A stretch of DNA of 55,976 nt from Sporichthya polymorpha DSM 43042 (GTDB taxonomy: Bacteria > Actinomycetota > Actinomycetes > Sporichthyales > Sporichthyaceae), in the NCBI RefSeq assembly GCF_000384115.1, contig NZ_KB913029.1:308446-364421 (forward strand), in the 5' to 3' direction. Positions 1 to 55,976 of this stretch are shown here, in pieces (positions within the stretch are counted from its first letter, which is position 1; each line of letters begins with the position of its first letter). The position numbers were made by a program, and so were the translations under genes. Below the pieces are notes generated by a model. It saw only the letters and a program-made list of their open reading frames with translations. It made no database searches and was not told where the DNA came from.

Positions 1-178
1 GTCGCTGAACGGTCAGGTGACGACTCCACCGTCAGCGACGCCGTCGCTGGTGGATCTCCGACTAGTGGTCCCACGAGTGGCGAACCGGTGGTCCCACGCT
101 GCCGGCGGGCGACAGCCTGGGTGGCGGCCAGCTCGCCGTAAGCGTGTACAGATGATCTCTGTACGAGCGCGAACCCGC
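1..178. other. Non-coding left edge
   Basis: I see no convincing gene between the window edge and the TetR stop codon. The stretch holds two copies of GTGGTCCCACG (65-75 and 88-98), 23 bp apart, each itself a small inverted repeat, and a larger palindrome at 146-164 listed separately. It may be the regulatory region of a gene that lies outside the window. Confidence 0.4.
146..164. promoter_or_regulatory. Inverted repeat GTACAGA-N5-TCTGTAC
   Basis: Perfect 7-bp arms around the 5-bp centre TGATC. It lies just past the stop codon of the TetR gene. No T-tract follows, so an operator is more likely than a terminator. A related shorter palindrome with the same GTACAGA arm occurs at 34174-34189. 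Confidence 0.4.
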
Positions 179-844
179 TCAACCTGGGGAAGTACGTGAG
201 CACTGACACGGATCTCGCAGCACGAGCCGCAGAGCTACGTCAGCCGTGCTGCGGGCGTCCCCGCCGCCGGACGTCAAGGTCTGCCGGGCGACAGCGATAA
301 GCATGCTGGTGATGAACTGCGCGATCACCCGCGGATCGTCGGCTGGCAGATCGCCACTCTTGATCGCCGCTCTCACGGCCCGAGTCCAAATGCCCTGATA
401 GTCCCGCCATGCTCCGAATCCTCGGCCCGTACTTGCGAGCTCGGCGCCTGAGGCGGCGATTTCGCTATCGACCAGTGCGAGGACGGAACGAGGTCTGCGG
501 CTGGACAAATCGACAAGTATCCGAGCGAGATGTTCCACTCGTTCACGGGAGGTCAAACCCGGCCGCCGGGCGATGGACCTCGCCGCGGTGCACAACTCGT
601 CGGCAGCTCGCTGCAGTACGAGCTCGATCAGGTCTTCTTTCGACGGTATTGCCCGATAAAGCGTGGCTCGGGAGACGTGGAGGTGAGCCGCCGCCGCCTC
701 GATCGACACCGCATCGGGGCCACCTTCTTCGAACAAAAGCTGGCCTGCGTCCGTGAGTTGCTCTCGTCCGACCTCGCGCCGTGGTCTTCCGCGGCGACGT
801 CGTCCGGGTGCGGCTCCGCTAGCAACGCCAGAGGAATCCGTCAT
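179..844 (-). CDS. TetR-family transcriptional regulator
   Basis: A 221-residue TetR-type repressor. The N-terminus is rich in Arg (residues about 15-27) and is followed by the helix-turn-helix at about 48-70, containing VSRATLYRAIPSKEDL, which is the most conserved part of the family. The C-terminal ligand-binding domain is divergent, so the inducer cannot be read. The open frame continues upstream to 976, but the ATG at 844 is preferred because it puts the HTH at the usual distance and sits 7 bp after the DoxX stop. It is probably co-transcribed with the DoxX gene. Whether it controls the catabolic island is unknown. Confidence 0.85.
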   Translation of the reverse strand: MTDSSGVASGAAPGRRRRGRPRREVGREQLTDAGQLLFEEGGPDAVSIEAAAAHLHVSRATLYRAIPSKEDLIELVLQRAADELCTAARSIARRPGLTSRERVEHLARILVDLSSRRPRSVLALVDSEIAASGAELASTGRGFGAWRDYQGIWTRAVRAAIKSGDLPADDPRVIAQFITSMLIAVARQTLTSGGGDARSTADVALRLVLRDPCQCSRTSPG

Positions 845-851
845 GTGCACC

Positions 852-1367
852 TCACGCTTCTCGCGAGGGTCGCCAGCACGCAGCAAGAAGCACGCCCGCC
901 GCTCCGACGCCGAGCCCGCCGGCCAGCGCCGCTCCCACGCCGCCGTCCAACTTCGCGGCGAGCTCAATCCGATCATCTACCGACGCCGAGCCCGGCCCGA
1001 GAATTGCGAGGGCGACCGAGGTAGCTCCGAGAACGGCTACGTATTCCCAACCTTGACCTGGTCGGAATACGAAGAAGCCGTTTGTCCGGTGGGCCGTTAC
1101 CAGTGCCACGGTCATGACGCCCACCACTGCTGCGCACTGCAGCGAGGTCAGCACCCCGAGCAGGAGGCACAGTCCCGCCCCCAGCTCGGTCAGACCGCTG
1201 GCCCACGCATGCAAACGAGGCGGCCGAAGACCCATCGACCCGAACCAACGCGCGGTTCCCTCCACCCCTCCCGAGCCGAACAAATGGTTCCAGCCGTGCG
1301 CCAACATCACCGCACCGAGGACGAGCCTGAGGATGAATGCGCAGGAGTCAGCCGAGCTCACCCGCAT
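852..1367 (-). CDS. DoxX-family membrane protein
   Basis: A 171-residue integral membrane protein with the DoxX pattern: an N-terminal helix containing LRLVLGAVMLAHGWNHLF, then GLTELGAGLCLLLG, then two further hydrophobic segments. DoxX proteins are small four-helix quinone- or thiol-linked membrane proteins; the specific role here is unknown. The start at 1367 (MRVSSADSC) is chosen because upstream codons are Pro/Arg-rich and shadow-like. It is the first gene of a two-gene unit with the TetR regulator and diverges from the GntR gene. Confidence 0.8.
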   Translation of the reverse strand: MRVSSADSCAFILRLVLGAVMLAHGWNHLFGSGGVEGTARWFGSMGLRPPRLHAWASGLTELGAGLCLLLGVLTSLQCAAVVGVMTVALVTAHRTNGFFVFRPGQGWEYVAVLGATSVALAILGPGSASVDDRIELAAKLDGGVGAALAGGLGVGAAGVLLAACWRPSREA

Positions 1368-1473
1368 CCCTCCCGAGGGTGACAGCCGTGGACACGAGCG
1401 TGACGCGAGGCGGGATGACCCCGGTCCAGGCCCAGGCACCACGTGAATGGAGGACAACGGCGCGCGGCTACGC

Positions 1474-1507
1474 GATACCGCGTGGATACGTCATACGCCG
1501 TAGATAC
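1474..1507. promoter_or_regulatory. Repeated ATAC boxes in divergent promoter region
   Basis: GATAC at 1474 and 1485, CATAC at 1492 and GATAC at 1503 give spacings of 11, 7 and 11 bp, close to helical phasing at the outer pairs. The cluster lies in the 239-bp divergent region between the DoxX-TetR unit and the GntR gene. It may be a regulator-binding array; no protein can be assigned. Confidence 0.3.
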
Positions 1508-1606
1508 AGCAAACGAGGTACGCTGAATGAAACGATTGCGCCGAGGATGCCCGCGCCGGGTCGGGAATGAACACTCGGCCGCGAGCAAGCTCGGAGGGTC
1601 GAATAC

Positions 1607-2434
1607 ATGCGCCGCACCGCGTACGACCAGAACGGCGGACAGGCGGCGAACACGTGGACCGCCACGCAAGTCCGTGCACCCAAGACGGCGGAGTTGATCG
1701 CTCTTGCGCTTCGCCGTGAGATCGTCCGCGGCGACCTCAAGCGGGGCGAAACCCTTCCTCCCGAACTGCAGCTCATGGGCCAGTTCGGCGTGTCCCGTCC
1801 GACCTTGCGCGAGGCTTTTCGGATCTTGGAGACCGAAGGTCTCATCGTGGTTCGCCGCGGTTCCCGCGGCGGCGCGGAGGTGACCTGCCCCGATGTCTCC
1901 GTCGCAGCCCGTTACGTAGGAATTCTGCTGCAGATGCAGGGGACCACCATCCAAGACGTGTACCAGGCACGGATGATCACCGAACCTGCAGCAGCGGCCA
2001 TGGCCGCTCGGAACAGAACACGGGACGATCTGAAAGAGCTGCACGCGTGCGTTGACAAGCTCGCCGACCTGGTGGAGGCCAGCGAGCGCACTGACGTGCC
2101 GACGGATCCCACCGTATGGGCCGAAGTGACGTTCAGGTTTCACGACTTGCTGCTGCGGGCGTCGCGCAGTAAGACGTTGGCATTGCAGGGCGCCGTTCTT
2201 CAGGACATCGTCGCCACGCATGTGACAATCACCATTACCCGTGGGTTCAGCGAGACGAAGCAAAGCGACCTCTTCCTTCCGACGCTCCGCAGTTACCGGA
2301 AGATGCTGAGGCTCTTGGAAGCCAAGGACGACCGCGGCGCTGAGGAGCACTGGCGCGCTCACATGGAGATCGCGGGGCGTCATCTACTCGGTGGCGACTT
2401 GAGGAATAAGCGAGTGGTCGAACTGTTCGGCTGA
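1607..2434 (+). CDS. GntR-family (FadR/FCD-type) regulator
   Basis: 275 residues. The N-terminal winged helix-turn-helix spans about 27-95, with the recognition region FGVSRPTLREAFRILETEGL at 60-79. The C-terminal all-helical FCD ligand domain (about 115-260) carries the His-containing segments FRFHDLLL and HWRAHMEIAGRHL that usually bind metal or acid ligands. This family typically senses organic acids or acyl-CoA and represses catabolic genes. The start is supported by a GGAGG-like site ending 8 bp upstream. It converges on the P450 operon, so it is a plausible local regulator of the island, but its target cannot be read. Confidence 0.88.
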   Translation: MRRTAYDQNGGQAANTWTATQVRAPKTAELIALALRREIVRGDLKRGETLPPELQLMGQFGVSRPTLREAFRILETEGLIVVRRGSRGGAEVTCPDVSVAARYVGILLQMQGTTIQDVYQARMITEPAAAAMAARNRTRDDLKELHACVDKLADLVEASERTDVPTDPTVWAEVTFRFHDLLLRASRSKTLALQGAVLQDIVATHVTITITRGFSETKQSDLFLPTLRSYRKMLRLLEAKDDRGAEEHWRAHMEIAGRHLLGGDLRNKRVVELFG

Positions 2435-2497
2435 ACCATCGGCCCAGCGGTTCGGTCCTCCGGAGTAGGAGTGCGCCGGAGCGTTGATGGGTCCGAG

Positions 2498-3745
2498 TCA
2501 CGTCGTGCCTGGAGTGAAGACCAGCGGCAGATGATCCACGCCTCGCACCCCACCGAGGTGGCGCACAATTTGTTCGCCGTCGGGAACGCGGTAGTCCGGC
2601 ATCCGCCGGTGGATCTCCTCGAACACGATCCGCAATTCCAGTCGCGCCAGGTGCGACCCCAGGCACCGATGCGCGCCGGCGCCGAACGCGAGGTGGTGAT
2701 TGGGGTGGCGGTCGAGGATCACGGTGTCGGCGTTTTCAAATTGAGTGCTGTCGCGTCCGGTCGCACCGGTGAGCAGCATGACCCGGTCCCCCTCGCGCAA
2801 TGTGGTGCCGTGCATCTCCACCTCGCGGGTGACGCGTCGCCCCGGGATAATTGGGGACTCCCAGCGCATGAGTTCTTCGATCGCCAGGGGAATCGTGCTC
2901 GGGTCGTCGATAAGCTTCTGCCGCTCCTCGGGGTGTTCGGCCAGCCAGGCGATGCCGTTGGATAGGACGCTCTTGGTGGTGTCCAGACCGGCGATCAGCA
3001 GTAGGAAGACGATGTCGAGGACCTCGAACTGCGACAGCTTCCGCTCTCCGGCAAAGCTGGCGTCAAGGAGCGCACTCACGAGGTCGTCGCCCCGTTGTTC
3101 GGTCCGCGTGTCCACGATCTCGGCAAAGTAGGTATAGAGCGCCAGTCCGGACTCTGCACGACGGGCCATCGAAGCCTCGGGATCGCCGGGCACGCCGCGG
3201 ATGATGTCGTCGGCCCATTGCAGGAACATCGGGGCGTCTTCCAAGGGCCATCCCATCAGCGATAGGAACGCCCGCGTGGGGAACGGGTTGGCCAACTCCG
3301 CGACGAATTCGCACGAACCCTTCTCGATGAAGTCGTCGATCAACTCGGTGACCAACGCTCGCAGCTGGTCCTCCAGGGGGTTGATCCGGCCCGGGCCGAA
3401 CAGCGGCGCCAGGATGCGCCGGTAGTAGGCATGGTCCGGCGGATCGATCTCCAACGGGATCATCGGCCGGTCCTGGCCCAGGTTCGCCGGGATCCCGTTC
3501 GGATGCGACGAGAAGATCTCGGGATTGTCGTAGACGAAACGGATGTCGTCGTAGCGGGAGAGCACCCAGTAGCCGCCGTGCCCTTCGGCCCATCCGAGCG
3601 GACATTCCTGGCGGAACTTCCCGTACAACGGGTAGGGATCCTGCGCGTGCTTCGGATCGTCCATATCCCATCGGCGCATAGCCTCGGACACCTCACCGAG
3701 CTCGTACGACTGGCGAGACTGAGCGCGATCGTCACGTGAAGGCAT
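2498..3745 (-). CDS. Cytochrome P450 (operon-distal copy)
   Basis: A 415-residue soluble bacterial P450 that would hydroxylate a hydrophobic substrate using electrons from a ferredoxin. Visible landmarks: I-helix oxygen-binding AGLDTT at 252-257, the K-helix ExxR at E291-R294, and the heme loop FGAGAHRCLG with ligand Cys361. The segment CEFVAELANPFPTRAFLSLM resembles the P450cam (CYP101)-type terpenoid hydroxylases. GGGAGA lies 7 bp before the ATG. It is the last gene of the 16-gene operon and is about 87% identical by eye to the P450 that opens the operon. The substrate is unknown. Confidence 0.96.
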   Translation of the reverse strand: MPSRDDRAQSRQSYELGEVSEAMRRWDMDDPKHAQDPYPLYGKFRQECPLGWAEGHGGYWVLSRYDDIRFVYDNPEIFSSHPNGIPANLGQDRPMIPLEIDPPDHAYYRRILAPLFGPGRINPLEDQLRALVTELIDDFIEKGSCEFVAELANPFPTRAFLSLMGWPLEDAPMFLQWADDIIRGVPGDPEASMARRAESGLALYTYFAEIVDTRTEQRGDDLVSALLDASFAGERKLSQFEVLDIVFLLLIAGLDTTKSVLSNGIAWLAEHPEERQKLIDDPSTIPLAIEELMRWESPIIPGRRVTREVEMHGTTLREGDRVMLLTGATGRDSTQFENADTVILDRHPNHHLAFGAGAHRCLGSHLARLELRIVFEEIHRRMPDYRVPDGEQIVRHLGGVRGVDHLPLVFTPGTT

Positions 3746-3793
3746 CTCTCATCTCCCAGTTGGAATGTGATTTCGCCTGGCGGCCAGAGCAAA

Positions 3794-4975
3794 TCAACGA
3801 GTGAGTAGGAGGCATCCGGCCACGGTGCCTCCCCCAATCCCGACGGCAGCGACCTCAGAATCAGGAACCTGCACTCCGAGGCCCTCGCCGCGTAGTTGCC
3901 GGATGGCCTCGACGACATAGCCGTAGCCGTGCAAGCGGCCGGCCGAGAGTTGCCCGCCATAGGTGTTCCAGGGAAGCGCTCCGCCCAGGGTCAACGAGCT
4001 GCCATCGCCGATGAAGGCACCGGCCTCACCGTGTCCGCAGAAGCCCATCGCTTCGAGCCAGAGCAGCGTGAACACCGTGAAACCGTCGTAAAGCTGAGCG
4101 ACATCGACGTCCGCGGGCCGCAGGTCGGTCCGGCCCCACATTTGGGCCGCGACATCGTGGGCCGCCATGGTGGTCAGGTCCTCCCACTGCTCCCACAGGG
4201 GGCGATGGCGCATCGCCGTCCCCATCGCTTCGATCCGCACCGGCGCCCGAAGATCTGACGTGGTGTCCGCCGATGAGACGACGACCGCGGTGCAGGCGTC
4301 GATCGGGATGTCGCAGTCGAACAGGCCCAACGGCGTCGAGATGAGTCGAGCGTTGAGGTAGTCGTCCATCGACAGTGGCTTGGTGAAGATCGCGTCGGGA
4401 TTCGATGCCGCGTGCATGCGCGCGGTGATCGCAATGGCCCCTAGCTGCTCGCGGGTCGTCCCGTACTCGTGCATGTGGCGGGCGGCGTGAAACGCCGCCC
4501 AGTTGGCGGCGGACACGGCCCCCACGGCGAGCAGCATCGACATCGGGCCCTCAACCTCGTTGAGTTTGGCCCCGAGCCCAGCCCGGGGTCCCGCGGCCTG
4601 CCCGCTCGACTCCGTGACGGTTCGGAAGACCACTGCGTGACGACACAGTCCGGCGGACACGGCCAACACGGCATGGATGAGGGGCGCGATCTGTGCCGCG
4701 CCCTGGGGTGTGCCGTGATGCCACCCGAGTTTCAACCCGAGCGCGTCCTGCACGTCGTACACATCCGGTCCGACGAAACCCGGGGCGAAGTTGAGTGTCA
4801 TACCCGGGTAGGTGGCGAGGCCGTCGATGTCATCCATCGTGAGGCCGGCGTCTCGAACCGCGGCCTGGATCGCGTCGATGGTGAGCGAAAGCGGCGACTG
4901 GGGCAGCTGACGACCGATGGCGGACTGCCCAACGCCCGACAGGACGGCGTCTCGCTCCGGCAGTCGGCGAGTCAC
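3794..4975 (-). CDS. Thiolase-like lipid-transfer protein (Ltp/SCP-x type), probable retro-aldolase subunit
   Basis: 393 residues with the SCP-x thiolase fold. The nucleophilic Cys of true thiolases is absent: the matching stretch around residues 84-96 reads GWHHGTPQGAAQI. The YDGFT motif (296-300) and the NTYGGQLSAGRLHG loop (337-350) typical of Ltp proteins are kept. Ltp2-type proteins work with DUF35 partners as retro-aldolases that release a side-chain fragment from a beta-hydroxyacyl-CoA. The GTG start overlaps the stop of the upstream DUF35 gene by 4 bp, supporting such a pair. A longer frame to 5164 is rejected because it would run through that gene. Confidence 0.88.
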   Translation of the reverse strand: MTRRLPERDAVLSGVGQSAIGRQLPQSPLSLTIDAIQAAVRDAGLTMDDIDGLATYPGMTLNFAPGFVGPDVYDVQDALGLKLGWHHGTPQGAAQIAPLIHAVLAVSAGLCRHAVVFRTVTESSGQAAGPRAGLGAKLNEVEGPMSMLLAVGAVSAANWAAFHAARHMHEYGTTREQLGAIAITARMHAASNPDAIFTKPLSMDDYLNARLISTPLGLFDCDIPIDACTAVVVSSADTTSDLRAPVRIEAMGTAMRHRPLWEQWEDLTTMAAHDVAAQMWGRTDLRPADVDVAQLYDGFTVFTLLWLEAMGFCGHGEAGAFIGDGSSLTLGGALPWNTYGGQLSAGRLHGYGYVVEAIRQLRGEGLGVQVPDSEVAAVGIGGGTVAGCLLLTR

Positions 4976-5376
4976 GCGGCGTCCAGGACGAAACTCGGAA
5001 TCGACAGCTCGCCCGGACCGGGTTCGAAACCGACGCCGACCGTTGCTCCGATGTGCACGGCGCCAAGGTCCGGCGCCCGGAGACGACCGACGACGCGAAT
5101 GCCCGGGACGTCCGGGAACTCGACCAGGACGAGCACGAACGGCACCTCCATACCGGGAAACCACGGGTTCTCATTCACGGTGTAGCTGTAGATCCGCCCC
5201 GGTGCGTCGACAACCACGGCTCGCATGTCCCGGCCCTGGCAACGGGCGCACACTCCACGGGCGGGAAACACGTTGTGACCGCATGACGCGCAACGCTCGA
5301 TCACCAACTCGCCGCGGGCGGCGCCGTCCCAGAAGGGCTGCGTCTCGGGAGTGATGGCCGGGAGGACGCCCTTCAT
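4972..5376 (-). CDS. DUF35 zinc-ribbon/OB-fold protein, partner of the 3794-4975 Ltp
   Basis: 134 residues. An N-terminal helix is followed by a rubredoxin-like zinc ribbon with Cys29, Cys32, Cys43 and Cys46, then an OB-fold from about residue 55 to the end. DUF35 domains bind acyl-CoA and dock onto thiolase-like Ltp proteins. It is coupled by 4-bp overlaps to the crotonase upstream and to the Ltp downstream, which argues for stoichiometric translation of the pair. Unlike ChsH2-type proteins it has no fused MaoC domain. Confidence 0.9.
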   Translation of the reverse strand: MKGVLPAITPETQPFWDGAARGELVIERCASCGHNVFPARGVCARCQGRDMRAVVVDAPGRIYSYTVNENPWFPGMEVPFVLVLVEFPDVPGIRVVGRLRAPDLGAVHIGATVGVGFEPGPGELSIPSFVLDAA

Positions 5377-6155
5377 CGGCCGACCCCCGACGTCACCAGC
5401 GAGGCCAGGCGCGATCGGACGTCGTCGGACGCGATGCGCATCCCCTGCCGGCTGCTAACGAAATCCAGGTCGTCCTCAAGGAAACGTAACGTTGCGCGGC
5501 GGGTGCCCCGCTTGAGGGACGAGAGCGCGCTGCGTGGCGCGGTCGTGAGCGGAGTGATCCACTGACCCACCAACTCCTCCAGCGACTCCGCTTCGGTCAC
5601 CGCTTCCGCCAGCCCGAGTTCGTACGCACGTGTTCCGTCGATCGACTCTGCGCGGTACAGCATGTTTCGTGCAGTTCCCAGCCCGACCAGAGGGGCCAGC
5701 AGTGACATCGCGCCCATGCCGGGCAGCAGTCCGAGCCTGATCCAGGTCTCCTCGAATCTGGCTCCCGGCGTGACAAGTCGGCAGTCGCAGGCCAAGGCGA
5801 GATCGCAGCCCGCTCCGAGCGCCGCGCCGTTGACCGCGGCCACAATGGGAACCTCGGCATCAACGATCGCGCGAACAAGTCCCTGAAAGTGGCCATACAC
5901 CCGGGTTGCGATCGCCTCAGGCGCAAGCTCGGTGAGCTCCGAGATCATGTTCCGGTCCGCACCTGAGCAGAACACCGTTCCCGCCCCCGTGAGCACGACA
6001 GCATGATTTACCGGGTCCTGGGCCGCAGACCCGATCGCGGCCGTGAGTTCCTGCACCATGGGGATGGTCAAGGCGTTTCGGCGCTCGGGTGCGTTGAGAG
6101 TCAGCGTGACGTACCCGTCGTGCTGGGCCGTGGTCACCTCGGACCGCGTGGTCAT
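5373..6155 (-). CDS. Enoyl-CoA hydratase/isomerase-family protein (atypical active site)
   Basis: 260 residues with the crotonase fold: oxyanion-hole segments around CSGAD (63-67) and GAALGAGCD (110-118). Neither catalytic Glu of classical hydratases is present: the first position is Asp118 and the second is Trp138 in FEETWIRLG. Ordinary hydration is therefore doubtful, and an isomerase, C-C lyase or thioesterase-like role is possible. The start at 6155 overlaps the stop of the two-TM gene by 4 bp, and the gene overlaps the DUF35 start by 4 bp. The longer frame to 6236 lies inside the neighbouring gene. Confidence 0.88.
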   Translation of the reverse strand: MTTRSEVTTAQHDGYVTLTLNAPERRNALTIPMVQELTAAIGSAAQDPVNHAVVLTGAGTVFCSGADRNMISELTELAPEAIATRVYGHFQGLVRAIVDAEVPIVAAVNGAALGAGCDLALACDCRLVTPGARFEETWIRLGLLPGMGAMSLLAPLVGLGTARNMLYRAESIDGTRAYELGLAEAVTEAESLEELVGQWITPLTTAPRSALSSLKRGTRRATLRFLEDDLDFVSSRQGMRIASDDVRSRLASLVTSGVGR

Positions 6156-6589
6156 CGCCCGCTCCGACGTCGCGTGGCCTGGGCGGAGCCGGCAACCCTT
6201 CCGGTGTTCCCGGGCGCGCCGCGCGCTGAGGTCCACAAGTCAGGGGACGCAGGTGCTCCCGCACGTTCGGCCCGGTAGGCGCGGTACTCGCGCACGAACC
6301 TCTGGTAGTGGGTGGAGACGACGAGGATCCCACCGATTGCCGTGAGACAGAGTCCGCTGGCGGTCTCCGCCGACATGACCCGCAGTTGGAAGGACGGGTC
6401 CGGGTTACCGCTGACACGGAAGTACCCGATGCTCAGGAGCAGGAGGCCGATCCCCACGAGCACCCAGCCGATCATGCCGACGATTCCCAGCGACCTGACG
6501 GTGCGTGAGATCGGACCTTCACCTGTCGACGCCTGCTGGGCCGGACCCGACGCCTGCGAATAGTTACTCCTGGGCGGTTTGAACGCCAT
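6152..6589 (-). CDS. Small two-TM membrane protein of unknown function (paralogue of 24252-24677)
   Basis: 145 residues: a polar N-terminal tail, two hydrophobic helices (about 36-56 and 73-93) joined by a short loop with SIGYFRVS, and a basic C-terminal tail. It aligns over its whole hydrophobic core with the protein at 24252-24677 (shared GW, VG, S-I/V-GYF-x-VS, QL, TA-x-G, S-x-H-F/Y-Q-x-F). I do not recognise the family. GGGAGAA before the ATG at 6589 supports this start over the ATG at 6616. Its place in the degradation operon suggests a membrane scaffold or transporter accessory, which is inference only. Confidence 0.8.
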   Translation of the reverse strand: MAFKPPRSNYSQASGPAQQASTGEGPISRTVRSLGIVGMIGWVLVGIGLLLLSIGYFRVSGNPDPSFQLRVMSAETASGLCLTAIGGILVVSTHYQRFVREYRAYRAERAGAPASPDLWTSARGAPGNTGRVAGSAQATRRRSGR

Positions 6590-6625
6590 GTGCTTCTCCC
6601 GGTTCGACCAGTCCATCGCTAAGGC

Positions 6626-7786
6626 TCACGCAATCCGCGTTCTACGCAGCAACTCGCGGGCCACGATGACCCGTTGGATCTCCACGGTTCCTTGGATCAT
6701 CTCGTAGGCTTTGACGTCCCGATAGATCCGGGAGATGGCGGACTCGTTCACGTATCCGTACGCACCGTGCACCTGCATCGCCTGCGAAGCGGCGCGCACT
6801 CCGGCCTGTGATGCGACGAGCTTGGCGGTGGCGGCCATGCAGACAAAATCGCTGTCCGCGGCCGGATCCAGGGAACTGTCCCGCATCGACGCGACGCGAT
6901 ACGTCAGCCACCGCGCGCTCTCGACCTGGGCGTGAACGTCGGCAATCAGCGCTTGCACCGTGGGGAACTTCTTCGCGATCGGCACGCCGCGATGCTCGCG
7001 CTGGAGTCCATAGGTCAGGCTGGCGTCCAGCGCTGCCCGTGCCATGCCGACGCACATCGCCGCACCGCGGACCTTCGCTTCGGACTCAACCGCGACGAGG
7101 ACGGCCATGCCGTCACCGACATCGCCCACCGTGTTGTCCAGCGGCGCGGTGGCCGCCTGCAGCCACACTTCTCCTGTGTCCGCCCCACGAAGGCCAAGAA
7201 GGTCGCAGCGTGGGCCGGCCTGGTATCCCGCCTGGTCGGTTTCGACGACGATGGCCGTCAACCGTTCTCCCGTGCGGCAGAACACCACGGCGATGTCGGC
7301 GACGCTGGAATGGCTGATGAAGGTCTTGCCCCCGGTGATCACCCACTCGTCGCCGTTCTTCTCGGCGCATGTGGTGATCGCGGTCGGGTCGGAGCCGGTC
7401 GCCGGTTCGGTGAATGCCCAGCAGGCCTTGATCTCTCCTCGCACCAGGCGAGGGACGTAACGCTCCTGGAGGCTCCTGCTGCCGTGCGCCATGAGCGCGG
7501 AGGCGACCAGCACGTTCATGGCCGGCAGCAGCGCCACCGCAGCGGATCCTCGTGCGAGTTCCTCGATCATCAGAACGAAGTCGAGGAACGAACCGCCGTC
7601 ACCGTCGACCTCAGGGGGAAAGGCCACGCCAGTGACCCCGAGCTTGCGAATGTCGTGCCACAAATCCGACGGCCAGGTGTTGTTGCTGTCGATGTCGCGT
7701 GCGACGGGCACGACACGATCGTCGACGAAGTCGCGAAAGGAGGCGCGCAACTGCTCCTGCTCGGTGGTGAGCGCGACCCCACTCAT
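6626..7786 (-). CDS. Acyl-CoA dehydrogenase
   Basis: 386 residues, a full-length flavoprotein introducing an alpha-beta double bond into an acyl-CoA. The FAD/substrate motif WAFTEPATGSD lies near residue 125. The C-terminal segment YRDVKAYEMIQGTVEIQR carries the expected catalytic base at Glu362, as in short-chain acyl-CoA dehydrogenases, so this enzyme looks self-sufficient, unlike the pair upstream. Its ATG overlaps the stop of the DUF35 gene by one base (TGATG), which implies translational coupling. Confidence 0.94.
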   Translation of the reverse strand: MSGVALTTEQEQLRASFRDFVDDRVVPVARDIDSNNTWPSDLWHDIRKLGVTGVAFPPEVDGDGGSFLDFVLMIEELARGSAAVALLPAMNVLVASALMAHGSRSLQERYVPRLVRGEIKACWAFTEPATGSDPTAITTCAEKNGDEWVITGGKTFISHSSVADIAVVFCRTGERLTAIVVETDQAGYQAGPRCDLLGLRGADTGEVWLQAATAPLDNTVGDVGDGMAVLVAVESEAKVRGAAMCVGMARAALDASLTYGLQREHRGVPIAKKFPTVQALIADVHAQVESARWLTYRVASMRDSSLDPAADSDFVCMAATAKLVASQAGVRAASQAMQVHGAYGYVNESAISRIYRDVKAYEMIQGTVEIQRVIVARELLRRTRIA

Positions 7787-8199
7787 CAGGGAACCTCGGC
7801 CGCGGTCACGAACACTGGGACATCGACGTCGCCGACCCGCTCGTGTGACACCTCAACCCGACTGCCGACAGCCAGGCCGCTGATGTCACCAACGAACCGC
7901 GCGAACACGCGGGGACCGCCGTCGAGGTCGACCATGCCCATGGCGTACGGCACCCAGTCGCGGAACGCCGACGACGAGTTCTGGCGGATCACGGTGAACG
8001 TGTACACGGTCCCGCCGCCCGCGGTGCTTTCCCACGTGGTTCCGTCCGCATGACAGTAGGGACAGTGCGGACGCGGGTACCAGTGCGCCCGCCCGCATGA
8101 GACACACCGCTTGTAGGCGAACTCGCCCCGGGCCGCCGCCTCCCAGAACTCCCGCGATTCGGCATCGACTGCCGGGAGCACTCGCTTCACGTCTGCCAC
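7786..8199 (-). CDS. DUF35 zinc-ribbon/OB-fold protein, partner of the 8201-9358 Ltp
   Basis: 137 residues from the GTG at 8199: zinc ribbon Cys32, Cys35, Cys46, Cys49, then an OB-fold. A GGAGG site 6 bp upstream decides this start; the alternative GTG at 8214 would place that site inside the gene. The start follows the Ltp stop codon by one base. The pair mirrors the Ltp/DUF35 module at 3794-5376 but with reversed gene order. The expected role is acyl-CoA presentation to the Ltp active site. Confidence 0.9.
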   Translation of the reverse strand: MADVKRVLPAVDAESREFWEAAARGEFAYKRCVSCGRAHWYPRPHCPYCHADGTTWESTAGGGTVYTFTVIRQNSSSAFRDWVPYAMGMVDLDGGPRVFARFVGDISGLAVGSRVEVSHERVGDVDVPVFVTAAEVP

Positions 8200-8200
8200 G

Positions 8201-9358
8201 TCAGGCCTCCACACTCAGGACGACCGCGGAGCACGCCGAGAGTTGCCCACCCGTGCCGTTGCACAGGGCGGTGGTCAACGGCCGTTCGACCTGCCACGGC
8301 CCAGCCGTCCGGCGTAGCTGCAGAACCGCTTCGATCAGGAGGAAGATGCCACGCATGCCCGGGTGGTTGGACGACAATCCGCCTCCGTCGGTGTTGGTCG
8401 GGAGAGAGCCGTCGTACCCGAGGCGACCGCCGGCGACGAAGTCACCGGCCTCGCCGGGCTTGCACAGGCCGAGTGCCTCCAGCGTCAACAGGACCGTGAT
8501 GGTGTAGGAGTCGTAGACCTGGAGCAGGTCGATGTCCGCGATCTGAAGGCCGGCCATCTCGAGCGCCCGGTCGGACGCCCGCGCAGCCGGGGCCAGATAG
8601 GTCATGTCGTCCATCGCCACGATCGAGTCGTGCGAGAACGCGCTTGCGGCGCCCTTGACGTGGACGGGCGTGGCGGCGAGATCACGAGCTCGCGCCGCGC
8701 TGGTGATCACGACCGCGCCGCCGCCGTCGGTCACGACACAGCAATCGAGCATGTGGAGCGGATCCGCGATCAGGCGGGACGACAACACGTCGTCGACGGT
8801 GATCGGATCCCGATACATCGCGCCGGGGTTGCGTCCGGCGTTGCGCCGCATCGTCACCGCGACCTCGGCCAGCTGCTCCGAAGTCACGCCGTACTGCGCC
8901 ATGTAGCGCTGAGCAGCCATGGCGTAGGCGCCGACGACCGTGATGCCATGCGGCGAGTAGTACTGCGCCGGACCGGACGCCGCTACCCGGAGGCCTGTTC
9001 CGAGCTTGGATCCGAACTCGGTCCGCTGGGCGCTGCCGTAGACCAGTAACGCCACCTCGCACAGGCCCGCGGAGATCGCGGCGCACGCGTGCTCGACGAA
9101 GGACTCCCACGTCCCGCCGCCCAACGACGTCGAGTCGACGTACCTCGGCGAGATCCCCAGATACTCGGGCAGCAGATTGCCGTGCAGAGAGCCCGTGATC
9201 GCGCAGCTGAACAGGCCATCGACGTCGGCGAAGGTCAGCCCCGCGTCGCCCAGCGCCGCTGCCGCCGCGTCGTAGTGCAGCCGCAAGCTGGTCTTGCCGG
9301 TCTCACGCCCGTACTCGCTGAGACCGACGCCGACGATCGCGCAGGGAGTTCGATTCAC
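8201..9358 (-). CDS. Thiolase-like lipid-transfer protein (Ltp/SCP-x type), probable retro-aldolase subunit
   Basis: 385 residues with the SCP-x thiolase fold. The usual nucleophilic Cys position reads LGGGTWESF (79-87), so thiolysis is unlikely. YDSYT (282-286) and the NTDGGGLSSNHPG loop (322-334) are the Ltp hallmarks. It is only distantly similar to the other Ltp in this operon, so the two pairs probably act on different intermediates. It sits one base downstream of an acyl-CoA dehydrogenase and one base upstream of its DUF35 partner. Confidence 0.9.
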   Translation of the reverse strand: MNRTPCAIVGVGLSEYGRETGKTSLRLHYDAAAAALGDAGLTFADVDGLFSCAITGSLHGNLLPEYLGISPRYVDSTSLGGGTWESFVEHACAAISAGLCEVALLVYGSAQRTEFGSKLGTGLRVAASGPAQYYSPHGITVVGAYAMAAQRYMAQYGVTSEQLAEVAVTMRRNAGRNPGAMYRDPITVDDVLSSRLIADPLHMLDCCVVTDGGGAVVITSAARARDLAATPVHVKGAASAFSHDSIVAMDDMTYLAPAARASDRALEMAGLQIADIDLLQVYDSYTITVLLTLEALGLCKPGEAGDFVAGGRLGYDGSLPTNTDGGGLSSNHPGMRGIFLLIEAVLQLRRTAGPWQVERPLTTALCNGTGGQLSACSAVVLSVEA

Positions 9359-9359
9359 G

Positions 9360-10514
9360 TCACGCCACCGGCAATCTCAGGGCACGGCCCGCGATGATGT
9401 TGCGCTGGATCTCGTTGCTCCCGCCGTAGATCGTGGCGATCTGGGCATGGCGGAACGAGTGCTCGAGGTGGCCGCTCACCGGAGCGGACCCATCTGCGCC
9501 GGTGAGCAGAGCTGCCGGCCCGACCAGGTCAAGCGCCAGGTGCGAGAGGTCCTTGAAGACGTCGGTGACGAAAAGCTTGAACATCGCGGCCTCGGTATTC
9601 GGGATCTCACCCTTCGCGATGATGCAGAAGACGCGGTCGGCCAGCGCCGCGGCCGCCTCAATCTTCGTGTTGACCGCCGAGAGAGCGTGCCGGGTCGCCG
9701 ACGATTCCAGTCGTCCCGGATCTTCCTGGAGTGCTTCCAACAGGTCGTCGAGCAGACGGCGGGCCTGGCCGACATACCCCCGGATCGAAGCGCGTTCGAC
9801 GTCGAGGGCGGTCATGACGACGGCCCAGCCGTCGTTCTCAGCACCGACCCGCAGGCGGTCCGGCACGAAGACGTTGTCGTAGAACGTGGCGTTGGTGCGC
9901 TCGCCGCCGAAGGTGTCGACCGCTCGGACCTCGAATCCCTCGACGTCGGTCGGCACGAGGAACATCGTGAGCCCGCGGTGCTTGCTCACGGTCGGATCCG
10001 TTCGCGCCAACAGGAAAACATAGTCCGCGACGTGCGCGAGAGTGGTGAACATCTTCGCGCCGTTGATCAGGTAACCGCCGTCGACGGGGACCGCCGTCGT
10101 CTTGGCAGCAGCGACATCCGAACCGGAATCCGGCTCGGTGTAGCCGAGGGAGATGAGCACCTCTCCCGAGATCACGCGGGGCAGGATCGCCTGCTTCAGC
10201 TCTTCGGTTCCCAGCCGCGCGATCGTCAGACCGACCATCTCGGTCACCAACTGGCCGTCGATCGGTGCGCGGCAGTACTGCGCGATCTCCCAGAAGGCGG
10301 AGAACTCGGCGGCATCCATGCCGAGCCCGCCGACGTCGGCCGGCCAGGCCGCGCCGATCCACCGCCGTGCCGCGATCGCCTCGTGCAGGCCGGCGTCGTG
10401 CAGGGTTCCGTCCTGGTCGACGCGGGCGGTGATCTCGGGGGTGACGTGCGACTCGAAGAACGCCCGGACCTCGGCCGTGAACCCCGAGTCCTGAGCACTA
10501 TTGCGGAAGTCCAT
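9360..10514 (-). CDS. Acyl-CoA dehydrogenase, probable subunit of a heteromer with 10514-11554
   Basis: 384 residues. The FAD-contact motif GYTEPDSGSD and the long C-terminal helical domain are present, ending IYGGSNEIQRNII. The Glu that precedes the GT/GS in short-chain enzymes is replaced by Gly, as in actinobacterial two-gene (alpha2beta2) dehydrogenases of the FadE26-29 kind, where the base sits elsewhere. The start codon overlaps the stop of the smaller dehydrogenase gene as TGATG, which fits co-assembly. Such heteromers act on bulky steroid-like acyl-CoAs. Confidence 0.92.
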   Translation of the reverse strand: MDFRNSAQDSGFTAEVRAFFESHVTPEITARVDQDGTLHDAGLHEAIAARRWIGAAWPADVGGLGMDAAEFSAFWEIAQYCRAPIDGQLVTEMVGLTIARLGTEELKQAILPRVISGEVLISLGYTEPDSGSDVAAAKTTAVPVDGGYLINGAKMFTTLAHVADYVFLLARTDPTVSKHRGLTMFLVPTDVEGFEVRAVDTFGGERTNATFYDNVFVPDRLRVGAENDGWAVVMTALDVERASIRGYVGQARRLLDDLLEALQEDPGRLESSATRHALSAVNTKIEAAAALADRVFCIIAKGEIPNTEAAMFKLFVTDVFKDLSHLALDLVGPAALLTGADGSAPVSGHLEHSFRHAQIATIYGGSNEIQRNIIAGRALRLPVA

Positions 10515-11554
10515 CAGCGTTCCTTCGACGGGGACTGGATACGGAGCGGCAGCGAGTCATCGACCAGATCGGGATCCTTCGCCAGGATCGAGAGCGCCTT
10601 CGCGAAACGGAGGAACAGGTGAATGTCGTACTCGAGGGTGAATCCGTAACCGCCGAAGAACTGCAGGCCTTCTTTCGCCGCCAGTTCAGCCGCCTCCGCG
10701 CTCTGCAGGAGCGCGAGCGCCGAGTAGTAACGCAGCTGGTCCGCGTCCTGTTCGGCGTCGTACGACGCAGCGCGCAGGACGAGCAGTTCGGCGGCGTCCA
10801 CGGCAGTGAGCCGGTCGACCATCCGGTGCTGAATCGCCTGGAAGCTGCCGATCGGCCGCCCGAACTGGTGCCTGGTCTGGAGGTGCTCCAGGGTCAGTGC
10901 CAGCGCCTGACGCCCCGCGCCCACCAGCTCAGCCGCGCGGAGCAGCCGGAGCTCATGCACGGAGCGGCGGACCAGGGCAGCGGCATCCGGCCGACTCCAC
11001 AGTACCGGCGCCGCCGCACATTCGACGCGGCCCAACGACAGGCGGCCGACGTTGGCCAGGGGCTGGACCGTCACCTCAGGCGCGCGAAAATCGATCAGCG
11101 CCAGTTCCTCACCGATGGCCACGAGAGCGGCGACGGCCACGGAACCACCCCGGGCGTACGGCGCGGGGGCTGTGAGGCGACCGCCGCTGAACGCTCCCCC
11201 CGGTGACGCCGTGGCCACCACGACCGGCTCATCGCCGAGCGCGAAGTCGCCGAGGCTGAGGCCGGCCGCGTCCGCCAGCCGGAGAGCCGCGACAGCCTCG
11301 GCGTAGGGGATGGGTGCGACACTTCGACCTGCTTCGATCCCGACGAGGGCCGCGTCGAGCAGATTGCCTCCGCCCCCGCCGGGCTCGGATACCGACAGGG
11401 TCGCGCCACCCAGGTCCGTGAACTTCTTCCACAAGTCGGCGTCGTGTCCCGACCCCTCGGTCTCCCGCACGCGATTCGGGGTCGCATGCCGGGCGAAGAA
11501 GTCCCGGAACGTCTTGACCGTCAGGTCCTGGTAGTCCTCGAGAGAGAGGTCCAT
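10514..11554 (-). CDS. Acyl-CoA dehydrogenase-like small subunit
   Basis: 346 residues, shorter than a classical dehydrogenase and with a weak middle domain. The conserved HQFGRPIGSFQAIQH FAD segment is clear and the C-terminal GGYGFTLEYDIHLFLRFAK is family-typical. It is the probable partner of the adjacent 384-residue subunit. The ATG at 11554 is chosen over the longer frame to 11605 because GGAG lies 7 bp upstream. A 56-bp gap separates it from the amidohydrolase-like gene. Confidence 0.88.
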   Translation of the reverse strand: MDLSLEDYQDLTVKTFRDFFARHATPNRVRETEGSGHDADLWKKFTDLGGATLSVSEPGGGGGNLLDAALVGIEAGRSVAPIPYAEAVAALRLADAAGLSLGDFALGDEPVVVATASPGGAFSGGRLTAPAPYARGGSVAVAALVAIGEELALIDFRAPEVTVQPLANVGRLSLGRVECAAAPVLWSRPDAAALVRRSVHELRLLRAAELVGAGRQALALTLEHLQTRHQFGRPIGSFQAIQHRMVDRLTAVDAAELLVLRAASYDAEQDADQLRYYSALALLQSAEAAELAAKEGLQFFGGYGFTLEYDIHLFLRFAKALSILAKDPDLVDDSLPLRIQSPSKER

Positions 11555-11610
11555 GGCAATCTCCAAAGTGGGGCCGTCGCGAGTGCGAGCGGGAGACAAG
11601 GTCAACTCAC

Positions 11611-12444
11611 TCAGGCGCGCAGGTCATCGAGGCCGAACGCCGTGATGGCGTTGGACACGAGGAACTTCTCGCGGACCTCGGGCGACAGGCCGAGCGAGTC
11701 GACCTGCCCGAGCGGGCGCTGGAAGTCGAGCACTGGCCAGTCACTGGCGTAGATGCACTTGTCCTGACCGAAAGAGGTGAGGAACTTCGTGAACGCCGGC
11801 TCGAAGTACTTCGGCAGGCGGGCCGAGGTGTCGATGAAGACGTTCGGGTGCTTCCAAGCCACGTGGATCATCTCGTCCACCCACGGGCTGCCGACGTGCC
11901 CGCACACGATTTTCAGCTCGGGGAAGTCGAGCGCGATCTCATCGATCAACAGCGGCTGCCCGGTCCGCGACGGATACAGCGGTCCCGTGCCGCCGACCTG
12001 CGTCTGCAGCGCGATGCCCAGTTCCGCGCACTTGGCGTACAGCGGGTAGAAGACGCGATCGGTCGGGTCACGCCAGAGTGCGAACGCCTCCATCTTGAAA
12101 CCGCACACCGGGTAGTTGCGGACCAAGGCCTCCAAGTCCGCGAGGGCTCGCACGATGGACGTCTGGGTGGGGTCTGTCCACACCACGGCACGCAACCGGT
12201 CCGGCCAACGTTCCATTGCCTCCAGCACCAGATGCATGGGCACCATGGGCCCGCCCGAGATCAGCGAGATGTCCACCTGTGCGGCGTCCATCTCCTCCAT
12301 CATGACCTCGAGCGAAATCCCGTCCTGCAGTCGTGAAGCCTGCCCATACTGCTTGAAAACGTGGAGAGCCCGGTCGGGCAGCCCCTCGACCACCTCTTTG
12401 GTCCACGGCTGGATCCAGGCGTCGATGACCTTTGGGCGCGTCAT
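11611..12444 (-). CDS. Amidohydrolase-2-fold protein lacking the HxH metal motif
   Basis: 277 residues of the COG2159 TIM-barrel type. The usual first-strand IDxHxH is IDAWIQ here (Trp10 and Gln12 replace the two His), and the strand that usually supplies a third His reads IALQTQVGG. The later CGHVG and YASDWP segments are kept. Metal binding and hydrolysis or decarboxylation are therefore doubtful; a binding or hydratase-like role is possible. The start at 12444 overlaps the aldehyde dehydrogenase stop by 4 bp, and the longer frame to 12627 lies inside that gene. Confidence 0.82.
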   Translation of the reverse strand: MTRPKVIDAWIQPWTKEVVEGLPDRALHVFKQYGQASRLQDGISLEVMMEEMDAAQVDISLISGGPMVPMHLVLEAMERWPDRLRAVVWTDPTQTSIVRALADLEALVRNYPVCGFKMEAFALWRDPTDRVFYPLYAKCAELGIALQTQVGGTGPLYPSRTGQPLLIDEIALDFPELKIVCGHVGSPWVDEMIHVAWKHPNVFIDTSARLPKYFEPAFTKFLTSFGQDKCIYASDWPVLDFQRPLGQVDSLGLSPEVREKFLVSNAITAFGLDDLRA

Positions 12445-13937
12445 TCCCACTCCATTCCCACGAGTCCGTACGGCCGCTGCTCGAGCTCCTGGTCGAGCAC
12501 GGTGTAGATGTGCTTGGGTTCGGTGTATTCCAGGGCCGCTTCGGCGGACAGCTCGCGCCCGATCCCGCTCTGCTTGAAGCCACCGAAGGGCCCCTTGGAG
12601 GACACCGCTCCGAAGTCGTTCACCCAAACCGTCCCGGCGGAAATCCGCGCCGCGACGTCACGCGCCGCCCGGACGTTGGTGCCCCATACGACTGCCCCAA
12701 GTCCGTAGATGCTGTCGTTCGCGATCGCCACCGCATCCGCGACAGTGTCGTAGCGGATGACCGACAGCACCGGCCCGAAGATCTCCTCCTGGGCGACGCG
12801 CATGTCGTTGCGGACGTCGACCAGCACGGTGGGCTCGTAGTAGTACCCGCCGCCGAGGCCTTCGACCCGACGGCCGCCCACCAGGATCTTGGCGCCTTCC
12901 TCCAACGCGGAGGCGACGAACGCTTCGATCTTCTCCAACTGGGCCCGACTGATCACCGGGCCGATGTCGGAGGCATAGTCGTCCGCCGGCCCAACCTGGA
13001 TGACCGACGCCCGCTCCCGGAGCAGATCCACGACCTCGTCGTACCGCGCCGACGGCACCAGCATCCGGGTCGTGCACACGCACCCCTGGCCGGCGTGGAC
13101 CATCGAACCGAACAGCGTCCCTCGCACCACCATCTCGGCGTCGGCATCAGGAAGCATGATGCTCGGCGACTTGCCCCCGAGCTCGAGCGTGACGCGTTTG
13201 ACGGTGTCCGCCGCCTTGGCCATCACGAGCTTTCCGACCGCCGTACTTCCCGTGAAGGAAATCTTGTTGACATCCGGGTGTTCGACGAGCCGTTCGCCGA
13301 CCTCGATATCACCATGCACGATGTTCACGACCCCGGGCGGAAAGCCGGCTTCCTCGCACGCCCGCGCCAGTTCACCGGCGGCTCGTGGGGTCAGCGGCGA
13401 CGGCTTGAGCACAACGGTGTTACCCATCGCCACAGCCGGCGCCAGCTTCCAGATGTTCATGAACAAGGGAAAGTTGTAAGGGGTGAAACCGACGCACACG
13501 CCGATCGGCTCCCGATGCACTTCGCTGATGCCGAAGGTCGGTGCGTGGTCGATGGTGTTCCCAGTGGGTCGGAGCAGCAGGGCTTGCTCCGCGAAGTCCT
13601 GCAGTTGGCCGATTGGTGTTCCGACCTGCATCATCTCGGTCAGGCGAACTGGGCACCCGGCATCCTCGGTGACCAGCCTGATAAAGATGTCGGTGCGCGC
13701 GGACAGTGCCTCCGCCAGCCGGAGCAGGGTGTCGCGCCGTTGCTCCGGACGCAGACGCGGCCACGGGCCATGATCGAAAGCCCGCCGGGCGGCGGCCACT
13801 GCCCGGTCTGCGTCCTGGGCGCCGCCGTCCGCGACCTCCGCGATAACGTTGCCGGTCGAAGGATTGCGAACCTCGCGCCATCGGCCGGTGGTTGAGGGGC
13901 TCCACTCGCCGTCGATGTACATCAGTTCCTGATGCAT
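12441..13937 (-). CDS. NAD(P)-dependent aldehyde dehydrogenase
   Basis: 498 residues of the classical ALDH superfamily. Visible: Asn155 in PYNFP, NAD-binding FTGSTAVGK (229-236), catalytic Glu252 in LELGGK and nucleophile Cys286 in GQGC. It should oxidise an aldehyde to an acid, the logical step after P450 and alcohol oxidation and before the ligase. The ATG at 13937 is preferred because GGGAGGA lies 9-10 bp upstream; that site would be coding if the GTG at 13955 were used. Confidence 0.95.
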   Translation of the reverse strand: MHQELMYIDGEWSPSTTGRWREVRNPSTGNVIAEVADGGAQDADRAVAAARRAFDHGPWPRLRPEQRRDTLLRLAEALSARTDIFIRLVTEDAGCPVRLTEMMQVGTPIGQLQDFAEQALLLRPTGNTIDHAPTFGISEVHREPIGVCVGFTPYNFPLFMNIWKLAPAVAMGNTVVLKPSPLTPRAAGELARACEEAGFPPGVVNIVHGDIEVGERLVEHPDVNKISFTGSTAVGKLVMAKAADTVKRVTLELGGKSPSIMLPDADAEMVVRGTLFGSMVHAGQGCVCTTRMLVPSARYDEVVDLLRERASVIQVGPADDYASDIGPVISRAQLEKIEAFVASALEEGAKILVGGRRVEGLGGGYYYEPTVLVDVRNDMRVAQEEIFGPVLSVIRYDTVADAVAIANDSIYGLGAVVWGTNVRAARDVAARISAGTVWVNDFGAVSSKGPFGGFKQSGIGRELSAEAALEYTEPKHIYTVLDQELEQRPYGLVGMEWE

Positions 13938-13983
13938 GCCACGCACTCCTCCCACGTCAACCGCCGGCGCCCGCAGCGGGCAG

Positions 13984-14370
13984 TCAGCTGAACTCGATCT
14001 TCGTCATCGAGTCGAGGATGTGACTGAACGCCGACATGTTCTTCAACAGGACCGACATCTTCCCCTGCACCTTGAGCTGACCCCGGGTCATCGCGGCGGT
14101 CGGACTGGTGCGCTTTTCGAGAACCGCGCGCCACGTCTCGGGATCGCCGGAGATGACGAAATCGGCCGGTTCGGCGTCCGGAGAGGCCAACTCACGAACA
14201 TCCATGACCTTGCCCGCGTCGAACCGCACCAGGAACGCTTTGTCGACCGGCGCCCGGTACTCGAACACCATGGTGTAGGTGATGTTCTTGCCCTTGTCGG
14301 CCCACTCGGGATCCGCGTTGAGCAGCTCCGCCATCGCTTCGTACACCTGCACCGTTCCGAATTGCACCAT
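13984..14370 (-). CDS. SCP2 sterol-binding-domain protein
   Basis: 128 residues forming a single SCP2-type lipid-binding domain, recognisable by the C-terminal MTRGQLKVQGKMSVLLK segment and the preceding FVISGDPETWRAVLE. These domains carry sterols, fatty acyl-CoA or similar hydrophobic molecules. Here it stands alone, between the aldehyde dehydrogenase and the crotonase, and probably shuttles intermediates or presents acyl-CoA to operon enzymes. Confidence 0.88.
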   Translation of the reverse strand: MVQFGTVQVYEAMAELLNADPEWADKGKNITYTMVFEYRAPVDKAFLVRFDAGKVMDVRELASPDAEPADFVISGDPETWRAVLEKRTSPTAAMTRGQLKVQGKMSVLLKNMSAFSHILDSMTKIEFS

Positions 14371-14397
14371 GTCGTTCCCTTCCCGGATCTGAAGACT

Positions 14398-14413
14398 CCC
14401 CCAAAGCTGGGGG
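14398..14413. repeat. Intercistronic hairpin
   Basis: CCCCC-AAAGCT-GGGGG lies 2 bp after the crotonase stop codon on the minus strand and before the SCP2 gene. No T-tract follows, so I read it as an mRNA-stabilising or attenuating hairpin within the operon. Confidence 0.35.
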
Positions 14414-14415
14414 TG

Positions 14416-15270
14416 TTAGGACGAAGACTTGCCGGCGAAGAACTCGTCGCGGAGGTCGAAGGCCTTGGTGACCCCGTTCTGTGCCCGGGTCCGGACGAAG
14501 TTGAACTCGTCCTTCTCGAACCGCAAATTGGTGCCATAGGCGTGGAGCAGAGAGCTACAGATCTCGGACAAACCGAGGCCCATGCTCTCTTCGACCAAGC
14601 GGTAGCACTCCTTCGCGATGACAATGCCATCCGCTGGCATGCGCGCAACGGTCGCAGCCAGTTCCTCAGTTGCCGACTCGAGTTCGCTGGGCGCGACAAA
14701 ACGTGTGAAGCATCCGTGGGGCGCCAACTCATCCGAGAGCGCGATACGCCCCGTGAGAAGAAGATCCTTCGCGAGTACCGGCCCCAACCGGTAGAAGAAC
14801 AAGTGAAGGTTTCCGAGCACCGGCCCGAGAAAGCGCGTAGCCGGCATCCCGACCTTCGTGCCCTCCGCCACGACCGTCAGGTCACAGCTCATGAGGAACT
14901 CAAAGCCACCACCCAGAGCGAAACCTTCGACCTGAGCAATCGTCACTTTGTTGTGGAACAGCAGCTCGTGATACTGACCGAAGGTCTTACGGTCGACGGT
15001 GAGACGCCGCCGCTGGCTGGGCCGCCGGTCGTCGCCTGGCGTGTTGTACCACTCGTAGACCTCGTTCATGTCCTGTCCGGACGAGAAGGCACCGCCGTTG
15101 CCCTTGAGGATGATGACCTTGATGTCGTCGTCCTCGGCCGCGTCGTTCAGGTACTCGCACATGAGGTCGTACATGTGCATCGTCAGCGCGTTGAGCTTGT
15201 CCGGACGATTGAACGTCAGGCGCGCGATGTGTGTCTTGGGGTCCTTGCTGTACAGCACGGGGTCAGTCAC
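14416..15270 (-). CDS. Enoyl-CoA hydratase/isomerase-family protein
   Basis: 284 residues with the crotonase fold. The oxyanion segments are AFSSGQD (61-67) and ALGGGFEF (118-125). Glu124 matches the first catalytic Glu, but the second is Ala144 in GMPATRFLG. One-acid crotonases include isomerases, dehydratases and C-C hydrolases. A charged insertion (about 78-95, RRPSQRRRL) is unusual. The ATG overlaps the ligase stop by 4 bp, and the last codons carry a Ser-rich tail. Confidence 0.9.
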   Translation of the reverse strand: MTDPVLYSKDPKTHIARLTFNRPDKLNALTMHMYDLMCEYLNDAAEDDDIKVIILKGNGGAFSSGQDMNEVYEWYNTPGDDRRPSQRRRLTVDRKTFGQYHELLFHNKVTIAQVEGFALGGGFEFLMSCDLTVVAEGTKVGMPATRFLGPVLGNLHLFFYRLGPVLAKDLLLTGRIALSDELAPHGCFTRFVAPSELESATEELAATVARMPADGIVIAKECYRLVEESMGLGLSEICSSLLHAYGTNLRFEKDEFNFVRTRAQNGVTKAFDLRDEFFAGKSSS

Positions 15271-16832
15271 GACAGCTCGCTTCCTGAGTCGAACGAGGGA
15301 GACGGCAACAGGCGTGTTGCTTCGGCACGCATCACTTTGCCACTGACATTGCGGGGCAGTTCGGGGACCAAGTGAACGGCCCGGGGAGCCTTGTAGTGCG
15401 AGAGTTGAGAACGAACGTGCGTGATCAACGTTTGTTCGAGGGCGTCGGTCGCCTCGGCGGCCGCGTCGTTGGTTGGAACGACGAACGCATGGGGCGCCTC
15501 GCCGAGGCGATCGTCCGGCAGCCCGGCGACCATTACATCGAGGACGCTCGGATGTTCGCGCAGCGTGTCCTCCACCTCCTCAGGCAGGATCTTGAAGCCG
15601 CCGCAGACGATGACATCGGTCCGGCGTCCCACCAGCCAGACGAAACCGTCGTCGTCGAGGTACCCGAGGTCGCCAGTGCGAAGGTAACCCCCCTCGAGGT
15701 ACTTCTCGTCCGCTGTCCCCGCGAGGTAACCCGTCATGCCGAAGGGTGTGCGCACACACAGCTCACCCACGTCGCCTGCAGGCACGGGCGTCAAGTTCTC
15801 ATCGATGAACAGCACGGCGACTCCGGGGTGGGGACGGCCGACGGATCCGACCTTCGTCGATCCGAAAGCCTTGAGGTCGGCGGCGTTCCAGCCGATCACC
15901 TCGCCCGCAGTCTCGGTCTGACCATACGCGTTCAGGACAGCAATGCCGTAGGCCTCGAAGAACCGACGCGCAACCCTCGCGGGGAGGGGTGCCGAGCCGC
16001 TCCTGACGAATCGGAGATCCGCGAGGTCCTCGGCCGGAACCTCCGCATCCAGCACCATCTGGATCATGGTGGGGTTGAGTACCACCGATCGGATCGTCCG
16101 TTCCTTGACAATGCGGACGAACGACTCCACCGCGAAACGCGGCATGAGGATGACCTCGCGGCCGTTGCGGAAAGCAAGGAGGACGTTGTATAGGCCGGCC
16201 ACATGGGCCAGCGGAAACGCCACCAGATTCGGTGCACCCCCGCCGCCTTGTGACGCCCGCGCCCCCAGCATGCGCAGGACAGACTCCAGCGCACCCGTCA
16301 GTGCCTCATGCGAGAGCAGCACCGCCTTGGGCGCACCGCTGGTGCCGGAGGTGTGGAGCACCAACGCAGTCCCTGCCGGCGCCGTCGTCGCGTCATCGCT
16401 GCGTTCCGCGCGACCATAGGTGGCCCAGGTGCCCGCCGCGATCACGACTGCGTCCGGAAGTACCGCGGCGATGCCCTCCGCGTGATCGGGTGCAGTGATC
16501 ACCGCCGCCGGATCGAGCACACGCAGAGCCTTGTCGCGGTCCTTCATTCCGAGCGCCGTGTTGACCGGGGCGATCGCGACGCCCGCCGACCAGGCGCCGA
16601 GAATGACGGAAACCACCTCCAGCCCGTTCGGCAGGTGAACGGCGACGAGGTCGCCTGGACGAATCCGACACGACTCGAGCCGTTCACGAAACCGCTGGGC
16701 GCGCTCCCGAACCTCGCCGCGCGAGAGCGTGACGCCCTCGCAGGTCACGCACGGGCTGTTGGGGTCGATCTCCTCCGCGAGCACGAACGAACTGACGTTG
16801 TGCTCCGCATCGGAGCGCATTGACAGACTCAC
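15267..16832 (-). CDS. Acyl-CoA synthetase (AMP-forming ligase)
   Basis: 521 residues of the ANL superfamily. The ATP-binding P-loop TSGTSGAPK spans 161-169. The YGQTETAG motif, the YLRTGDLG hinge and the C-terminal Lys in NVSGKVMRAE are present, so the enzyme looks active. It should activate a carboxylic acid made by the aldehyde dehydrogenase. The GTG at 16832 is chosen because GGAG lies 6 bp upstream; ATG at 16820 is the alternative. It is the second gene of the operon, 103 bp after the P450. Confidence 0.93.
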   Translation of the reverse strand: MSLSMRSDAEHNVSSFVLAEEIDPNSPCVTCEGVTLSRGEVRERAQRFRERLESCRIRPGDLVAVHLPNGLEVVSVILGAWSAGVAIAPVNTALGMKDRDKALRVLDPAAVITAPDHAEGIAAVLPDAVVIAAGTWATYGRAERSDDATTAPAGTALVLHTSGTSGAPKAVLLSHEALTGALESVLRMLGARASQGGGGAPNLVAFPLAHVAGLYNVLLAFRNGREVILMPRFAVESFVRIVKERTIRSVVLNPTMIQMVLDAEVPAEDLADLRFVRSGSAPLPARVARRFFEAYGIAVLNAYGQTETAGEVIGWNAADLKAFGSTKVGSVGRPHPGVAVLFIDENLTPVPAGDVGELCVRTPFGMTGYLAGTADEKYLEGGYLRTGDLGYLDDDGFVWLVGRRTDVIVCGGFKILPEEVEDTLREHPSVLDVMVAGLPDDRLGEAPHAFVVPTNDAAAEATDALEQTLITHVRSQLSHYKAPRAVHLVPELPRNVSGKVMRAEATRLLPSPSFDSGSELS

Positions 16833-16935
16833 GCCGGCTCCACGGCCGTGGTCGAGTGGCGCAGTGCCATCGAACAATCGTTCCCCTCGGTAGAGCGGTG
16901 CTCGCTGGGGCCCTTGCCCCGCTGGGGTGGACGGA

Positions 16936-18177
16936 TCATCGGGCGCCGGGCGTGAAGGTCAACGGCAGGGTGTCGACGCCGCGGACATGTCCCAGATGGC
17001 GCACGATCTTGGATCCCTCGGAGACGCGGTAATCCGGCATCCGCCGGTGAATCTCCTCGAAGACGATCCGTAGCTCCAGTCGGGCCAAGTGCGAGCCCAG
17101 GCACCGATGTGCCCCGGCTCCGAACGCGAGGTGCCGGTTGGGGTCGCGATCGAGGATGACGGTGTTCGCGTCCTCGAACTCCGCCGAGTCGCGTCCGGTG
17201 GCCCCACAGAGCAACATCACTCGGTCGCCCTCACGCAGGGTGACACCGTGCATCTCGACGTCACGCGTGATGCGCCGGCCAGGAGCGATCGGCGATTCCC
17301 ACCGCATGAGTTCTTCGACGGCCAACGGGATCGCGCTGGGGTCGTCGATGAGCTTCTGCCGCTCGTCGGGATGTTCGGCCAGCCAGGCGATCCCGTTGGA
17401 CAGCACGCTCTTGGTCGTATCCAACCCCGCGATCAGGAGCAGGAAAACGATGTCGAGAACCTCGAACTGCGAGAGTTCACGCTCCCCTGCGAAGCGCGCG
17501 TCGAGCAGTGCGCTGACGAGGTCATCGCCCCGATGTTCGGTGCGAGCATCCACGATCTCCGCGAAGTACGTGTACAGCGCTAGGCCCGCCTCCTCGCGGA
17601 GCGCCGTCGATGCCTCGGGGTCACCCGGGACGCCGCGAATGATGTCGTCGGTCCACTTCAGGAACGTGGGAGCGTCCTCCAACGGCCACCCCATCAGGGT
17701 GAGGAAGGCTCGGGTGGGGAACGGATTCGCCAACTCCGCCACGAATTCGCACGATCCCCTCTCGATGAAGGCGTCGATCAGTTCGGTGACCAATGCCCGC
17801 AGCTGCCCTTCGAGGGGGTTGATACGCCCGGGACCGAACAGGGGCGCAAGAATGCGCCGGTAGTACGCATGGTCCGGCGGGTCGATCTCCAGCGGGATCA
17901 TCGGCCGGTCCTGTCCCAGGTTCTCCGGGATGGCATTCGGGTTCGACGAGAAGATCTCCGGGTTGTCGTAGGCGAACCGAACATCCTCGTAGCGCGACAG
18001 CACCCAGTAGCCGCCATGGCCCTCCGCCCGCCCGAGGGGGCACTTGGCCCGAAACTCCTCGTACAAAGGATAGGGATCGTCTGCGATCGCCGGGTCGTGC
18101 ACGTCGAAACGGCGCATCGCCTCCGGCATCTCGAACGGAAGGGGCGCCGTCGGCTCGGACTCATCGAGAGCGGTCAT
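16936..18177 (-). CDS. Cytochrome P450 (operon-proximal copy)
   Basis: 413 residues with I-helix AGLDTT at 250-255, ExxR at E289-R292 and heme ligand Cys359 in FGAGAHRCLG. It is about 87% identical by eye to the P450 at 2498-3745, with differences concentrated in the N-terminal 50 residues and in scattered surface positions. AAAGGAGG before the ATG is the strongest Shine-Dalgarno site in the operon. As the first gene behind a candidate promoter it probably performs the entry hydroxylation; the partners are likely the ferredoxin and reductase at 34283-36294. Confidence 0.96.
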   Translation of the reverse strand: MTALDESEPTAPLPFEMPEAMRRFDVHDPAIADDPYPLYEEFRAKCPLGRAEGHGGYWVLSRYEDVRFAYDNPEIFSSNPNAIPENLGQDRPMIPLEIDPPDHAYYRRILAPLFGPGRINPLEGQLRALVTELIDAFIERGSCEFVAELANPFPTRAFLTLMGWPLEDAPTFLKWTDDIIRGVPGDPEASTALREEAGLALYTYFAEIVDARTEHRGDDLVSALLDARFAGERELSQFEVLDIVFLLLIAGLDTTKSVLSNGIAWLAEHPDERQKLIDDPSAIPLAVEELMRWESPIAPGRRITRDVEMHGVTLREGDRVMLLCGATGRDSAEFEDANTVILDRDPNRHLAFGAGAHRCLGSHLARLELRIVFEEIHRRMPDYRVSEGSKIVRHLGHVRGVDTLPLTFTPGAR

Positions 18178-18677
18178 TCCGGTCCTCCTTTGGACTTCAC
18201 GGCGTCACCCGAGAGCGCGCTCGCCGCGCGCGGGGAACTATGGACGCACGCGTCTACCCTAGAGCAATGAGATAACTGTTTGCAATAATCTGCCGGACGC
18301 AAGGGGGAGGTACCCCAACTGTGCGCCCCGGTCCCCAGGAACAGCCGTTGGGAACGGCAGGAGCCGCTGACTGGCTGGCCGGACGATCATCATGTCGGGC
18401 GAAAGTCCTGGACCGGGCCGGCGGGAACTCGGCACGGCGCCAGGAGGGAGCCAACAGGTCCTACTTACCAATACGGATCAGGCGGACCGACGAGCGCTCG
18501 GCACCGCGCACACCGCGGGGCGGAAATCCAGGGGCCGATGGGAAGGCCGTCGCGGTTGTCGGCGACGTACGTAACGAGCAGAACGTCCGTCGGGCGATGG
18601 ACCCCGGTCTCCCATATTCGGCGAGTTCTCGGCCCCACGCCGAACTTTCCTAGGCACATGTCACTGACTCGGTGCGT
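18178..18677. other. Non-coding leader and gap upstream of the P450 operon
   Basis: About 500 bp between the P450 start and the reconstructed end of the frameshifted efflux gene. Short open frames here have no family features and I treat them as chance. The only distinct element is the AT-rich promoter/operator block at 18256-18285. Confidence 0.5.
18256..18285 (-). promoter_or_regulatory. Candidate promoter and operator of the P450 operon
   Basis: On the minus strand a TTGCAA -35-like box (18280-18285) and a TAGGGT -10-like box (18256-18261) are 18 bp apart, about 80 bp before the P450 ATG. Between them lies AGATAACT (18270-18277), a member of the recurrent leader motif of this island. A GCAA/TTGC inverted repeat brackets the block. 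The GC-rich surroundings make the AT-rich patch stand out. Confidence 0.45.
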
Positions 18678-20380
18678 TCAGCCCGCGCTGCTGCATTCAG
18701 CGCACGCGGGTCTGGGTCGAGGACATCTGATTGCCCGGCCGGCGCACTCAGCGCGCCCATAACCGGCCTCGTGATCGCCAGTCCTGGTGGAGCCGAAACC
18801 GCGGTCGATGGCGGTGCTGGGTCCACCTGCCGGGGCGGAACGGAGTGAGGTCCGGCCCCGGGGTCCGGGGGCGAAGATGCCGACGAAAACGGCAGTGACG
18901 GTCGTGAAAATGGCACAGGCAAGAAACGCTCCGTGCATACCAGACTGGAACGCCTGCTCTGCTTCGGCCAGGGCCGAGTTGGCCGCCGGGCCCATGAGTT
19001 CGTGTACGTGGAGCGCTCCGCTGTATGAACCCTCCGCAGCTTCTCGGTGCGCCTCGGGCAGTGCTCCCACTGCTGGCCCCAGATGATGGGAGTAGCCGGT
19101 GGCCAGTAGTGAGCCGACGACCGCAATCCCGAGGGCTGCGCCCACTTCGCGCGCGGCGATTCATTCACCGCGCTGGCGACTCCGTGCTTAGCAGCGGGCA
19201 CGCTGCCGAGGATCGCAACGGTTGCCGGTGTGATGCACAACCCAAGCGTCACGCCGAACAACATCACCGCCGCCACGAACCGGCCGGTTTCACCCTTGTC
19301 CATCGTCGCCAGGAGCGCAAATGCCCCCGCCATGGGAATAAGTCCCCAGGCGGTTACGACGCGCAGCCCGAACCGGTCGACCAGCGCGGGCGCGGCCGGC
19401 GAGAGCGGAATCATCGGGATAGCCATCGGCATGAGCATCAGCCCCGCGCGCAACGGCGACTGCCCTTCGAGCAGCTGCAGAAGCTGCACACTGAGGAAGA
19501 AGAACCCGAATATCAGGGCGAAAAGGGCCACCAGTTCAACGCTGGCAACCAAGACCGATCGGGAGCGAAAGATTCGCAGGTCAAGCAAGGGGTGCGCCCG
19601 CCGCCATTCAACTGCCGCGAAGCCGAACGCGCACAAAACACCAGACAAGGCGGCGGCCACGACGATTCCCGAGGACCAGCCGTGAGCGGGTGCCTCCAGG
19701 ATGCCGAAGACCACCAACCCGATGCCTAATGCGCTCAGGGCGGCGCCCACCAGATCGAAAGGAGGCGGGTCTGTGTCGGCGGACTCCCGCACCGCCCAAC
19801 CGAGGAACGCCGTCAAGACCGCCACGAGTGCGGAGATATAGAGAATTGCGCGCCAGGACGAGTGCTCCAGCACCAGACCGGCGAACACGAAACCCCCCGC
19901 TCCGCTGAGGGTGGCAGTGGACACCCACACACCGACTGCACGGGCCTGCGTCTCGCGTCGCATGGTCGTCGTGATCAACGACAACGTCGAGGGCATGACG
20001 AGCGCCGCTCCCAGCCCGGCCAGACCTCGGGTGAGCACCAAAAGGAGCGGGTCATCCCCGAGGGTGCCGAACACGCATGCGGCAGCGAACAGCAGGAGCC
20101 CGCCGATCAGTGTCCGACGCCGGCCATGGCGGTCGCCGAGCGCCCCGCACGGCAGCAGAAGACCGGCAAACGCCACGGTGTAGGCATCGATGATCCACGT
20201 CAGTTGGCTCTGGTTGGCCCCAGTCGCCCGGCCGATGTCCGGCAAGGCCACCGTCAGCGACGTCATCGACCCCACCACGGTGGCCAGGGCAACGCACAGA
20301 ACACCCAAAGCCAGAGGCTGGTTCTCGCGAGCCAGGCCTCCGCCCGCCGCAAATCCACCCTTCGTCCGCTCAGCCGACAT
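18678..20380 (-). pseudogene. DHA2-type MFS efflux transporter, frameshifted
   Basis: The first 400 or so residues are a 14-TM drug:H+ antiporter of the EmrB/QacA type, with GALGDRHGRRRTLIG in the 2-3 loop and SGAGGFVFAGLVLE in helix 5. At 19148-19156 a CG-dinucleotide run shifts the frame: GVASAVNESPR continues as non-homologous Trp/Arg/Pro-rich sequence to a stop at 18650. In the other frame the expected EVGAALGIAVVGSLLATGY follows and ends at 18678, giving about 566 residues. One extra CG unit explains it. This is either a real inactivating slip or a sequencing error. Confidence 0.8.
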
Positions 20381-20558
20381 CCGTCATCGGCTTCCCCTCA
20401 GAACAAAGACGTGAAGTGGTGCACTTTACGAAGTCACTTCCTGCGTGGAGAGACACGTCGCACCTCCTCCCGATGAAAGTGACGCGATCCCTCTCGCACC
20501 TTGCTTCTTCAGCCGCAGAGAACGCGTTTTCGTTTCCCGCACTAGCGTGGGGGCTTGA

Positions 20559-22577
20559 TCAGGAGGCGCTCATATGTGTGGGAGGAGTACGATCAGCTCG
20601 GTTCACTACTACCGGACGGGACGAAGTGCCCACCCCCAGCAGCCGCTCGGTAGCGCCGACGAATCCGCCGGCGAAGCCGAGACTGAGCAGCGCCAAAACG
20701 CCGAACGCCATCGTCGAGTAACCCTGCAGGAATCCAATCTCGGCCATGTACTTAGGAACGAAGACGTACGCGAGGCCGGCGATGACCGGCGCAAATGTCC
20801 GCCGAGTCCCGACGGCGTAAATGATGACGAACAGCAACAGTGAGACGAGCGTCTGGAAGTCCAGGGCGCCGAACCGTCCCAGGCTCATCGAGAAGAGCAT
20901 TCCTGCCACCCCAGCCATCCCTGCGGACAGGCCGAACAGGCCCAGACGGTAGGCCCACGATCGGAAGCCCAAGGCCGCGACCGCCGTCGGGCTTTGTTCC
21001 AGCGCTCTCAGGACGCGCCCGCTTCGCGACCGCGATACGTTCCGCAGGATCAGGACTGACCCCGTGGCGAACAGTAGGCAGAGCAGCCAGAAACGGCCGC
21101 CCCCTTCAAATCCGGCAGGATTACGCAACGGGAATCCGAGCGAACCGTTCGAGATGTCCACGGACGTGAACGCGGTGCCGTCCACGAAGAATCCGAAACT
21201 CAGCGTGGCGACCGCGAGCATGATGCCCTTCACCCGCGTGGCCGCCGCGGCAATGATCAAACCCACGAGGGCCGCAGCGACAGCGGCGACCAACAGGCTC
21301 ACCCAGGCATCAGTTCCGGAGCCGGCCACACAGCGAAGGCGGCCGGTCGTCTCATCCGAGCTGCACGAACTGCTGTACCGCGCACCCGCCAATGCCCCGA
21401 TGCCCATGAAGGTGGCCTGGCATAGCGAGACCTGCCCGCCCAGACCGTTCAACAGGGTCATGCTGGAGAACACGACGGTCCAGATCGCCGCGAGGGTGAG
21501 GTTGAACTGAAGGTCGGCACCGGCGGTGGCCCCGACCGCCCAAATGCCGACGACGCCCACAATCCACGGCGTGGAACGCAGCCCCGCCACCAGGCCGTTC
21601 TGCTTTTGCCGACGGCGCACCTCACGCAGGCGGAGGAGACCCGACTGACCGATGTCGACCTGGTTCTGTGAGGCGGTCTGGTCGATGTCGCCACCAGGAC
21701 CAACCTCGGTCTTGCGCACGATGAAGACGATGAGCGCGCCACTGAGAAGCAGGAACGGCAACGCCGACCCCAAGCTGCCGTACTTCTCGGTGACGTCGGA
21801 GGGCAGGCGAGAGAACTCGATGGTCAGAATTCCAAGCAGCACCGACCCCGCCAAGGCCCAGGGGATACTGACCAGCCGTCCGACCGTCGCGGCGGTGAGC
21901 CCACTGATGACGAGGAAGGTCAGGCCGAACGAGCTCAGGGACCCGAGCGGGGCGATCAAGATGCCCGCAGCCGTCGCCAGCATGGTGGACATCGCCCAGC
22001 CGAGCGCCTGCAACCGCGTCACGTCGATGCTGTAGGCGGCTGCCAACTCGGGATTCTCCGCGATCGCGCGGAGCGCCTTACCGGGGCCACTCACGGTCAG
22101 GAAGAACAGAAGTCCTGCCGCCACGAGCCCGGCCACGATGATCGGTGCCATCTGGTCGCTGGAGATGCGCGAATCACCCACTGCGACACTGCCGGCGGGG
22201 ACAACGCTCTTGACGAACTTCGGGTCGCCGTTCCAAACCTTGAAGACCAGCTCGTTCAAGATGACGATGAGCGCCACCGAGCCCGCGATCTTCGTCGAAT
22301 CATCCCGGGAGGACAAGCGGCCGAACAGTCCGGTTCCAATCACCACTCCCACGATGGGAGCGAGAATGAACAGGCAGAAGATCGCGGCAACCAGGGTCGG
22401 CCAGCCCTGACGGGACGTCAGATCCCAGTACACGTACGTGTTGACCATGGCGATGGCGCCGTGGGCAAGGTTCAGGAACTTGCTCACGCGGTAGGTCAGA
22501 ACCAGCCCGAGGACCAGGAGCGCATAAACGCCCCCGAGGCTGAGGCCGCCGACGACGAAGACGAACTCAACATCCAT
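20559..22577 (-). CDS. Branched-chain-type ABC permease, fused LivH-LivM
   Basis: 672 residues. Residues 1-300 form a LivH permease (GVYALLVLGLVLTYRVSKFLNLAHGA at the start) and about 340-640 a LivM permease (LNGLGGQVSLCQATFMGIGA), joined by a charged cytoplasmic linker at about 305-340. The two ATPase-coupling loops are visible around GPGKALRAIAENPELAAAYS and SRSGRVLRALEQSPTAVAAL. In most bacteria these are separate genes. The permease is the last gene of the uptake operon, 2 bp after LivF. The substrate is unknown; in this setting a hydrophobic acid is more likely than an amino acid. Confidence 0.92.
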   Translation of the reverse strand: MDVEFVFVVGGLSLGGVYALLVLGLVLTYRVSKFLNLAHGAIAMVNTYVYWDLTSRQGWPTLVAAIFCLFILAPIVGVVIGTGLFGRLSSRDDSTKIAGSVALIVILNELVFKVWNGDPKFVKSVVPAGSVAVGDSRISSDQMAPIIVAGLVAAGLLFFLTVSGPGKALRAIAENPELAAAYSIDVTRLQALGWAMSTMLATAAGILIAPLGSLSSFGLTFLVISGLTAATVGRLVSIPWALAGSVLLGILTIEFSRLPSDVTEKYGSLGSALPFLLLSGALIVFIVRKTEVGPGGDIDQTASQNQVDIGQSGLLRLREVRRRQKQNGLVAGLRSTPWIVGVVGIWAVGATAGADLQFNLTLAAIWTVVFSSMTLLNGLGGQVSLCQATFMGIGALAGARYSSSCSSDETTGRLRCVAGSGTDAWVSLLVAAVAAALVGLIIAAAATRVKGIMLAVATLSFGFFVDGTAFTSVDISNGSLGFPLRNPAGFEGGGRFWLLCLLFATGSVLILRNVSRSRSGRVLRALEQSPTAVAALGFRSWAYRLGLFGLSAGMAGVAGMLFSMSLGRFGALDFQTLVSLLLFVIIYAVGTRRTFAPVIAGLAYVFVPKYMAEIGFLQGYSTMAFGVLALLSLGFAGGFVGATERLLGVGTSSRPVVVNRADRTPPTHMSAS

Positions 22578-22579
22578 GG

Positions 22580-23431
22580 TCAGTCCGTTCCCTCAGAGCT
22601 GTTGCGATGGGCGGCAACGCCACCTCCGGCCGCCACGCTGTGCCTCGTGATGCCGGGTCCGGGGGCCGCCGTGGCATCGGCCGCGGAGGTTGCCGCCTCG
22701 GCCAAGTCGCGGGCAGCGCGGGCTTTGCCCAGATAGGCGGCCTCGAGCACGGAGGGATCCTCGAGCTGCGTGGGCCAGCCACGGAAAGCGACCCGGCCTT
22801 TAGCGAGGACCCACGCAAAGTCGGCCAACTCCAGCGCGCGGGCGGCAAACTGCTCGACGACCAGCAGAGCAGTCCCTTCGGCGTGCAGGACGCGCAAGGT
22901 CTCGAACACCTGATCCACCACGATGGGTGCCAGGCCCAGGGAAGGCTCGTCCAGCATGACGATTTTGGGCCGCAGGAGAACCGCGCGGCCGAGCGCCAGC
23001 ATGCGCTTCTCGCCACCGCTGAGGCTGCCGGCGGACTGATCCCTCCGCTTACCCAGGATCGGGAACAGTTCGTAGAGTTCGCGGAGTGCGGCCGGCGAGA
23101 CCCGCCCCCCTCGCTGAGCTAGGTCGAGATTGTCCGCCACCGAAAGCTCCTGGAAGACTCCGCCGCCCTCCGGGATGTAACACACTCCCTCGCGGGCTAC
23201 CTTCCAGCCCGACTTACCGCGAATGTCCTTGCCGTTGACAAGGACGCGGCCTGCCCAGCACGGCATGGCGCCACTGGCAACCCGCAGCAGGGTGCTCTTC
23301 CCTGCCCCGTTGGAGCCGAGCACAGCGACGACAGCGCCTTCAGGAACCCGCAGCGACACGTCCGTTAGAGCCGGGATTTTTCCATAGCCCGTTCGGACGC
23401 GATCGATCTGCAGAACGATGGGCCTACTCAC
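22580..23431 (-). CDS. ABC transporter ATPase, LivF type
   Basis: 283 residues: Walker A GSNGAGKST (39-47), signature LSGGE (137-141), Walker B MLDEP (159-163) and the LivF-typical SLGLAPIVVDQVF after it. An Ala/Pro-rich tail of about 40 residues extends past the usual end at about 240. The GTG start overlaps the LivG stop by 4 bp. It powers the fused permease downstream. Confidence 0.94.
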   Translation of the reverse strand: MSRPIVLQIDRVRTGYGKIPALTDVSLRVPEGAVVAVLGSNGAGKSTLLRVASGAMPCWAGRVLVNGKDIRGKSGWKVAREGVCYIPEGGGVFQELSVADNLDLAQRGGRVSPAALRELYELFPILGKRRDQSAGSLSGGEKRMLALGRAVLLRPKIVMLDEPSLGLAPIVVDQVFETLRVLHAEGTALLVVEQFAARALELADFAWVLAKGRVAFRGWPTQLEDPSVLEAAYLGKARAARDLAEAATSAADATAAPGPGITRHSVAAGGGVAAHRNSSEGTD

Positions 23432-24255
23432 AGCACCAGTCCAGCCTTTCCGAGATACGCCTCGCGAACCCGCTCGTCGCGCAGGACGGCGGCCGTCGGG
23501 CCGGCCGTGAGCACCTCTCCGAACTGAAGCACGACGACCTGTTCACACAGCCGGTCAATCACACTCATGTCGTGCTCAATGACGACGATCGTGAGGTCCT
23601 GCCGTTGATGGAGCAGGAGAATCTCTTCGGCCATCTCGGCCGACTCCCGCGGGTCAAGACCCGAAGCCGGCTCGTCAAGGAGAAGCATGCGTGGTCGGGC
23701 GGCGATCGCTCGGGCCAACTCCACGCGTCGACGAATTCCCAGCGGGAGCGCACCCGCGAGGACGTCCGCATAGCCGACGAGGTTCGTGATGTACAGCGCC
23801 TCCCGCACCCGGTCGAGCCGAACGCCACGAAGACCCCGGTCGAACCCAAGTACGTCTGCCAACAACGTGCGCGGCAACGAATAACTCGCACCGTCCAAGG
23901 CCAGCAGGACGTTCTCCGCTACCGTCATGCGCTCGGCGAGGGCGACGCGCTGGAAAGTCTGGGACACCCCGGCCGCCGCAACTGCGACGGGATTGAGCAC
24001 CGGCAGCGGTTCCCCGAACAACCGGATGGTTCCAGCTGTGGGCCCGAGGAAGCCGGTCAGGACCTTGAGGAACGTCGTCTTACCCGAACCGTTCGGACCG
24101 ACGATACCGGTGATGCGACCTACCGGGACCTCGATGTCGACGTCGTTCAGCGCCCGCGTGCCACCAAAATGTTTGCTGAGACCAACGGCTTGCACGGCGA
24201 GGCCGCCAACTTCTCCAGCCCCGACACTCGACTCCGCCACGCCGCTCACCGTCAC
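23428..24255 (-). CDS. ABC transporter ATPase, LivG type
   Basis: 275 residues: Walker A GPNGSGKTT (53-61), a degenerate signature LPLGIRRRVELARA in place of LSGGQ (LivG proteins often vary here), Walker B MLLLDEPASGLD and a His switch in VIEHDMSV. The GTG start overlaps the stop of the two-TM gene by 4 bp. It is the second ATPase of the heteromeric Liv-type importer. Confidence 0.94.
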   Translation of the reverse strand: MTVSGVAESSVGAGEVGGLAVQAVGLSKHFGGTRALNDVDIEVPVGRITGIVGPNGSGKTTFLKVLTGFLGPTAGTIRLFGEPLPVLNPVAVAAAGVSQTFQRVALAERMTVAENVLLALDGASYSLPRTLLADVLGFDRGLRGVRLDRVREALYITNLVGYADVLAGALPLGIRRRVELARAIAARPRMLLLDEPASGLDPRESAEMAEEILLLHQRQDLTIVVIEHDMSVIDRLCEQVVVLQFGEVLTAGPTAAVLRDERVREAYLGKAGLVL

Positions 24256-24677
24256 GACTCGTGGGAGGACGTCGCCCGCTGGTGCTCCTGCCGCAGCTGA
24301 CGAAGGTCTGCCGAGAAGTTCTGGAAGTGGCGGGACAGGATCAGCACGGATCCAACGAGGGTCATGAACATCCCGAAGGCCGTCTGGGCCGAGAGAAACA
24401 CCAGCTGATCCTGCACCTTCGGCGTGGAACTGACCTGGAAGTAGCCGACACTGATGAGCACCGCACCGACAACGATGAACGCCCAGCCCGCGATCGAATC
24501 CAAACGTCGGCGCACGATGAAATCCAGCACGGCGTCGGTGGCCGCTGAGCCGCCGCCGGAGCGAACCGGCGCGCCGGCCGGTCCCCCTTCCAGCAGCGAG
24601 TCGAACAGGTCTTCGCCGGGGTCACCGACGAATTCGGCGGCATCCGCCACAGGTAGTCGTGACGAGGAACTGGTCAT
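24252..24677 (-). CDS. Small two-TM membrane protein of unknown function (paralogue of 6152-6589)
   Basis: 141 residues: an acidic N-terminal region, helices at about 61-80 and 95-115 with the SVGYFQVS loop, and a charged C-terminal tail (FSADLRQLRQEHQ). It matches the two-TM protein of the P450 operon across the hydrophobic core. GGAAGG lies 7 bp before the ATG at 24677; the TTG at 24683 is rejected. Being translationally coupled to LivG suggests an accessory membrane subunit of the importer, but the family is unknown to me. Confidence 0.82.
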   Translation of the reverse strand: MTSSSSRLPVADAAEFVGDPGEDLFDSLLEGGPAGAPVRSGGGSAATDAVLDFIVRRRLDSIAGWAFIVVGAVLISVGYFQVSSTPKVQDQLVFLSAQTAFGMFMTLVGSVLILSRHFQNFSADLRQLRQEHQRATSSHES

Positions 24678-24715
24678 GCTCAAACCTTCCTAACTACGGA
24701 GAGCGCAGGGAAGCT

Positions 24716-26228
24716 GCGCGTACTACTTGAGGCAGTACCAGCCCTTACTGATCATCTTGAAGTTGCCCTTGGTGATGCGGCCTTCCATGCTGCACCGGAC
24801 CTCCTTGTGGGTGCCGTCCGGAAGCGGCTTGTAGTCGGTGTCCGGCGGCATCAAGCTGCCCAGAGCCGGATCGAGCTTGGCCAACGATGCATGGGTCTGG
24901 CCATTCAGCCAGTCGATCAGCTTCTTCCGGGTCAGATCAGCACCGAGCTGCTCAAGCGCAACCGCGAGCAGTTTCGCTGCGGTGAACCCACGTACCGTCC
25001 ACACGCTGTTCTTGTAGACAGGACCGTACGCCGCCTTCATCGCGGCCTGGTACTCCCGGATACCCGGCAATTCGGTCGCCGTCCACGGGGGCACCGGGAA
25101 GTTGGCCTCGAAACCCTCGAGCAACTCGGCCGGAGCCGCCTTGGTGAGGCTGTCGTCAGCCCCGCCGGACACCAAGCCGACGTAGGGCTTCCAGTTCTGC
25201 TTGGACAGCGCCTTGGCCAGCGCCACCGACAACGAGGACTCGAAACAGTGAATGATCCCATCCGCCCCGGCCGATCGCGCCTGCTGCGCGTACGTGCTGA
25301 CATCAGGGGCCGCGATCGGCACGTTCGCGGTGTAGACGATCTCACCACCGAGATCCTTCAACCGCTTGACCGCCGACGCGCACCCCTCGACCGAAACCTG
25401 GATGTTCGCCCACATCACAGCGAACTTCGTCGCGCGCTTCTGCGTGAACGCCCAGTCGGCCATCGTGGCCGTGCCCACATACTGGTTACCGATCGGGAAC
25501 ATATTGGGATACTGGAACCAGGCATTGTTCGCACTGTCCGTGCCCACGACCGGCACACCCTGCTCGTTCAGGTACTGCGCGCTGGCTGACGCCGCGAGCG
25601 GGTCGCCCTCCGTGATCGCAAACACCTTGCTGCCATCGACGAGCTGCCGCGCAGCCGAGGCATTCACACCCGAGTTGCCCTGCGTATCGGCCGTGACCGT
25701 CTTGATCGTACGACCACAGATCCCACCCTTGGCGTTGATCGCCCTGATCCCGGCGTCATAGCCCAGCTTGATCGGCCCGATCGTCGACCCGACCGCACCC
25801 GTCTGCGAGATCAACTCACCGATGAGCACAGAATTCGGCGTCACGCCCACATCGGAGGCCTTCCCCACACACGAGGCCGCCGCGCCGCCACCAGCGTTGG
25901 AGCTCGGGTTCTGCGCCCCACCCGGCTTGTTTCCACCCGGCGCCGTTCCCGTGCCCGCGGAGCCACCGCCCGTCCCACCCGAAGGCCCCGGCCCCGTCCC
26001 GGCACCGGGATTCTGCCCTACAGACGACCCATCCGACGCAGTCACCGTGCCCGGCTCTGCCACGGAACCGACCTCAGGCGACACCCCCGAATCCGTCGTC
26101 ACAGACGTGCCACCAGCCGCAGCCGGCGCATCCGGGGCCGCACTCTCCCCATACCGCTGACCGCACCCCACCAGCACGACCAACAACGGCGACAACACCA
26201 AAGCCACTGACTTACGCGATCTCATCGA
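24716..26228. repeat. Direct repeat copy 1 (binding-protein gene)
   Basis: A 1513-bp block with no difference seen by eye to 26342-27854 (offset 1626). It starts 7 bp past the stop codon and ends 3 bp before the start codon of the binding-protein gene, so only the coding sequence is duplicated. The flanks and ribosome-binding sites differ between copies. Confidence 0.92.
24723..26225 (-). CDS. ABC substrate-binding lipoprotein (copy 1)
   Basis: 500 residues. Lipoprotein signal with lipobox LVGC (Cys22 region), a Gly/Pro/Ser/Thr-rich linker of roughly 95 residues, then a Leu/Ile/Val-binding-protein fold starting near VGVTPNSVLIGELISQTG. It is the extracellular receptor of the Liv-type importer. 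It is identical in protein sequence to the second copy upstream but has its own leader: a GAGG element 11-12 bp before the ATG, followed by an A/T run. The linker probably spans the cell wall. It lies directly before the two-TM gene and the ATPases. Confidence 0.94.
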   Translation of the reverse strand: MRSRKSVALVLSPLLVVLVGCGQRYGESAAPDAPAAAGGTSVTTDSGVSPEVGSVAEPGTVTASDGSSVGQNPGAGTGPGPSGGTGGGSAGTGTAPGGNKPGGAQNPSSNAGGGAAASCVGKASDVGVTPNSVLIGELISQTGAVGSTIGPIKLGYDAGIRAINAKGGICGRTIKTVTADTQGNSGVNASAARQLVDGSKVFAITEGDPLAASASAQYLNEQGVPVVGTDSANNAWFQYPNMFPIGNQYVGTATMADWAFTQKRATKFAVMWANIQVSVEGCASAVKRLKDLGGEIVYTANVPIAAPDVSTYAQQARSAGADGIIHCFESSLSVALAKALSKQNWKPYVGLVSGGADDSLTKAAPAELLEGFEANFPVPPWTATELPGIREYQAAMKAAYGPVYKNSVWTVRGFTAAKLLAVALEQLGADLTRKKLIDWLNGQTHASLAKLDPALGSLMPPDTDYKPLPDGTHKEVRCSMEGRITKGNFKMISKGWYCLK

Positions 26229-26341
26229 ATTTTTTTCCTCGTCTGGGGGCCGGCGAATTCGACCCGGTGTCTGGCGGTGACGAGCACGTGTGCGGGGATG
26301 GTCACCGAGGTTTGTGACCCACTTTCGGCGGTCCGTCCCCG

Positions 26342-27854
26342 GCGCGTACTACTTGAGGCAGTACCAGCCCTTACTGATCATCTTGAAGTTGCCCTTGGTG
26401 ATGCGGCCTTCCATGCTGCACCGGACCTCCTTGTGGGTGCCGTCCGGAAGCGGCTTGTAGTCGGTGTCCGGCGGCATCAAGCTGCCCAGAGCCGGATCGA
26501 GCTTGGCCAACGATGCATGGGTCTGGCCATTCAGCCAGTCGATCAGCTTCTTCCGGGTCAGATCAGCACCGAGCTGCTCAAGCGCAACCGCGAGCAGTTT
26601 CGCTGCGGTGAACCCACGTACCGTCCACACGCTGTTCTTGTAGACAGGACCGTACGCCGCCTTCATCGCGGCCTGGTACTCCCGGATACCCGGCAATTCG
26701 GTCGCCGTCCACGGGGGCACCGGGAAGTTGGCCTCGAAACCCTCGAGCAACTCGGCCGGAGCCGCCTTGGTGAGGCTGTCGTCAGCCCCGCCGGACACCA
26801 AGCCGACGTAGGGCTTCCAGTTCTGCTTGGACAGCGCCTTGGCCAGCGCCACCGACAACGAGGACTCGAAACAGTGAATGATCCCATCCGCCCCGGCCGA
26901 TCGCGCCTGCTGCGCGTACGTGCTGACATCAGGGGCCGCGATCGGCACGTTCGCGGTGTAGACGATCTCACCACCGAGATCCTTCAACCGCTTGACCGCC
27001 GACGCGCACCCCTCGACCGAAACCTGGATGTTCGCCCACATCACAGCGAACTTCGTCGCGCGCTTCTGCGTGAACGCCCAGTCGGCCATCGTGGCCGTGC
27101 CCACATACTGGTTACCGATCGGGAACATATTGGGATACTGGAACCAGGCATTGTTCGCACTGTCCGTGCCCACGACCGGCACACCCTGCTCGTTCAGGTA
27201 CTGCGCGCTGGCTGACGCCGCGAGCGGGTCGCCCTCCGTGATCGCAAACACCTTGCTGCCATCGACGAGCTGCCGCGCAGCCGAGGCATTCACACCCGAG
27301 TTGCCCTGCGTATCGGCCGTGACCGTCTTGATCGTACGACCACAGATCCCACCCTTGGCGTTGATCGCCCTGATCCCGGCGTCATAGCCCAGCTTGATCG
27401 GCCCGATCGTCGACCCGACCGCACCCGTCTGCGAGATCAACTCACCGATGAGCACAGAATTCGGCGTCACGCCCACATCGGAGGCCTTCCCCACACACGA
27501 GGCCGCCGCGCCGCCACCAGCGTTGGAGCTCGGGTTCTGCGCCCCACCCGGCTTGTTTCCACCCGGCGCCGTTCCCGTGCCCGCGGAGCCACCGCCCGTC
27601 CCACCCGAAGGCCCCGGCCCCGTCCCGGCACCGGGATTCTGCCCTACAGACGACCCATCCGACGCAGTCACCGTGCCCGGCTCTGCCACGGAACCGACCT
27701 CAGGCGACACCCCCGAATCCGTCGTCACAGACGTGCCACCAGCCGCAGCCGGCGCATCCGGGGCCGCACTCTCCCCATACCGCTGACCGCACCCCACCAG
27801 CACGACCAACAACGGCGACAACACCAAAGCCACTGACTTACGCGATCTCATCGA
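26342..27854. repeat. Direct repeat copy 2 (binding-protein gene)
   Basis: Second copy of the 1513-bp block, separated from copy 1 by 113 bp of unrelated sequence (26229-26341). An 11-bp match, GGGAAGCTGCG, occurs just outside the outer edges of the tandem pair at 24708-24718 and 27871-27881. Confidence 0.92.
26349..27851 (-). CDS. ABC substrate-binding lipoprotein (copy 2)
   Basis: Residue-for-residue the same 500-residue Liv-type binding lipoprotein as copy 1, including the low-complexity linker, which normally diverges fastest. Start at 27851 with GGAGA 6 bp upstream; the longer frame to 27938 has no support. It is transcribed before copy 1 and after the anchored secreted protein. Identity down to the wobble positions implies very recent duplication, gene conversion or an assembly artefact. 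Confidence 0.93.
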   Translation of the reverse strand: MRSRKSVALVLSPLLVVLVGCGQRYGESAAPDAPAAAGGTSVTTDSGVSPEVGSVAEPGTVTASDGSSVGQNPGAGTGPGPSGGTGGGSAGTGTAPGGNKPGGAQNPSSNAGGGAAASCVGKASDVGVTPNSVLIGELISQTGAVGSTIGPIKLGYDAGIRAINAKGGICGRTIKTVTADTQGNSGVNASAARQLVDGSKVFAITEGDPLAASASAQYLNEQGVPVVGTDSANNAWFQYPNMFPIGNQYVGTATMADWAFTQKRATKFAVMWANIQVSVEGCASAVKRLKDLGGEIVYTANVPIAAPDVSTYAQQARSAGADGIIHCFESSLSVALAKALSKQNWKPYVGLVSGGADDSLTKAAPAELLEGFEANFPVPPWTATELPGIREYQAAMKAAYGPVYKNSVWTVRGFTAAKLLAVALEQLGADLTRKKLIDWLNGQTHASLAKLDPALGSLMPPDTDYKPLPDGTHKEVRCSMEGRITKGNFKMISKGWYCLK

Positions 27855-27897
27855 GGTCTCCGATCTTCTCGGGAAGCTGCGAGCAGGGGCGCACCGC

Positions 27898-29442
27898 TTA
27901 GCGCTGGGGGGCCGCGGTGAGTCCCGGTCCGGCCCCACGCGACCGCGCGAGGTTGCCCACCATCGCGACGACGCAAGCGACGGCGAGAAGCAGGGGCCAG
28001 ATCGCCGCCCATCTCAGCGGGGTGTCCGACAGCGGGTTGGCCATACTCACTTGCTCGTTGGTCACGACCGCACCTCCCTGGGAGGGGCTGATGCCGCCCG
28101 TGTCGAGCGCGACCGTTCCCCCGTTCATCTCGGGCAGGGCTCCCAAGCCGATGTTGTCTGCGATCGAGTCCACGCCAGTGACGCCAGTCGATGGCAACTG
28201 CGCAGACCCGTTATCTTGCGTCCCCGAGATGGCTGCGGAGCCAGTCGTGCCGTCGCTCGCGCCGGCGTTGAACACCGGGCCGGTGAGGATCGAGCCGCGG
28301 CTGTAGCCCAAGCCGATCTCCACCGTGGACGTGGAGCCGCCGAGGACCGGAACATTGGCGTCGGGCGTGAACGCCATGTCTACCTTCAGGCCTGCAGCTT
28401 CGGTCACTGCGCGCGAGGTCGAGTCCGCCTTGACAGTCCTACCGGCCTCCTTGGCGAGGGTCACGGTCACGCCCGCCTGCTTCAACAGATCTGCCAGTTG
28501 AGAGTTCAGCGTGGCGATCGTGCTGTCGGGGAGGGACGGGGTCCCGTTGATCGTGACCCCCTTCGCATCGATGGTGGCCGGATACCCCAAGGCGGTCACC
28601 TTGCCAAGAGTGACGGCCGAGGACGACATGGCTTTCGTGCCGTCGCCGACGATCGTCGTCACGGATTTCAGGCTGTCGACGGTGATGACGCCGAGAATGT
28701 TGATGTCACTCAGGATCGAGGTAGCGGTGCCCAAGACGTTGTCAGCCTTGACTTCCCCGGTAGTGAAGGAGCGCACGGCACCGACGGACAGCGGGCCGGT
28801 CGGCCCGAGCAGGCCGGAGGTCACCTGCGTCGCGGCAGCCTCAGAGCTGACGGCGTTTGCTGAGGCGTGCGACGCGGCCGTTCCAGACCCGCTGCTGATG
28901 CCCGATCCGCCGTTGACCGCGCCGAAACCTGTCTGGGCATCCGGGGTGAACGGGTAGTTCGTATTGACGGTGTTGGGAGCCGGCGGTGGTACCGGCACCG
29001 GCACCGGCGGGAACGGATCCGAGGGAAGCGGCGGGAGCGGAGCGGCCGGCAGCGGAAGGCCCAGGAGACCCGGCAGCCCGGTGAGAAGCCCGCCGACGTC
29101 GGCGGCGCTGCTCGGAACCAACTGGCCGAGCAGGCCCCCCGCGGTCTCGGCTGAACCGAGGCCCACGAGGGATGCCGAGCCTTGACGGCCGCCGACCGAG
29201 TTCAGGATCGCACTGCTCGGGAACACCTGCAGGTCCAGGACCGGGTGGAAGAGGAACGGTCGATCCACCGCTACTCGCAGCGGCGCAGCACCAAGATCCA
29301 TCTCGAAGTTGCCCGAGAACGTGGCCGCCGCGGGGTCAGGGCTGTCGGAGGCGGAGGCGACCAGAGGCATCGCGAAAATGGCTAGCGCGAACACTCCTGC
29401 ACCTGGAGCGACGACGGATGACGCCAAGCGAACTAATTTCAT
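27898..29442 (-). CDS. Secreted, C-terminally membrane-anchored protein of unknown function
   Basis: 514 residues: signal peptide (about 1-31, ending VASASDS), a region with FEMDLGAAPLRVAVDRPF, a Pro-rich linker (about 130-170), a Ser/Thr/Gly/Ala-rich beta-type domain to about 470, and one C-terminal helix (about 478-498) followed by a short basic tail. I recognise no domain. The start at 29442 has AAGGA 7-8 bp upstream. As the first gene of the uptake operon it could be a surface receptor or porin-like component delivering the substrate to the lipoproteins. Confidence 0.8.
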   Translation of the reverse strand: MKLVRLASSVVAPGAGVFALAIFAMPLVASASDSPDPAAATFSGNFEMDLGAAPLRVAVDRPFLFHPVLDLQVFPSSAILNSVGGRQGSASLVGLGSAETAGGLLGQLVPSSAADVGGLLTGLPGLLGLPLPAAPLPPLPSDPFPPVPVPVPPPAPNTVNTNYPFTPDAQTGFGAVNGGSGISSGSGTAASHASANAVSSEAAATQVTSGLLGPTGPLSVGAVRSFTTGEVKADNVLGTATSILSDINILGVITVDSLKSVTTIVGDGTKAMSSSAVTLGKVTALGYPATIDAKGVTINGTPSLPDSTIATLNSQLADLLKQAGVTVTLAKEAGRTVKADSTSRAVTEAAGLKVDMAFTPDANVPVLGGSTSTVEIGLGYSRGSILTGPVFNAGASDGTTGSAAISGTQDNGSAQLPSTGVTGVDSIADNIGLGALPEMNGGTVALDTGGISPSQGGAVVTNEQVSMANPLSDTPLRWAAIWPLLLAVACVVAMVGNLARSRGAGPGLTAAPQR

Positions 29443-29631
29443 CGATGATCCTTCTCGTGGCGAACAACCGGTAACCCCGATCCGGTCTGGATTACCTGAC
29501 AGTAAGTACCGCGCATAGTCACTTCCACTGCCATGCAATTATGGAATGTCTAATCTCTTCCCTCTAGCAGTCACGAGGACCCGGGTGGCCGCTCTTTCCA
29601 CAAGAGCCCCGCGGCTGGGAGGTTCGATCTC

Positions 29632-30828
29632 CTATCGAGGAGGCATGGCGGGGTCATACGGCAACGACAAGATCTGTTCGGCGACAGCGTTCTTCTGGAC
29701 CTCGGTGGTCCCTGTGCCGATGGTGGAGGCCCGGGTCTTGAGGAAGCCCGTGGTCCAGCGGTTTCGTTGCACGGAAAGTTCATCCCCGCGCCCGAGCACG
29801 CCGAACGGCCCGAGGAGATCGACCGCGAACTCGTGTAGCTCTTGCTCGAACGCCGTGATCCACAACCGCGAGACCGACGAAGCGGGACCGAGTTCGCCCT
29901 TCGTTCGGATATCAGAGATAACCCGCATGGCGAAATAGCGCATCATCCGCACGCGGATATCGAAATCGACCAAGCCAGCCCGAATGTGCGGCTCTGCGGC
30001 GCGCCCTTGGTCCCGCGCCAGTTCGACCAATTCATCCACCACCCGGCGGTACATCGTGGCTTGATTCATGGCGCCGGCCGCGCGTTCGTGCCCGAGGCTG
30101 TTCCGCACCAGGGGCCACGCCCCGTTCTCAGGCCCGAGACGGTCAGCGACCGGGACCCGGACGTCATCGAGGAATACCTCGGCGAACTCTGCTTCACCGG
30201 TGATGTCCGGCAGCGGACGCACCGTGACGCCAGGACTGTGCAGGTCGATCATCAGGTAACTGATGCCGTCCTGACGCGAATCCGGCGCCCCGGTGCGCAC
30301 CAGCGCGTACAGCATGTCCGCACCGACGGCCTTGGTCGTCCAGACCTTCTGCCCGTTGACGACGTAGTGGTCGCCGTCGCGCCTGGCGCTGGTACGCAGC
30401 GAGGGGAGGTCCGATCCGGCGCCCGGCTCGGAGAATCCCTGCGCCCAGATCTTGTCACCCCGCAGCATCGGTCGCAGCCAACGATCCTGCTGGTCAGGTG
30501 TTCCGAACTTGATGATGGTGGGAGCCACGATTCCTAGGCCGGTCCCGAGCGGCGCGGGAACGCGCGCGCGCGCAAACTCCTCGGCGTACACGACCTGCAG
30601 ATCGAACGGCAAATCCATGCCGCCGAACTTCTTGGGCCAACTCGGTGCCGCGAAACCGTGCTCACACAGCGTTTCCATCCAGCCCTTCTGCCAGGCCAGC
30701 CGGTCGGCCGGGTCGGCTGGCCGCTTACCCGGTCCATGCTCGGCGAGGAATGCCCGAAGCTGATCACGGAACGCGGCTTCCGTGGCCGTACCGGTGTCCG
30801 AGCGACGCTCGCCATCCAGGGTGGTCAT
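29632..30828 (-). CDS. Acyl-CoA dehydrogenase, probable large subunit of a pair with 30825-31949
   Basis: 398 residues. FSEPGAGSDLPSL is the FAD/substrate motif, and the C-terminus ends TIGTGTTEVQKNAVAEQ, where Gly precedes the GT instead of the Glu of short-chain enzymes. The ATG at 30828 overlaps the stop of the neighbouring dehydrogenase by 4 bp, the arrangement of actinobacterial heteromeric dehydrogenases. The longer frame to 31029 lies within that neighbour. Confidence 0.92.
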   Translation of the reverse strand: MTTLDGERRSDTGTATEAAFRDQLRAFLAEHGPGKRPADPADRLAWQKGWMETLCEHGFAAPSWPKKFGGMDLPFDLQVVYAEEFARARVPAPLGTGLGIVAPTIIKFGTPDQQDRWLRPMLRGDKIWAQGFSEPGAGSDLPSLRTSARRDGDHYVVNGQKVWTTKAVGADMLYALVRTGAPDSRQDGISYLMIDLHSPGVTVRPLPDITGEAEFAEVFLDDVRVPVADRLGPENGAWPLVRNSLGHERAAGAMNQATMYRRVVDELVELARDQGRAAEPHIRAGLVDFDIRVRMMRYFAMRVISDIRTKGELGPASSVSRLWITAFEQELHEFAVDLLGPFGVLGRGDELSVQRNRWTTGFLKTRASTIGTGTTEVQKNAVAEQILSLPYDPAMPPR

Positions 30829-31949
30829 GCCGCCTCGATCCCGGTCAGGCGAGCAAGCCGCGCACGGTGCTCGACAGAGCTGCCGAACAGCACCTGAGTC
30901 AGCTTGGCTCGTTTCAGGTACAGGTGCGCATCGTGCTCCCAGGTGAAGCCGATGCCGCCGTGAACCTGAATGTTGTCCTTCGCTGCCTGCACGTATGCCT
31001 CCGAGCAGTAAGCCTTCGCCAGCGCGCAAGCGATCCGTGCGTCGGCCGCGTCCGTGTCGAGCGCCGCATTCACGTAGTACGCAGCCGAGCGCGCCGCTTC
31101 GAGCCTCACCAGCACGTCTGCGAGCTTGTGCTTGATGGCCTGGAATGATCCGATCGGCCGGCCGAACTGGACTCGCTGCTTCGCGTAGTCGACAGCCATG
31201 TCGAGACAGCGCCCGGCGCCGCCGACCTGTTCACTCGCGCATCCGGCAAGGACCCGGTCCTGCCAGCGCCGCAAGGCTTCGGTGGCGTCGGCGGTCCCGC
31301 TGATCAGGACGGCCGGCGCCGCCGAGAACTCCAGACGTGACCAAGGGCGCGTGAGATCCAGCCGAGCAAGCTCACGGCGGTGCAGGCCCGCGGCCGAACC
31401 GGGTACGGAGAACAACGCCAGACCAGCCTCGGTTCGGGCGACGACGAGGACGAGATCCGCCAGCGAACCGTCGGTCACGAACATCTTCGTTCCGCTCAAG
31501 CGCCAACCGTCGGCACCGTGCGTCGCGCGCATGGCAACGCGATCGAGATCCCAGCTCCCGGCGTCCTCGGCGATGGCGACGGTGGCGACCTGGCTGCCGT
31601 CAACCAAGCCCGGCAGAAGCGTCTCGCGCGCCTCGGCATCGGCGACGTGGATCAGTGCCTGCCCGGCGAGCAGGCACGTGGACATCAGCGGGCTCACGAG
31701 CAGGCCGCGGCCCGTCTCCTCAAACGCGATCCCGATCTCGACCGAACCGCCTCCGGAGCCACCGAACTCCTCGGGGATACCGAGGCCCTGCAGGCCGAGT
31801 TGCTCGGCCATCTGCTTCCACAAGGCTCGGTCAAACCCGGCGTCCGTGGCCATCAGCGCGCGGACCTCGGCACTGGTGGAACGCTCGTCGACAAACCGGC
31901 GGATCACACGCCGTAGCGCGTCCTGTTCGTCGGTGAAGGCGATCTCCAC
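30825..31949 (-). CDS. Acyl-CoA dehydrogenase, probable small subunit
   Basis: 374 residues. The acyl-CoA-dehydrogenase fold is clear in VQFGRPIGSFQAIKHKLAD and VHGGIGFTWEHDAHLYLKRA. The middle domain is weak (AIAEDAGSWDL in place of the TEP-GSD motif) and the end lacks a Glu-GT motif. Paired with the downstream gene it probably forms an alpha2beta2 enzyme for a bulky acyl-CoA. It lies 28 bp after the double-hotdog gene. Confidence 0.9.
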   Translation of the reverse strand: MEIAFTDEQDALRRVIRRFVDERSTSAEVRALMATDAGFDRALWKQMAEQLGLQGLGIPEEFGGSGGGSVEIGIAFEETGRGLLVSPLMSTCLLAGQALIHVADAEARETLLPGLVDGSQVATVAIAEDAGSWDLDRVAMRATHGADGWRLSGTKMFVTDGSLADLVLVVARTEAGLALFSVPGSAAGLHRRELARLDLTRPWSRLEFSAAPAVLISGTADATEALRRWQDRVLAGCASEQVGGAGRCLDMAVDYAKQRVQFGRPIGSFQAIKHKLADVLVRLEAARSAAYYVNAALDTDAADARIACALAKAYCSEAYVQAAKDNIQVHGGIGFTWEHDAHLYLKRAKLTQVLFGSSVEHRARLARLTGIEAA

Positions 31950-31977
31950 GATCGGTCCTCCTTCTCTGGTCCGGGTG

Positions 31978-33210
31978 TCAGTCCGTCAGGTAGCTGCGCG
32001 GCTCACCCAGGCCCAGCGGGGCTTCGGGCAGGCGTACTGGGCCGTGCTCCCGCGAGGCGAGCAGGACGGTGGCCGTGCCGAAGACCGTGGTCTCGCCGCG
32101 CTGGTTGACGCAGTTAACCGACAGGTCGACGAGCGGGCCGAGTTCGGGGTCCACACGTTTGTCGAGGATGCTCCCCTTCACCCACGTGGTGTCGCCCATG
32201 TAGTTGAACTTGCGGATCTCGGCGCGCATCGCGTACAGCCACCCATCGTCGCCCGCGAAGTTGGTCAACGCGTGCTGGAGCCAGCACATCCGCATGTAGC
32301 CGTAGTCGTACATCATCGGCACTCCGACCCGAGGGCCGAAGGACGGGTCCCAGTGCAAACGCTGCACGACATCCCACGCGCCGTTGTCGTTCTTCTGGTA
32401 GAAGGCGGGGATCCGCTTCCGGTTCTTGTAGCCGAGCTTCAGCGCACCGACCGCGTAGCCACCCCAGCCCCAGCCGATGTGCATCGAGATCAAGTCGGTG
32501 ACGGTCAGCGGGCCCTTGACGACCCCGGGCAGTTCGTCACCGACGACGGCATCTTCCCAGAAAAGCGTGTCCGCGCCACGGACGAACTCGTTCGCGTAAG
32601 CATCGTCGATCGCTGCTAGGTCGTCGTCGGTGTACTGAGCCGGTTCGACCGTCTTCAGGACGCCCGCCTTCGCCGCGGTGTCTCGCTCGGTGTGGACGAA
32701 CCAGTGGTGTTCCCACGCCGTGGTCGCGCCACGATTATTGGTGTAGGTCATCTCGTTGTGCGTCAGAACGGACTTGCCACCGCCGAAGGTCGAGTTCTTT
32801 TCCTCGATGTCGGTCATGATCGCCTTCATTTCAAGGCGATCACCCGGGTAGATCGGCTGAAAGAACTTCCATTCACCTCCGGAGTAAAACTGATGCACTC
32901 CCCGCAGTGCTCCAGAGGTCGCACGACGGACCTCGTCGGGCATGGCCGGGGAGACGTCATCGCCCATGGTCTGGAAGTACATGGGCGGTGCGATCTGCGC
33001 CCGCCAACGGGTCGTACGCCCGTAGTCCGGGTCCGTGAACAGTGGATTGTCGTCGCCGATGCCCTCACTGAAGTGGCGGATCGAGTCCGCGCTCGCGACC
33101 GTGTTGTGCAGGAATCGGTAGGGAATGGCGTAGCCGATGCGCTGCCGCATCTTCTCGACGTCTTCCGCGGTGATGCGCCCGTTGGTCACGTGCCGACTGC
33201 TTTGCGTCAC
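31978..33210 (-). CDS. MaoC-like double-hotdog acyl dehydratase
   Basis: 410 residues comprising two hotdog domains. The N-terminal one contains SIRHFSEGIGDDNPLF and GGEWKFFQPIYPGDRLE, typical of FAS1/MaoC N-terminal dehydratase domains; the C-terminal one contains RLHWDPSFGPRVGVPMMYDYG. It probably hydrates an enoyl-CoA made by the dehydrogenase pair encoded just downstream. The GTG at 33210 is preferred over the ATG at 33249: AAGGA lies 9 bp upstream of the GTG, while the ATG has no ribosome-binding site and abuts the AT-rich operator motif. Confidence 0.85.
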   Translation of the reverse strand: MTQSSRHVTNGRITAEDVEKMRQRIGYAIPYRFLHNTVASADSIRHFSEGIGDDNPLFTDPDYGRTTRWRAQIAPPMYFQTMGDDVSPAMPDEVRRATSGALRGVHQFYSGGEWKFFQPIYPGDRLEMKAIMTDIEEKNSTFGGGKSVLTHNEMTYTNNRGATTAWEHHWFVHTERDTAAKAGVLKTVEPAQYTDDDLAAIDDAYANEFVRGADTLFWEDAVVGDELPGVVKGPLTVTDLISMHIGWGWGGYAVGALKLGYKNRKRIPAFYQKNDNGAWDVVQRLHWDPSFGPRVGVPMMYDYGYMRMCWLQHALTNFAGDDGWLYAMRAEIRKFNYMGDTTWVKGSILDKRVDPELGPLVDLSVNCVNQRGETTVFGTATVLLASREHGPVRLPEAPLGLGEPRSYLTD

Positions 33211-33251
33211 TCCGTCGATTCCTTCTCTGCGAGGGGTCAATCGGTTCATAA

Positions 33252-33259
33252 AGCTAACT
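33252..33259. promoter_or_regulatory. Leader motif AGCTAACT
   Basis: Member of the recurrent AKNNWACT motif, 42 bp upstream of the dehydratase GTG start and followed by GTTTATT. It shares TAACTGTTT with the P450 operon leader (18270-18281). Confidence 0.4.
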
Positions 33260-33293
33260 GTTTATTCGCATGCTCGCAATGGGCGGACACGAA

Positions 33294-34154
33294 CTAGCCG
33301 ATGCACGCGCCGATCGTGCCCAGATAATCGCGGACGGCCTCGACGAAGGCGTCGTTGTCGTCTGCTGCCGCGGTGTGCGCCGCGCCGGCGACGTCGTAAA
33401 CGCGCAGCTGCGGCACCAGGGTGCGGAGCTCCTCGACCCCCTCGTCATCCACGATGTCGGAGAGGCGACCACGCACGAGGGCAACGGGGATGGTCAACCT
33501 CCGCACGGCGTCTTCCAGCCCACTGCCAGGCGGTCGGGCCTCGCCCGGGACCCTTCCGGCCAGAAACTTGGGGTCCCAATGCCAGACCCAGCGCCCATCC
33601 GACCGGCGGCGCAAGTTGTTACGAAGGCCCGGGGTAACGCCGCGCTGCGGCCGGTGGGGCAGATAGCTCGCGATCGCCTCCGCCGCCGCCTCCAACGAGT
33701 CGAAGCCGTCCGGGGCCCCCGTCATGAAATCCACGATGCGGCGCACCCCTTCGGGTCGCGCCCGCAGGACCACGTCCACGAGGACGAGTCCACACACACG
33801 CTCTGGCCCGAGTTGTGCGGCCACCAGCGCGCCCACCATGCCGCCAAGGCTCGCCCCGACGAGGACGACGGGCAATGCCAACTGCTGCTGCACCTCGACG
33901 ACATCGGCGGCGAAGGCGGCGACGCTGTAGTCGCCGTCCGGTGCCCAGTCGCTGTCCCCGTGCCCGCGGAGGTCGAGCGCGACACAGCGGGTTCGGGATC
34001 GACCGAGAGCGCGCGTCGCGGCGCCCCACGAGTGACGCGTCTGGCCTCCCCCGTGCAGAAGCAGCACCACCGGGTCCCCCGCGCTCCCCGCCGCCGAGGC
34101 CGCGAGCCGGACGCCGGCGCCTGCCAGGCTCAAGGTTTCCACTCGGTCAGTCAA
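33294..34154 (-). CDS. Alpha/beta-hydrolase
   Basis: 286 residues. HGGGQTRHSW forms the oxyanion hole, GASLGG (nucleophilic elbow Ser) follows, and the acid and His are likely in IVDDEGVEEL and GAAHTAAADDN. The family includes esterases, C-C hydrolases and lactonases; the substrate cannot be read. It is transcribed toward the dehydratase and dehydrogenase-pair unit and diverges from the ferredoxin gene across a 128-bp promoter region. Confidence 0.88.
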   Translation of the reverse strand: MTDRVETLSLAGAGVRLAASAAGSAGDPVVLLLHGGGQTRHSWGAATRALGRSRTRCVALDLRGHGDSDWAPDGDYSVAAFAADVVEVQQQLALPVVLVGASLGGMVGALVAAQLGPERVCGLVLVDVVLRARPEGVRRIVDFMTGAPDGFDSLEAAAEAIASYLPHRPQRGVTPGLRNNLRRRSDGRWVWHWDPKFLAGRVPGEARPPGSGLEDAVRRLTIPVALVRGRLSDIVDDEGVEELRTLVPQLRVYDVAGAAHTAAADDNDAFVEAVRDYLGTIGACIG

Positions 34155-34173
34155 TCACGCCCATGGTGTAATC

Positions 34174-34194
34174 GTACAGAGGATTGTACTCTTT
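34174..34194. promoter_or_regulatory. Palindrome and TGTACTCTTT box between hydrolase and ferredoxin
   Basis: GTACA-GAGGAT-TGTAC (34174-34189) is an inverted repeat that shares its GTACAGA arm with the palindrome at 146-164. TGTACTCTTT (34185-34194) is repeated exactly at 50068-50077 in another leader. The block lies between divergent genes, so it may control both, for example by the MarR protein encoded after the ferredoxin. Confidence 0.45.
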
Positions 34195-34282
34195 ATACTG
34201 CATCGGGATGCCGGCGGTGGACGCGTCCGCCGGCGGTCACGACACTGCTCGAAGAAGGCGTCTGATCGACAAGGTGGGCACC

Positions 34283-34477
34283 GTGAAAGTTGAGCTTCGT
34301 AAGGACGCATGCCAGGGACACGGGCGCTGCCACGCCCTCGCGCCTGAAGTCTTCAGCCTGGACGATGACGGCTACCTCGAATGGAACGGGCCGACGGAGA
34401 TCACCCCTGCTGACGAGCGAGCGGCACGCCGGGGGGTCACCGGATGCCCGGAGCGGGCACTGAGTGTGACCAACTGA
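34283..34477 (+). CDS. [3Fe-4S]-type ferredoxin for P450s
   Basis: 64 residues from a GTG start. Cys10 and Cys16 (CQGHGRC) and Cys55 followed by Pro (GCPERA) are the three cluster ligands of P450-associated ferredoxins; His13 occupies the position of a fourth Cys. It should pass electrons from the reductase at 35104-36294 to the two P450s. The frame extends upstream to 34184, but the compact ferredoxin begins VKVELRKDAC. It is followed by the MarR gene 48 bp later, on the same strand. Confidence 0.92.
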   Translation: MKVELRKDACQGHGRCHALAPEVFSLDDDGYLEWNGPTEITPADERAARRGVTGCPERALSVTN

Positions 34478-34525
34478 CGGGCTGCAGCGGCGCTGTGATC
34501 CCTTCGGGCCATCGTCGTCCTCCTC

Positions 34526-35023
34526 ATGAGCGCTGAGCCGAGGACCGACCCCGTTGCCTTGGCGCGCCATTACTGGCGTCAGCAGGAACTCGGGCCGGGC
34601 GAGGGCGCGTTCATCGCGATGAGCTCCGTCCTCCGCTTCCACCGCCTCCTGACCGTGTCGATCGGGGGCGAGCTGAAAATGCATGGGCTCAATCTCACCG
34701 ACTACCTGCTTCTGATGACTCTGGAGCTATCCGAGGCGGGGGCACGGCCGGTCTCGCGGCTCGCGCGGGCCCTACTCGTCCACGCGACGACGGCGACGCT
34801 GGCCGTCGACCGTTTCGAGGCCCGTGGCCTGCTCTCCCGCGGCCCGCATCCCTCCGACCGGCGCGCCACCCTTGTGACGATCTCCACCGAAGGCCGGGCA
34901 TTGGCACGAAAGGCAACCACGGCTCTGGGCGAGCGCGAATACGGCCCGTCCGGGGACTCCGCCGCGGACCGCGCCGAACTCGTCGAGATCCTTACCCGCC
35001 TCCGTGCCGGCACTGGCGGCTGA
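34526..35023 (+). CDS. MarR-family transcriptional regulator
   Basis: 165 residues. The winged helix spans about 60-125: LTDYLLLMTLELSE, VSRLARALLVHATTATLAVDRFEARGLL and the wing SDRRATLVTISTEGRAL. MarR proteins are often released from DNA by aromatic or acyl-CoA ligands. It is co-oriented with the ferredoxin and may autoregulate the divergent region at 34155-34282. No clear Shine-Dalgarno site precedes the ATG, so expression may depend on the upstream gene. Confidence 0.9.
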   Translation: MSAEPRTDPVALARHYWRQQELGPGEGAFIAMSSVLRFHRLLTVSIGGELKMHGLNLTDYLLLMTLELSEAGARPVSRLARALLVHATTATLAVDRFEARGLLSRGPHPSDRRATLVTISTEGRALARKATTALGEREYGPSGDSAADRAELVEILTRLRAGTGG

Positions 35024-35103
35024 AGACCGCGAGCGGGGCCCGTCGCGCCATGCCCGAGCCCGGTCGGTCGCCGTCCCCGGCGTGCACTCACGGCGGCGTT
35101 GGG

Positions 35104-36294
35104 TCAGGACGTTGCCTTGGTCACCGGAATCGAGGGGTCGCTCAGCTTTTCGCGGTCCAGAGGGACGGCACGGGCTATCGCCGTCTGCGCTTGCGCATTC
35201 TCCCGGGGGAGGTCGCACACCAAGGCCGCACGCAGGCAGCTGGTGCCGGCGTCGAGCCAGAACGCGGTCCACGAGCCGTCGGCCCGCTCCCGCCAGACCA
35301 AGCTGTCCTCGAGGGTGTGCCAGCCGACGTACTGCACCTTGTGGCCGAACTGGTCGCTCCAGAAATAGGGAATCGGGTCCGGCGCGTCGTGCTCGTCGAT
35401 GTCCGGGTCGAGCAGTGCGCCGACAGCGACGGCGGCACCGCTGGCCGCGGAATCCCAGTGCTGTACCCGAAGTCGGGCCTGGTAGCGCGGGGACCAGCGG
35501 GCAGCGACGTCGCCGAGCGCAACCACCCCGGGCGCCGCTCGTAGCCGCTGGTCGGTGACCACCCCTCGATCCAGATCAAGCCCGCTGGAATGAAGCCACT
35601 GCGTCGCGGGTCGCACTCCCACTCCGCTGACGACCAGATCGGCAGGGACCTCGGAGCCGTCGGAGAGGTGAACCGCGCCGCCTACGACCTCAGTCACGTC
35701 CGTGGCGAGTCGCAGATCGATGCCGGCCCACCACTGCTGTAGGCGTTTCCCCACCTCGACGCCCATAGTTCGTCCGAGGGGGACTCTGTCCACCTCGAGG
35801 CAGGTCACCGCGCACCCGAGGTCCCGCGCCGCAGTCGCGACCTCGGCTCCGATCCAACTCGCGCCGACGATCACCACCCGCGCGCCCGGCCTCAAGCGCT
35901 CACGCAGAGCCAACGAATCCTCGATCGAGCGCAGGGTCAGTTGCTCCCCATCACCGGGCAACCGCACCGCATCCGCGCCGGTCGCGATCGCGATCCCGTC
36001 GTATGCGATCTCACCTGCGTCAGTGACCATGAGGTGATCGGCGACCCGCAACTCGGTTGCACGTACACCGAGCAGCAAATCCACGTCGAGCTCGGCGTAG
36101 TCCACCGGCAAGGTAGTTGATGAGAACGTGCCGCGCAGGACGTCTTTCGATAGCGGTGGACGGTCATAGGGCTGGTGAGACTCAGCACTCACCAGAGTGA
36201 TGCGACCGGAATGCCCGCGATCGCGGAGTTCCTCGCACATGCGAGAGCCGGCGAGACCCCCGCCGACGACGAGAACATGATTCAGCGTCGACAC
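35104..36294 (-). CDS. FAD-dependent ferredoxin reductase
   Basis: 396 residues of the putidaredoxin-reductase/rubredoxin-reductase type. The FAD Rossmann motif GGGLAGSRM starts at residue 11, a second NAD(P) motif is VVIVGASWIGAEVAT, and the FAD-binding GVVALGDVAARW segment follows. It should reduce the neighbouring ferredoxin for the P450s. The GTG at 36294 is preferred (AGGAGG 9 bp upstream) over the TTG at 36297. It converges on the MarR gene. Confidence 0.93.
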   Translation of the reverse strand: MSTLNHVLVVGGGLAGSRMCEELRDRGHSGRITLVSAESHQPYDRPPLSKDVLRGTFSSTTLPVDYAELDVDLLLGVRATELRVADHLMVTDAGEIAYDGIAIATGADAVRLPGDGEQLTLRSIEDSLALRERLRPGARVVIVGASWIGAEVATAARDLGCAVTCLEVDRVPLGRTMGVEVGKRLQQWWAGIDLRLATDVTEVVGGAVHLSDGSEVPADLVVSGVGVRPATQWLHSSGLDLDRGVVTDQRLRAAPGVVALGDVAARWSPRYQARLRVQHWDSAASGAAVAVGALLDPDIDEHDAPDPIPYFWSDQFGHKVQYVGWHTLEDSLVWRERADGSWTAFWLDAGTSCLRAALVCDLPRENAQAQTAIARAVPLDREKLSDPSIPVTKATS

Positions 36295-36675
36295 CAACGC
36301 GAGCCTCCTGATGCCACGGCTGTTCGCCTGCCGACGAGTGCGCAGGCCGGCTTCTCCTCACCCAGTGGGTCCAACGGACGTCACCCCGGAGGCTGCGGGG
36401 TGCCCGCCCCGTGTCGTGGACGGTTCATCTGCAGCCGGCGGTTCGTCAGTGAGCACCATTTTGTGTCGTGCCGGCCACACTTCAGCGGCCGAGGTGTGCC
36501 GAGCGCCGTGGTGGTAGAACGCGTCCTCACGAGAGGCGGTCCTCACGGTGCGCATCCCGCCGAGGTTGTCGCCGGTGAGGCATTTCGACTCGAAACGCAG
36601 GTTGCCGGTGAAGGTCGTCCGCTGGGAACTGGGTTCGTCGGCAGGGGTGACATCTGACGAGCAGACGAGGCTTCA
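36295..36675. other. Non-coding stretch
   Basis: 381 bp between the thioesterase stop and the ferredoxin reductase start. A 65-codon minus-strand frame (36358-36555) has no recognisable features and I do not call it. The end near the reductase holds its ribosome-binding site. Confidence 0.45.
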
Positions 36676-37158
36676 TCATGTCCTCATCAGGGATTCGCAT
36701 GCGGCGCGTAGCTCTGCCGAAATGCCGGCGGGACGTCCGTCCTCGACATAAACAAGCACGGACTCCGCCAACGCTATGCAGACTCCGCCCTGCCAAGCGC
36801 CCTGCTCCTCCACCAAGGATGTCCGCCCGATCCTCGACACCCGGAACCGAACCGACAGAGACCGGCCAATATGTCCTTCGGCAAGGTAGTCAATCGCCAC
36901 TCTGGCCGTCAGGAGATTACCCGGGCGAACGAGCGCGTTGATCCCGTGGCGACGATGCGCGTCGAATCGCCCATGCTCGAGGTAGCGGCCAAGTGCCACG
37001 TTGTTGATGTGGGCGTTCGTGTCCAGGTCGTTGTAAAACACCGGGAGCTCGACGCCGTCCGGATAGCTGGACGGATCGAGTCGCTCCGGCTTCCAGCGCA
37101 CGTCTGCGGCGGCGCGGTCCGGGACATCTTTCGCCAATCCGCGCGGCTGTTGCATCAT
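36676..37158 (-). CDS. 4HBT-type acyl-CoA thioesterase
   Basis: 160 residues with a single hotdog domain. FYNDLDTNAHINNVALGRYLE contains the Asp and Asn-His arrangement of 4-hydroxybenzoyl-CoA-type thioesterases. GGAAGG precedes the ATG by 6-7 bp. It probably releases CoA from stalled or toxic intermediates. It lies 172 bp after the CoA-transferase gene on the same strand. Confidence 0.87.
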   Translation of the reverse strand: MMQQPRGLAKDVPDRAAADVRWKPERLDPSSYPDGVELPVFYNDLDTNAHINNVALGRYLEHGRFDAHRRHGINALVRPGNLLTARVAIDYLAEGHIGRSLSVRFRVSRIGRTSLVEEQGAWQGGVCIALAESVLVYVEDGRPAGISAELRAACESLMRT

Positions 37159-37330
37159 GCCAGCCCTTCCTCTCTGCGGGACGATTCAAGGGCCCGGCAG
37201 ATCTGGTGAACGTTTGCACGGACCGGCGCCTTCGTGACCCCGCGGTCCTGTCGGGGGGAAGTCGCCGCCGATGACCTGCGTGGGCTCACCTGCCCGGAGA
37301 AACTGGGCCAAGTTGAACCGCCTCGGTTGC

Positions 37331-38539
37331 TTAAAGGACCGCCCCGGAGATTTTCAGTTCCAAGATGCGTTCCATGTCCAAGCCGGACTCCAGCAAGACC
37401 TCATCGGTGTGTTCGCCGTGGTCGGGCGCGCGGCCCAGCGCCGGTGGAGCACCGTCGAACTGCACGGGGCTGCTGACAGTCCGGAACGGACCGGCCGCGG
37501 TCTCGACCGGCTGCATGTACCCGTTGGCAGCGGTCTGCGGATCGTCCGCCACCTCGAGTGCGTTGGCGACCGGAGCCCACACCCCCTCGAAATCAGCGAA
37601 GGCCGCCGTCCAGTACTCCAGGCTCTCGCTGGCAAAACGTTCGGCGAGCCGGCGGCAGCACTCGATCCGGTTCTGGTACCGAGCCCCCATGCTGGCGAAC
37701 TCGGGATCGTCCGCCAGCTCGGGCCTGCCCATGCGGTTCACGAGCTCTGGCCAGAATCGATCTGAGTCAAGGAGTACCAGGCTGAGGAAGCGCCCATCCG
37801 ACGTCCCGTAGGTCCCCGTGACGGGGTTCGGATACTCGCCCGGCTCGAAGGTCACGAGATCGAGGCCTTCGTACAGTTTGGCCGCGGCGAGGTCGGGCGC
37901 CAGATTCCATGTCGCCGTGCCGAACAGCGATACGTCCACGAGCGGGCCGACCCCGGTCCGTTCCCGTTGGACCAGCGCCGCGGCCACTCCGCCTGCCAAG
38001 GTCAGCCCGGACATGATGTCGCCGAACGCGGGGCGCGGCGGCGCGGGCAACACTCCCTTCGGCGTGATGGCGTGCGCGATTCCGCCGCGTGAGGTGAAGC
38101 TCGCCAGATCGAACCCGCTCTTTTCCGCGTCCGGTCCTCGCGCGCCCCAGCCGGTTCCGCGTGCGTAGACGATGCCCGGATTGCGTAGCCGAATGTCAGG
38201 CTCGTCGATGCCCAGTTGCCGGCGAGCGGGCGGCAGCATGCTGGTGAGGAAGACATCCGCCGATTCGACGAGGCGCATGAGCACCTCGCGGCCTTCGTCG
38301 CTGCGCAGATCGACGCCGATGCTCCGCTTACCGCGGTTCATCAACTCCACCATGAAGTTGACCTTCGGCGCCTCCGGAGGCAGCAACCCACCCATCTGCA
38401 GGCCACGGAGCGGATCCCCGGACGCGGACGGCTCCACCTTGATCACGTCGGCGCCCCAGTCGGCGAGCACGGCGCCGGCCGAGGGCACGAACGCCCAGGC
38501 CGCGACCTCCACGACCTTGATTCCTTGCAACGGTCCCAC
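37331..38539 (-). CDS. CaiB/BaiF family III CoA-transferase
   Basis: 402 residues of the formyl-CoA transferase type: VEVAAWAFVPSAGAVLADWGADVIKVE at the N-terminus, RGKRSIGVDLR, then ARGTGWGARGPDAEKSGFD. These enzymes move CoA between carboxylic acids or racemise 2-methylacyl-CoA, a step needed for branched side chains. The GTG at 38539 is chosen because GAGGAG lies 6 bp upstream; the ATG at 38581 has none. It follows the mycofactocin-type dehydrogenase. Confidence 0.9.
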   Translation of the reverse strand: MGPLQGIKVVEVAAWAFVPSAGAVLADWGADVIKVEPSASGDPLRGLQMGGLLPPEAPKVNFMVELMNRGKRSIGVDLRSDEGREVLMRLVESADVFLTSMLPPARRQLGIDEPDIRLRNPGIVYARGTGWGARGPDAEKSGFDLASFTSRGGIAHAITPKGVLPAPPRPAFGDIMSGLTLAGGVAAALVQRERTGVGPLVDVSLFGTATWNLAPDLAAAKLYEGLDLVTFEPGEYPNPVTGTYGTSDGRFLSLVLLDSDRFWPELVNRMGRPELADDPEFASMGARYQNRIECCRRLAERFASESLEYWTAAFADFEGVWAPVANALEVADDPQTAANGYMQPVETAAGPFRTVSSPVQFDGAPPALGRAPDHGEHTDEVLLESGLDMERILELKISGAVL

Positions 38540-38600
38540 GTGGAACTCCTCAGCTGCGATGACCGCGGGATCACGGTCCATGGACGACTGCCGTTCGACG

Positions 38601-39416
38601 TCAGCGGACCAGGAACCCCGCGTCGACCGCCAACTGCTGACCGGTGACGTAACGGCCCTCGTCGGAGACGAGATACATGATCGCGTTGGTGATGTCGAGG
38701 GGCTCGACCATCGGTACCGGCATCGTGTTCTGCAAGGCCTCGGCGATCTGCGGGTTCTCGGCGACGAAGGTGCCGAAGGCTTCGTTGACCACCATGGGGG
38801 TGTTGACCGCGGTCGGGTGGATGGAGTTGACGCGAATCATGTCCGGCCCCAAGGACTTGGCGTACGAGCGCGTCAGATTGACGACCGCCGACTTGGCTGC
38901 GCCGTAGCCGAGGCTTCCAGGGTTGACACCGAGACCGCGCATTCCGGCGGTCGAGCTGATGATCACGATCGAGCCTCCGCGGCCCTGGGCCTGCAAGATC
39001 GGGACGGTCAGATGCGTGGTGTTAAAGACACCGGTGAGCATGACGTCGATGGCGTCACGCCACGCCTGCACCGAGCGCCCACCGTCGCCGCAGATGGGCA
39101 TGATCCCCGCGTTGGCCACGACGATGTCAAGGCCCCCGAGAGCGTTCACCCCGTCCGTGACGGCGCGTTCCATGGCGTCGTAGTCGCGGACGTCGACCTT
39201 GGTCGCCAGGATCTTGCGTCCGGTCGATTCGACGAGCCGTACGGTCTCGGCGAGGTCCTCCTCCGTCGCCATGGGGTACTCGACGCTTGCGATTTGATCA
39301 CACAGGTCGGTGGCGATGATGTCGGCGCCTTCCTCGGCGAACCGCACCGCGTGAGAACGGCCCTGGCCACGGGCCGCGCCCGTGATTAGCGCAATCTTGC
39401 CGTCGAGCTTGCCCAT
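38601..39416 (-). CDS. Mycofactocin-coupled short-chain dehydrogenase
   Basis: 271 residues. ITGAARGQGRSHAVRFAEEG, ATDLC near residue 37 and the following insertion are the signature of mycofactocin-dependent SDRs, in which a bound NAD is recycled by the peptide-derived cofactor. The catalytic YxxxK appears as YGAAK and NAG as VANAG. The likely role is oxidation of an alcohol made by the P450s. GAGGAG precedes the ATG. The mycofactocin biosynthesis genes are not in this window. Confidence 0.9.
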   Translation of the reverse strand: MGKLDGKIALITGAARGQGRSHAVRFAEEGADIIATDLCDQIASVEYPMATEEDLAETVRLVESTGRKILATKVDVRDYDAMERAVTDGVNALGGLDIVVANAGIMPICGDGGRSVQAWRDAIDVMLTGVFNTTHLTVPILQAQGRGGSIVIISSTAGMRGLGVNPGSLGYGAAKSAVVNLTRSYAKSLGPDMIRVNSIHPTAVNTPMVVNEAFGTFVAENPQIAEALQNTMPVPMVEPLDITNAIMYLVSDEGRYVTGQQLAVDAGFLVR

Positions 39417-39486
39417 CTCGATCTCCTCGTTGTCCTCGGTCGCCTGCTCGGTCGTCTGTTCGCTGATTCGGACGGTGTGCCCTGGT

Positions 39487-40626
39487 TCAGAAGCCGAGGC
39501 CCCGGCCCACCAGGTCCTTCAAGATCTCCGTAGTACCGCCGTACACGCGCTGCACCCGGGAGTTCCGCCAAATCGCGGCGATCTCGTACTCATTGATGTA
39601 GCCGTAACCGCCGAACATCTGCATGCAGCGATCCACGACCTCCCACTCAAGCTCGCTCATCCACCATTTCGCGCCGGCGGCCTCCTGGGCGGACAGTTCG
39701 CCGCGGGTGACCGCCATGATCGCGTGATCGATGTACACCCGGGCAATCGTCAACTTGGTGTGCATCTCGGACAGGGCGTGGCGATTGACCTGGAACTGGC
39801 CGATCGGCTGGCCGAACGCGGTGCGCTCCTTCGCGTACTGCATCGTGATCTCCAGGGCCCGCTCGGCCGCAATGAGCCCGATAATGGCGATGCCGAGCCG
39901 CTCCTGAGGGAGATTACGCATCAGGGCGTAGAAACCTCCACCGATCTCGCCCAGACGGTTGGCATCCGGCACCCGCACGTTGTCGAAGAAGAGCTCCGCG
40001 GTGTCGCTGGCCCGGTTGCCGATCTTGTCCAGCTTCTTGCCCTTGGCGAACCCGGGCATCCCGTCCTCGACCAGGAACAGGGTGAAGCCCTTGTGGCCGG
40101 CCTCAGCATCGGTCCGGGTGACCACGATGGCGAAGTCGGCCAGGATGCCACCACTGATGAAGGTCTTGCTGCCGTTGAGCACCCAGTCGTCGCCGTCGCG
40201 GCGGGCACTCGTCCGAATTCCGGCCAGGTCGGAGCCGGCACCGGGCTCGGACATGGCGATACATCCGAGAAGTTCACCGGAGGTGATACCGGTGAGGAAG
40301 CGCTTCTTCTGCCCCTCGGTGCCGAGGGACTTGATGTACGGCGCGATGAGGTCGTTCTGCAGGGTCAGGCCAACCCCACTTCCGCCGCGCGCGCATTCCT
40401 CCGAGACAACGACGTTGTACCGGTAGTCGTCCATTCCGGCTCCGCCGTATTCGGTCGGGACGTCCATGCCGAGCAGGCCGATCTCGCCGGCACGGCAGAA
40501 GATCTCCCGGTCGACGTGACCTTGCTCGGTCCATCGTTCGAGGTGAGGCAGTGCCTCACGATCGAGGAATTCACGGGTCGTGCGGCGGACCTGTTCGTGC
40601 TCCGGCTCGAAGATCGACCGACCCAT
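39487..40626 (-). CDS. Acyl-CoA dehydrogenase
   Basis: 379 residues. AMSEPGAGSDLAGI is the FAD/substrate motif. The C-terminal motif is VYGGTTEILKD (no Glu before GT), while LPQERLGIAI near residue 245 supplies the Glu position used by long-chain and isovaleryl-CoA dehydrogenases. It is therefore probably a stand-alone enzyme for long or branched acyl-CoA. AAGGAG precedes the ATG. It diverges from the thioesterase gene across 54 bp. Confidence 0.93.
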   Translation of the reverse strand: MGRSIFEPEHEQVRRTTREFLDREALPHLERWTEQGHVDREIFCRAGEIGLLGMDVPTEYGGAGMDDYRYNVVVSEECARGGSGVGLTLQNDLIAPYIKSLGTEGQKKRFLTGITSGELLGCIAMSEPGAGSDLAGIRTSARRDGDDWVLNGSKTFISGGILADFAIVVTRTDAEAGHKGFTLFLVEDGMPGFAKGKKLDKIGNRASDTAELFFDNVRVPDANRLGEIGGGFYALMRNLPQERLGIAIIGLIAAERALEITMQYAKERTAFGQPIGQFQVNRHALSEMHTKLTIARVYIDHAIMAVTRGELSAQEAAGAKWWMSELEWEVVDRCMQMFGGYGYINEYEIAAIWRNSRVQRVYGGTTEILKDLVGRGLGF

Positions 40627-40646
40627 GGAGTCTCCTTAATGTATTC

Positions 40647-40654
40647 AGTAAGCT
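40647..40654. promoter_or_regulatory. Leader motif AGTAAGCT (AGCTTACT on the minus strand)
   Basis: In the 54-bp divergent region between an acyl-CoA dehydrogenase and a thioesterase. The preceding ATTCAGTAAGCT is almost repeated as ATTCAGTAAACT at 42305-42316. Confidence 0.4.
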
Positions 40655-40680
40655 GATACTACGAAAGGGCGTCGCCCAGT

Positions 40681-41193
40681 GTGCGCTCTCGGCCGAAGAA
40701 GCCGAAGGGAATCGTCTTGCCGGAACAGGTGGATCTTGGCGAGGTCCGCGCGTGGATCGCAGATCGTCCATTCATGACCTGGATGGGGATCGCGGTCGTC
40801 ACGCTGGAACCACGAAACGTGGTGCTATCGCTCAACATCGAACCTCATATGCGCTACATCCAGGGCATGCTGCACGGCGGCCTGGCCTGCGTCCTGCTGG
40901 ACACCGCGATCGGCGTGGCCGCCCGCCTCGAGGTTCCCGCCGATCGTGCGGTACGGACCACCGCTCTGGAGACCCACTACCTGGCGCCGGGACGAGGATC
41001 ACTAGCCCGGGTTGTCGGGACCGCCACCCTCGCCGACGACGGATCCGGAAACAGAGTGGTGGGAACCGGCACCGTCAGTATCGACGGTATCGATGTGGCC
41101 TCCGGTCGTGGCGAGTTCGCCGTCGTCTATCGCGATCGCAATCTTCGTGAGGCTCACGGGCGTGAGTCCCGCCGCTCAGTCGCTGGCGGGTAG
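40681..41193 (+). CDS. PaaI-type hotdog thioesterase
   Basis: 170 residues from a GTG start. A hotdog fold with HGGLACVLLDTAIGVAA (the usual G-G-x-x-x-x-x-D helix) and LETHYLAPGRG. These enzymes hydrolyse aryl- or acyl-CoA esters and rescue CoA. The 3' end overlaps the convergent 102-residue gene by 18 bp. AAAGGG lies about 10 bp before the start. Confidence 0.85.
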   Translation: MRSRPKKPKGIVLPEQVDLGEVRAWIADRPFMTWMGIAVVTLEPRNVVLSLNIEPHMRYIQGMLHGGLACVLLDTAIGVAARLEVPADRAVRTTALETHYLAPGRGSLARVVGTATLADDGSGNRVVGTGTVSIDGIDVASGRGEFAVVYRDRNLREAHGRESRRSVAGG

Positions 41194-41484
41194 GGGCTTC
41201 GCCACTTTCGGTTCCAGAACCTCTCCATTGAGGCTGAGACTGCCCCGGCCCGCTTTTGTGACCAACAGCTCAACCGTCTGCGCGGCATCGGCATAGCGCT
41301 TCCCCAGGTGGACACCGGATGCCTCGCCTTCGACCAGGTTGAGACCGTCCGCCGGGGCCGCCGCCTGGTCGATCATCGGGTGCCCACCGCAGGTCAGTTC
41401 GATCGACCCAGCGGGTGCCCTCACGACGACGACTTCGGTTTCGTCCACCTGACTACGCAGGCGCTGCCCAATCTTCAATTCCAC
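41176..41484 (-). CDS. Conserved small protein of unknown function
   Basis: 102 residues with a compact beta-rich pattern (LKIGQRLRSQVDETEVVVVRAP, SIELTCGGHPM, AAQTVELLVTKAGRGSLSLNG), no signal and no membrane segment. Its coding character is supported by strong codon bias and by its position 34 bp after an SDR gene on the same strand. I do not recognise a function. Confidence 0.7.
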   Translation of the reverse strand: MELKIGQRLRSQVDETEVVVVRAPAGSIELTCGGHPMIDQAAAPADGLNLVEGEASGVHLGKRYADAAQTVELLVTKAGRGSLSLNGEVLEPKVAKPLPASD

Positions 41485-41518
41485 AACGTGTCCCTACTTC
41501 TTCCCTACTACTTGGGCA

Positions 41519-42289
41519 CTACTTGGGCCCGAAGCGCTGAGCCCCGTCGATACGGATCGTTTCACCGTTCAGGTAGTCATTGTCGACGATGGTCGCGACC
41601 AGCGCCGCGTACTCGGCGGGCCGCCCCATCCGCTTGGGGAAAGGCACCGAGCTCCCCCAGGTTGCCTGCGCCTCCTCCTCCTCCATCTGGAACGCCGGCG
41701 TGAAGAATGTTCCGGGCGCGATGGTGACGACGCGGACGCCGACAGCACTGAGATCACGCGCGGCCGCCAGACCCAGGCCAACAACTCCGCCCTTGGCCGC
41801 GGCGTAGTCCGACTGCCCGATCTGTCCTTCGAAAGCGGCGATGCTCGCTGTGTTGACGATGACGCCGCGGCAACCGGAATCCTGAGGCTCCAACCTGGCC
41901 ATGGCGGCAGCCGATTGCCGGAGCACATTGAACGTCCCCGAGAGGTAGAGCGCCACGGTCTTGTCGAACAACTGCTGTGGCATGGGACTGCCATCCCGGC
42001 CCAACACCCGCATCTGCGCGGCCCACCCTCCGTGAGCGGCCACCGCGAGGCGAAGTCCACCACGCGACTGCGCGGTCTCGACAGCTGCGGCAACGCTCGC
42101 GTCGTCGAGCACATCCGTCCGGACGTAGATCGCGCGATCCCCGAGGTCAGCAGCCAACTTCTCACCGCGGTCATCGGCGAGATCCGCGATCACCACGTTG
42201 ACGCCGTCGGCAACGAGCCGCCGCACGGTCGCCTCACCCAGTCCCCCGGCTCCTCCGGTGACCAGAGCAGCGCACCCGTTGATGTCCAC
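41519..42289 (-). CDS. Short-chain dehydrogenase (HSD10-like)
   Basis: 256 residues. TGGAGGLGEATVRRL is the nucleotide motif, DLADD suggests NAD preference, and the active site reads NTASIAAFEGQIGQSDYAAAKGG with Tyr and Lys present. It resembles type-10 hydroxyacyl-CoA/steroid dehydrogenases, so a 3-hydroxyacyl-CoA step fits. The GTG at 42289 has AAGGAG 5 bp upstream; the long open frame to 42709 is antisense-like noise inside the TesB gene. It has its own AT-rich leader. Confidence 0.9.
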   Translation of the reverse strand: MDINGCAALVTGGAGGLGEATVRRLVADGVNVVIADLADDRGEKLAADLGDRAIYVRTDVLDDASVAAAVETAQSRGGLRLAVAAHGGWAAQMRVLGRDGSPMPQQLFDKTVALYLSGTFNVLRQSAAAMARLEPQDSGCRGVIVNTASIAAFEGQIGQSDYAAAKGGVVGLGLAAARDLSAVGVRVVTIAPGTFFTPAFQMEEEEAQATWGSSVPFPKRMGRPAEYAALVATIVDNDYLNGETIRIDGAQRFGPK

Positions 42290-42308
42290 GTGACTCCTTC
42301 GACCATTC

Positions 42309-42316
42309 AGTAAACT
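42309..42316. promoter_or_regulatory. Leader motif AGTAAACT (AGTTTACT on the minus strand)
   Basis: 20 bp upstream of the SDR start, inside a very AT-rich patch (ATTCAGTAAACTTAATAAAC). It is the clearest AT island in the region and probably contains the SDR promoter. Confidence 0.42.
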
Positions 42317-42348
42317 TAATAAACGATATACGCCGTCGGAGGTCTTGG

Positions 42349-43227
42349 CTAGCCCACGCTCCTGATGACCCCCTCCTGCATCGTGGTCGCGACCAAGCCG
42401 CCGTCCATCGCGAAAATGTGGCCGCGCGCGAGGGCACGTCCGCCGCCGGCCCAGGACGACTCGATGTCGTGCAGCAGCCATTCGTCGCCGCGGACCTGAC
42501 GATGGAACCAGATGCAGTGATCGAGACTGGTCACCGTCACCTGCGGTCCGACGAGCAGGCCGTGCGGGAGCACACTGGCGGAGAGCAAGAAAAGATCGGA
42601 CAGGTAGGCCAATGCACCGGCGTGGATCGCGGCGTCGCCGGAGAGACCATCGTTGAAGTGCACATAGAAGCGTTCTCTGGGCGGGACTCGCTCGCCGCGG
42701 GCACTGCACGCACGAGCAGGCTCATCCAGAAACCGGATCTCCATCGGGAACATGGGCCCGAGAACTCGCCACCACTCGCGGGTCTGTTCGTCCAACCTTT
42801 CCATCCGGCTATCGGTGCTCGGAAGGGCAGCGGGATCCGGCAGTGATTCGATGCGGGGGAGCTGGTGAGTAATGCCCGACCGCTCCTCTTGGAACGAGGA
42901 AGCCTGCGTAAAGATCGTGCGCCCGGCCTGAACGGCGACGGTCTGCCGCGAGGTGAACGTTCCACCGTCTCGAACCCGTGTCACGTAGTACCGAATAGGC
43001 TCTCGCGGGTTGCCTCGCTCAAGAAACTGCGAATGCAGGGAGTGAACCATTCGCCCCGGCGGCACGGTTCGGGCCGCAGCGAGCAGGGCGTGCGCGACCA
43101 CTTGTCCGCCATAGATCTGATGCGGCGGCCCGCGACGCGCCCATCCCTCGAAGGCCAACTCGTCAAGTTGTTCGAGGGAGAGAACGTCTGACGTCACTCG
43201 GGGGACGGTGTCCGGCAAGGCAGCCAC
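42349..43227 (-). CDS. Acyl-CoA thioesterase II (TesB family)
   Basis: 292 residues forming a double hotdog. IYGGQVVAHALLAAARTV and LHSQFLERGNP lie in the first half, and VTSLDHCIWFHRQVRGDEWLLHDIES in the second, with the Asp and the Thr/Gln-type active-site region of TesB. It should hydrolyse medium or long acyl-CoA. The GTG start follows the thiolase stop by one base (TGAGGTG), so it is coupled to thiolase expression. Confidence 0.92.
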   Translation of the reverse strand: MAALPDTVPRVTSDVLSLEQLDELAFEGWARRGPPHQIYGGQVVAHALLAAARTVPPGRMVHSLHSQFLERGNPREPIRYYVTRVRDGGTFTSRQTVAVQAGRTIFTQASSFQEERSGITHQLPRIESLPDPAALPSTDSRMERLDEQTREWWRVLGPMFPMEIRFLDEPARACSARGERVPPRERFYVHFNDGLSGDAAIHAGALAYLSDLFLLSASVLPHGLLVGPQVTVTSLDHCIWFHRQVRGDEWLLHDIESSWAGGGRALARGHIFAMDGGLVATTMQEGVIRSVG

Positions 43228-43228
43228 C

Positions 43229-44407
43229 TCAAACGCTGGCGATGTCCAGCACGACCGCGGTTCCCATCCCGCCGCCCGCGCACATGGCGGCCACCGCGAT
43301 CCCGCCGCCCCGGCGGCCTAGCTCATGCGTGAGGGTGACCACCATCCGGGCACCGGTGGCGGCGATCGGATGGCCTAAGCTGCACCCGCTTCCGCTCACG
43401 TTCACGATGCCGTCGTCGATCCCCAGCTCGCGACAGGCGACAAGCGGGACAACTGCGAACGCTTCATTGATCTCCCACAAGTCCACATCGGCAATGCTCA
43501 ACCCCGCCCGCTTCAGCGCCAACGGGATAGCCTTGATCGGCGCCAGGCCGGTGTCGTGAGGATCAACGCCCACGGATGCCCACGACAGCACTCGCCCGAG
43601 GACGGGAAGGCCGAGCTCGCCGGAGCGCGCTTCGGATGCCACCGCGAGAGCAGCAGCGCCGTCGTTGACGCCGCTGGAGTTGGCCGCGGTGATGCTGAAG
43701 CCTTCGATCTCGGGATGGAGGACTTTCAGCGCTGCCAGCTTCTCCCGGGGAACTCCGCGACGAGGATGTTCGTCGCGTTCGAAGCGGGCTGTGGTCCCAT
43801 CGGGCAACAGAACAGGAACTGGGACGATCTCGCTGTCGAAGAGCCCGGCGTCCTGGGCGGCCACCGCACGCTCGTGCGAGCGGTGCGCCCAGTCGTCCAT
43901 CTCTTCCCGCGAGACACCGCGACTGCGCGCGGCGTTCCAACCGACCGTGACGGACATGTCGACGTTGGGCGCGTCCGCGCGATCCGGGTGCGACGGCGAG
44001 AAGGCTTCCTCCCACTCATCGGACACCCCGATGCGCCACAGGGTGCGCGGAGCGGTCGAGGCCGACGTCACGCCGCCGGCGATCACCAACTGATCCATAC
44101 CAGCCGCGATCGAACCGGCCGCCATGCAGAGGCTGGACAGGCTGGTCGCGCAGTGCCGGTTGACGGCCATTCCGGGTACCTCCGTCAACCCGGCAGCCAC
44201 CGCGGCGTATCGCGCGATCACGCCTCCGCCGTACATGGACTCGCCAAGGATGACGTCGTCGAAAGCATCGGCGGGTGCTCCCGAACGTTCGACGGCCTCG
44301 GCGAGGACGACGCCGGCGAGGTCGAGCGCCGAGGTCTGCGTCAAGGTTCCTTTGAAGGCAGTGCCGATCGGCGTGCGGCAGGCAGACACGATGACGGGCG
44401 CGGACAT
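43229..44407 (-). CDS. Acetyl-CoA C-acyltransferase (thiolase)
   Basis: 392 residues with a complete thiolase active site: Cys86 in NRHCATSLSS, His346 in GHPIAATGAR and Cys376 in CAGGGMG. Unlike the two Ltp proteins it should catalyse true thiolytic cleavage of 3-ketoacyl-CoA. It diverges from the amidohydrolase gene, and the shared 157-bp region carries mirrored ATCTAACT motifs. TesB follows in the same transcript. Confidence 0.95.
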   Translation of the reverse strand: MSAPVIVSACRTPIGTAFKGTLTQTSALDLAGVVLAEAVERSGAPADAFDDVILGESMYGGGVIARYAAVAAGLTEVPGMAVNRHCATSLSSLCMAAGSIAAGMDQLVIAGGVTSASTAPRTLWRIGVSDEWEEAFSPSHPDRADAPNVDMSVTVGWNAARSRGVSREEMDDWAHRSHERAVAAQDAGLFDSEIVPVPVLLPDGTTARFERDEHPRRGVPREKLAALKVLHPEIEGFSITAANSSGVNDGAAALAVASEARSGELGLPVLGRVLSWASVGVDPHDTGLAPIKAIPLALKRAGLSIADVDLWEINEAFAVVPLVACRELGIDDGIVNVSGSGCSLGHPIAATGARMVVTLTHELGRRGGGIAVAAMCAGGGMGTAVVLDIASV

Positions 44408-44436
44408 GCAGACCCCCAGGCCACTACGGGTAAATG

Positions 44437-44444
44437 ATCTAACT
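44437..44444 (-). promoter_or_regulatory. Leader motif ATCTAACT (thiolase side)
   Basis: Exact reverse complement of the motif at 44521-44528. Together they form an 8-bp inverted repeat 76 bp apart, one arm facing each divergent gene. The surroundings also match (GGTA five to eight bases before, GG after). Confidence 0.5.
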
Positions 44445-44500
44445 ATTATGGCGTTTTGTCGTGCGCTGTCCAGCGGTGCCGGGAACTTCGAACGATGACG

Positions 44501-44529
44501 CTGACAGCGGCCACCTATTGAGTTAGATT
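44501..44529 (+). promoter_or_regulatory. Candidate promoter of the amidohydrolase gene
   Basis: CTGACA (44501-44506) and TAGATT (44524-44529) are 17 bp apart and fit a housekeeping sigma promoter. The -10 box overlaps AGTTAGAT (44521-44528), the mirrored leader motif, so a protein bound there would block RNA polymerase. The GTG start lies 35 bp downstream. Confidence 0.5.
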
Positions 44530-44564
44530 GTCTACCTCTATCTCCGCGCTTGAGGAGCTCCGAC

Positions 44565-45737
44565 GTGCCTCTCCAGGACCATCACCAGATCATCTCGGTC
44601 GACGACCACCTGATCGAGCACCCGCGGGTTTTTCAGGACCGTCTCCCCCAGCGCTTCAAGGAGGCCGGCCCCAAGATCCGCGAGGTCGAGGGCAAACACA
44701 TGTGGGAGTACGACGGGACCGTCTACCCCACGATCGGCCTCAACGCCGTGGCGGGCAAGCCTCCGTCCGAATTCGGCATGGACCCTGTCCGGTACGAGGA
44801 CATGATCCCGGGCTGCTACGACCCGGTTGAGCGGGTCAAGGACATGGATCTTGACGGCGTTCAGGCGGCGCTGTGCTTCCCCTCGTTCCCAGGTTTCGCC
44901 GGTGGCATCTTCCACCGTTCCCAGGACAAGGATCTGGCGTTCGCCAGTCTGCAGGCCTGGAACGACTTCAACGTTGACGAATGGTGCGCATCTGCCCCGG
45001 ATCGGTTGATTCCGCTCGCCCTGCTCCCGACCTGGGACATCGACCTGAGCGTTCGTGAGGCGCAGCGGATGGCCTCGAAGGGTGCGCGCTCGGTGACGTT
45101 TCCCGATAGTCCCGTTCCGCTCGGCCTGCCGTCGTTCCACAGTGAACACTGGGATCCGCTGTGGTCCGTGCTCGAGGAAACAGGGATGCCGGCGTCACTC
45201 CACTTCGGGTCGAGTGGTTATGTCCCGGGATTCTCTTTCATCAATTCCCGCGTCGCTGGCGCCGAGATGACCGCACCGGATGCACCATTCGCGGTGGCGA
45301 TTGCCGCATTCGCGACAAACCTCATGTGGACGACGATGGATCTGTTGTTCAGCGGCACCTTGCAGCGCCATCCGAACCTGCAGATTTCCCTCGCCGAAGG
45401 CGGGATCGGATGGATCCCCTACGTGCTGGAACGCTGTGACCAGACGTGGGAGAAGCACCGCTGGTACCAGAAGATCGACTTCGACACGCGCCCGTCCGAG
45501 CTCTTCCGGAAGCACTTCTGGGGTTGCTTCATCGAGGACACCTTCGGCGTTGCGAACCGCCAGAAGATCGGGGTCGACCGGATCTGCATCGAGATCGACT
45601 ACCCGCACTCCGACTCCGTGTGGCCGAACAGCCGCAAGGTGGCGGCCGCAGCACTCGCCGAGGTCCCTGACGACGAGGTCGAGATGATCGTGGAGACGAA
45701 CGCGCGGCGAATGCTCAACTTCCCCCGTAGGTCATGA
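44565..45737 (+). CDS. Amidohydrolase (COG2159 type)
   Basis: 390 residues of the metal-dependent TIM-barrel group. The N-terminal motif ISVDDHLIEHP gives two His ligands, SLHFGSSG gives another, and EIDYPHSDSVWP carries the conserved Asp region. Relatives include decarboxylases and C-C hydrolases of ring-cleavage products. The GTG at 44565 with GAGGAG 7 bp upstream is preferred to the TTG at 44550. It ends at a strong terminator. Confidence 0.9.
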   Translation: MPLQDHHQIISVDDHLIEHPRVFQDRLPQRFKEAGPKIREVEGKHMWEYDGTVYPTIGLNAVAGKPPSEFGMDPVRYEDMIPGCYDPVERVKDMDLDGVQAALCFPSFPGFAGGIFHRSQDKDLAFASLQAWNDFNVDEWCASAPDRLIPLALLPTWDIDLSVREAQRMASKGARSVTFPDSPVPLGLPSFHSEHWDPLWSVLEETGMPASLHFGSSGYVPGFSFINSRVAGAEMTAPDAPFAVAIAAFATNLMWTTMDLLFSGTLQRHPNLQISLAEGGIGWIPYVLERCDQTWEKHRWYQKIDFDTRPSELFRKHFWGCFIEDTFGVANRQKIGVDRICIEIDYPHSDSVWPNSRKVAAAALAEVPDDEVEMIVETNARRMLNFPRRS

Positions 45738-45743
45738 GTTGAG

Positions 45744-45780
45744 AAATGGCGCCGTCCCCAATCTGGGGACGGCGCCATTT
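45744..45780. terminator. Bidirectional intrinsic terminator
   Basis: A perfect 17-bp stem, AAATGGCGCCGTCCCCA and its complement, around the 3-bp loop ATC. It begins 7 bp after the amidohydrolase stop, and its A- and T-rich stem ends suit both strands. It separates convergent transcripts from the amidohydrolase and from the enoyl-CoA hydratase at 45832. Confidence 0.9.
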
Positions 45781-45831
45781 GCGTTGTTCGGCCGACAGCG
45801 GATTCGTGTCCGGCCGGGATGACCCCTCAGG

Positions 45832-46605
45832 TCACGAACCCGACCAGACCGGGTCTCGTCCCGCGGCAAAGGCCGCGGCCCCCTCGGCGGCATCCCGGCT
45901 CGCGAAGATCGTGGCCTGCGCGGCGGCGATCTCGGCCCAGGCTTCATCACGAGAGAGCGAAGGCGCGTCGAGCACCAAGCGCTTGGTCGTAGCCAGCGCC
46001 AGGGGTGCGTTGCGTGCGATCGCGCCGGCTAGTCCGAGCGCACAGTCACGAAGCTCGCCGACCGGGACCACACGATTCGCCAGCCCCATCTCGTACGCCC
46101 GCGGGGCGAGGATGAAGTCTCCGGTGAGCGCCAATTCCATCGCAAGGGCCAACGGAACACGCGTCGAGATCCTGGTCCCGCCGCCGGCGGCGAACAGGCC
46201 CCGCTTGACCTCCGGCAGGCCCAGCTTGACATGATCGGCCAGCACGATGAGATCGCAGGCCAACAACAACTCCAAGCCGCCACCGACTGCGGTCCCCTGC
46301 GCCGCTCCGATCACCGGGGTGCCGAGGCGACCCCGCTGGAACCGTTCAAATTCAGGCTGCGGTTGTTGGAAGGACTGCGGATCCGCAGCGAACGCCTTGA
46401 GATCCATTCCGACGCAAAACGCACGTCCACCTGCAGCAGTCAGGACGATGGCACGTACGGCCCCGTCGTCGTCCGCCGCGCACAATGCGCGACCCAGCTG
46501 GGCGACCGTCGGCATGTCGAGAGCATTGAGGAACTCGGGTCGGTTCAGCGTGACGACGCGAACTGCGCCGACGTCTTCCGTGATAACTGTGCTCTCCGCG
46601 CTCAT
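45832..46605 (-). CDS. Enoyl-CoA hydratase
   Basis: 257 residues. Both catalytic glutamates of classical hydratases are present: Glu112 in GGGLELLLACD and Glu132 in LPEVKRG. The oxyanion segment is AFCVGMD (62-68). It is the most canonical hydratase of the island together with 51129-51884. The ATG overlaps the ligase stop by 4 bp, and it is the last gene of a three-gene unit that ends at the shared terminator. Confidence 0.94.
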   Translation of the reverse strand: MSAESTVITEDVGAVRVVTLNRPEFLNALDMPTVAQLGRALCAADDDGAVRAIVLTAAGGRAFCVGMDLKAFAADPQSFQQPQPEFERFQRGRLGTPVIGAAQGTAVGGGLELLLACDLIVLADHVKLGLPEVKRGLFAAGGGTRISTRVPLALAMELALTGDFILAPRAYEMGLANRVVPVGELRDCALGLAGAIARNAPLALATTKRLVLDAPSLSRDEAWAEIAAAQATIFASRDAAEGAAAFAAGRDPVWSGS

Positions 46606-48104
46606 CGGGTCACGCTCGCAAACTCGTCGGCCAGCTGCCGACGGAGCAGCTTGCCGGTTGGTGTGTACGGGAGCTCGGCCAGGAACACCACGTCATCGGG
46701 AGTGCGACTCGAACGCAGTCGTTCTTTCGCCCACGCGCGAAGGTCGTGAGCCGTCAGCTCCGCGCCGGCACGCTGCACCACCGCGGCCACCGTCCGTTGT
46801 CCCCACTCATCGTCCGGCGCCCCGAAGACCGCGACATCAGCCACGGCGGGGTGAAGTCGTAGCACTTCTTCGATCTCCGCAGGGCCGATGTTCTCGCCGC
46901 CGCGGATGATGGTGTCGTCCACCCGGCCGAGGACATGGAGATATCCGTCCACGTCGGCCACGGCGGCGTCCTTGGTCGGGAACCAACCGTTCTCGTCGAG
47001 CACAGAACCGGATCCCGCGTACTCCCCGGAAACCTGAGGGCCGCGCACCCACAATTCACCGGGTTGCCCCGCCGGGAGCGCGGCGCCGTCCGGGCTGCGA
47101 ATCTCGACCTCGATGCCCGGCACCGGGCGACCGACCGAGCCCAGTCGCGCTTGGACCGTCGGATCCTCACTCTCCACTGCGGCGCGGTGGTCCTCCGGTC
47201 CGAGTACGGCGATCGTGCTGGCGGTCTCGGTCAGGCCATACGCGTTCGTGAATCCGACGTCCGGGAAGGCACGTAATGCGCGCTCGAGGACGGTGCGGGG
47301 CATGCGGGCGCCGCCGTACGCAATGGCGCGAAGGGAAGGAACGCGAGCTTGATCCTCGCCCAGCCGATCAACGACCCGGGCGAGCATGGTCGGCACCAAC
47401 ATGGTGTTCGTGACGGCCTCCTCCCTGACCGTGCGCAACCACTCGGCCGGATCGAAATTCGGCAAGTAGTGAAACCGACGGCCCGAGTACACATTGGTCA
47501 GCACGGCGCCAACCCCGGCAATGTGATACGGCGGCACGCTGATCAGCGCGCAGTCATCCTCTTCCGCCCCGAGGAACTCGACCGTCTGCAGAACGTACGA
47601 TACCAAATGCCCATGGCGGAGAACGACGGCTTTGGGTGTACTGGTCGTCCCGCTGGTGAAGAGCAGGACCGCGGGGGAGTCGGGATCCACAGCGGACGGC
47701 GCAACCTCATCTGCCACCGCCGCGGCCGCCGACCACTCCCCCGTACTGATGACTCCGGCAACCTCGGCCGAGCGGACCACATCGAGGAACTCAGGGTCCG
47801 CGACGACATATGGCCGTCCGAGCTGGGCGAGCAGATCGTTGATCTGTTCGGCCGGCAGTCGATAGTTCAGCGGAGCGATGGGGATGCCCGCGTGCGCCGA
47901 GGCAAAAACGAGGGCCGGGAACACCGGGCTACCCACGCCAAGAAAAGCCACGTGCGAGGCATCGGAATCACGGATGAGCGTGGCGCCGCCCGCCGCGCGC
48001 CGCGCGAGATCGGCGTAGCTCATCCGGTCAGCGTTCCGACTGCCTACAGCCTGTCGCTGTGGGCACGCCTCGCGGGCCATGTCGAGAAGCATTTCGAAGG
48101 TCAT
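46602..48104 (-). CDS. Acyl-CoA synthetase (AMP-forming ligase)
   Basis: 500 residues of the ANL superfamily. P-loop TSGTTSTPKA, YGLTETAS, the hinge region around LGRVDDTIIRGGENIGPAE and the C-terminal Lys in YTPTGKLLRR are all present. It activates a second carboxylic-acid intermediate or substrate, distinct from the ligase at 15267-16832 to which it is only distantly similar. It lies between the 114-residue protein and the hydratase in one operon. Confidence 0.93.
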   Translation of the reverse strand: MTFEMLLDMAREACPQRQAVGSRNADRMSYADLARRAAGGATLIRDSDASHVAFLGVGSPVFPALVFASAHAGIPIAPLNYRLPAEQINDLLAQLGRPYVVADPEFLDVVRSAEVAGVISTGEWSAAAAVADEVAPSAVDPDSPAVLLFTSGTTSTPKAVVLRHGHLVSYVLQTVEFLGAEEDDCALISVPPYHIAGVGAVLTNVYSGRRFHYLPNFDPAEWLRTVREEAVTNTMLVPTMLARVVDRLGEDQARVPSLRAIAYGGARMPRTVLERALRAFPDVGFTNAYGLTETASTIAVLGPEDHRAAVESEDPTVQARLGSVGRPVPGIEVEIRSPDGAALPAGQPGELWVRGPQVSGEYAGSGSVLDENGWFPTKDAAVADVDGYLHVLGRVDDTIIRGGENIGPAEIEEVLRLHPAVADVAVFGAPDDEWGQRTVAAVVQRAGAELTAHDLRAWAKERLRSSRTPDDVVFLAELPYTPTGKLLRRQLADEFASVTR

Positions 48105-48116
48105 TCGTCATCCCGT

Positions 48117-48461
48117 TCAGGTGTTCCGGCGAGCCCGTCCCGAGAAGCCGAAGAAGCGCTCGAAGTTCGCATCCGTAATGGGTTGCCGACGGTTGCGATC
48201 CATCGCTTCCCGCAGGCCCCTCAACCGCTCCGCACAGCGGTCGCGCGCCTCAGTAACAGATTCACCGGCTGCCACACGGGCTTTCCACTCCTCCAATCGT
48301 CGCGCTTCTGCAGCGATCTCTTCGGACAAGCGGGCAGCCACTTCGCCGTACGTGAGCAGGTCGTGATCGTCCTCGTCCAGCCGGGCAACCACTCCTTCAG
48401 GAGCTTCGTGATCCCCGGGGGGTTCGGATTCCGGGACGGAGTCAGCATTGGGAGCGTTCAC
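48117..48461 (-). CDS. Small acidic coiled-coil-like protein of unknown function
   Basis: 114 residues from a GTG start. The N-terminal 30 residues are acidic and Pro-rich, followed by a long amphipathic helix (about 35-95, heptad-like, with LTYGEVAARLSEEIAAEARRL) and a conserved-looking end PITDANFERFFGF. No signal and no TM. It opens the ligase-hydratase operon with a 12-bp gap to the ligase, so it may be a ligase-associated factor. I do not recognise the family. Confidence 0.7.
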   Translation of the reverse strand: MNAPNADSVPESEPPGDHEAPEGVVARLDEDDHDLLTYGEVAARLSEEIAAEARRLEEWKARVAAGESVTEARDRCAERLRGLREAMDRNRRQPITDANFERFFGFSGRARRNT

Positions 48462-48489
48462 AACAACCCACCAGGATCCGGACAGTAAC

Positions 48490-48497
48490 AGTTCACT
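48490..48497. promoter_or_regulatory. Leader motif AGTTCACT (AGTGAACT on the minus strand)
   Basis: 29 bp upstream of the 114-residue gene, in an AT-rich 113-bp region that also serves the divergent lipoprotein gene. The neighbouring AACAGTT is the complement of the AACTGTT found at 18274 and 33256. Confidence 0.4.
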
Positions 48498-48574
48498 TAG
48501 TATAACAATAGCGTCGGCACGGCTCCAGCCCCAAGCTGGGCCGGCTCAGGTAAGCACAGCGGACAGGAGCGTCA

Positions 48575-49060
48575 ATGATCGACCGCCGGGGCGCCAGCGG
48601 ACTGGCGTTGATCACCGTGGTGGCGTTGAGTGGATGTTCGTCCCATTCCTCGGGCGTGGAGTTGCGAGGCTCCGATCTGGGAGTCGTCAAGATCGGCGCC
48701 CCTTTCGAAGATGCGGTGTCCAAGATCAGCACAGTCCTCGGGGAGCCGACGAGTGACCCTGCCACCGGCCGGCTCTGCCCGGGTTCCAGTCGGGAGGTCG
48801 CATGGCGCCAACTGCGGATCGGCGAACAAGGAGGCCTTCTCTTCGGCTGGGTGAGCACAAGCGGCGATCTCAGATCGAACCTAGGGATCGGTGTCGGCTC
48901 CCGCGAAAGCGACTTACAGGAAGCCTACGGTGACAAGGTCGCCCTGTTGCCAGCGACCACGGGCGTAAATTCCTTCAGCATCGAAAAACTCGGGCTGGCC
49001 GGCAACATCGATGCCTCAGGGATCGTCTCGGCGCTCTTCAGCGGAGGCTGCGGCGCCTGA
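48575..49060 (+). CDS. Small secreted lipoprotein of unknown function
   Basis: 161 residues. Signal peptide with lipobox LSGC (Cys21), then a mature domain that contains two similar halves (LRGSDLGVVKIGAPFEDAVSKI and RSNLGIGVGSRESDLQEAYG), a pattern seen in small envelope lipoproteins. AGGAG precedes the ATG. No enzyme motif is visible. It stands alone on the plus strand between minus-strand catabolic genes. Confidence 0.8.
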   Translation: MIDRRGASGLALITVVALSGCSSHSSGVELRGSDLGVVKIGAPFEDAVSKISTVLGEPTSDPATGRLCPGSSREVAWRQLRIGEQGGLLFGWVSTSGDLRSNLGIGVGSRESDLQEAYGDKVALLPATTGVNSFSIEKLGLAGNIDASGIVSALFSGGCGA

Positions 49061-49072
49061 GCCCACGTCAGC

Positions 49073-49840
49073 TCACGGCAATCTCGACACGTGTCCGGTT
49101 CGTCTCCCACTGACGAAATCCTCACGAAGGGCCTGAGCCGCACCTGCCATGTTCAGTTCGTACGTCGCGCTCAACTCCTGCCGGTAACGGGCACGTAGGC
49201 CGCGATCAAGGCTGCCGTCGGTGGCGACCTTCAGTGCACGCAAGACCGCTGGGTTTTTGCGCGCAATGGTCTGTGCCACCCGACGCGCCGATTCGGCGAG
49301 GCGATCGGCCGGCTCGATGCGAAGCACGCTGCCGAAGCCGAGCAACTCCTCGACATAGACAGGTTCCGCAGTGAAGAGGGCCGCACGCAGGCGCTTCTCC
49401 GGCATCAGCCCGAGTGCTTGCACGATCCCACTCGCCGCCCCGTTGTTCACCTCCGCGAGCACGAACGGGGTCGTCGGCGCCGACAGCACGATGTCGCAGA
49501 CTCCCGCGATGAGGACGCCGAGTCCCACACAGTACCCGTGGACCGCTGCGATGACCGGAACCGCGCACTCGTCTATCGATAGCGTGAGCGCCATGGCCGC
49601 ATGAGCAGCGCTCACAATGCCCTCGAAGCCCGGCAGTCGCTGGATTTCTTTGACGTCGCCGCCGGCGCAGAAGCCGCGGCCCTCAGCTCGCAGTACCACC
49701 GCTCGCACCCCGACCTTGTCGGCGTAGGACCGGAATCTGCCGGTGAGCTCAGCAATGTCGGCGAGGCAGAGTGCGTTGACCGGCGGATTGTCCAGAACCA
49801 GCTCGGCGACGCCGTCAGAACTGATGATCTCCTTGATCAC
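49073..49840 (-). CDS. Enoyl-CoA hydratase/isomerase-family protein
   Basis: 255 residues with the crotonase fold. The oxyanion segment is GFCAGGD (56-62). The first catalytic position reads CVGLGVLIAG, so Glu is replaced by Val109, while Glu130 in VLAEVNNGA may be the second. This single-Glu pattern is common in isomerases. The GTG start at 49840 has only a weak ribosome-binding site. It stops 12 bp after the convergent lipoprotein gene. Confidence 0.88.
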   Translation of the reverse strand: MIKEIISSDGVAELVLDNPPVNALCLADIAELTGRFRSYADKVGVRAVVLRAEGRGFCAGGDVKEIQRLPGFEGIVSAAHAAMALTLSIDECAVPVIAAVHGYCVGLGVLIAGVCDIVLSAPTTPFVLAEVNNGAASGIVQALGLMPEKRLRAALFTAEPVYVEELLGFGSVLRIEPADRLAESARRVAQTIARKNPAVLRALKVATDGSLDRGLRARYRQELSATYELNMAGAAQALREDFVSGRRTGHVSRLP

Positions 49841-50225
49841 CGCGAGATGCGCCCTTACCCTGACGGGTAGTCAGATTTACTTTAGTCAACGTCTGCGGCG
49901 AGTCACGCCGGAGGAACATACCGCCCGCCGACGCGCGGCCGTCAGGACCTGGCTCGGATTTCAGGCATCGTCGGAGCTATCGACGAGGATGTCGGATACC
50001 GCCGGGCGGGCCCAGTGGACGCCCGGCGGCATCCTGACAGCCACTGTTGCGCTTTCGTCACAATAAGTGTACTCTTTTTGACGTGTTGCTCCGTGGAGTC
50101 ATGAGTGTGTTGCGGCAAGGCGCTGATGGCGTTTCCTGCGCGAGCGCAACGATCACGGGATCGGGCGCCTCCCGTTGGAGTGCTCGTTGATTGGACTACC
50201 CGTTCCGCCAGCTGCGGGAGTAGGG
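49841..50225. other. Divergent intergenic region with two AT islands and a GC hairpin
   Basis: 385 bp without a convincing gene. Two leader-motif sites lie in it: GATTTACT at 49874-49881 (with ACTTTAGT adjoining) and AGTGTACT at 50066-50073. Between them is a strong hairpin, CCGCCGGGCG and its complement (49999-50008 and 50020-50029, 11-nt loop). The right end holds the ribosome-binding site of the SDR. Confidence 0.5.
50066..50077 (+). promoter_or_regulatory. Leader motif AGTGTACTCTTT
   Basis: Its last ten bases, TGTACTCTTT, recur exactly at 34185-34194 in front of the ferredoxin gene. Here it lies about 150 bp before the SDR start. Confidence 0.42.
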
Positions 50226-51056
50226 ATGCTGCCGCGGGACACGTTCGCCGGTCAGGTCGTTGCCGTTACCGGCGGCGGGACTGGGTTGGGGAAGGCGATT
50301 GCCGTCGAGTTCGGGCGGCTGGGCGCAACCGTGGCGGTGTTGTCACGCAAGCCAGAGCATCACCAGGCCGGCGTGGCGGCGGTTGAGGCGGTCGGGGCCA
50401 CCGCCCGTGCCTTCGGCGTTGATATCCGCGATCCGGACGCGATCGCCGATGCGTTCGACGCAATCGAGGGGCAACTTGGCCCAGTCCGGGTGCTGGTGAA
50501 TAACGCAGCCGGCAACTTCCCGCAACCTGCCGAAGACATCAGCCCGCGCGGTTGGCGAGCAGTGACGGACATCGTCCTGGACGGGACGTTCTTTTGTAGT
50601 ACCGAGTTCGCCCGACGTTGCCAGGCCGCCGGTCAGCCCGGGGTGATCCTGAACATCGCGGCGACGTATGCCTGGACCGGGGGTCCAGGAACGTCGCATT
50701 CTGCGGCCGCCAAAGCGGGCGTCGTGAATCTGACCCAGTCCCTGGCCGTGGAGTGGGCACCGACGGGGATTCGGGTCAACGGCTTGGCTCCTGGCCTGTT
50801 CCCCCACGAGGATGTGCCGGTCCAGATGCGCGCCGACACGCCAGAGGGGTTGGCCTCGCTCGCCCGCACTATCCCGGCGGGAAGGGTTGGTCAACCGCAC
50901 GAATTGGGATGGGCCGCCACGTACCTTTGCTCGCCTTATGCTGCCTATCTCAGCGGGCACACGCTCGTGCTCGACGGCGCCAACTGGCTGCGCCGAGGTC
51001 TACGCATGCCGGACTTCGTTCCAGTCAGAGAGCAGTTCCCGCCGCGCGCGGATTAG
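50226..51056 (+). CDS. 2,4-Dienoyl-CoA reductase-like short-chain dehydrogenase
   Basis: 276 residues. TGGGTGLGKAIAVEF and NNAAGNF match the DECR branch of the SDR family. As in DECR enzymes the classical YxxxK Tyr is missing: the active-site strand reads TSHSAAAKAGVVNL, with Lys kept. It would reduce a conjugated dienoyl-CoA, which is needed when the substrate carries pre-existing double bonds. The ATG at 50226 with GGGAG upstream is preferred over the frame start at 50175. Confidence 0.88.
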   Translation: MLPRDTFAGQVVAVTGGGTGLGKAIAVEFGRLGATVAVLSRKPEHHQAGVAAVEAVGATARAFGVDIRDPDAIADAFDAIEGQLGPVRVLVNNAAGNFPQPAEDISPRGWRAVTDIVLDGTFFCSTEFARRCQAAGQPGVILNIAATYAWTGGPGTSHSAAAKAGVVNLTQSLAVEWAPTGIRVNGLAPGLFPHEDVPVQMRADTPEGLASLARTIPAGRVGQPHELGWAATYLCSPYAAYLSGHTLVLDGANWLRRGLRMPDFVPVREQFPPRAD

Positions 51057-51128
51057 CGCTGACCGGACAGCGCCTGCGCACTCCGCAGGACAGCTTCACG
51101 CCGCGCGTAAGTTTGGGGAGAATAGTAT

Positions 51129-51884
51129 ATGACGCTCGATCAGGACCCGGTGAGCATCGAAGTTGCGGCCGGCGTCGCCACCGTCTCCTTGAATCGACCT
51201 CACCGCCACAACGCGATTGACGACGCCACGCATGCGCGATTAGTCGAGGTCTGGGAGGCGACGCTGGACGACCCCGAAGTCCGGGTCGTGCTGTTCCGTG
51301 GGGAGGGTCGCTCGTTTTGTTCCGGCCGGGACGTGACCCAACTCGGTGAGCGGACGGATGGGGAGAGCGACCACTCGTTCATTCGGAGATTCCAGTTGCT
51401 GCGCGAGACTCAGCTGTCCTCACCCAAGCCGATCGTAGCGGCGCTACGAGGGGCCGTCTTGGGGGCTGGGCTCGAGATGGCCTTGGCTGCCGACATTCGT
51501 ATTGGGGCCAGTGATCTGAAGATGGCTTTTCCCGAGATCGGCTACGGGCTCATGACCGACACCGGTGGTTGCCCGTTGACCACGATGCTGGCGGGACCGT
51601 CCCGGGCCAAGTGGATGGTGATGACCGGGCGGCCCGTCGACGCAGACCGCGCCCTTGCCTGGGGCCTGGTGGACGAGGTAGTCGAACCCGAGCGGCTCGA
51701 CCAGGTCGCAGGCGATCTGGCGGCTGAGCTTGCCGACAAGCCGCAGGAAGCCCTATCGATGATCAAAGCGGCCGTCGACGGCATCTGGGAAGGGACGCTA
51801 CGGACCGCGATGCGCGTTGAATTGCTCTCACAAGTGGCGCTGTTCGCCGGCGAGGACTTCAAGGCGCGCAAGCAAGCCCGGTAG
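51129..51884 (+). CDS. Enoyl-CoA hydratase
   Basis: 251 residues. Both catalytic glutamates are present: Glu116 in LGAGLEMALAAD and Glu136 in FPEIGYG; the oxyanion segment is SFCSGRD (62-68). GGGGAG lies 8 bp before the ATG. It is probably co-transcribed with the reductase 72 bp upstream, giving a small unit for unsaturated acyl-CoA. The last 26 bp overlap the convergent LLM oxidoreductase gene. Confidence 0.94.
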   Translation: MTLDQDPVSIEVAAGVATVSLNRPHRHNAIDDATHARLVEVWEATLDDPEVRVVLFRGEGRSFCSGRDVTQLGERTDGESDHSFIRRFQLLRETQLSSPKPIVAALRGAVLGAGLEMALAADIRIGASDLKMAFPEIGYGLMTDTGGCPLTTMLAGPSRAKWMVMTGRPVDADRALAWGLVDEVVEPERLDQVAGDLAAELADKPQEALSMIKAAVDGIWEGTLRTAMRVELLSQVALFAGEDFKARKQAR

Positions 51885-52941
51885 GAGGCTCACTCTGCGA
51901 GGGCTGACGGGGCGTGGAGCGCACTGCACGGGCGATTTCGGTCCACCGGCCCAGGTTTTCGGGGTTGCGCGCCAGGTCCTCGACTGTCAGATACGAGATC
52001 ACGCGCTCCGCAACCCCTCCGTAGCGAGCGACGAGCGTGTCCGCGATCGAATCCCACGGTCCGATGAGGGCGAAGTGCTCAAGCATTTCGTCGGTGATCA
52101 GGGCCGTCATGCTGGCGGTGTCCCCAGCGCGTAGCAAGTGGTGGAGATTCTCGGAGGTTCCTTCGAATCCAAGGTCGTCGAACTGGAACGCGTAATTGAG
52201 GGTGGAGCCGTAGAAGGCAATCTGGCGCCGAGTTCGGGCAGTGAGAGCCTCGCGCTCCTCCGTAGTGTCTCCGGGCACGATGAACACCGGGACGAGGAGG
52301 TCGACCGTTCCCGGTGCCCGCTCCGCCGCCTCCTCGCCGATGCGCACCGCTGGTACCAGGCGGTTGTGGAGATAGGGCAAGGAGTGCAGCGGATGCACGT
52401 GAAGCCCGTCGGCGTATTCGCCGGCCATCCTTGCCATCCAGGGTCCGACCGCGGACACGTCAACCTTGATCTGACCGTGCTCATGGGGCTCGGGGCGGAA
52501 CGTGGGCGGCAGGAAGTTCAGATCGTAATACCTGCTGTGGTGGTCGAGTTCCCGCTCGCCCCGGAACGTAGCGAGGATATCCTGCACGGCAAGCAGGTAG
52601 TCGCGCAGACGGGGCCCCGGGGGATCGAAGGGGACACCGTAGCGGCGCTCGACGTGGGCTTTCACCTGACTGCCCAGCCCAAGTCGAAAGCGCCCACCGG
52701 TGTTGCCCGCCAGCTCCCAGGCCGTCATCGCCGCGATCATGGGACTCATCGGGAACGCCACCGCGATGCCGGTGGTAAAGGTCAAGGTCGGGGCCGCCAT
52801 AGCGGCCGCGGCGATGCTGATCCACGGAGTTGCGCCGACGTCCGTAAAGGTCATCCCGGTGAACCCGCTGCCGTCGAGACGCCGGGCCAAGTCGCTGATC
52901 ATGTCCCATTGGGTTGGACGGACCATTACGTCGATCTGCAT
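51859..52941 (-). CDS. LLM-class F420-dependent oxidoreductase
   Basis: 360 residues of the luciferase-like monooxygenase fold: the N-terminal barrel, TGIAVAFPMSPMIAAMTAWEL and the RFRLGLGSQVKAHVERRYG segment are typical of actinobacterial F420-using members. GAGGA precedes the ATG. It likely carries out an F420-linked redox or oxygenation step. It lies 163 bp after a second, divergent LLM gene on the same strand, so the two may act in sequence. Confidence 0.9.
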   Translation of the reverse strand: MQIDVMVRPTQWDMISDLARRLDGSGFTGMTFTDVGATPWISIAAAAMAAPTLTFTTGIAVAFPMSPMIAAMTAWELAGNTGGRFRLGLGSQVKAHVERRYGVPFDPPGPRLRDYLLAVQDILATFRGERELDHHSRYYDLNFLPPTFRPEPHEHGQIKVDVSAVGPWMARMAGEYADGLHVHPLHSLPYLHNRLVPAVRIGEEAAERAPGTVDLLVPVFIVPGDTTEEREALTARTRRQIAFYGSTLNYAFQFDDLGFEGTSENLHHLLRAGDTASMTALITDEMLEHFALIGPWDSIADTLVARYGGVAERVISYLTVEDLARNPENLGRWTEIARAVRSTPRQPSQSEPPTGLACAP

Positions 52942-52990
52942 GGCAATCCTCGTCGTCGGTGCGCGTCTTGAATGTCCTGCGGTGCCTCTG

Positions 52991-53018
52991 AGGAACGGGC
53001 GGCCGGAGATCCGTTCCT
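52991..53018. repeat. Hairpin between the LLM genes
   Basis: AGGAACGG (52991-52998) and CCGTTCCT (53011-53018) form 8-bp arms with a 12-nt loop in the 163-bp gap. No T-tract follows on the minus strand, so the role (partial terminator or mRNA end) is uncertain. Confidence 0.35.
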
Positions 53019-53104
53019 GGGTTCTGACCGGGCTGGATGGAAGGGAGTCACCCGAACCCGTAGCACGGCTCCTTCTTCTCGCCCGTGTCTCATTCGGAGG
53101 AGAC

Positions 53105-54019
53105 TCAGGTCGAAAAGAACGACTCCGCGTAGGCGTGCAGAGCGTCGACAGTCGCCTCGACGGAGGTGCCGGCAGGCCGGAACACGAAGCTGTTCACCCC
53201 CGCCTCCTGAATAGACCCTAGGTGCTCGCGGTGTTCCTCGACCGAGATCGTTCGCGGGTCGTAATACGTGTGCGGGGTGTGGACCTGGAAGAACAGTGGG
53301 CGTGATCGGTTGGGCTGGCGCTCCAGAATTCCTTCGCGGACCTCGGAGATCTGCGATCGGAGTTCTTCGATCGTCGTGATCTGTGGGGTGCGCGTCGTGC
53401 GCGCCATCTCTGCGCTGGCCATCAGAGGACTCCATCCGTCGGCAGACATCGCACGAACGCGGGCGGTGCGGCTGTTCCCCCCGATGATCAAGGGCGGGCC
53501 GCCCGGGTGGCACGGAGCCGGGACCGCAGCAACCTCGACGGCCTCGAAGTGCTCGCCTTCGTAACTGAACGAGGTCTCGCGCCACAACCCACGCATCACC
53601 TCGAGCGACTCCTCGAAAAGGGAGTTCCGCTGTTCGAACTCCACGCCCAGTGCGCGGAACTCCGATCGCAAGTATCCGGTACCGACCACCGCAACAGCTC
53701 GCCCGCCGGACAGGATATCGATCGTCGTCAGGGCCTTGGCGGACAGGAACGGGTTGCGATAGGGCACGACCAGTAAGTAGGCCATGAGTTTCAGCCGCGA
53801 GGTCTGGCCCGCGCAGTACGCCAACGCGGCAAAGACGTCGAGAGACTCGTGGCCCCCGGCGGCCAACCACTTCTGAGAGGGGGCGGGATGATCCGTGAAT
53901 GCGATGGCGTCGTAGCCCAGATCGTCCGCTGCCCGAACGATAGCGGACATACCGTCCGGGCGCAGAATCTTGGGGTCGTAGCCAGGTGCGGAAACTGGAT
54001 GTTCAACGGTAAATCTCAT
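53105..54019 (-). CDS. LLM-class F420-dependent oxidoreductase
   Basis: 304 residues. The luciferase-like fold is visible in DLGYDAIAFTDHPAPSQKW, LLVVPYRNPFLSAKALTTID and the VGTGYLRSEFRALGV segment. AAGGAG precedes the ATG. It is only remotely related to the LLM at 51859-52941. The upstream gene is the isochorismatase-like protein, 48 bp away, which suggests one transcript. Confidence 0.9.
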   Translation of the reverse strand: MRFTVEHPVSAPGYDPKILRPDGMSAIVRAADDLGYDAIAFTDHPAPSQKWLAAGGHESLDVFAALAYCAGQTSRLKLMAYLLVVPYRNPFLSAKALTTIDILSGGRAVAVVGTGYLRSEFRALGVEFEQRNSLFEESLEVMRGLWRETSFSYEGEHFEAVEVAAVPAPCHPGGPPLIIGGNSRTARVRAMSADGWSPLMASAEMARTTRTPQITTIEELRSQISEVREGILERQPNRSRPLFFQVHTPHTYYDPRTISVEEHREHLGSIQEAGVNSFVFRPAGTSVEATVDALHAYAESFFST

Positions 54020-54067
54020 ACACGCTCCTTGGCCGACCCATCCTCCAGGAAGTCGTGACCCCCAGGG

Positions 54068-54697
54068 TCACTGCCCCGCGATAGCCCGCATCACAGCCTC
54101 GGAGTCAGTTACCGTCGCCAGGAGCGGCAGCGTGTGCGCAACCGAGAAGGCATGCGTCTGCTCAGTCCCACCGGCGGTGCAATCCTCCGCGACCACCACG
54201 TGGTACCCCCGGTTGACTGCCTCCACAGACGACGCGGGAATCGCGATGTTGGTCGAGATCCCCACCAACACGACGGTGCGGACACCGCGCATGCGCAGGA
54301 AGGCGTCCAACTCTGTTCCGTGGAAGGCGGACAATGAGTGAATACGCCGCGTGACAAGGTCCGAATCCTCGGGAGTCAGCGAGGGGTGGATCTCCGCCGC
54401 CGGAACACCCTCACGGAGCTTGCCCGACTTCACCACGCTGGCCATCAACCGGGAGTTCGTGCCCGTCCCGTTGAAGTTGGAAAACGGGACGAAGGTGGAG
54501 TGCGCCACCGGGAGGCCGACCCGGCGGAACGCGGCGGCCAAAATTGCGATGCGCGCAACAATGCCACGATTCCTGGCCTGCTCAGCCAATCCAGCGATCA
54601 CGATGTCTTCATCATCGTCGCCGATGAAGCCGACTTGGCATTCAGAGATGACAAGGGCGGCAGGAGTGCCTGGCTCGAGGCCACGGATGGGCATCAT
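54068..54697 (-). CDS. Isochorismatase-fold protein without the catalytic triad
   Basis: 209 residues with the cysteine-hydrolase fold. The usual Asp position is Glu19 (in VISECQVGF), the Lys stretch LVTRRIHSLSAF has no Lys, and the nucleophilic Cys of the TNxC motif is Ala152 (in STNIAIPASS). It is therefore not a standard amidase; a binding, isomerase or structural role is possible. The ATG has no Shine-Dalgarno site and overlaps a palindrome, so the mRNA may be leaderless. It is the first gene of the LLM unit. Confidence 0.83.
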   Translation of the reverse strand: MMPIRGLEPGTPAALVISECQVGFIGDDDEDIVIAGLAEQARNRGIVARIAILAAAFRRVGLPVAHSTFVPFSNFNGTGTNSRLMASVVKSGKLREGVPAAEIHPSLTPEDSDLVTRRIHSLSAFHGTELDAFLRMRGVRTVVLVGISTNIAIPASSVEAVNRGYHVVVAEDCTAGGTEQTHAFSVAHTLPLLATVTDSEAVMRAIAGQ

Positions 54698-54708
54698 CTT
54701 ACTAAGAT
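54696..54708. promoter_or_regulatory. Palindrome ATCTTA-C-TAAGAT over a start codon
   Basis: Perfect 6-bp arms around one base. Its left half, ATCTTACT, is a member of the island's leader motif. It covers the start codon (54695-54697) of the isochorismatase-like gene. A bound repressor would block both transcription and translation start. Confidence 0.5.
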
Positions 54709-54730
54709 AGATGATTTGACCACGTGCGCG

Positions 54731-55288
54731 CTAGGGCGTGTTGATCAAGTCTGTTCTGATCCAGATCAGGGTTGAGGCGAGCAGGATTCCGGCGCGGTAG
54801 TTGCGGGCGGTCTTGTCGGTGCGGGTGGCGATCCCGCGCCAGTTCTTCAGGCGGTTGAACGAGCGCTCGACGACGTTGCGTCGCCGGTAGAGTCCGGCGT
54901 CGAGCTTGGGTGGGCGTCCCCCGGCAGGCCCTTTTCGTCGGCGGTTGGCGAGTTGATCGTCGCGGTCGGGGATGTTCGCCTTGATCTGACGTCGGGCCAG
55001 GTAGGAGCGGTTGGCCTTGGAGGGGTAGCCCTTATCGGCGATGACCATGGCCGGGCGGGTCCGTGGCCGGCCCGGTCCCAGCCGGCGTACGCGTACCCCG
55101 TCCAGGACCGCCGGGAGCATGGTGGTGTCGTTGATGTTGCCGGGGGTCAGCACCAGGTTCAGCGGGCGGCCTCGTGGTCTGCGTCTGAGTTCGTGAGGGT
55201 TCTGGCCGGAGAAAAACCCAACCAGGAACCGGTGCGCCTGACCCGGCAGGAGGCCGGCGATGGTGTCCGATCCGAAGATGGGCAACAA
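54731..55288 (-). mobile_element. IS5-family transposase, 5'-truncated remnant
   Basis: 185 codons. The C-terminal DDE half is intact in appearance: GRPLNLVLTPGNINDTTML, IADKGYPSKANRSYL, NRRRKGPAGGRPPKLD and the ERSFNRLKNWRGIATRTDK signature. The N-terminal half (DNA-binding and first Asp) is missing: the first 35 or so codons, upstream of RPRGRPLNL, are unrelated and overlap the IS3-type element. The element's right end should lie near the stop codon at 54731; no matching opposite end is present. It is inactive on its own. Confidence 0.85.
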
Positions 55289-55595
55289 GCGACGGCGCCG
55301 GTTGGCGCCGAGCGAGAAGTACGAGATCTATGTCGGGCTCCTTTCGGGGCAGTTCACCCAACGCGAGGCCGCGGACAAGGCCGGGGTCGATCGCTCGACG
55401 ATCGTCACGATCGCCCGGACCGCGAAACAAGGCGCGCTCGATGCCCTGGCCGCTGCAGTGCCGGGCCGGCCAGGTCAGTCCCGGGAGTCGGTCGAGCTGG
55501 CCGCGCTCAAGGCGGAGAACGAGCGGCTGCGGGCCACGATCACCGAGCAGGCGGTGGCCCTGCACCTGCACGAGGGAAAAGCGCGTTGGGACTGA
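55260..55595 (+). CDS. IS3-type transposase OrfA
   Basis: 111 residues: an Arg/Lys-rich start, a helix-turn-helix (about 30-55, FTQREAADKAGVDRSTIVTIAR) and a leucine-zipper-like helix (about 80-103, LAALKAENERLRATI), as in IS3 OrfA proteins. AGGAGG lies 6 bp before the ATG at 55260. Near the end the heptamer G GGA AAA (55574-55580) sits exactly in the zero frame, a classical -1 slippery site, and a -1 slip leads straight into OrfB. Confidence 0.85.
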   Translation: MVSDPKMGNKRRRRLAPSEKYEIYVGLLSGQFTQREAADKAGVDRSTIVTIARTAKQGALDALAAAVPGRPGQSRESVELAALKAENERLRATITEQAVALHLHEGKARWD

Positions 55596-55976
55596 ACGCC
55601 GGCCCGGTCCCGGCCCGCGTAGAGGCACCTGTCAAGGCCGGCCTGCTCGCCCTGATCGAGCACGCCGGCACCGAGGGCTGGCCGGCGGCGAAGTCGTGCC
55701 GGCTGCTCGGACTCGACGCCCAGCGGGTGCACCGTTGGCGCGAGCGGGACAAGGCCGGGGCACTGACCGATGCCCGCCCGGGCGGGTGCGTGCACGGCCT
55801 GCTGCCCGCCGAACGCGAAGCCATCGTGGCCCTGGCCGACGCGTGGGGCGAGGTCGACCGTTCGCACCGCAAGCTCGCGCACCGCGGCTCCCGCCTCGGC
55901 GTCGTGCACGTCTCGGAGTCCACGATGCTGCGCACGCTGAGCGCCGAAGGTCTTGTCCTGCCAGGGAAACCAGCCC
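55592..55976 (+). CDS. IS3-type transposase OrfB, partial (runs off window)
   Basis: An open frame without a stop to the window end, in the -1 frame relative to OrfA. It encodes LLALIEHAGTEGWPAAKSC, a helix-turn-helix with LDAQRVHRWRERDKAG, and WGEVDRSHRKLAHRGSRL followed by VHVSESTMLRTL, matching the N-terminal part of actinobacterial IS3-type integrase-core transposases. The catalytic DDE core lies beyond the window. It is probably made as an OrfAB fusion by frameshifting at 55574-55580. Confidence 0.8.
   Translation, partial: MNAGPVPARVEAPVKAGLLALIEHAGTEGWPAAKSCRLLGLDAQRVHRWRERDKAGALTDARPGGCVHGLLPAEREAIVALADAWGEVDRSHRKLAHRGSRLGVVHVSESTMLRTLSAEGLVLPGKPA

Follow-up and report, generated by a model that had tools for sequence, protein, structure and literature searches.

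Short repeats can seed tandem duplications in bacteria, and in such cases a short direct repeat marks both ends of the unit that was copied. For tuf and other genes, homogenization of the coding sequence despite differing genomic contexts has been documented; the same paper notes that independent tandem duplication may instead lie behind the tandem pair fla (PMC6053082). In the tufA/tufB pairs, the coding sequences are very similar, their immediate contexts differ, and conversion is shown by phylogeny across many species (PMC6053082). Here, we describe a pair of binding-lipoprotein genes in Sporichthya polymorpha DSM 43042 that resembles both systems. The pair lies in the window, which is the whole stretch of 55,976 nucleotides that was analyzed (positions 308446-364421 of the source genome). 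As in the tuf pairs, its coding sequences match and their immediate contexts differ, but the window pair comes from one genome and its copies are adjacent. With short-repeat-seeded duplications it shares a short direct repeat at either end of the unit; unlike a simple case of that kind, it carries 113 bp of other DNA between the copies. The pair is ordinary in kind and fits known bacterial gene duplication and known ways of keeping copies alike. Among titles and abstract openings on duplicated or converted binding-protein genes, no such case was found.

The extent of the repeat was determined by self-BLAST of 24001-28600 on both strands. The two blocks (Table 1) were the one repeat that this search gave, identical at 1513/1513 bp with 0 mismatches and 0 gaps, and string comparison likewise found the blocks equal. 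The initial annotation had claimed two blocks matching over their full length, bounded 7 bp after the stop codon and 3 bp before the start codon. The base-by-base comparison gave 0 differences, and the CDS coordinates agreed with the limits, as the blocks run from 3 bp before the ATG to 7 bp past the TAG in both copies. Each copy has 500 codons plus a stop, and the encoded proteins are the same letter for letter. As a DNA query, the 3139-bp duplicated region matched nothing but itself in the source genome. The identical pair is confirmed as real in the assembly.

Table 1. Features of the duplicated region and the adjoining importer genes (window coordinates)
Feature	Coordinates	Strand	Basis
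Copy A, upstream, substrate-binding lipoprotein gene, 500 aa	26349-27851	-	Peripla_BP_6 E 1.4e-56; translation; identity
Copy B, downstream, same protein as copy A	24723-26225	-	Peripla_BP_6; translation; identity
Repeat block A, 1513 bp	26342-27854	-	Self-BLAST and string equality
Repeat block B, 1513 bp	24716-26228	-	Self-BLAST and string equality
Spacer, 113 bp, with leader of copy B (GAGG, 11 nt before ATG)	26229-26341	-	Unique in genome
CGCAGCTTCCC, first site, ends 19 bp before start of copy A	27871-27881	-	11-mer comparison of flanks
CGCAGCTTCCC, second site, begins 4 bp after stop of copy B	24708-24718	-	11-mer comparison of flanks
Orphan secreted/membrane-anchored protein, upstream of pair	27898-29538	-	ORF; likely ATG near 29442; no Pfam/NCBIfam match
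Small protein with hydrophobic stretches	24252-24683	-	ORF; likely ATG at 24677; no family
LivG-like ATPase	23428-24255	-	ABC_tran; best NCBIfam LivG, 183.8 of 362 bits, below cut-off
LivF-like ATPase	22580-23431	-	ABC_tran; best NCBIfam LivF, 191.8 of 441 bits, below cut-off
Fused LivH-LivM-like permease, 672 aa	20559-22577	-	BPD_transp_2, 2 stretches

The gene product is predicted to be a LIV-type (Peripla_BP_6/LivK) ABC substrate-binding lipoprotein. The Peripla_BP_6 domain spans residues 134-443 and scored 193.1 bits against a gathering score of 31.7. A cysteine after an N-terminal hydrophobic stretch marks a lipoprotein, and a candidate lipobox, LVGC (residues 18-21), was read by eye after such a stretch in the translation. 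The pair also adjoins two ABC_tran ATPase genes and a BPD_transp_2 LIV-type permease gene. The NCBIfam amino-acid/urea binding-protein cut-offs were missed (24.2 versus 492.75 bits and 22.5 versus 477 bits), and the closest solved relatives were weak, with an E-value of 4.6e-7 at best. On the minus strand, the gene order is orphan protein, copy A, copy B, small protein, LivG-like ATPase, LivF-like ATPase, and fused permease. The first half of the permease is UrtB/LivH-like and the second UrtC/LivM-like, with all NCBIfam matches below cut-off. Based on their spacing and shared strand, the importer genes are probably co-transcribed. Reading by eye shows a motif resembling LPSTG in the orphan protein and a hydrophobic stretch at its C terminus; the protein was present in one of the five genomes of the order, its own.

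Outside the shared 3 and 7 bp, the flanks of the two copies differ. When the leaders of copies A and B were aligned, 1842 of 2000 shuffles scored as well over 20 bp and 920 of 2000 over 30 bp. The spacer had a single full-length match in its own genome, itself, the next best being 17 bp (E 0.155), and in the four other genomes of the order its best match was just 18 bp (E 0.0348). Unrelated flanks had been proposed from inspection, and these comparisons support that proposal. The separate ribosome-binding motifs proposed for each copy can likewise be seen in the sequence, as the SD-like motifs GGAG, 6 nt upstream of the copy A ATG, and GAGG, 11 nt upstream of the copy B ATG; they might let translation of the two copies be tuned independently, as had been suggested. 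Two origins of the spacer were rejected: a remnant of the copied flank, by the flank and leader comparisons, and a genomic repeat element, by the one full-length match among otherwise short pieces. A sigma-70 consensus scan of 24500-29800 returned 0 sites with 0.6 expected, an outcome that says little for this organism, and terminator-like sites numbered 3 against 2.5 expected. Structured RNA was not remarkable in the spacer (z -0.70), the leader of copy A (z -0.35), or the stretch after copy B (z -0.57). The spacer is unrelated to the flanks, yet the adjoining 1513 bp show 0 changes, so point mutation of a copied flank did not produce it. We infer that it was brought in by rearrangement, or that the CDSs were homogenized.

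The initial annotation had overlooked an 11-bp direct repeat, CGCAGCTTCCC, that brackets the pair. It occurs twice in the window, both times on the minus strand, and is absent from the spacer. The first 3 bases of the second site lie inside repeat block B, and this site sits in a GCGCAG-CTTCC-CTGCGC hairpin in the stretch after copy B, whose fold z is unremarkable. An 11-mer was common to 5 of 5000 random 50 × 50-bp pairs from the window. Among 11-mer pairs with at least one member outside the repeat region, 3 identical pairs spaced 3100-3220 were found across the window, the CGCAGCTTCCC pair included. Because seven flank comparisons were made, we treat the 11-bp repeat as suggestive. A duplication seeded by CGCAGCTTCCC is predicted to carry along, besides the CDS, 4 bp past the stop and a 30-bp stretch of leader that contains the repeat. 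The intergenic gaps are short, with 46 bp upstream of the pair and 45 bp downstream, so with CGCAGCTTCCC in this position a seeded duplication would take little more than the CDS. A duplication that looks CDS-exact therefore need not imply an exotic mechanism where intergenic gaps are short. This qualifies the expectation that a tandem duplication takes flanking DNA along: the leaders are indeed unrelated and the simple junction is missing, but a CGCAGCTTCCC-seeded event copies little beyond the CDS in any case. The junction predicted from such recombination is 34 bp long and is not present between the copies; just its outer 7 and 3 bases, TACGCGC and TCG, were seen. The pair thus has the short direct repeat (11 bp) at the unit ends that a simple tandem duplication leaves and lacks the joined-end junction. 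Replacement of the 34-bp junction by 113 bp of unrelated DNA requires a second event.

Our preferred reading, to which we assign a probability of about 0.5, is an in-place duplication seeded by CGCAGCTTCCC, with the junction later replaced and the CDSs identical through conversion or youth. In this history, the binding-lipoprotein gene of a LIV-type importer cluster would have been duplicated in place when recombination between the 11-bp repeats just outside the gene gave a tandem copy with little beyond the CDS. Later, 113 bp of other DNA carrying the SD-like leader of copy B would have taken the place of the junction between the copies. RecA-type recombination between the close direct repeats may then have converted one copy, or all of these steps may be very recent; the order of events and the gene conversion are what we infer. 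The placement of CGCAGCTTCCC, where a near-CDS-exact duplication would be seeded, is consistent with this history, as is the retention of the outermost 7 and 3 bases of the predicted junction at the spacer ends. The coding identity stops where the flanks differ, as in gene-conversion pairs, and by analogy tuf-like conversion is a good candidate reason for the identity.

The other binding-protein genes of the genus were used as a control for homogenization. Binding-protein matches numbered 49 in the source genome, 52 in the sister species, and 23 in a third genome. The two copies were the sole full-identity matches in the source genome, and the best-scoring of the 47 weaker paralogues was 29% identical to the binding protein. 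We compared 15 binding-protein ORFs of the source genome (from the window and seven other stretches, out of 49 matches; phmmer E ≤ 1e-8, at least 300 aa). Among alignments longer than 250 residues, the next most alike pair after copies A and B reached 72%. A conserved tandem row of five binding-protein genes is shared by the source genome and the sister species with 89.8% DNA identity over 13 kb. Like the window pair, it places several binding-protein genes in a row beside a LIV-type permease. Its orthologues are about 87-93% identical as proteins; unlike the identical window pair, its neighbors are about 42-58% alike and diverge normally (these figures are approximate, as the ORFs were called mechanically and some overrun the true gene start). 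These comparisons indicate that the five-gene array is not homogenized, so the identity of the window pair needs youth or local conversion.

Youth without conversion is the core of a second explanation. A single recent complex rearrangement, through template switching or insertion, could have set a copy and a 113-bp filler beside the original, with no role for CGCAGCTTCCC. If the pair is young, its zero differences require no second process. The uniqueness of the spacer in the genome fits this account, as does the array control, which shows that binding-protein neighbors in the genus can diverge normally. However, this account places the two break points no more than 3 and 7 bp from the ends of the CDS. 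The gaps measure 46 and 45 bp, and we estimate such a placement as roughly a 1-2% coincidence even for breaks confined to them. Moreover, neither the genome itself nor the four others of the order yielded a sequence from which the filler could have come. We consider such a rearrangement possible, though doubtful.

Perfect identity that extends through the low-complexity linker could also come from mis-mapped polishing. Short-read polishing could have erased the differences between two diverged copies, or a single copy could have been written twice. The genome, however, is a single contig of 5,500,153 bases with 99.49% completeness. Neither the 113 bp of unique DNA between the copies nor the run of intact ORFs around them would come from a doubled contig. 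Given the single 5.50-Mb contig and the unique spacer, an assembly or polishing artefact is unlikely.

Relatives of the duplicated gene were sought at several distances. At E ≤ 1e-40, the binding protein was found in 0 of the 4 other genomes of the order and in 0 of the 59 other genomes of the phylum sample, where up to 25 candidates were scored per genome; the best match in the sister species was 30% identical. Six exact peptide patterns, a scan that reaches close relatives only, gave 18 stretches and 0 relatives in named species genomes. Of 21 plasmid records weakly matching the binding protein, 0 covered 80% of the query. For LivG, named species genomes gave at least 592 stretches and at least 484 relatives, the best 80 all at or below 40% identity, and the top-scoring relative of the permease outside its own locus was 33% identical. 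Among 40 scored candidates of 486 in the sister species, a draft of 90 contigs, no syntenic counterpart of 16000-35900 was found. The DNA matches to this region among those candidates were scattered over several contigs, the best being 69% identical over 1.3 kb and another 81% over 0.5 kb, compared with about 90% DNA identity for the five-gene row in the same two genomes. The region may have been gained here, lost in the sister species, or be missing from its draft.

Codon usage sets the binding-protein gene apart from its surroundings. Among 32 minus-strand ORFs of the window (a few of them lack any family match and are perhaps not genes), this gene has the highest G/C ratio at fourfold sites, 1.87. 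The next highest is that of an MFS gene, at 1.56, and the five neighbors taken as importer partners range from 0.69 to 1.12 (G versus C, Fisher p 2.6e-6). In the eight paralogues examined, C exceeds G at third positions overall. This bias may reflect a separate origin or different codon selection. Taken as a sign of origin, it would point to a CDS-sized unit that was imported either twice or as a pair, with another replicon or another lineage as the donor and CGCAGCTTCCC as a possible target-site duplication around the whole pair. The other genes of the importer likewise have no close relatives, though, the ratio of the nearby MFS gene is also high, and the one transposase or integrase among the window ORFs scanned lies at 54731-55288, so that we hold import to be very improbable. 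Equally improbable is the copying of a CDS-sized unit without its regulatory flanks, by conversion or through a copied intermediate, with the codon bias marking a separate history; if this were true, one importer would be fed by two leader-independent sources of the same receptor.

The pair may supply one permease with more binding protein, perhaps with a doubled receptor dose. Recombination is expected to collapse direct repeats often when they are 1.5 kb long and lie 113 bp apart. Their presence here would thus point to a very young event or to selection for more binding protein. If real, the pair would be a clean case from nature in which the receptor gene of an ABC importer has been doubled and the possible seeding repeat is still visible.

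The cluster around the importer also holds acyl-CoA dehydrogenases, thiolases, enoyl-CoA hydratases, AMP-binding enzymes of the acyl-CoA ligase type, a CoA transferase, and two P450s. These catabolic genes suggest that the importer takes up a compound degraded as a CoA ester, conceivably a steroid or terpenoid. A Pfam scan of 50 window ORFs, counting copies A and B separately, gave a single mobile-element gene, a DDE transposase ORF (PF01609) at 54731-55288. The two P450 genes (2498-3745 and 16936-18177) are 79% identical in DNA over 1188 bp and represent another duplication within this cluster, more diverged than that of the binding-protein gene.
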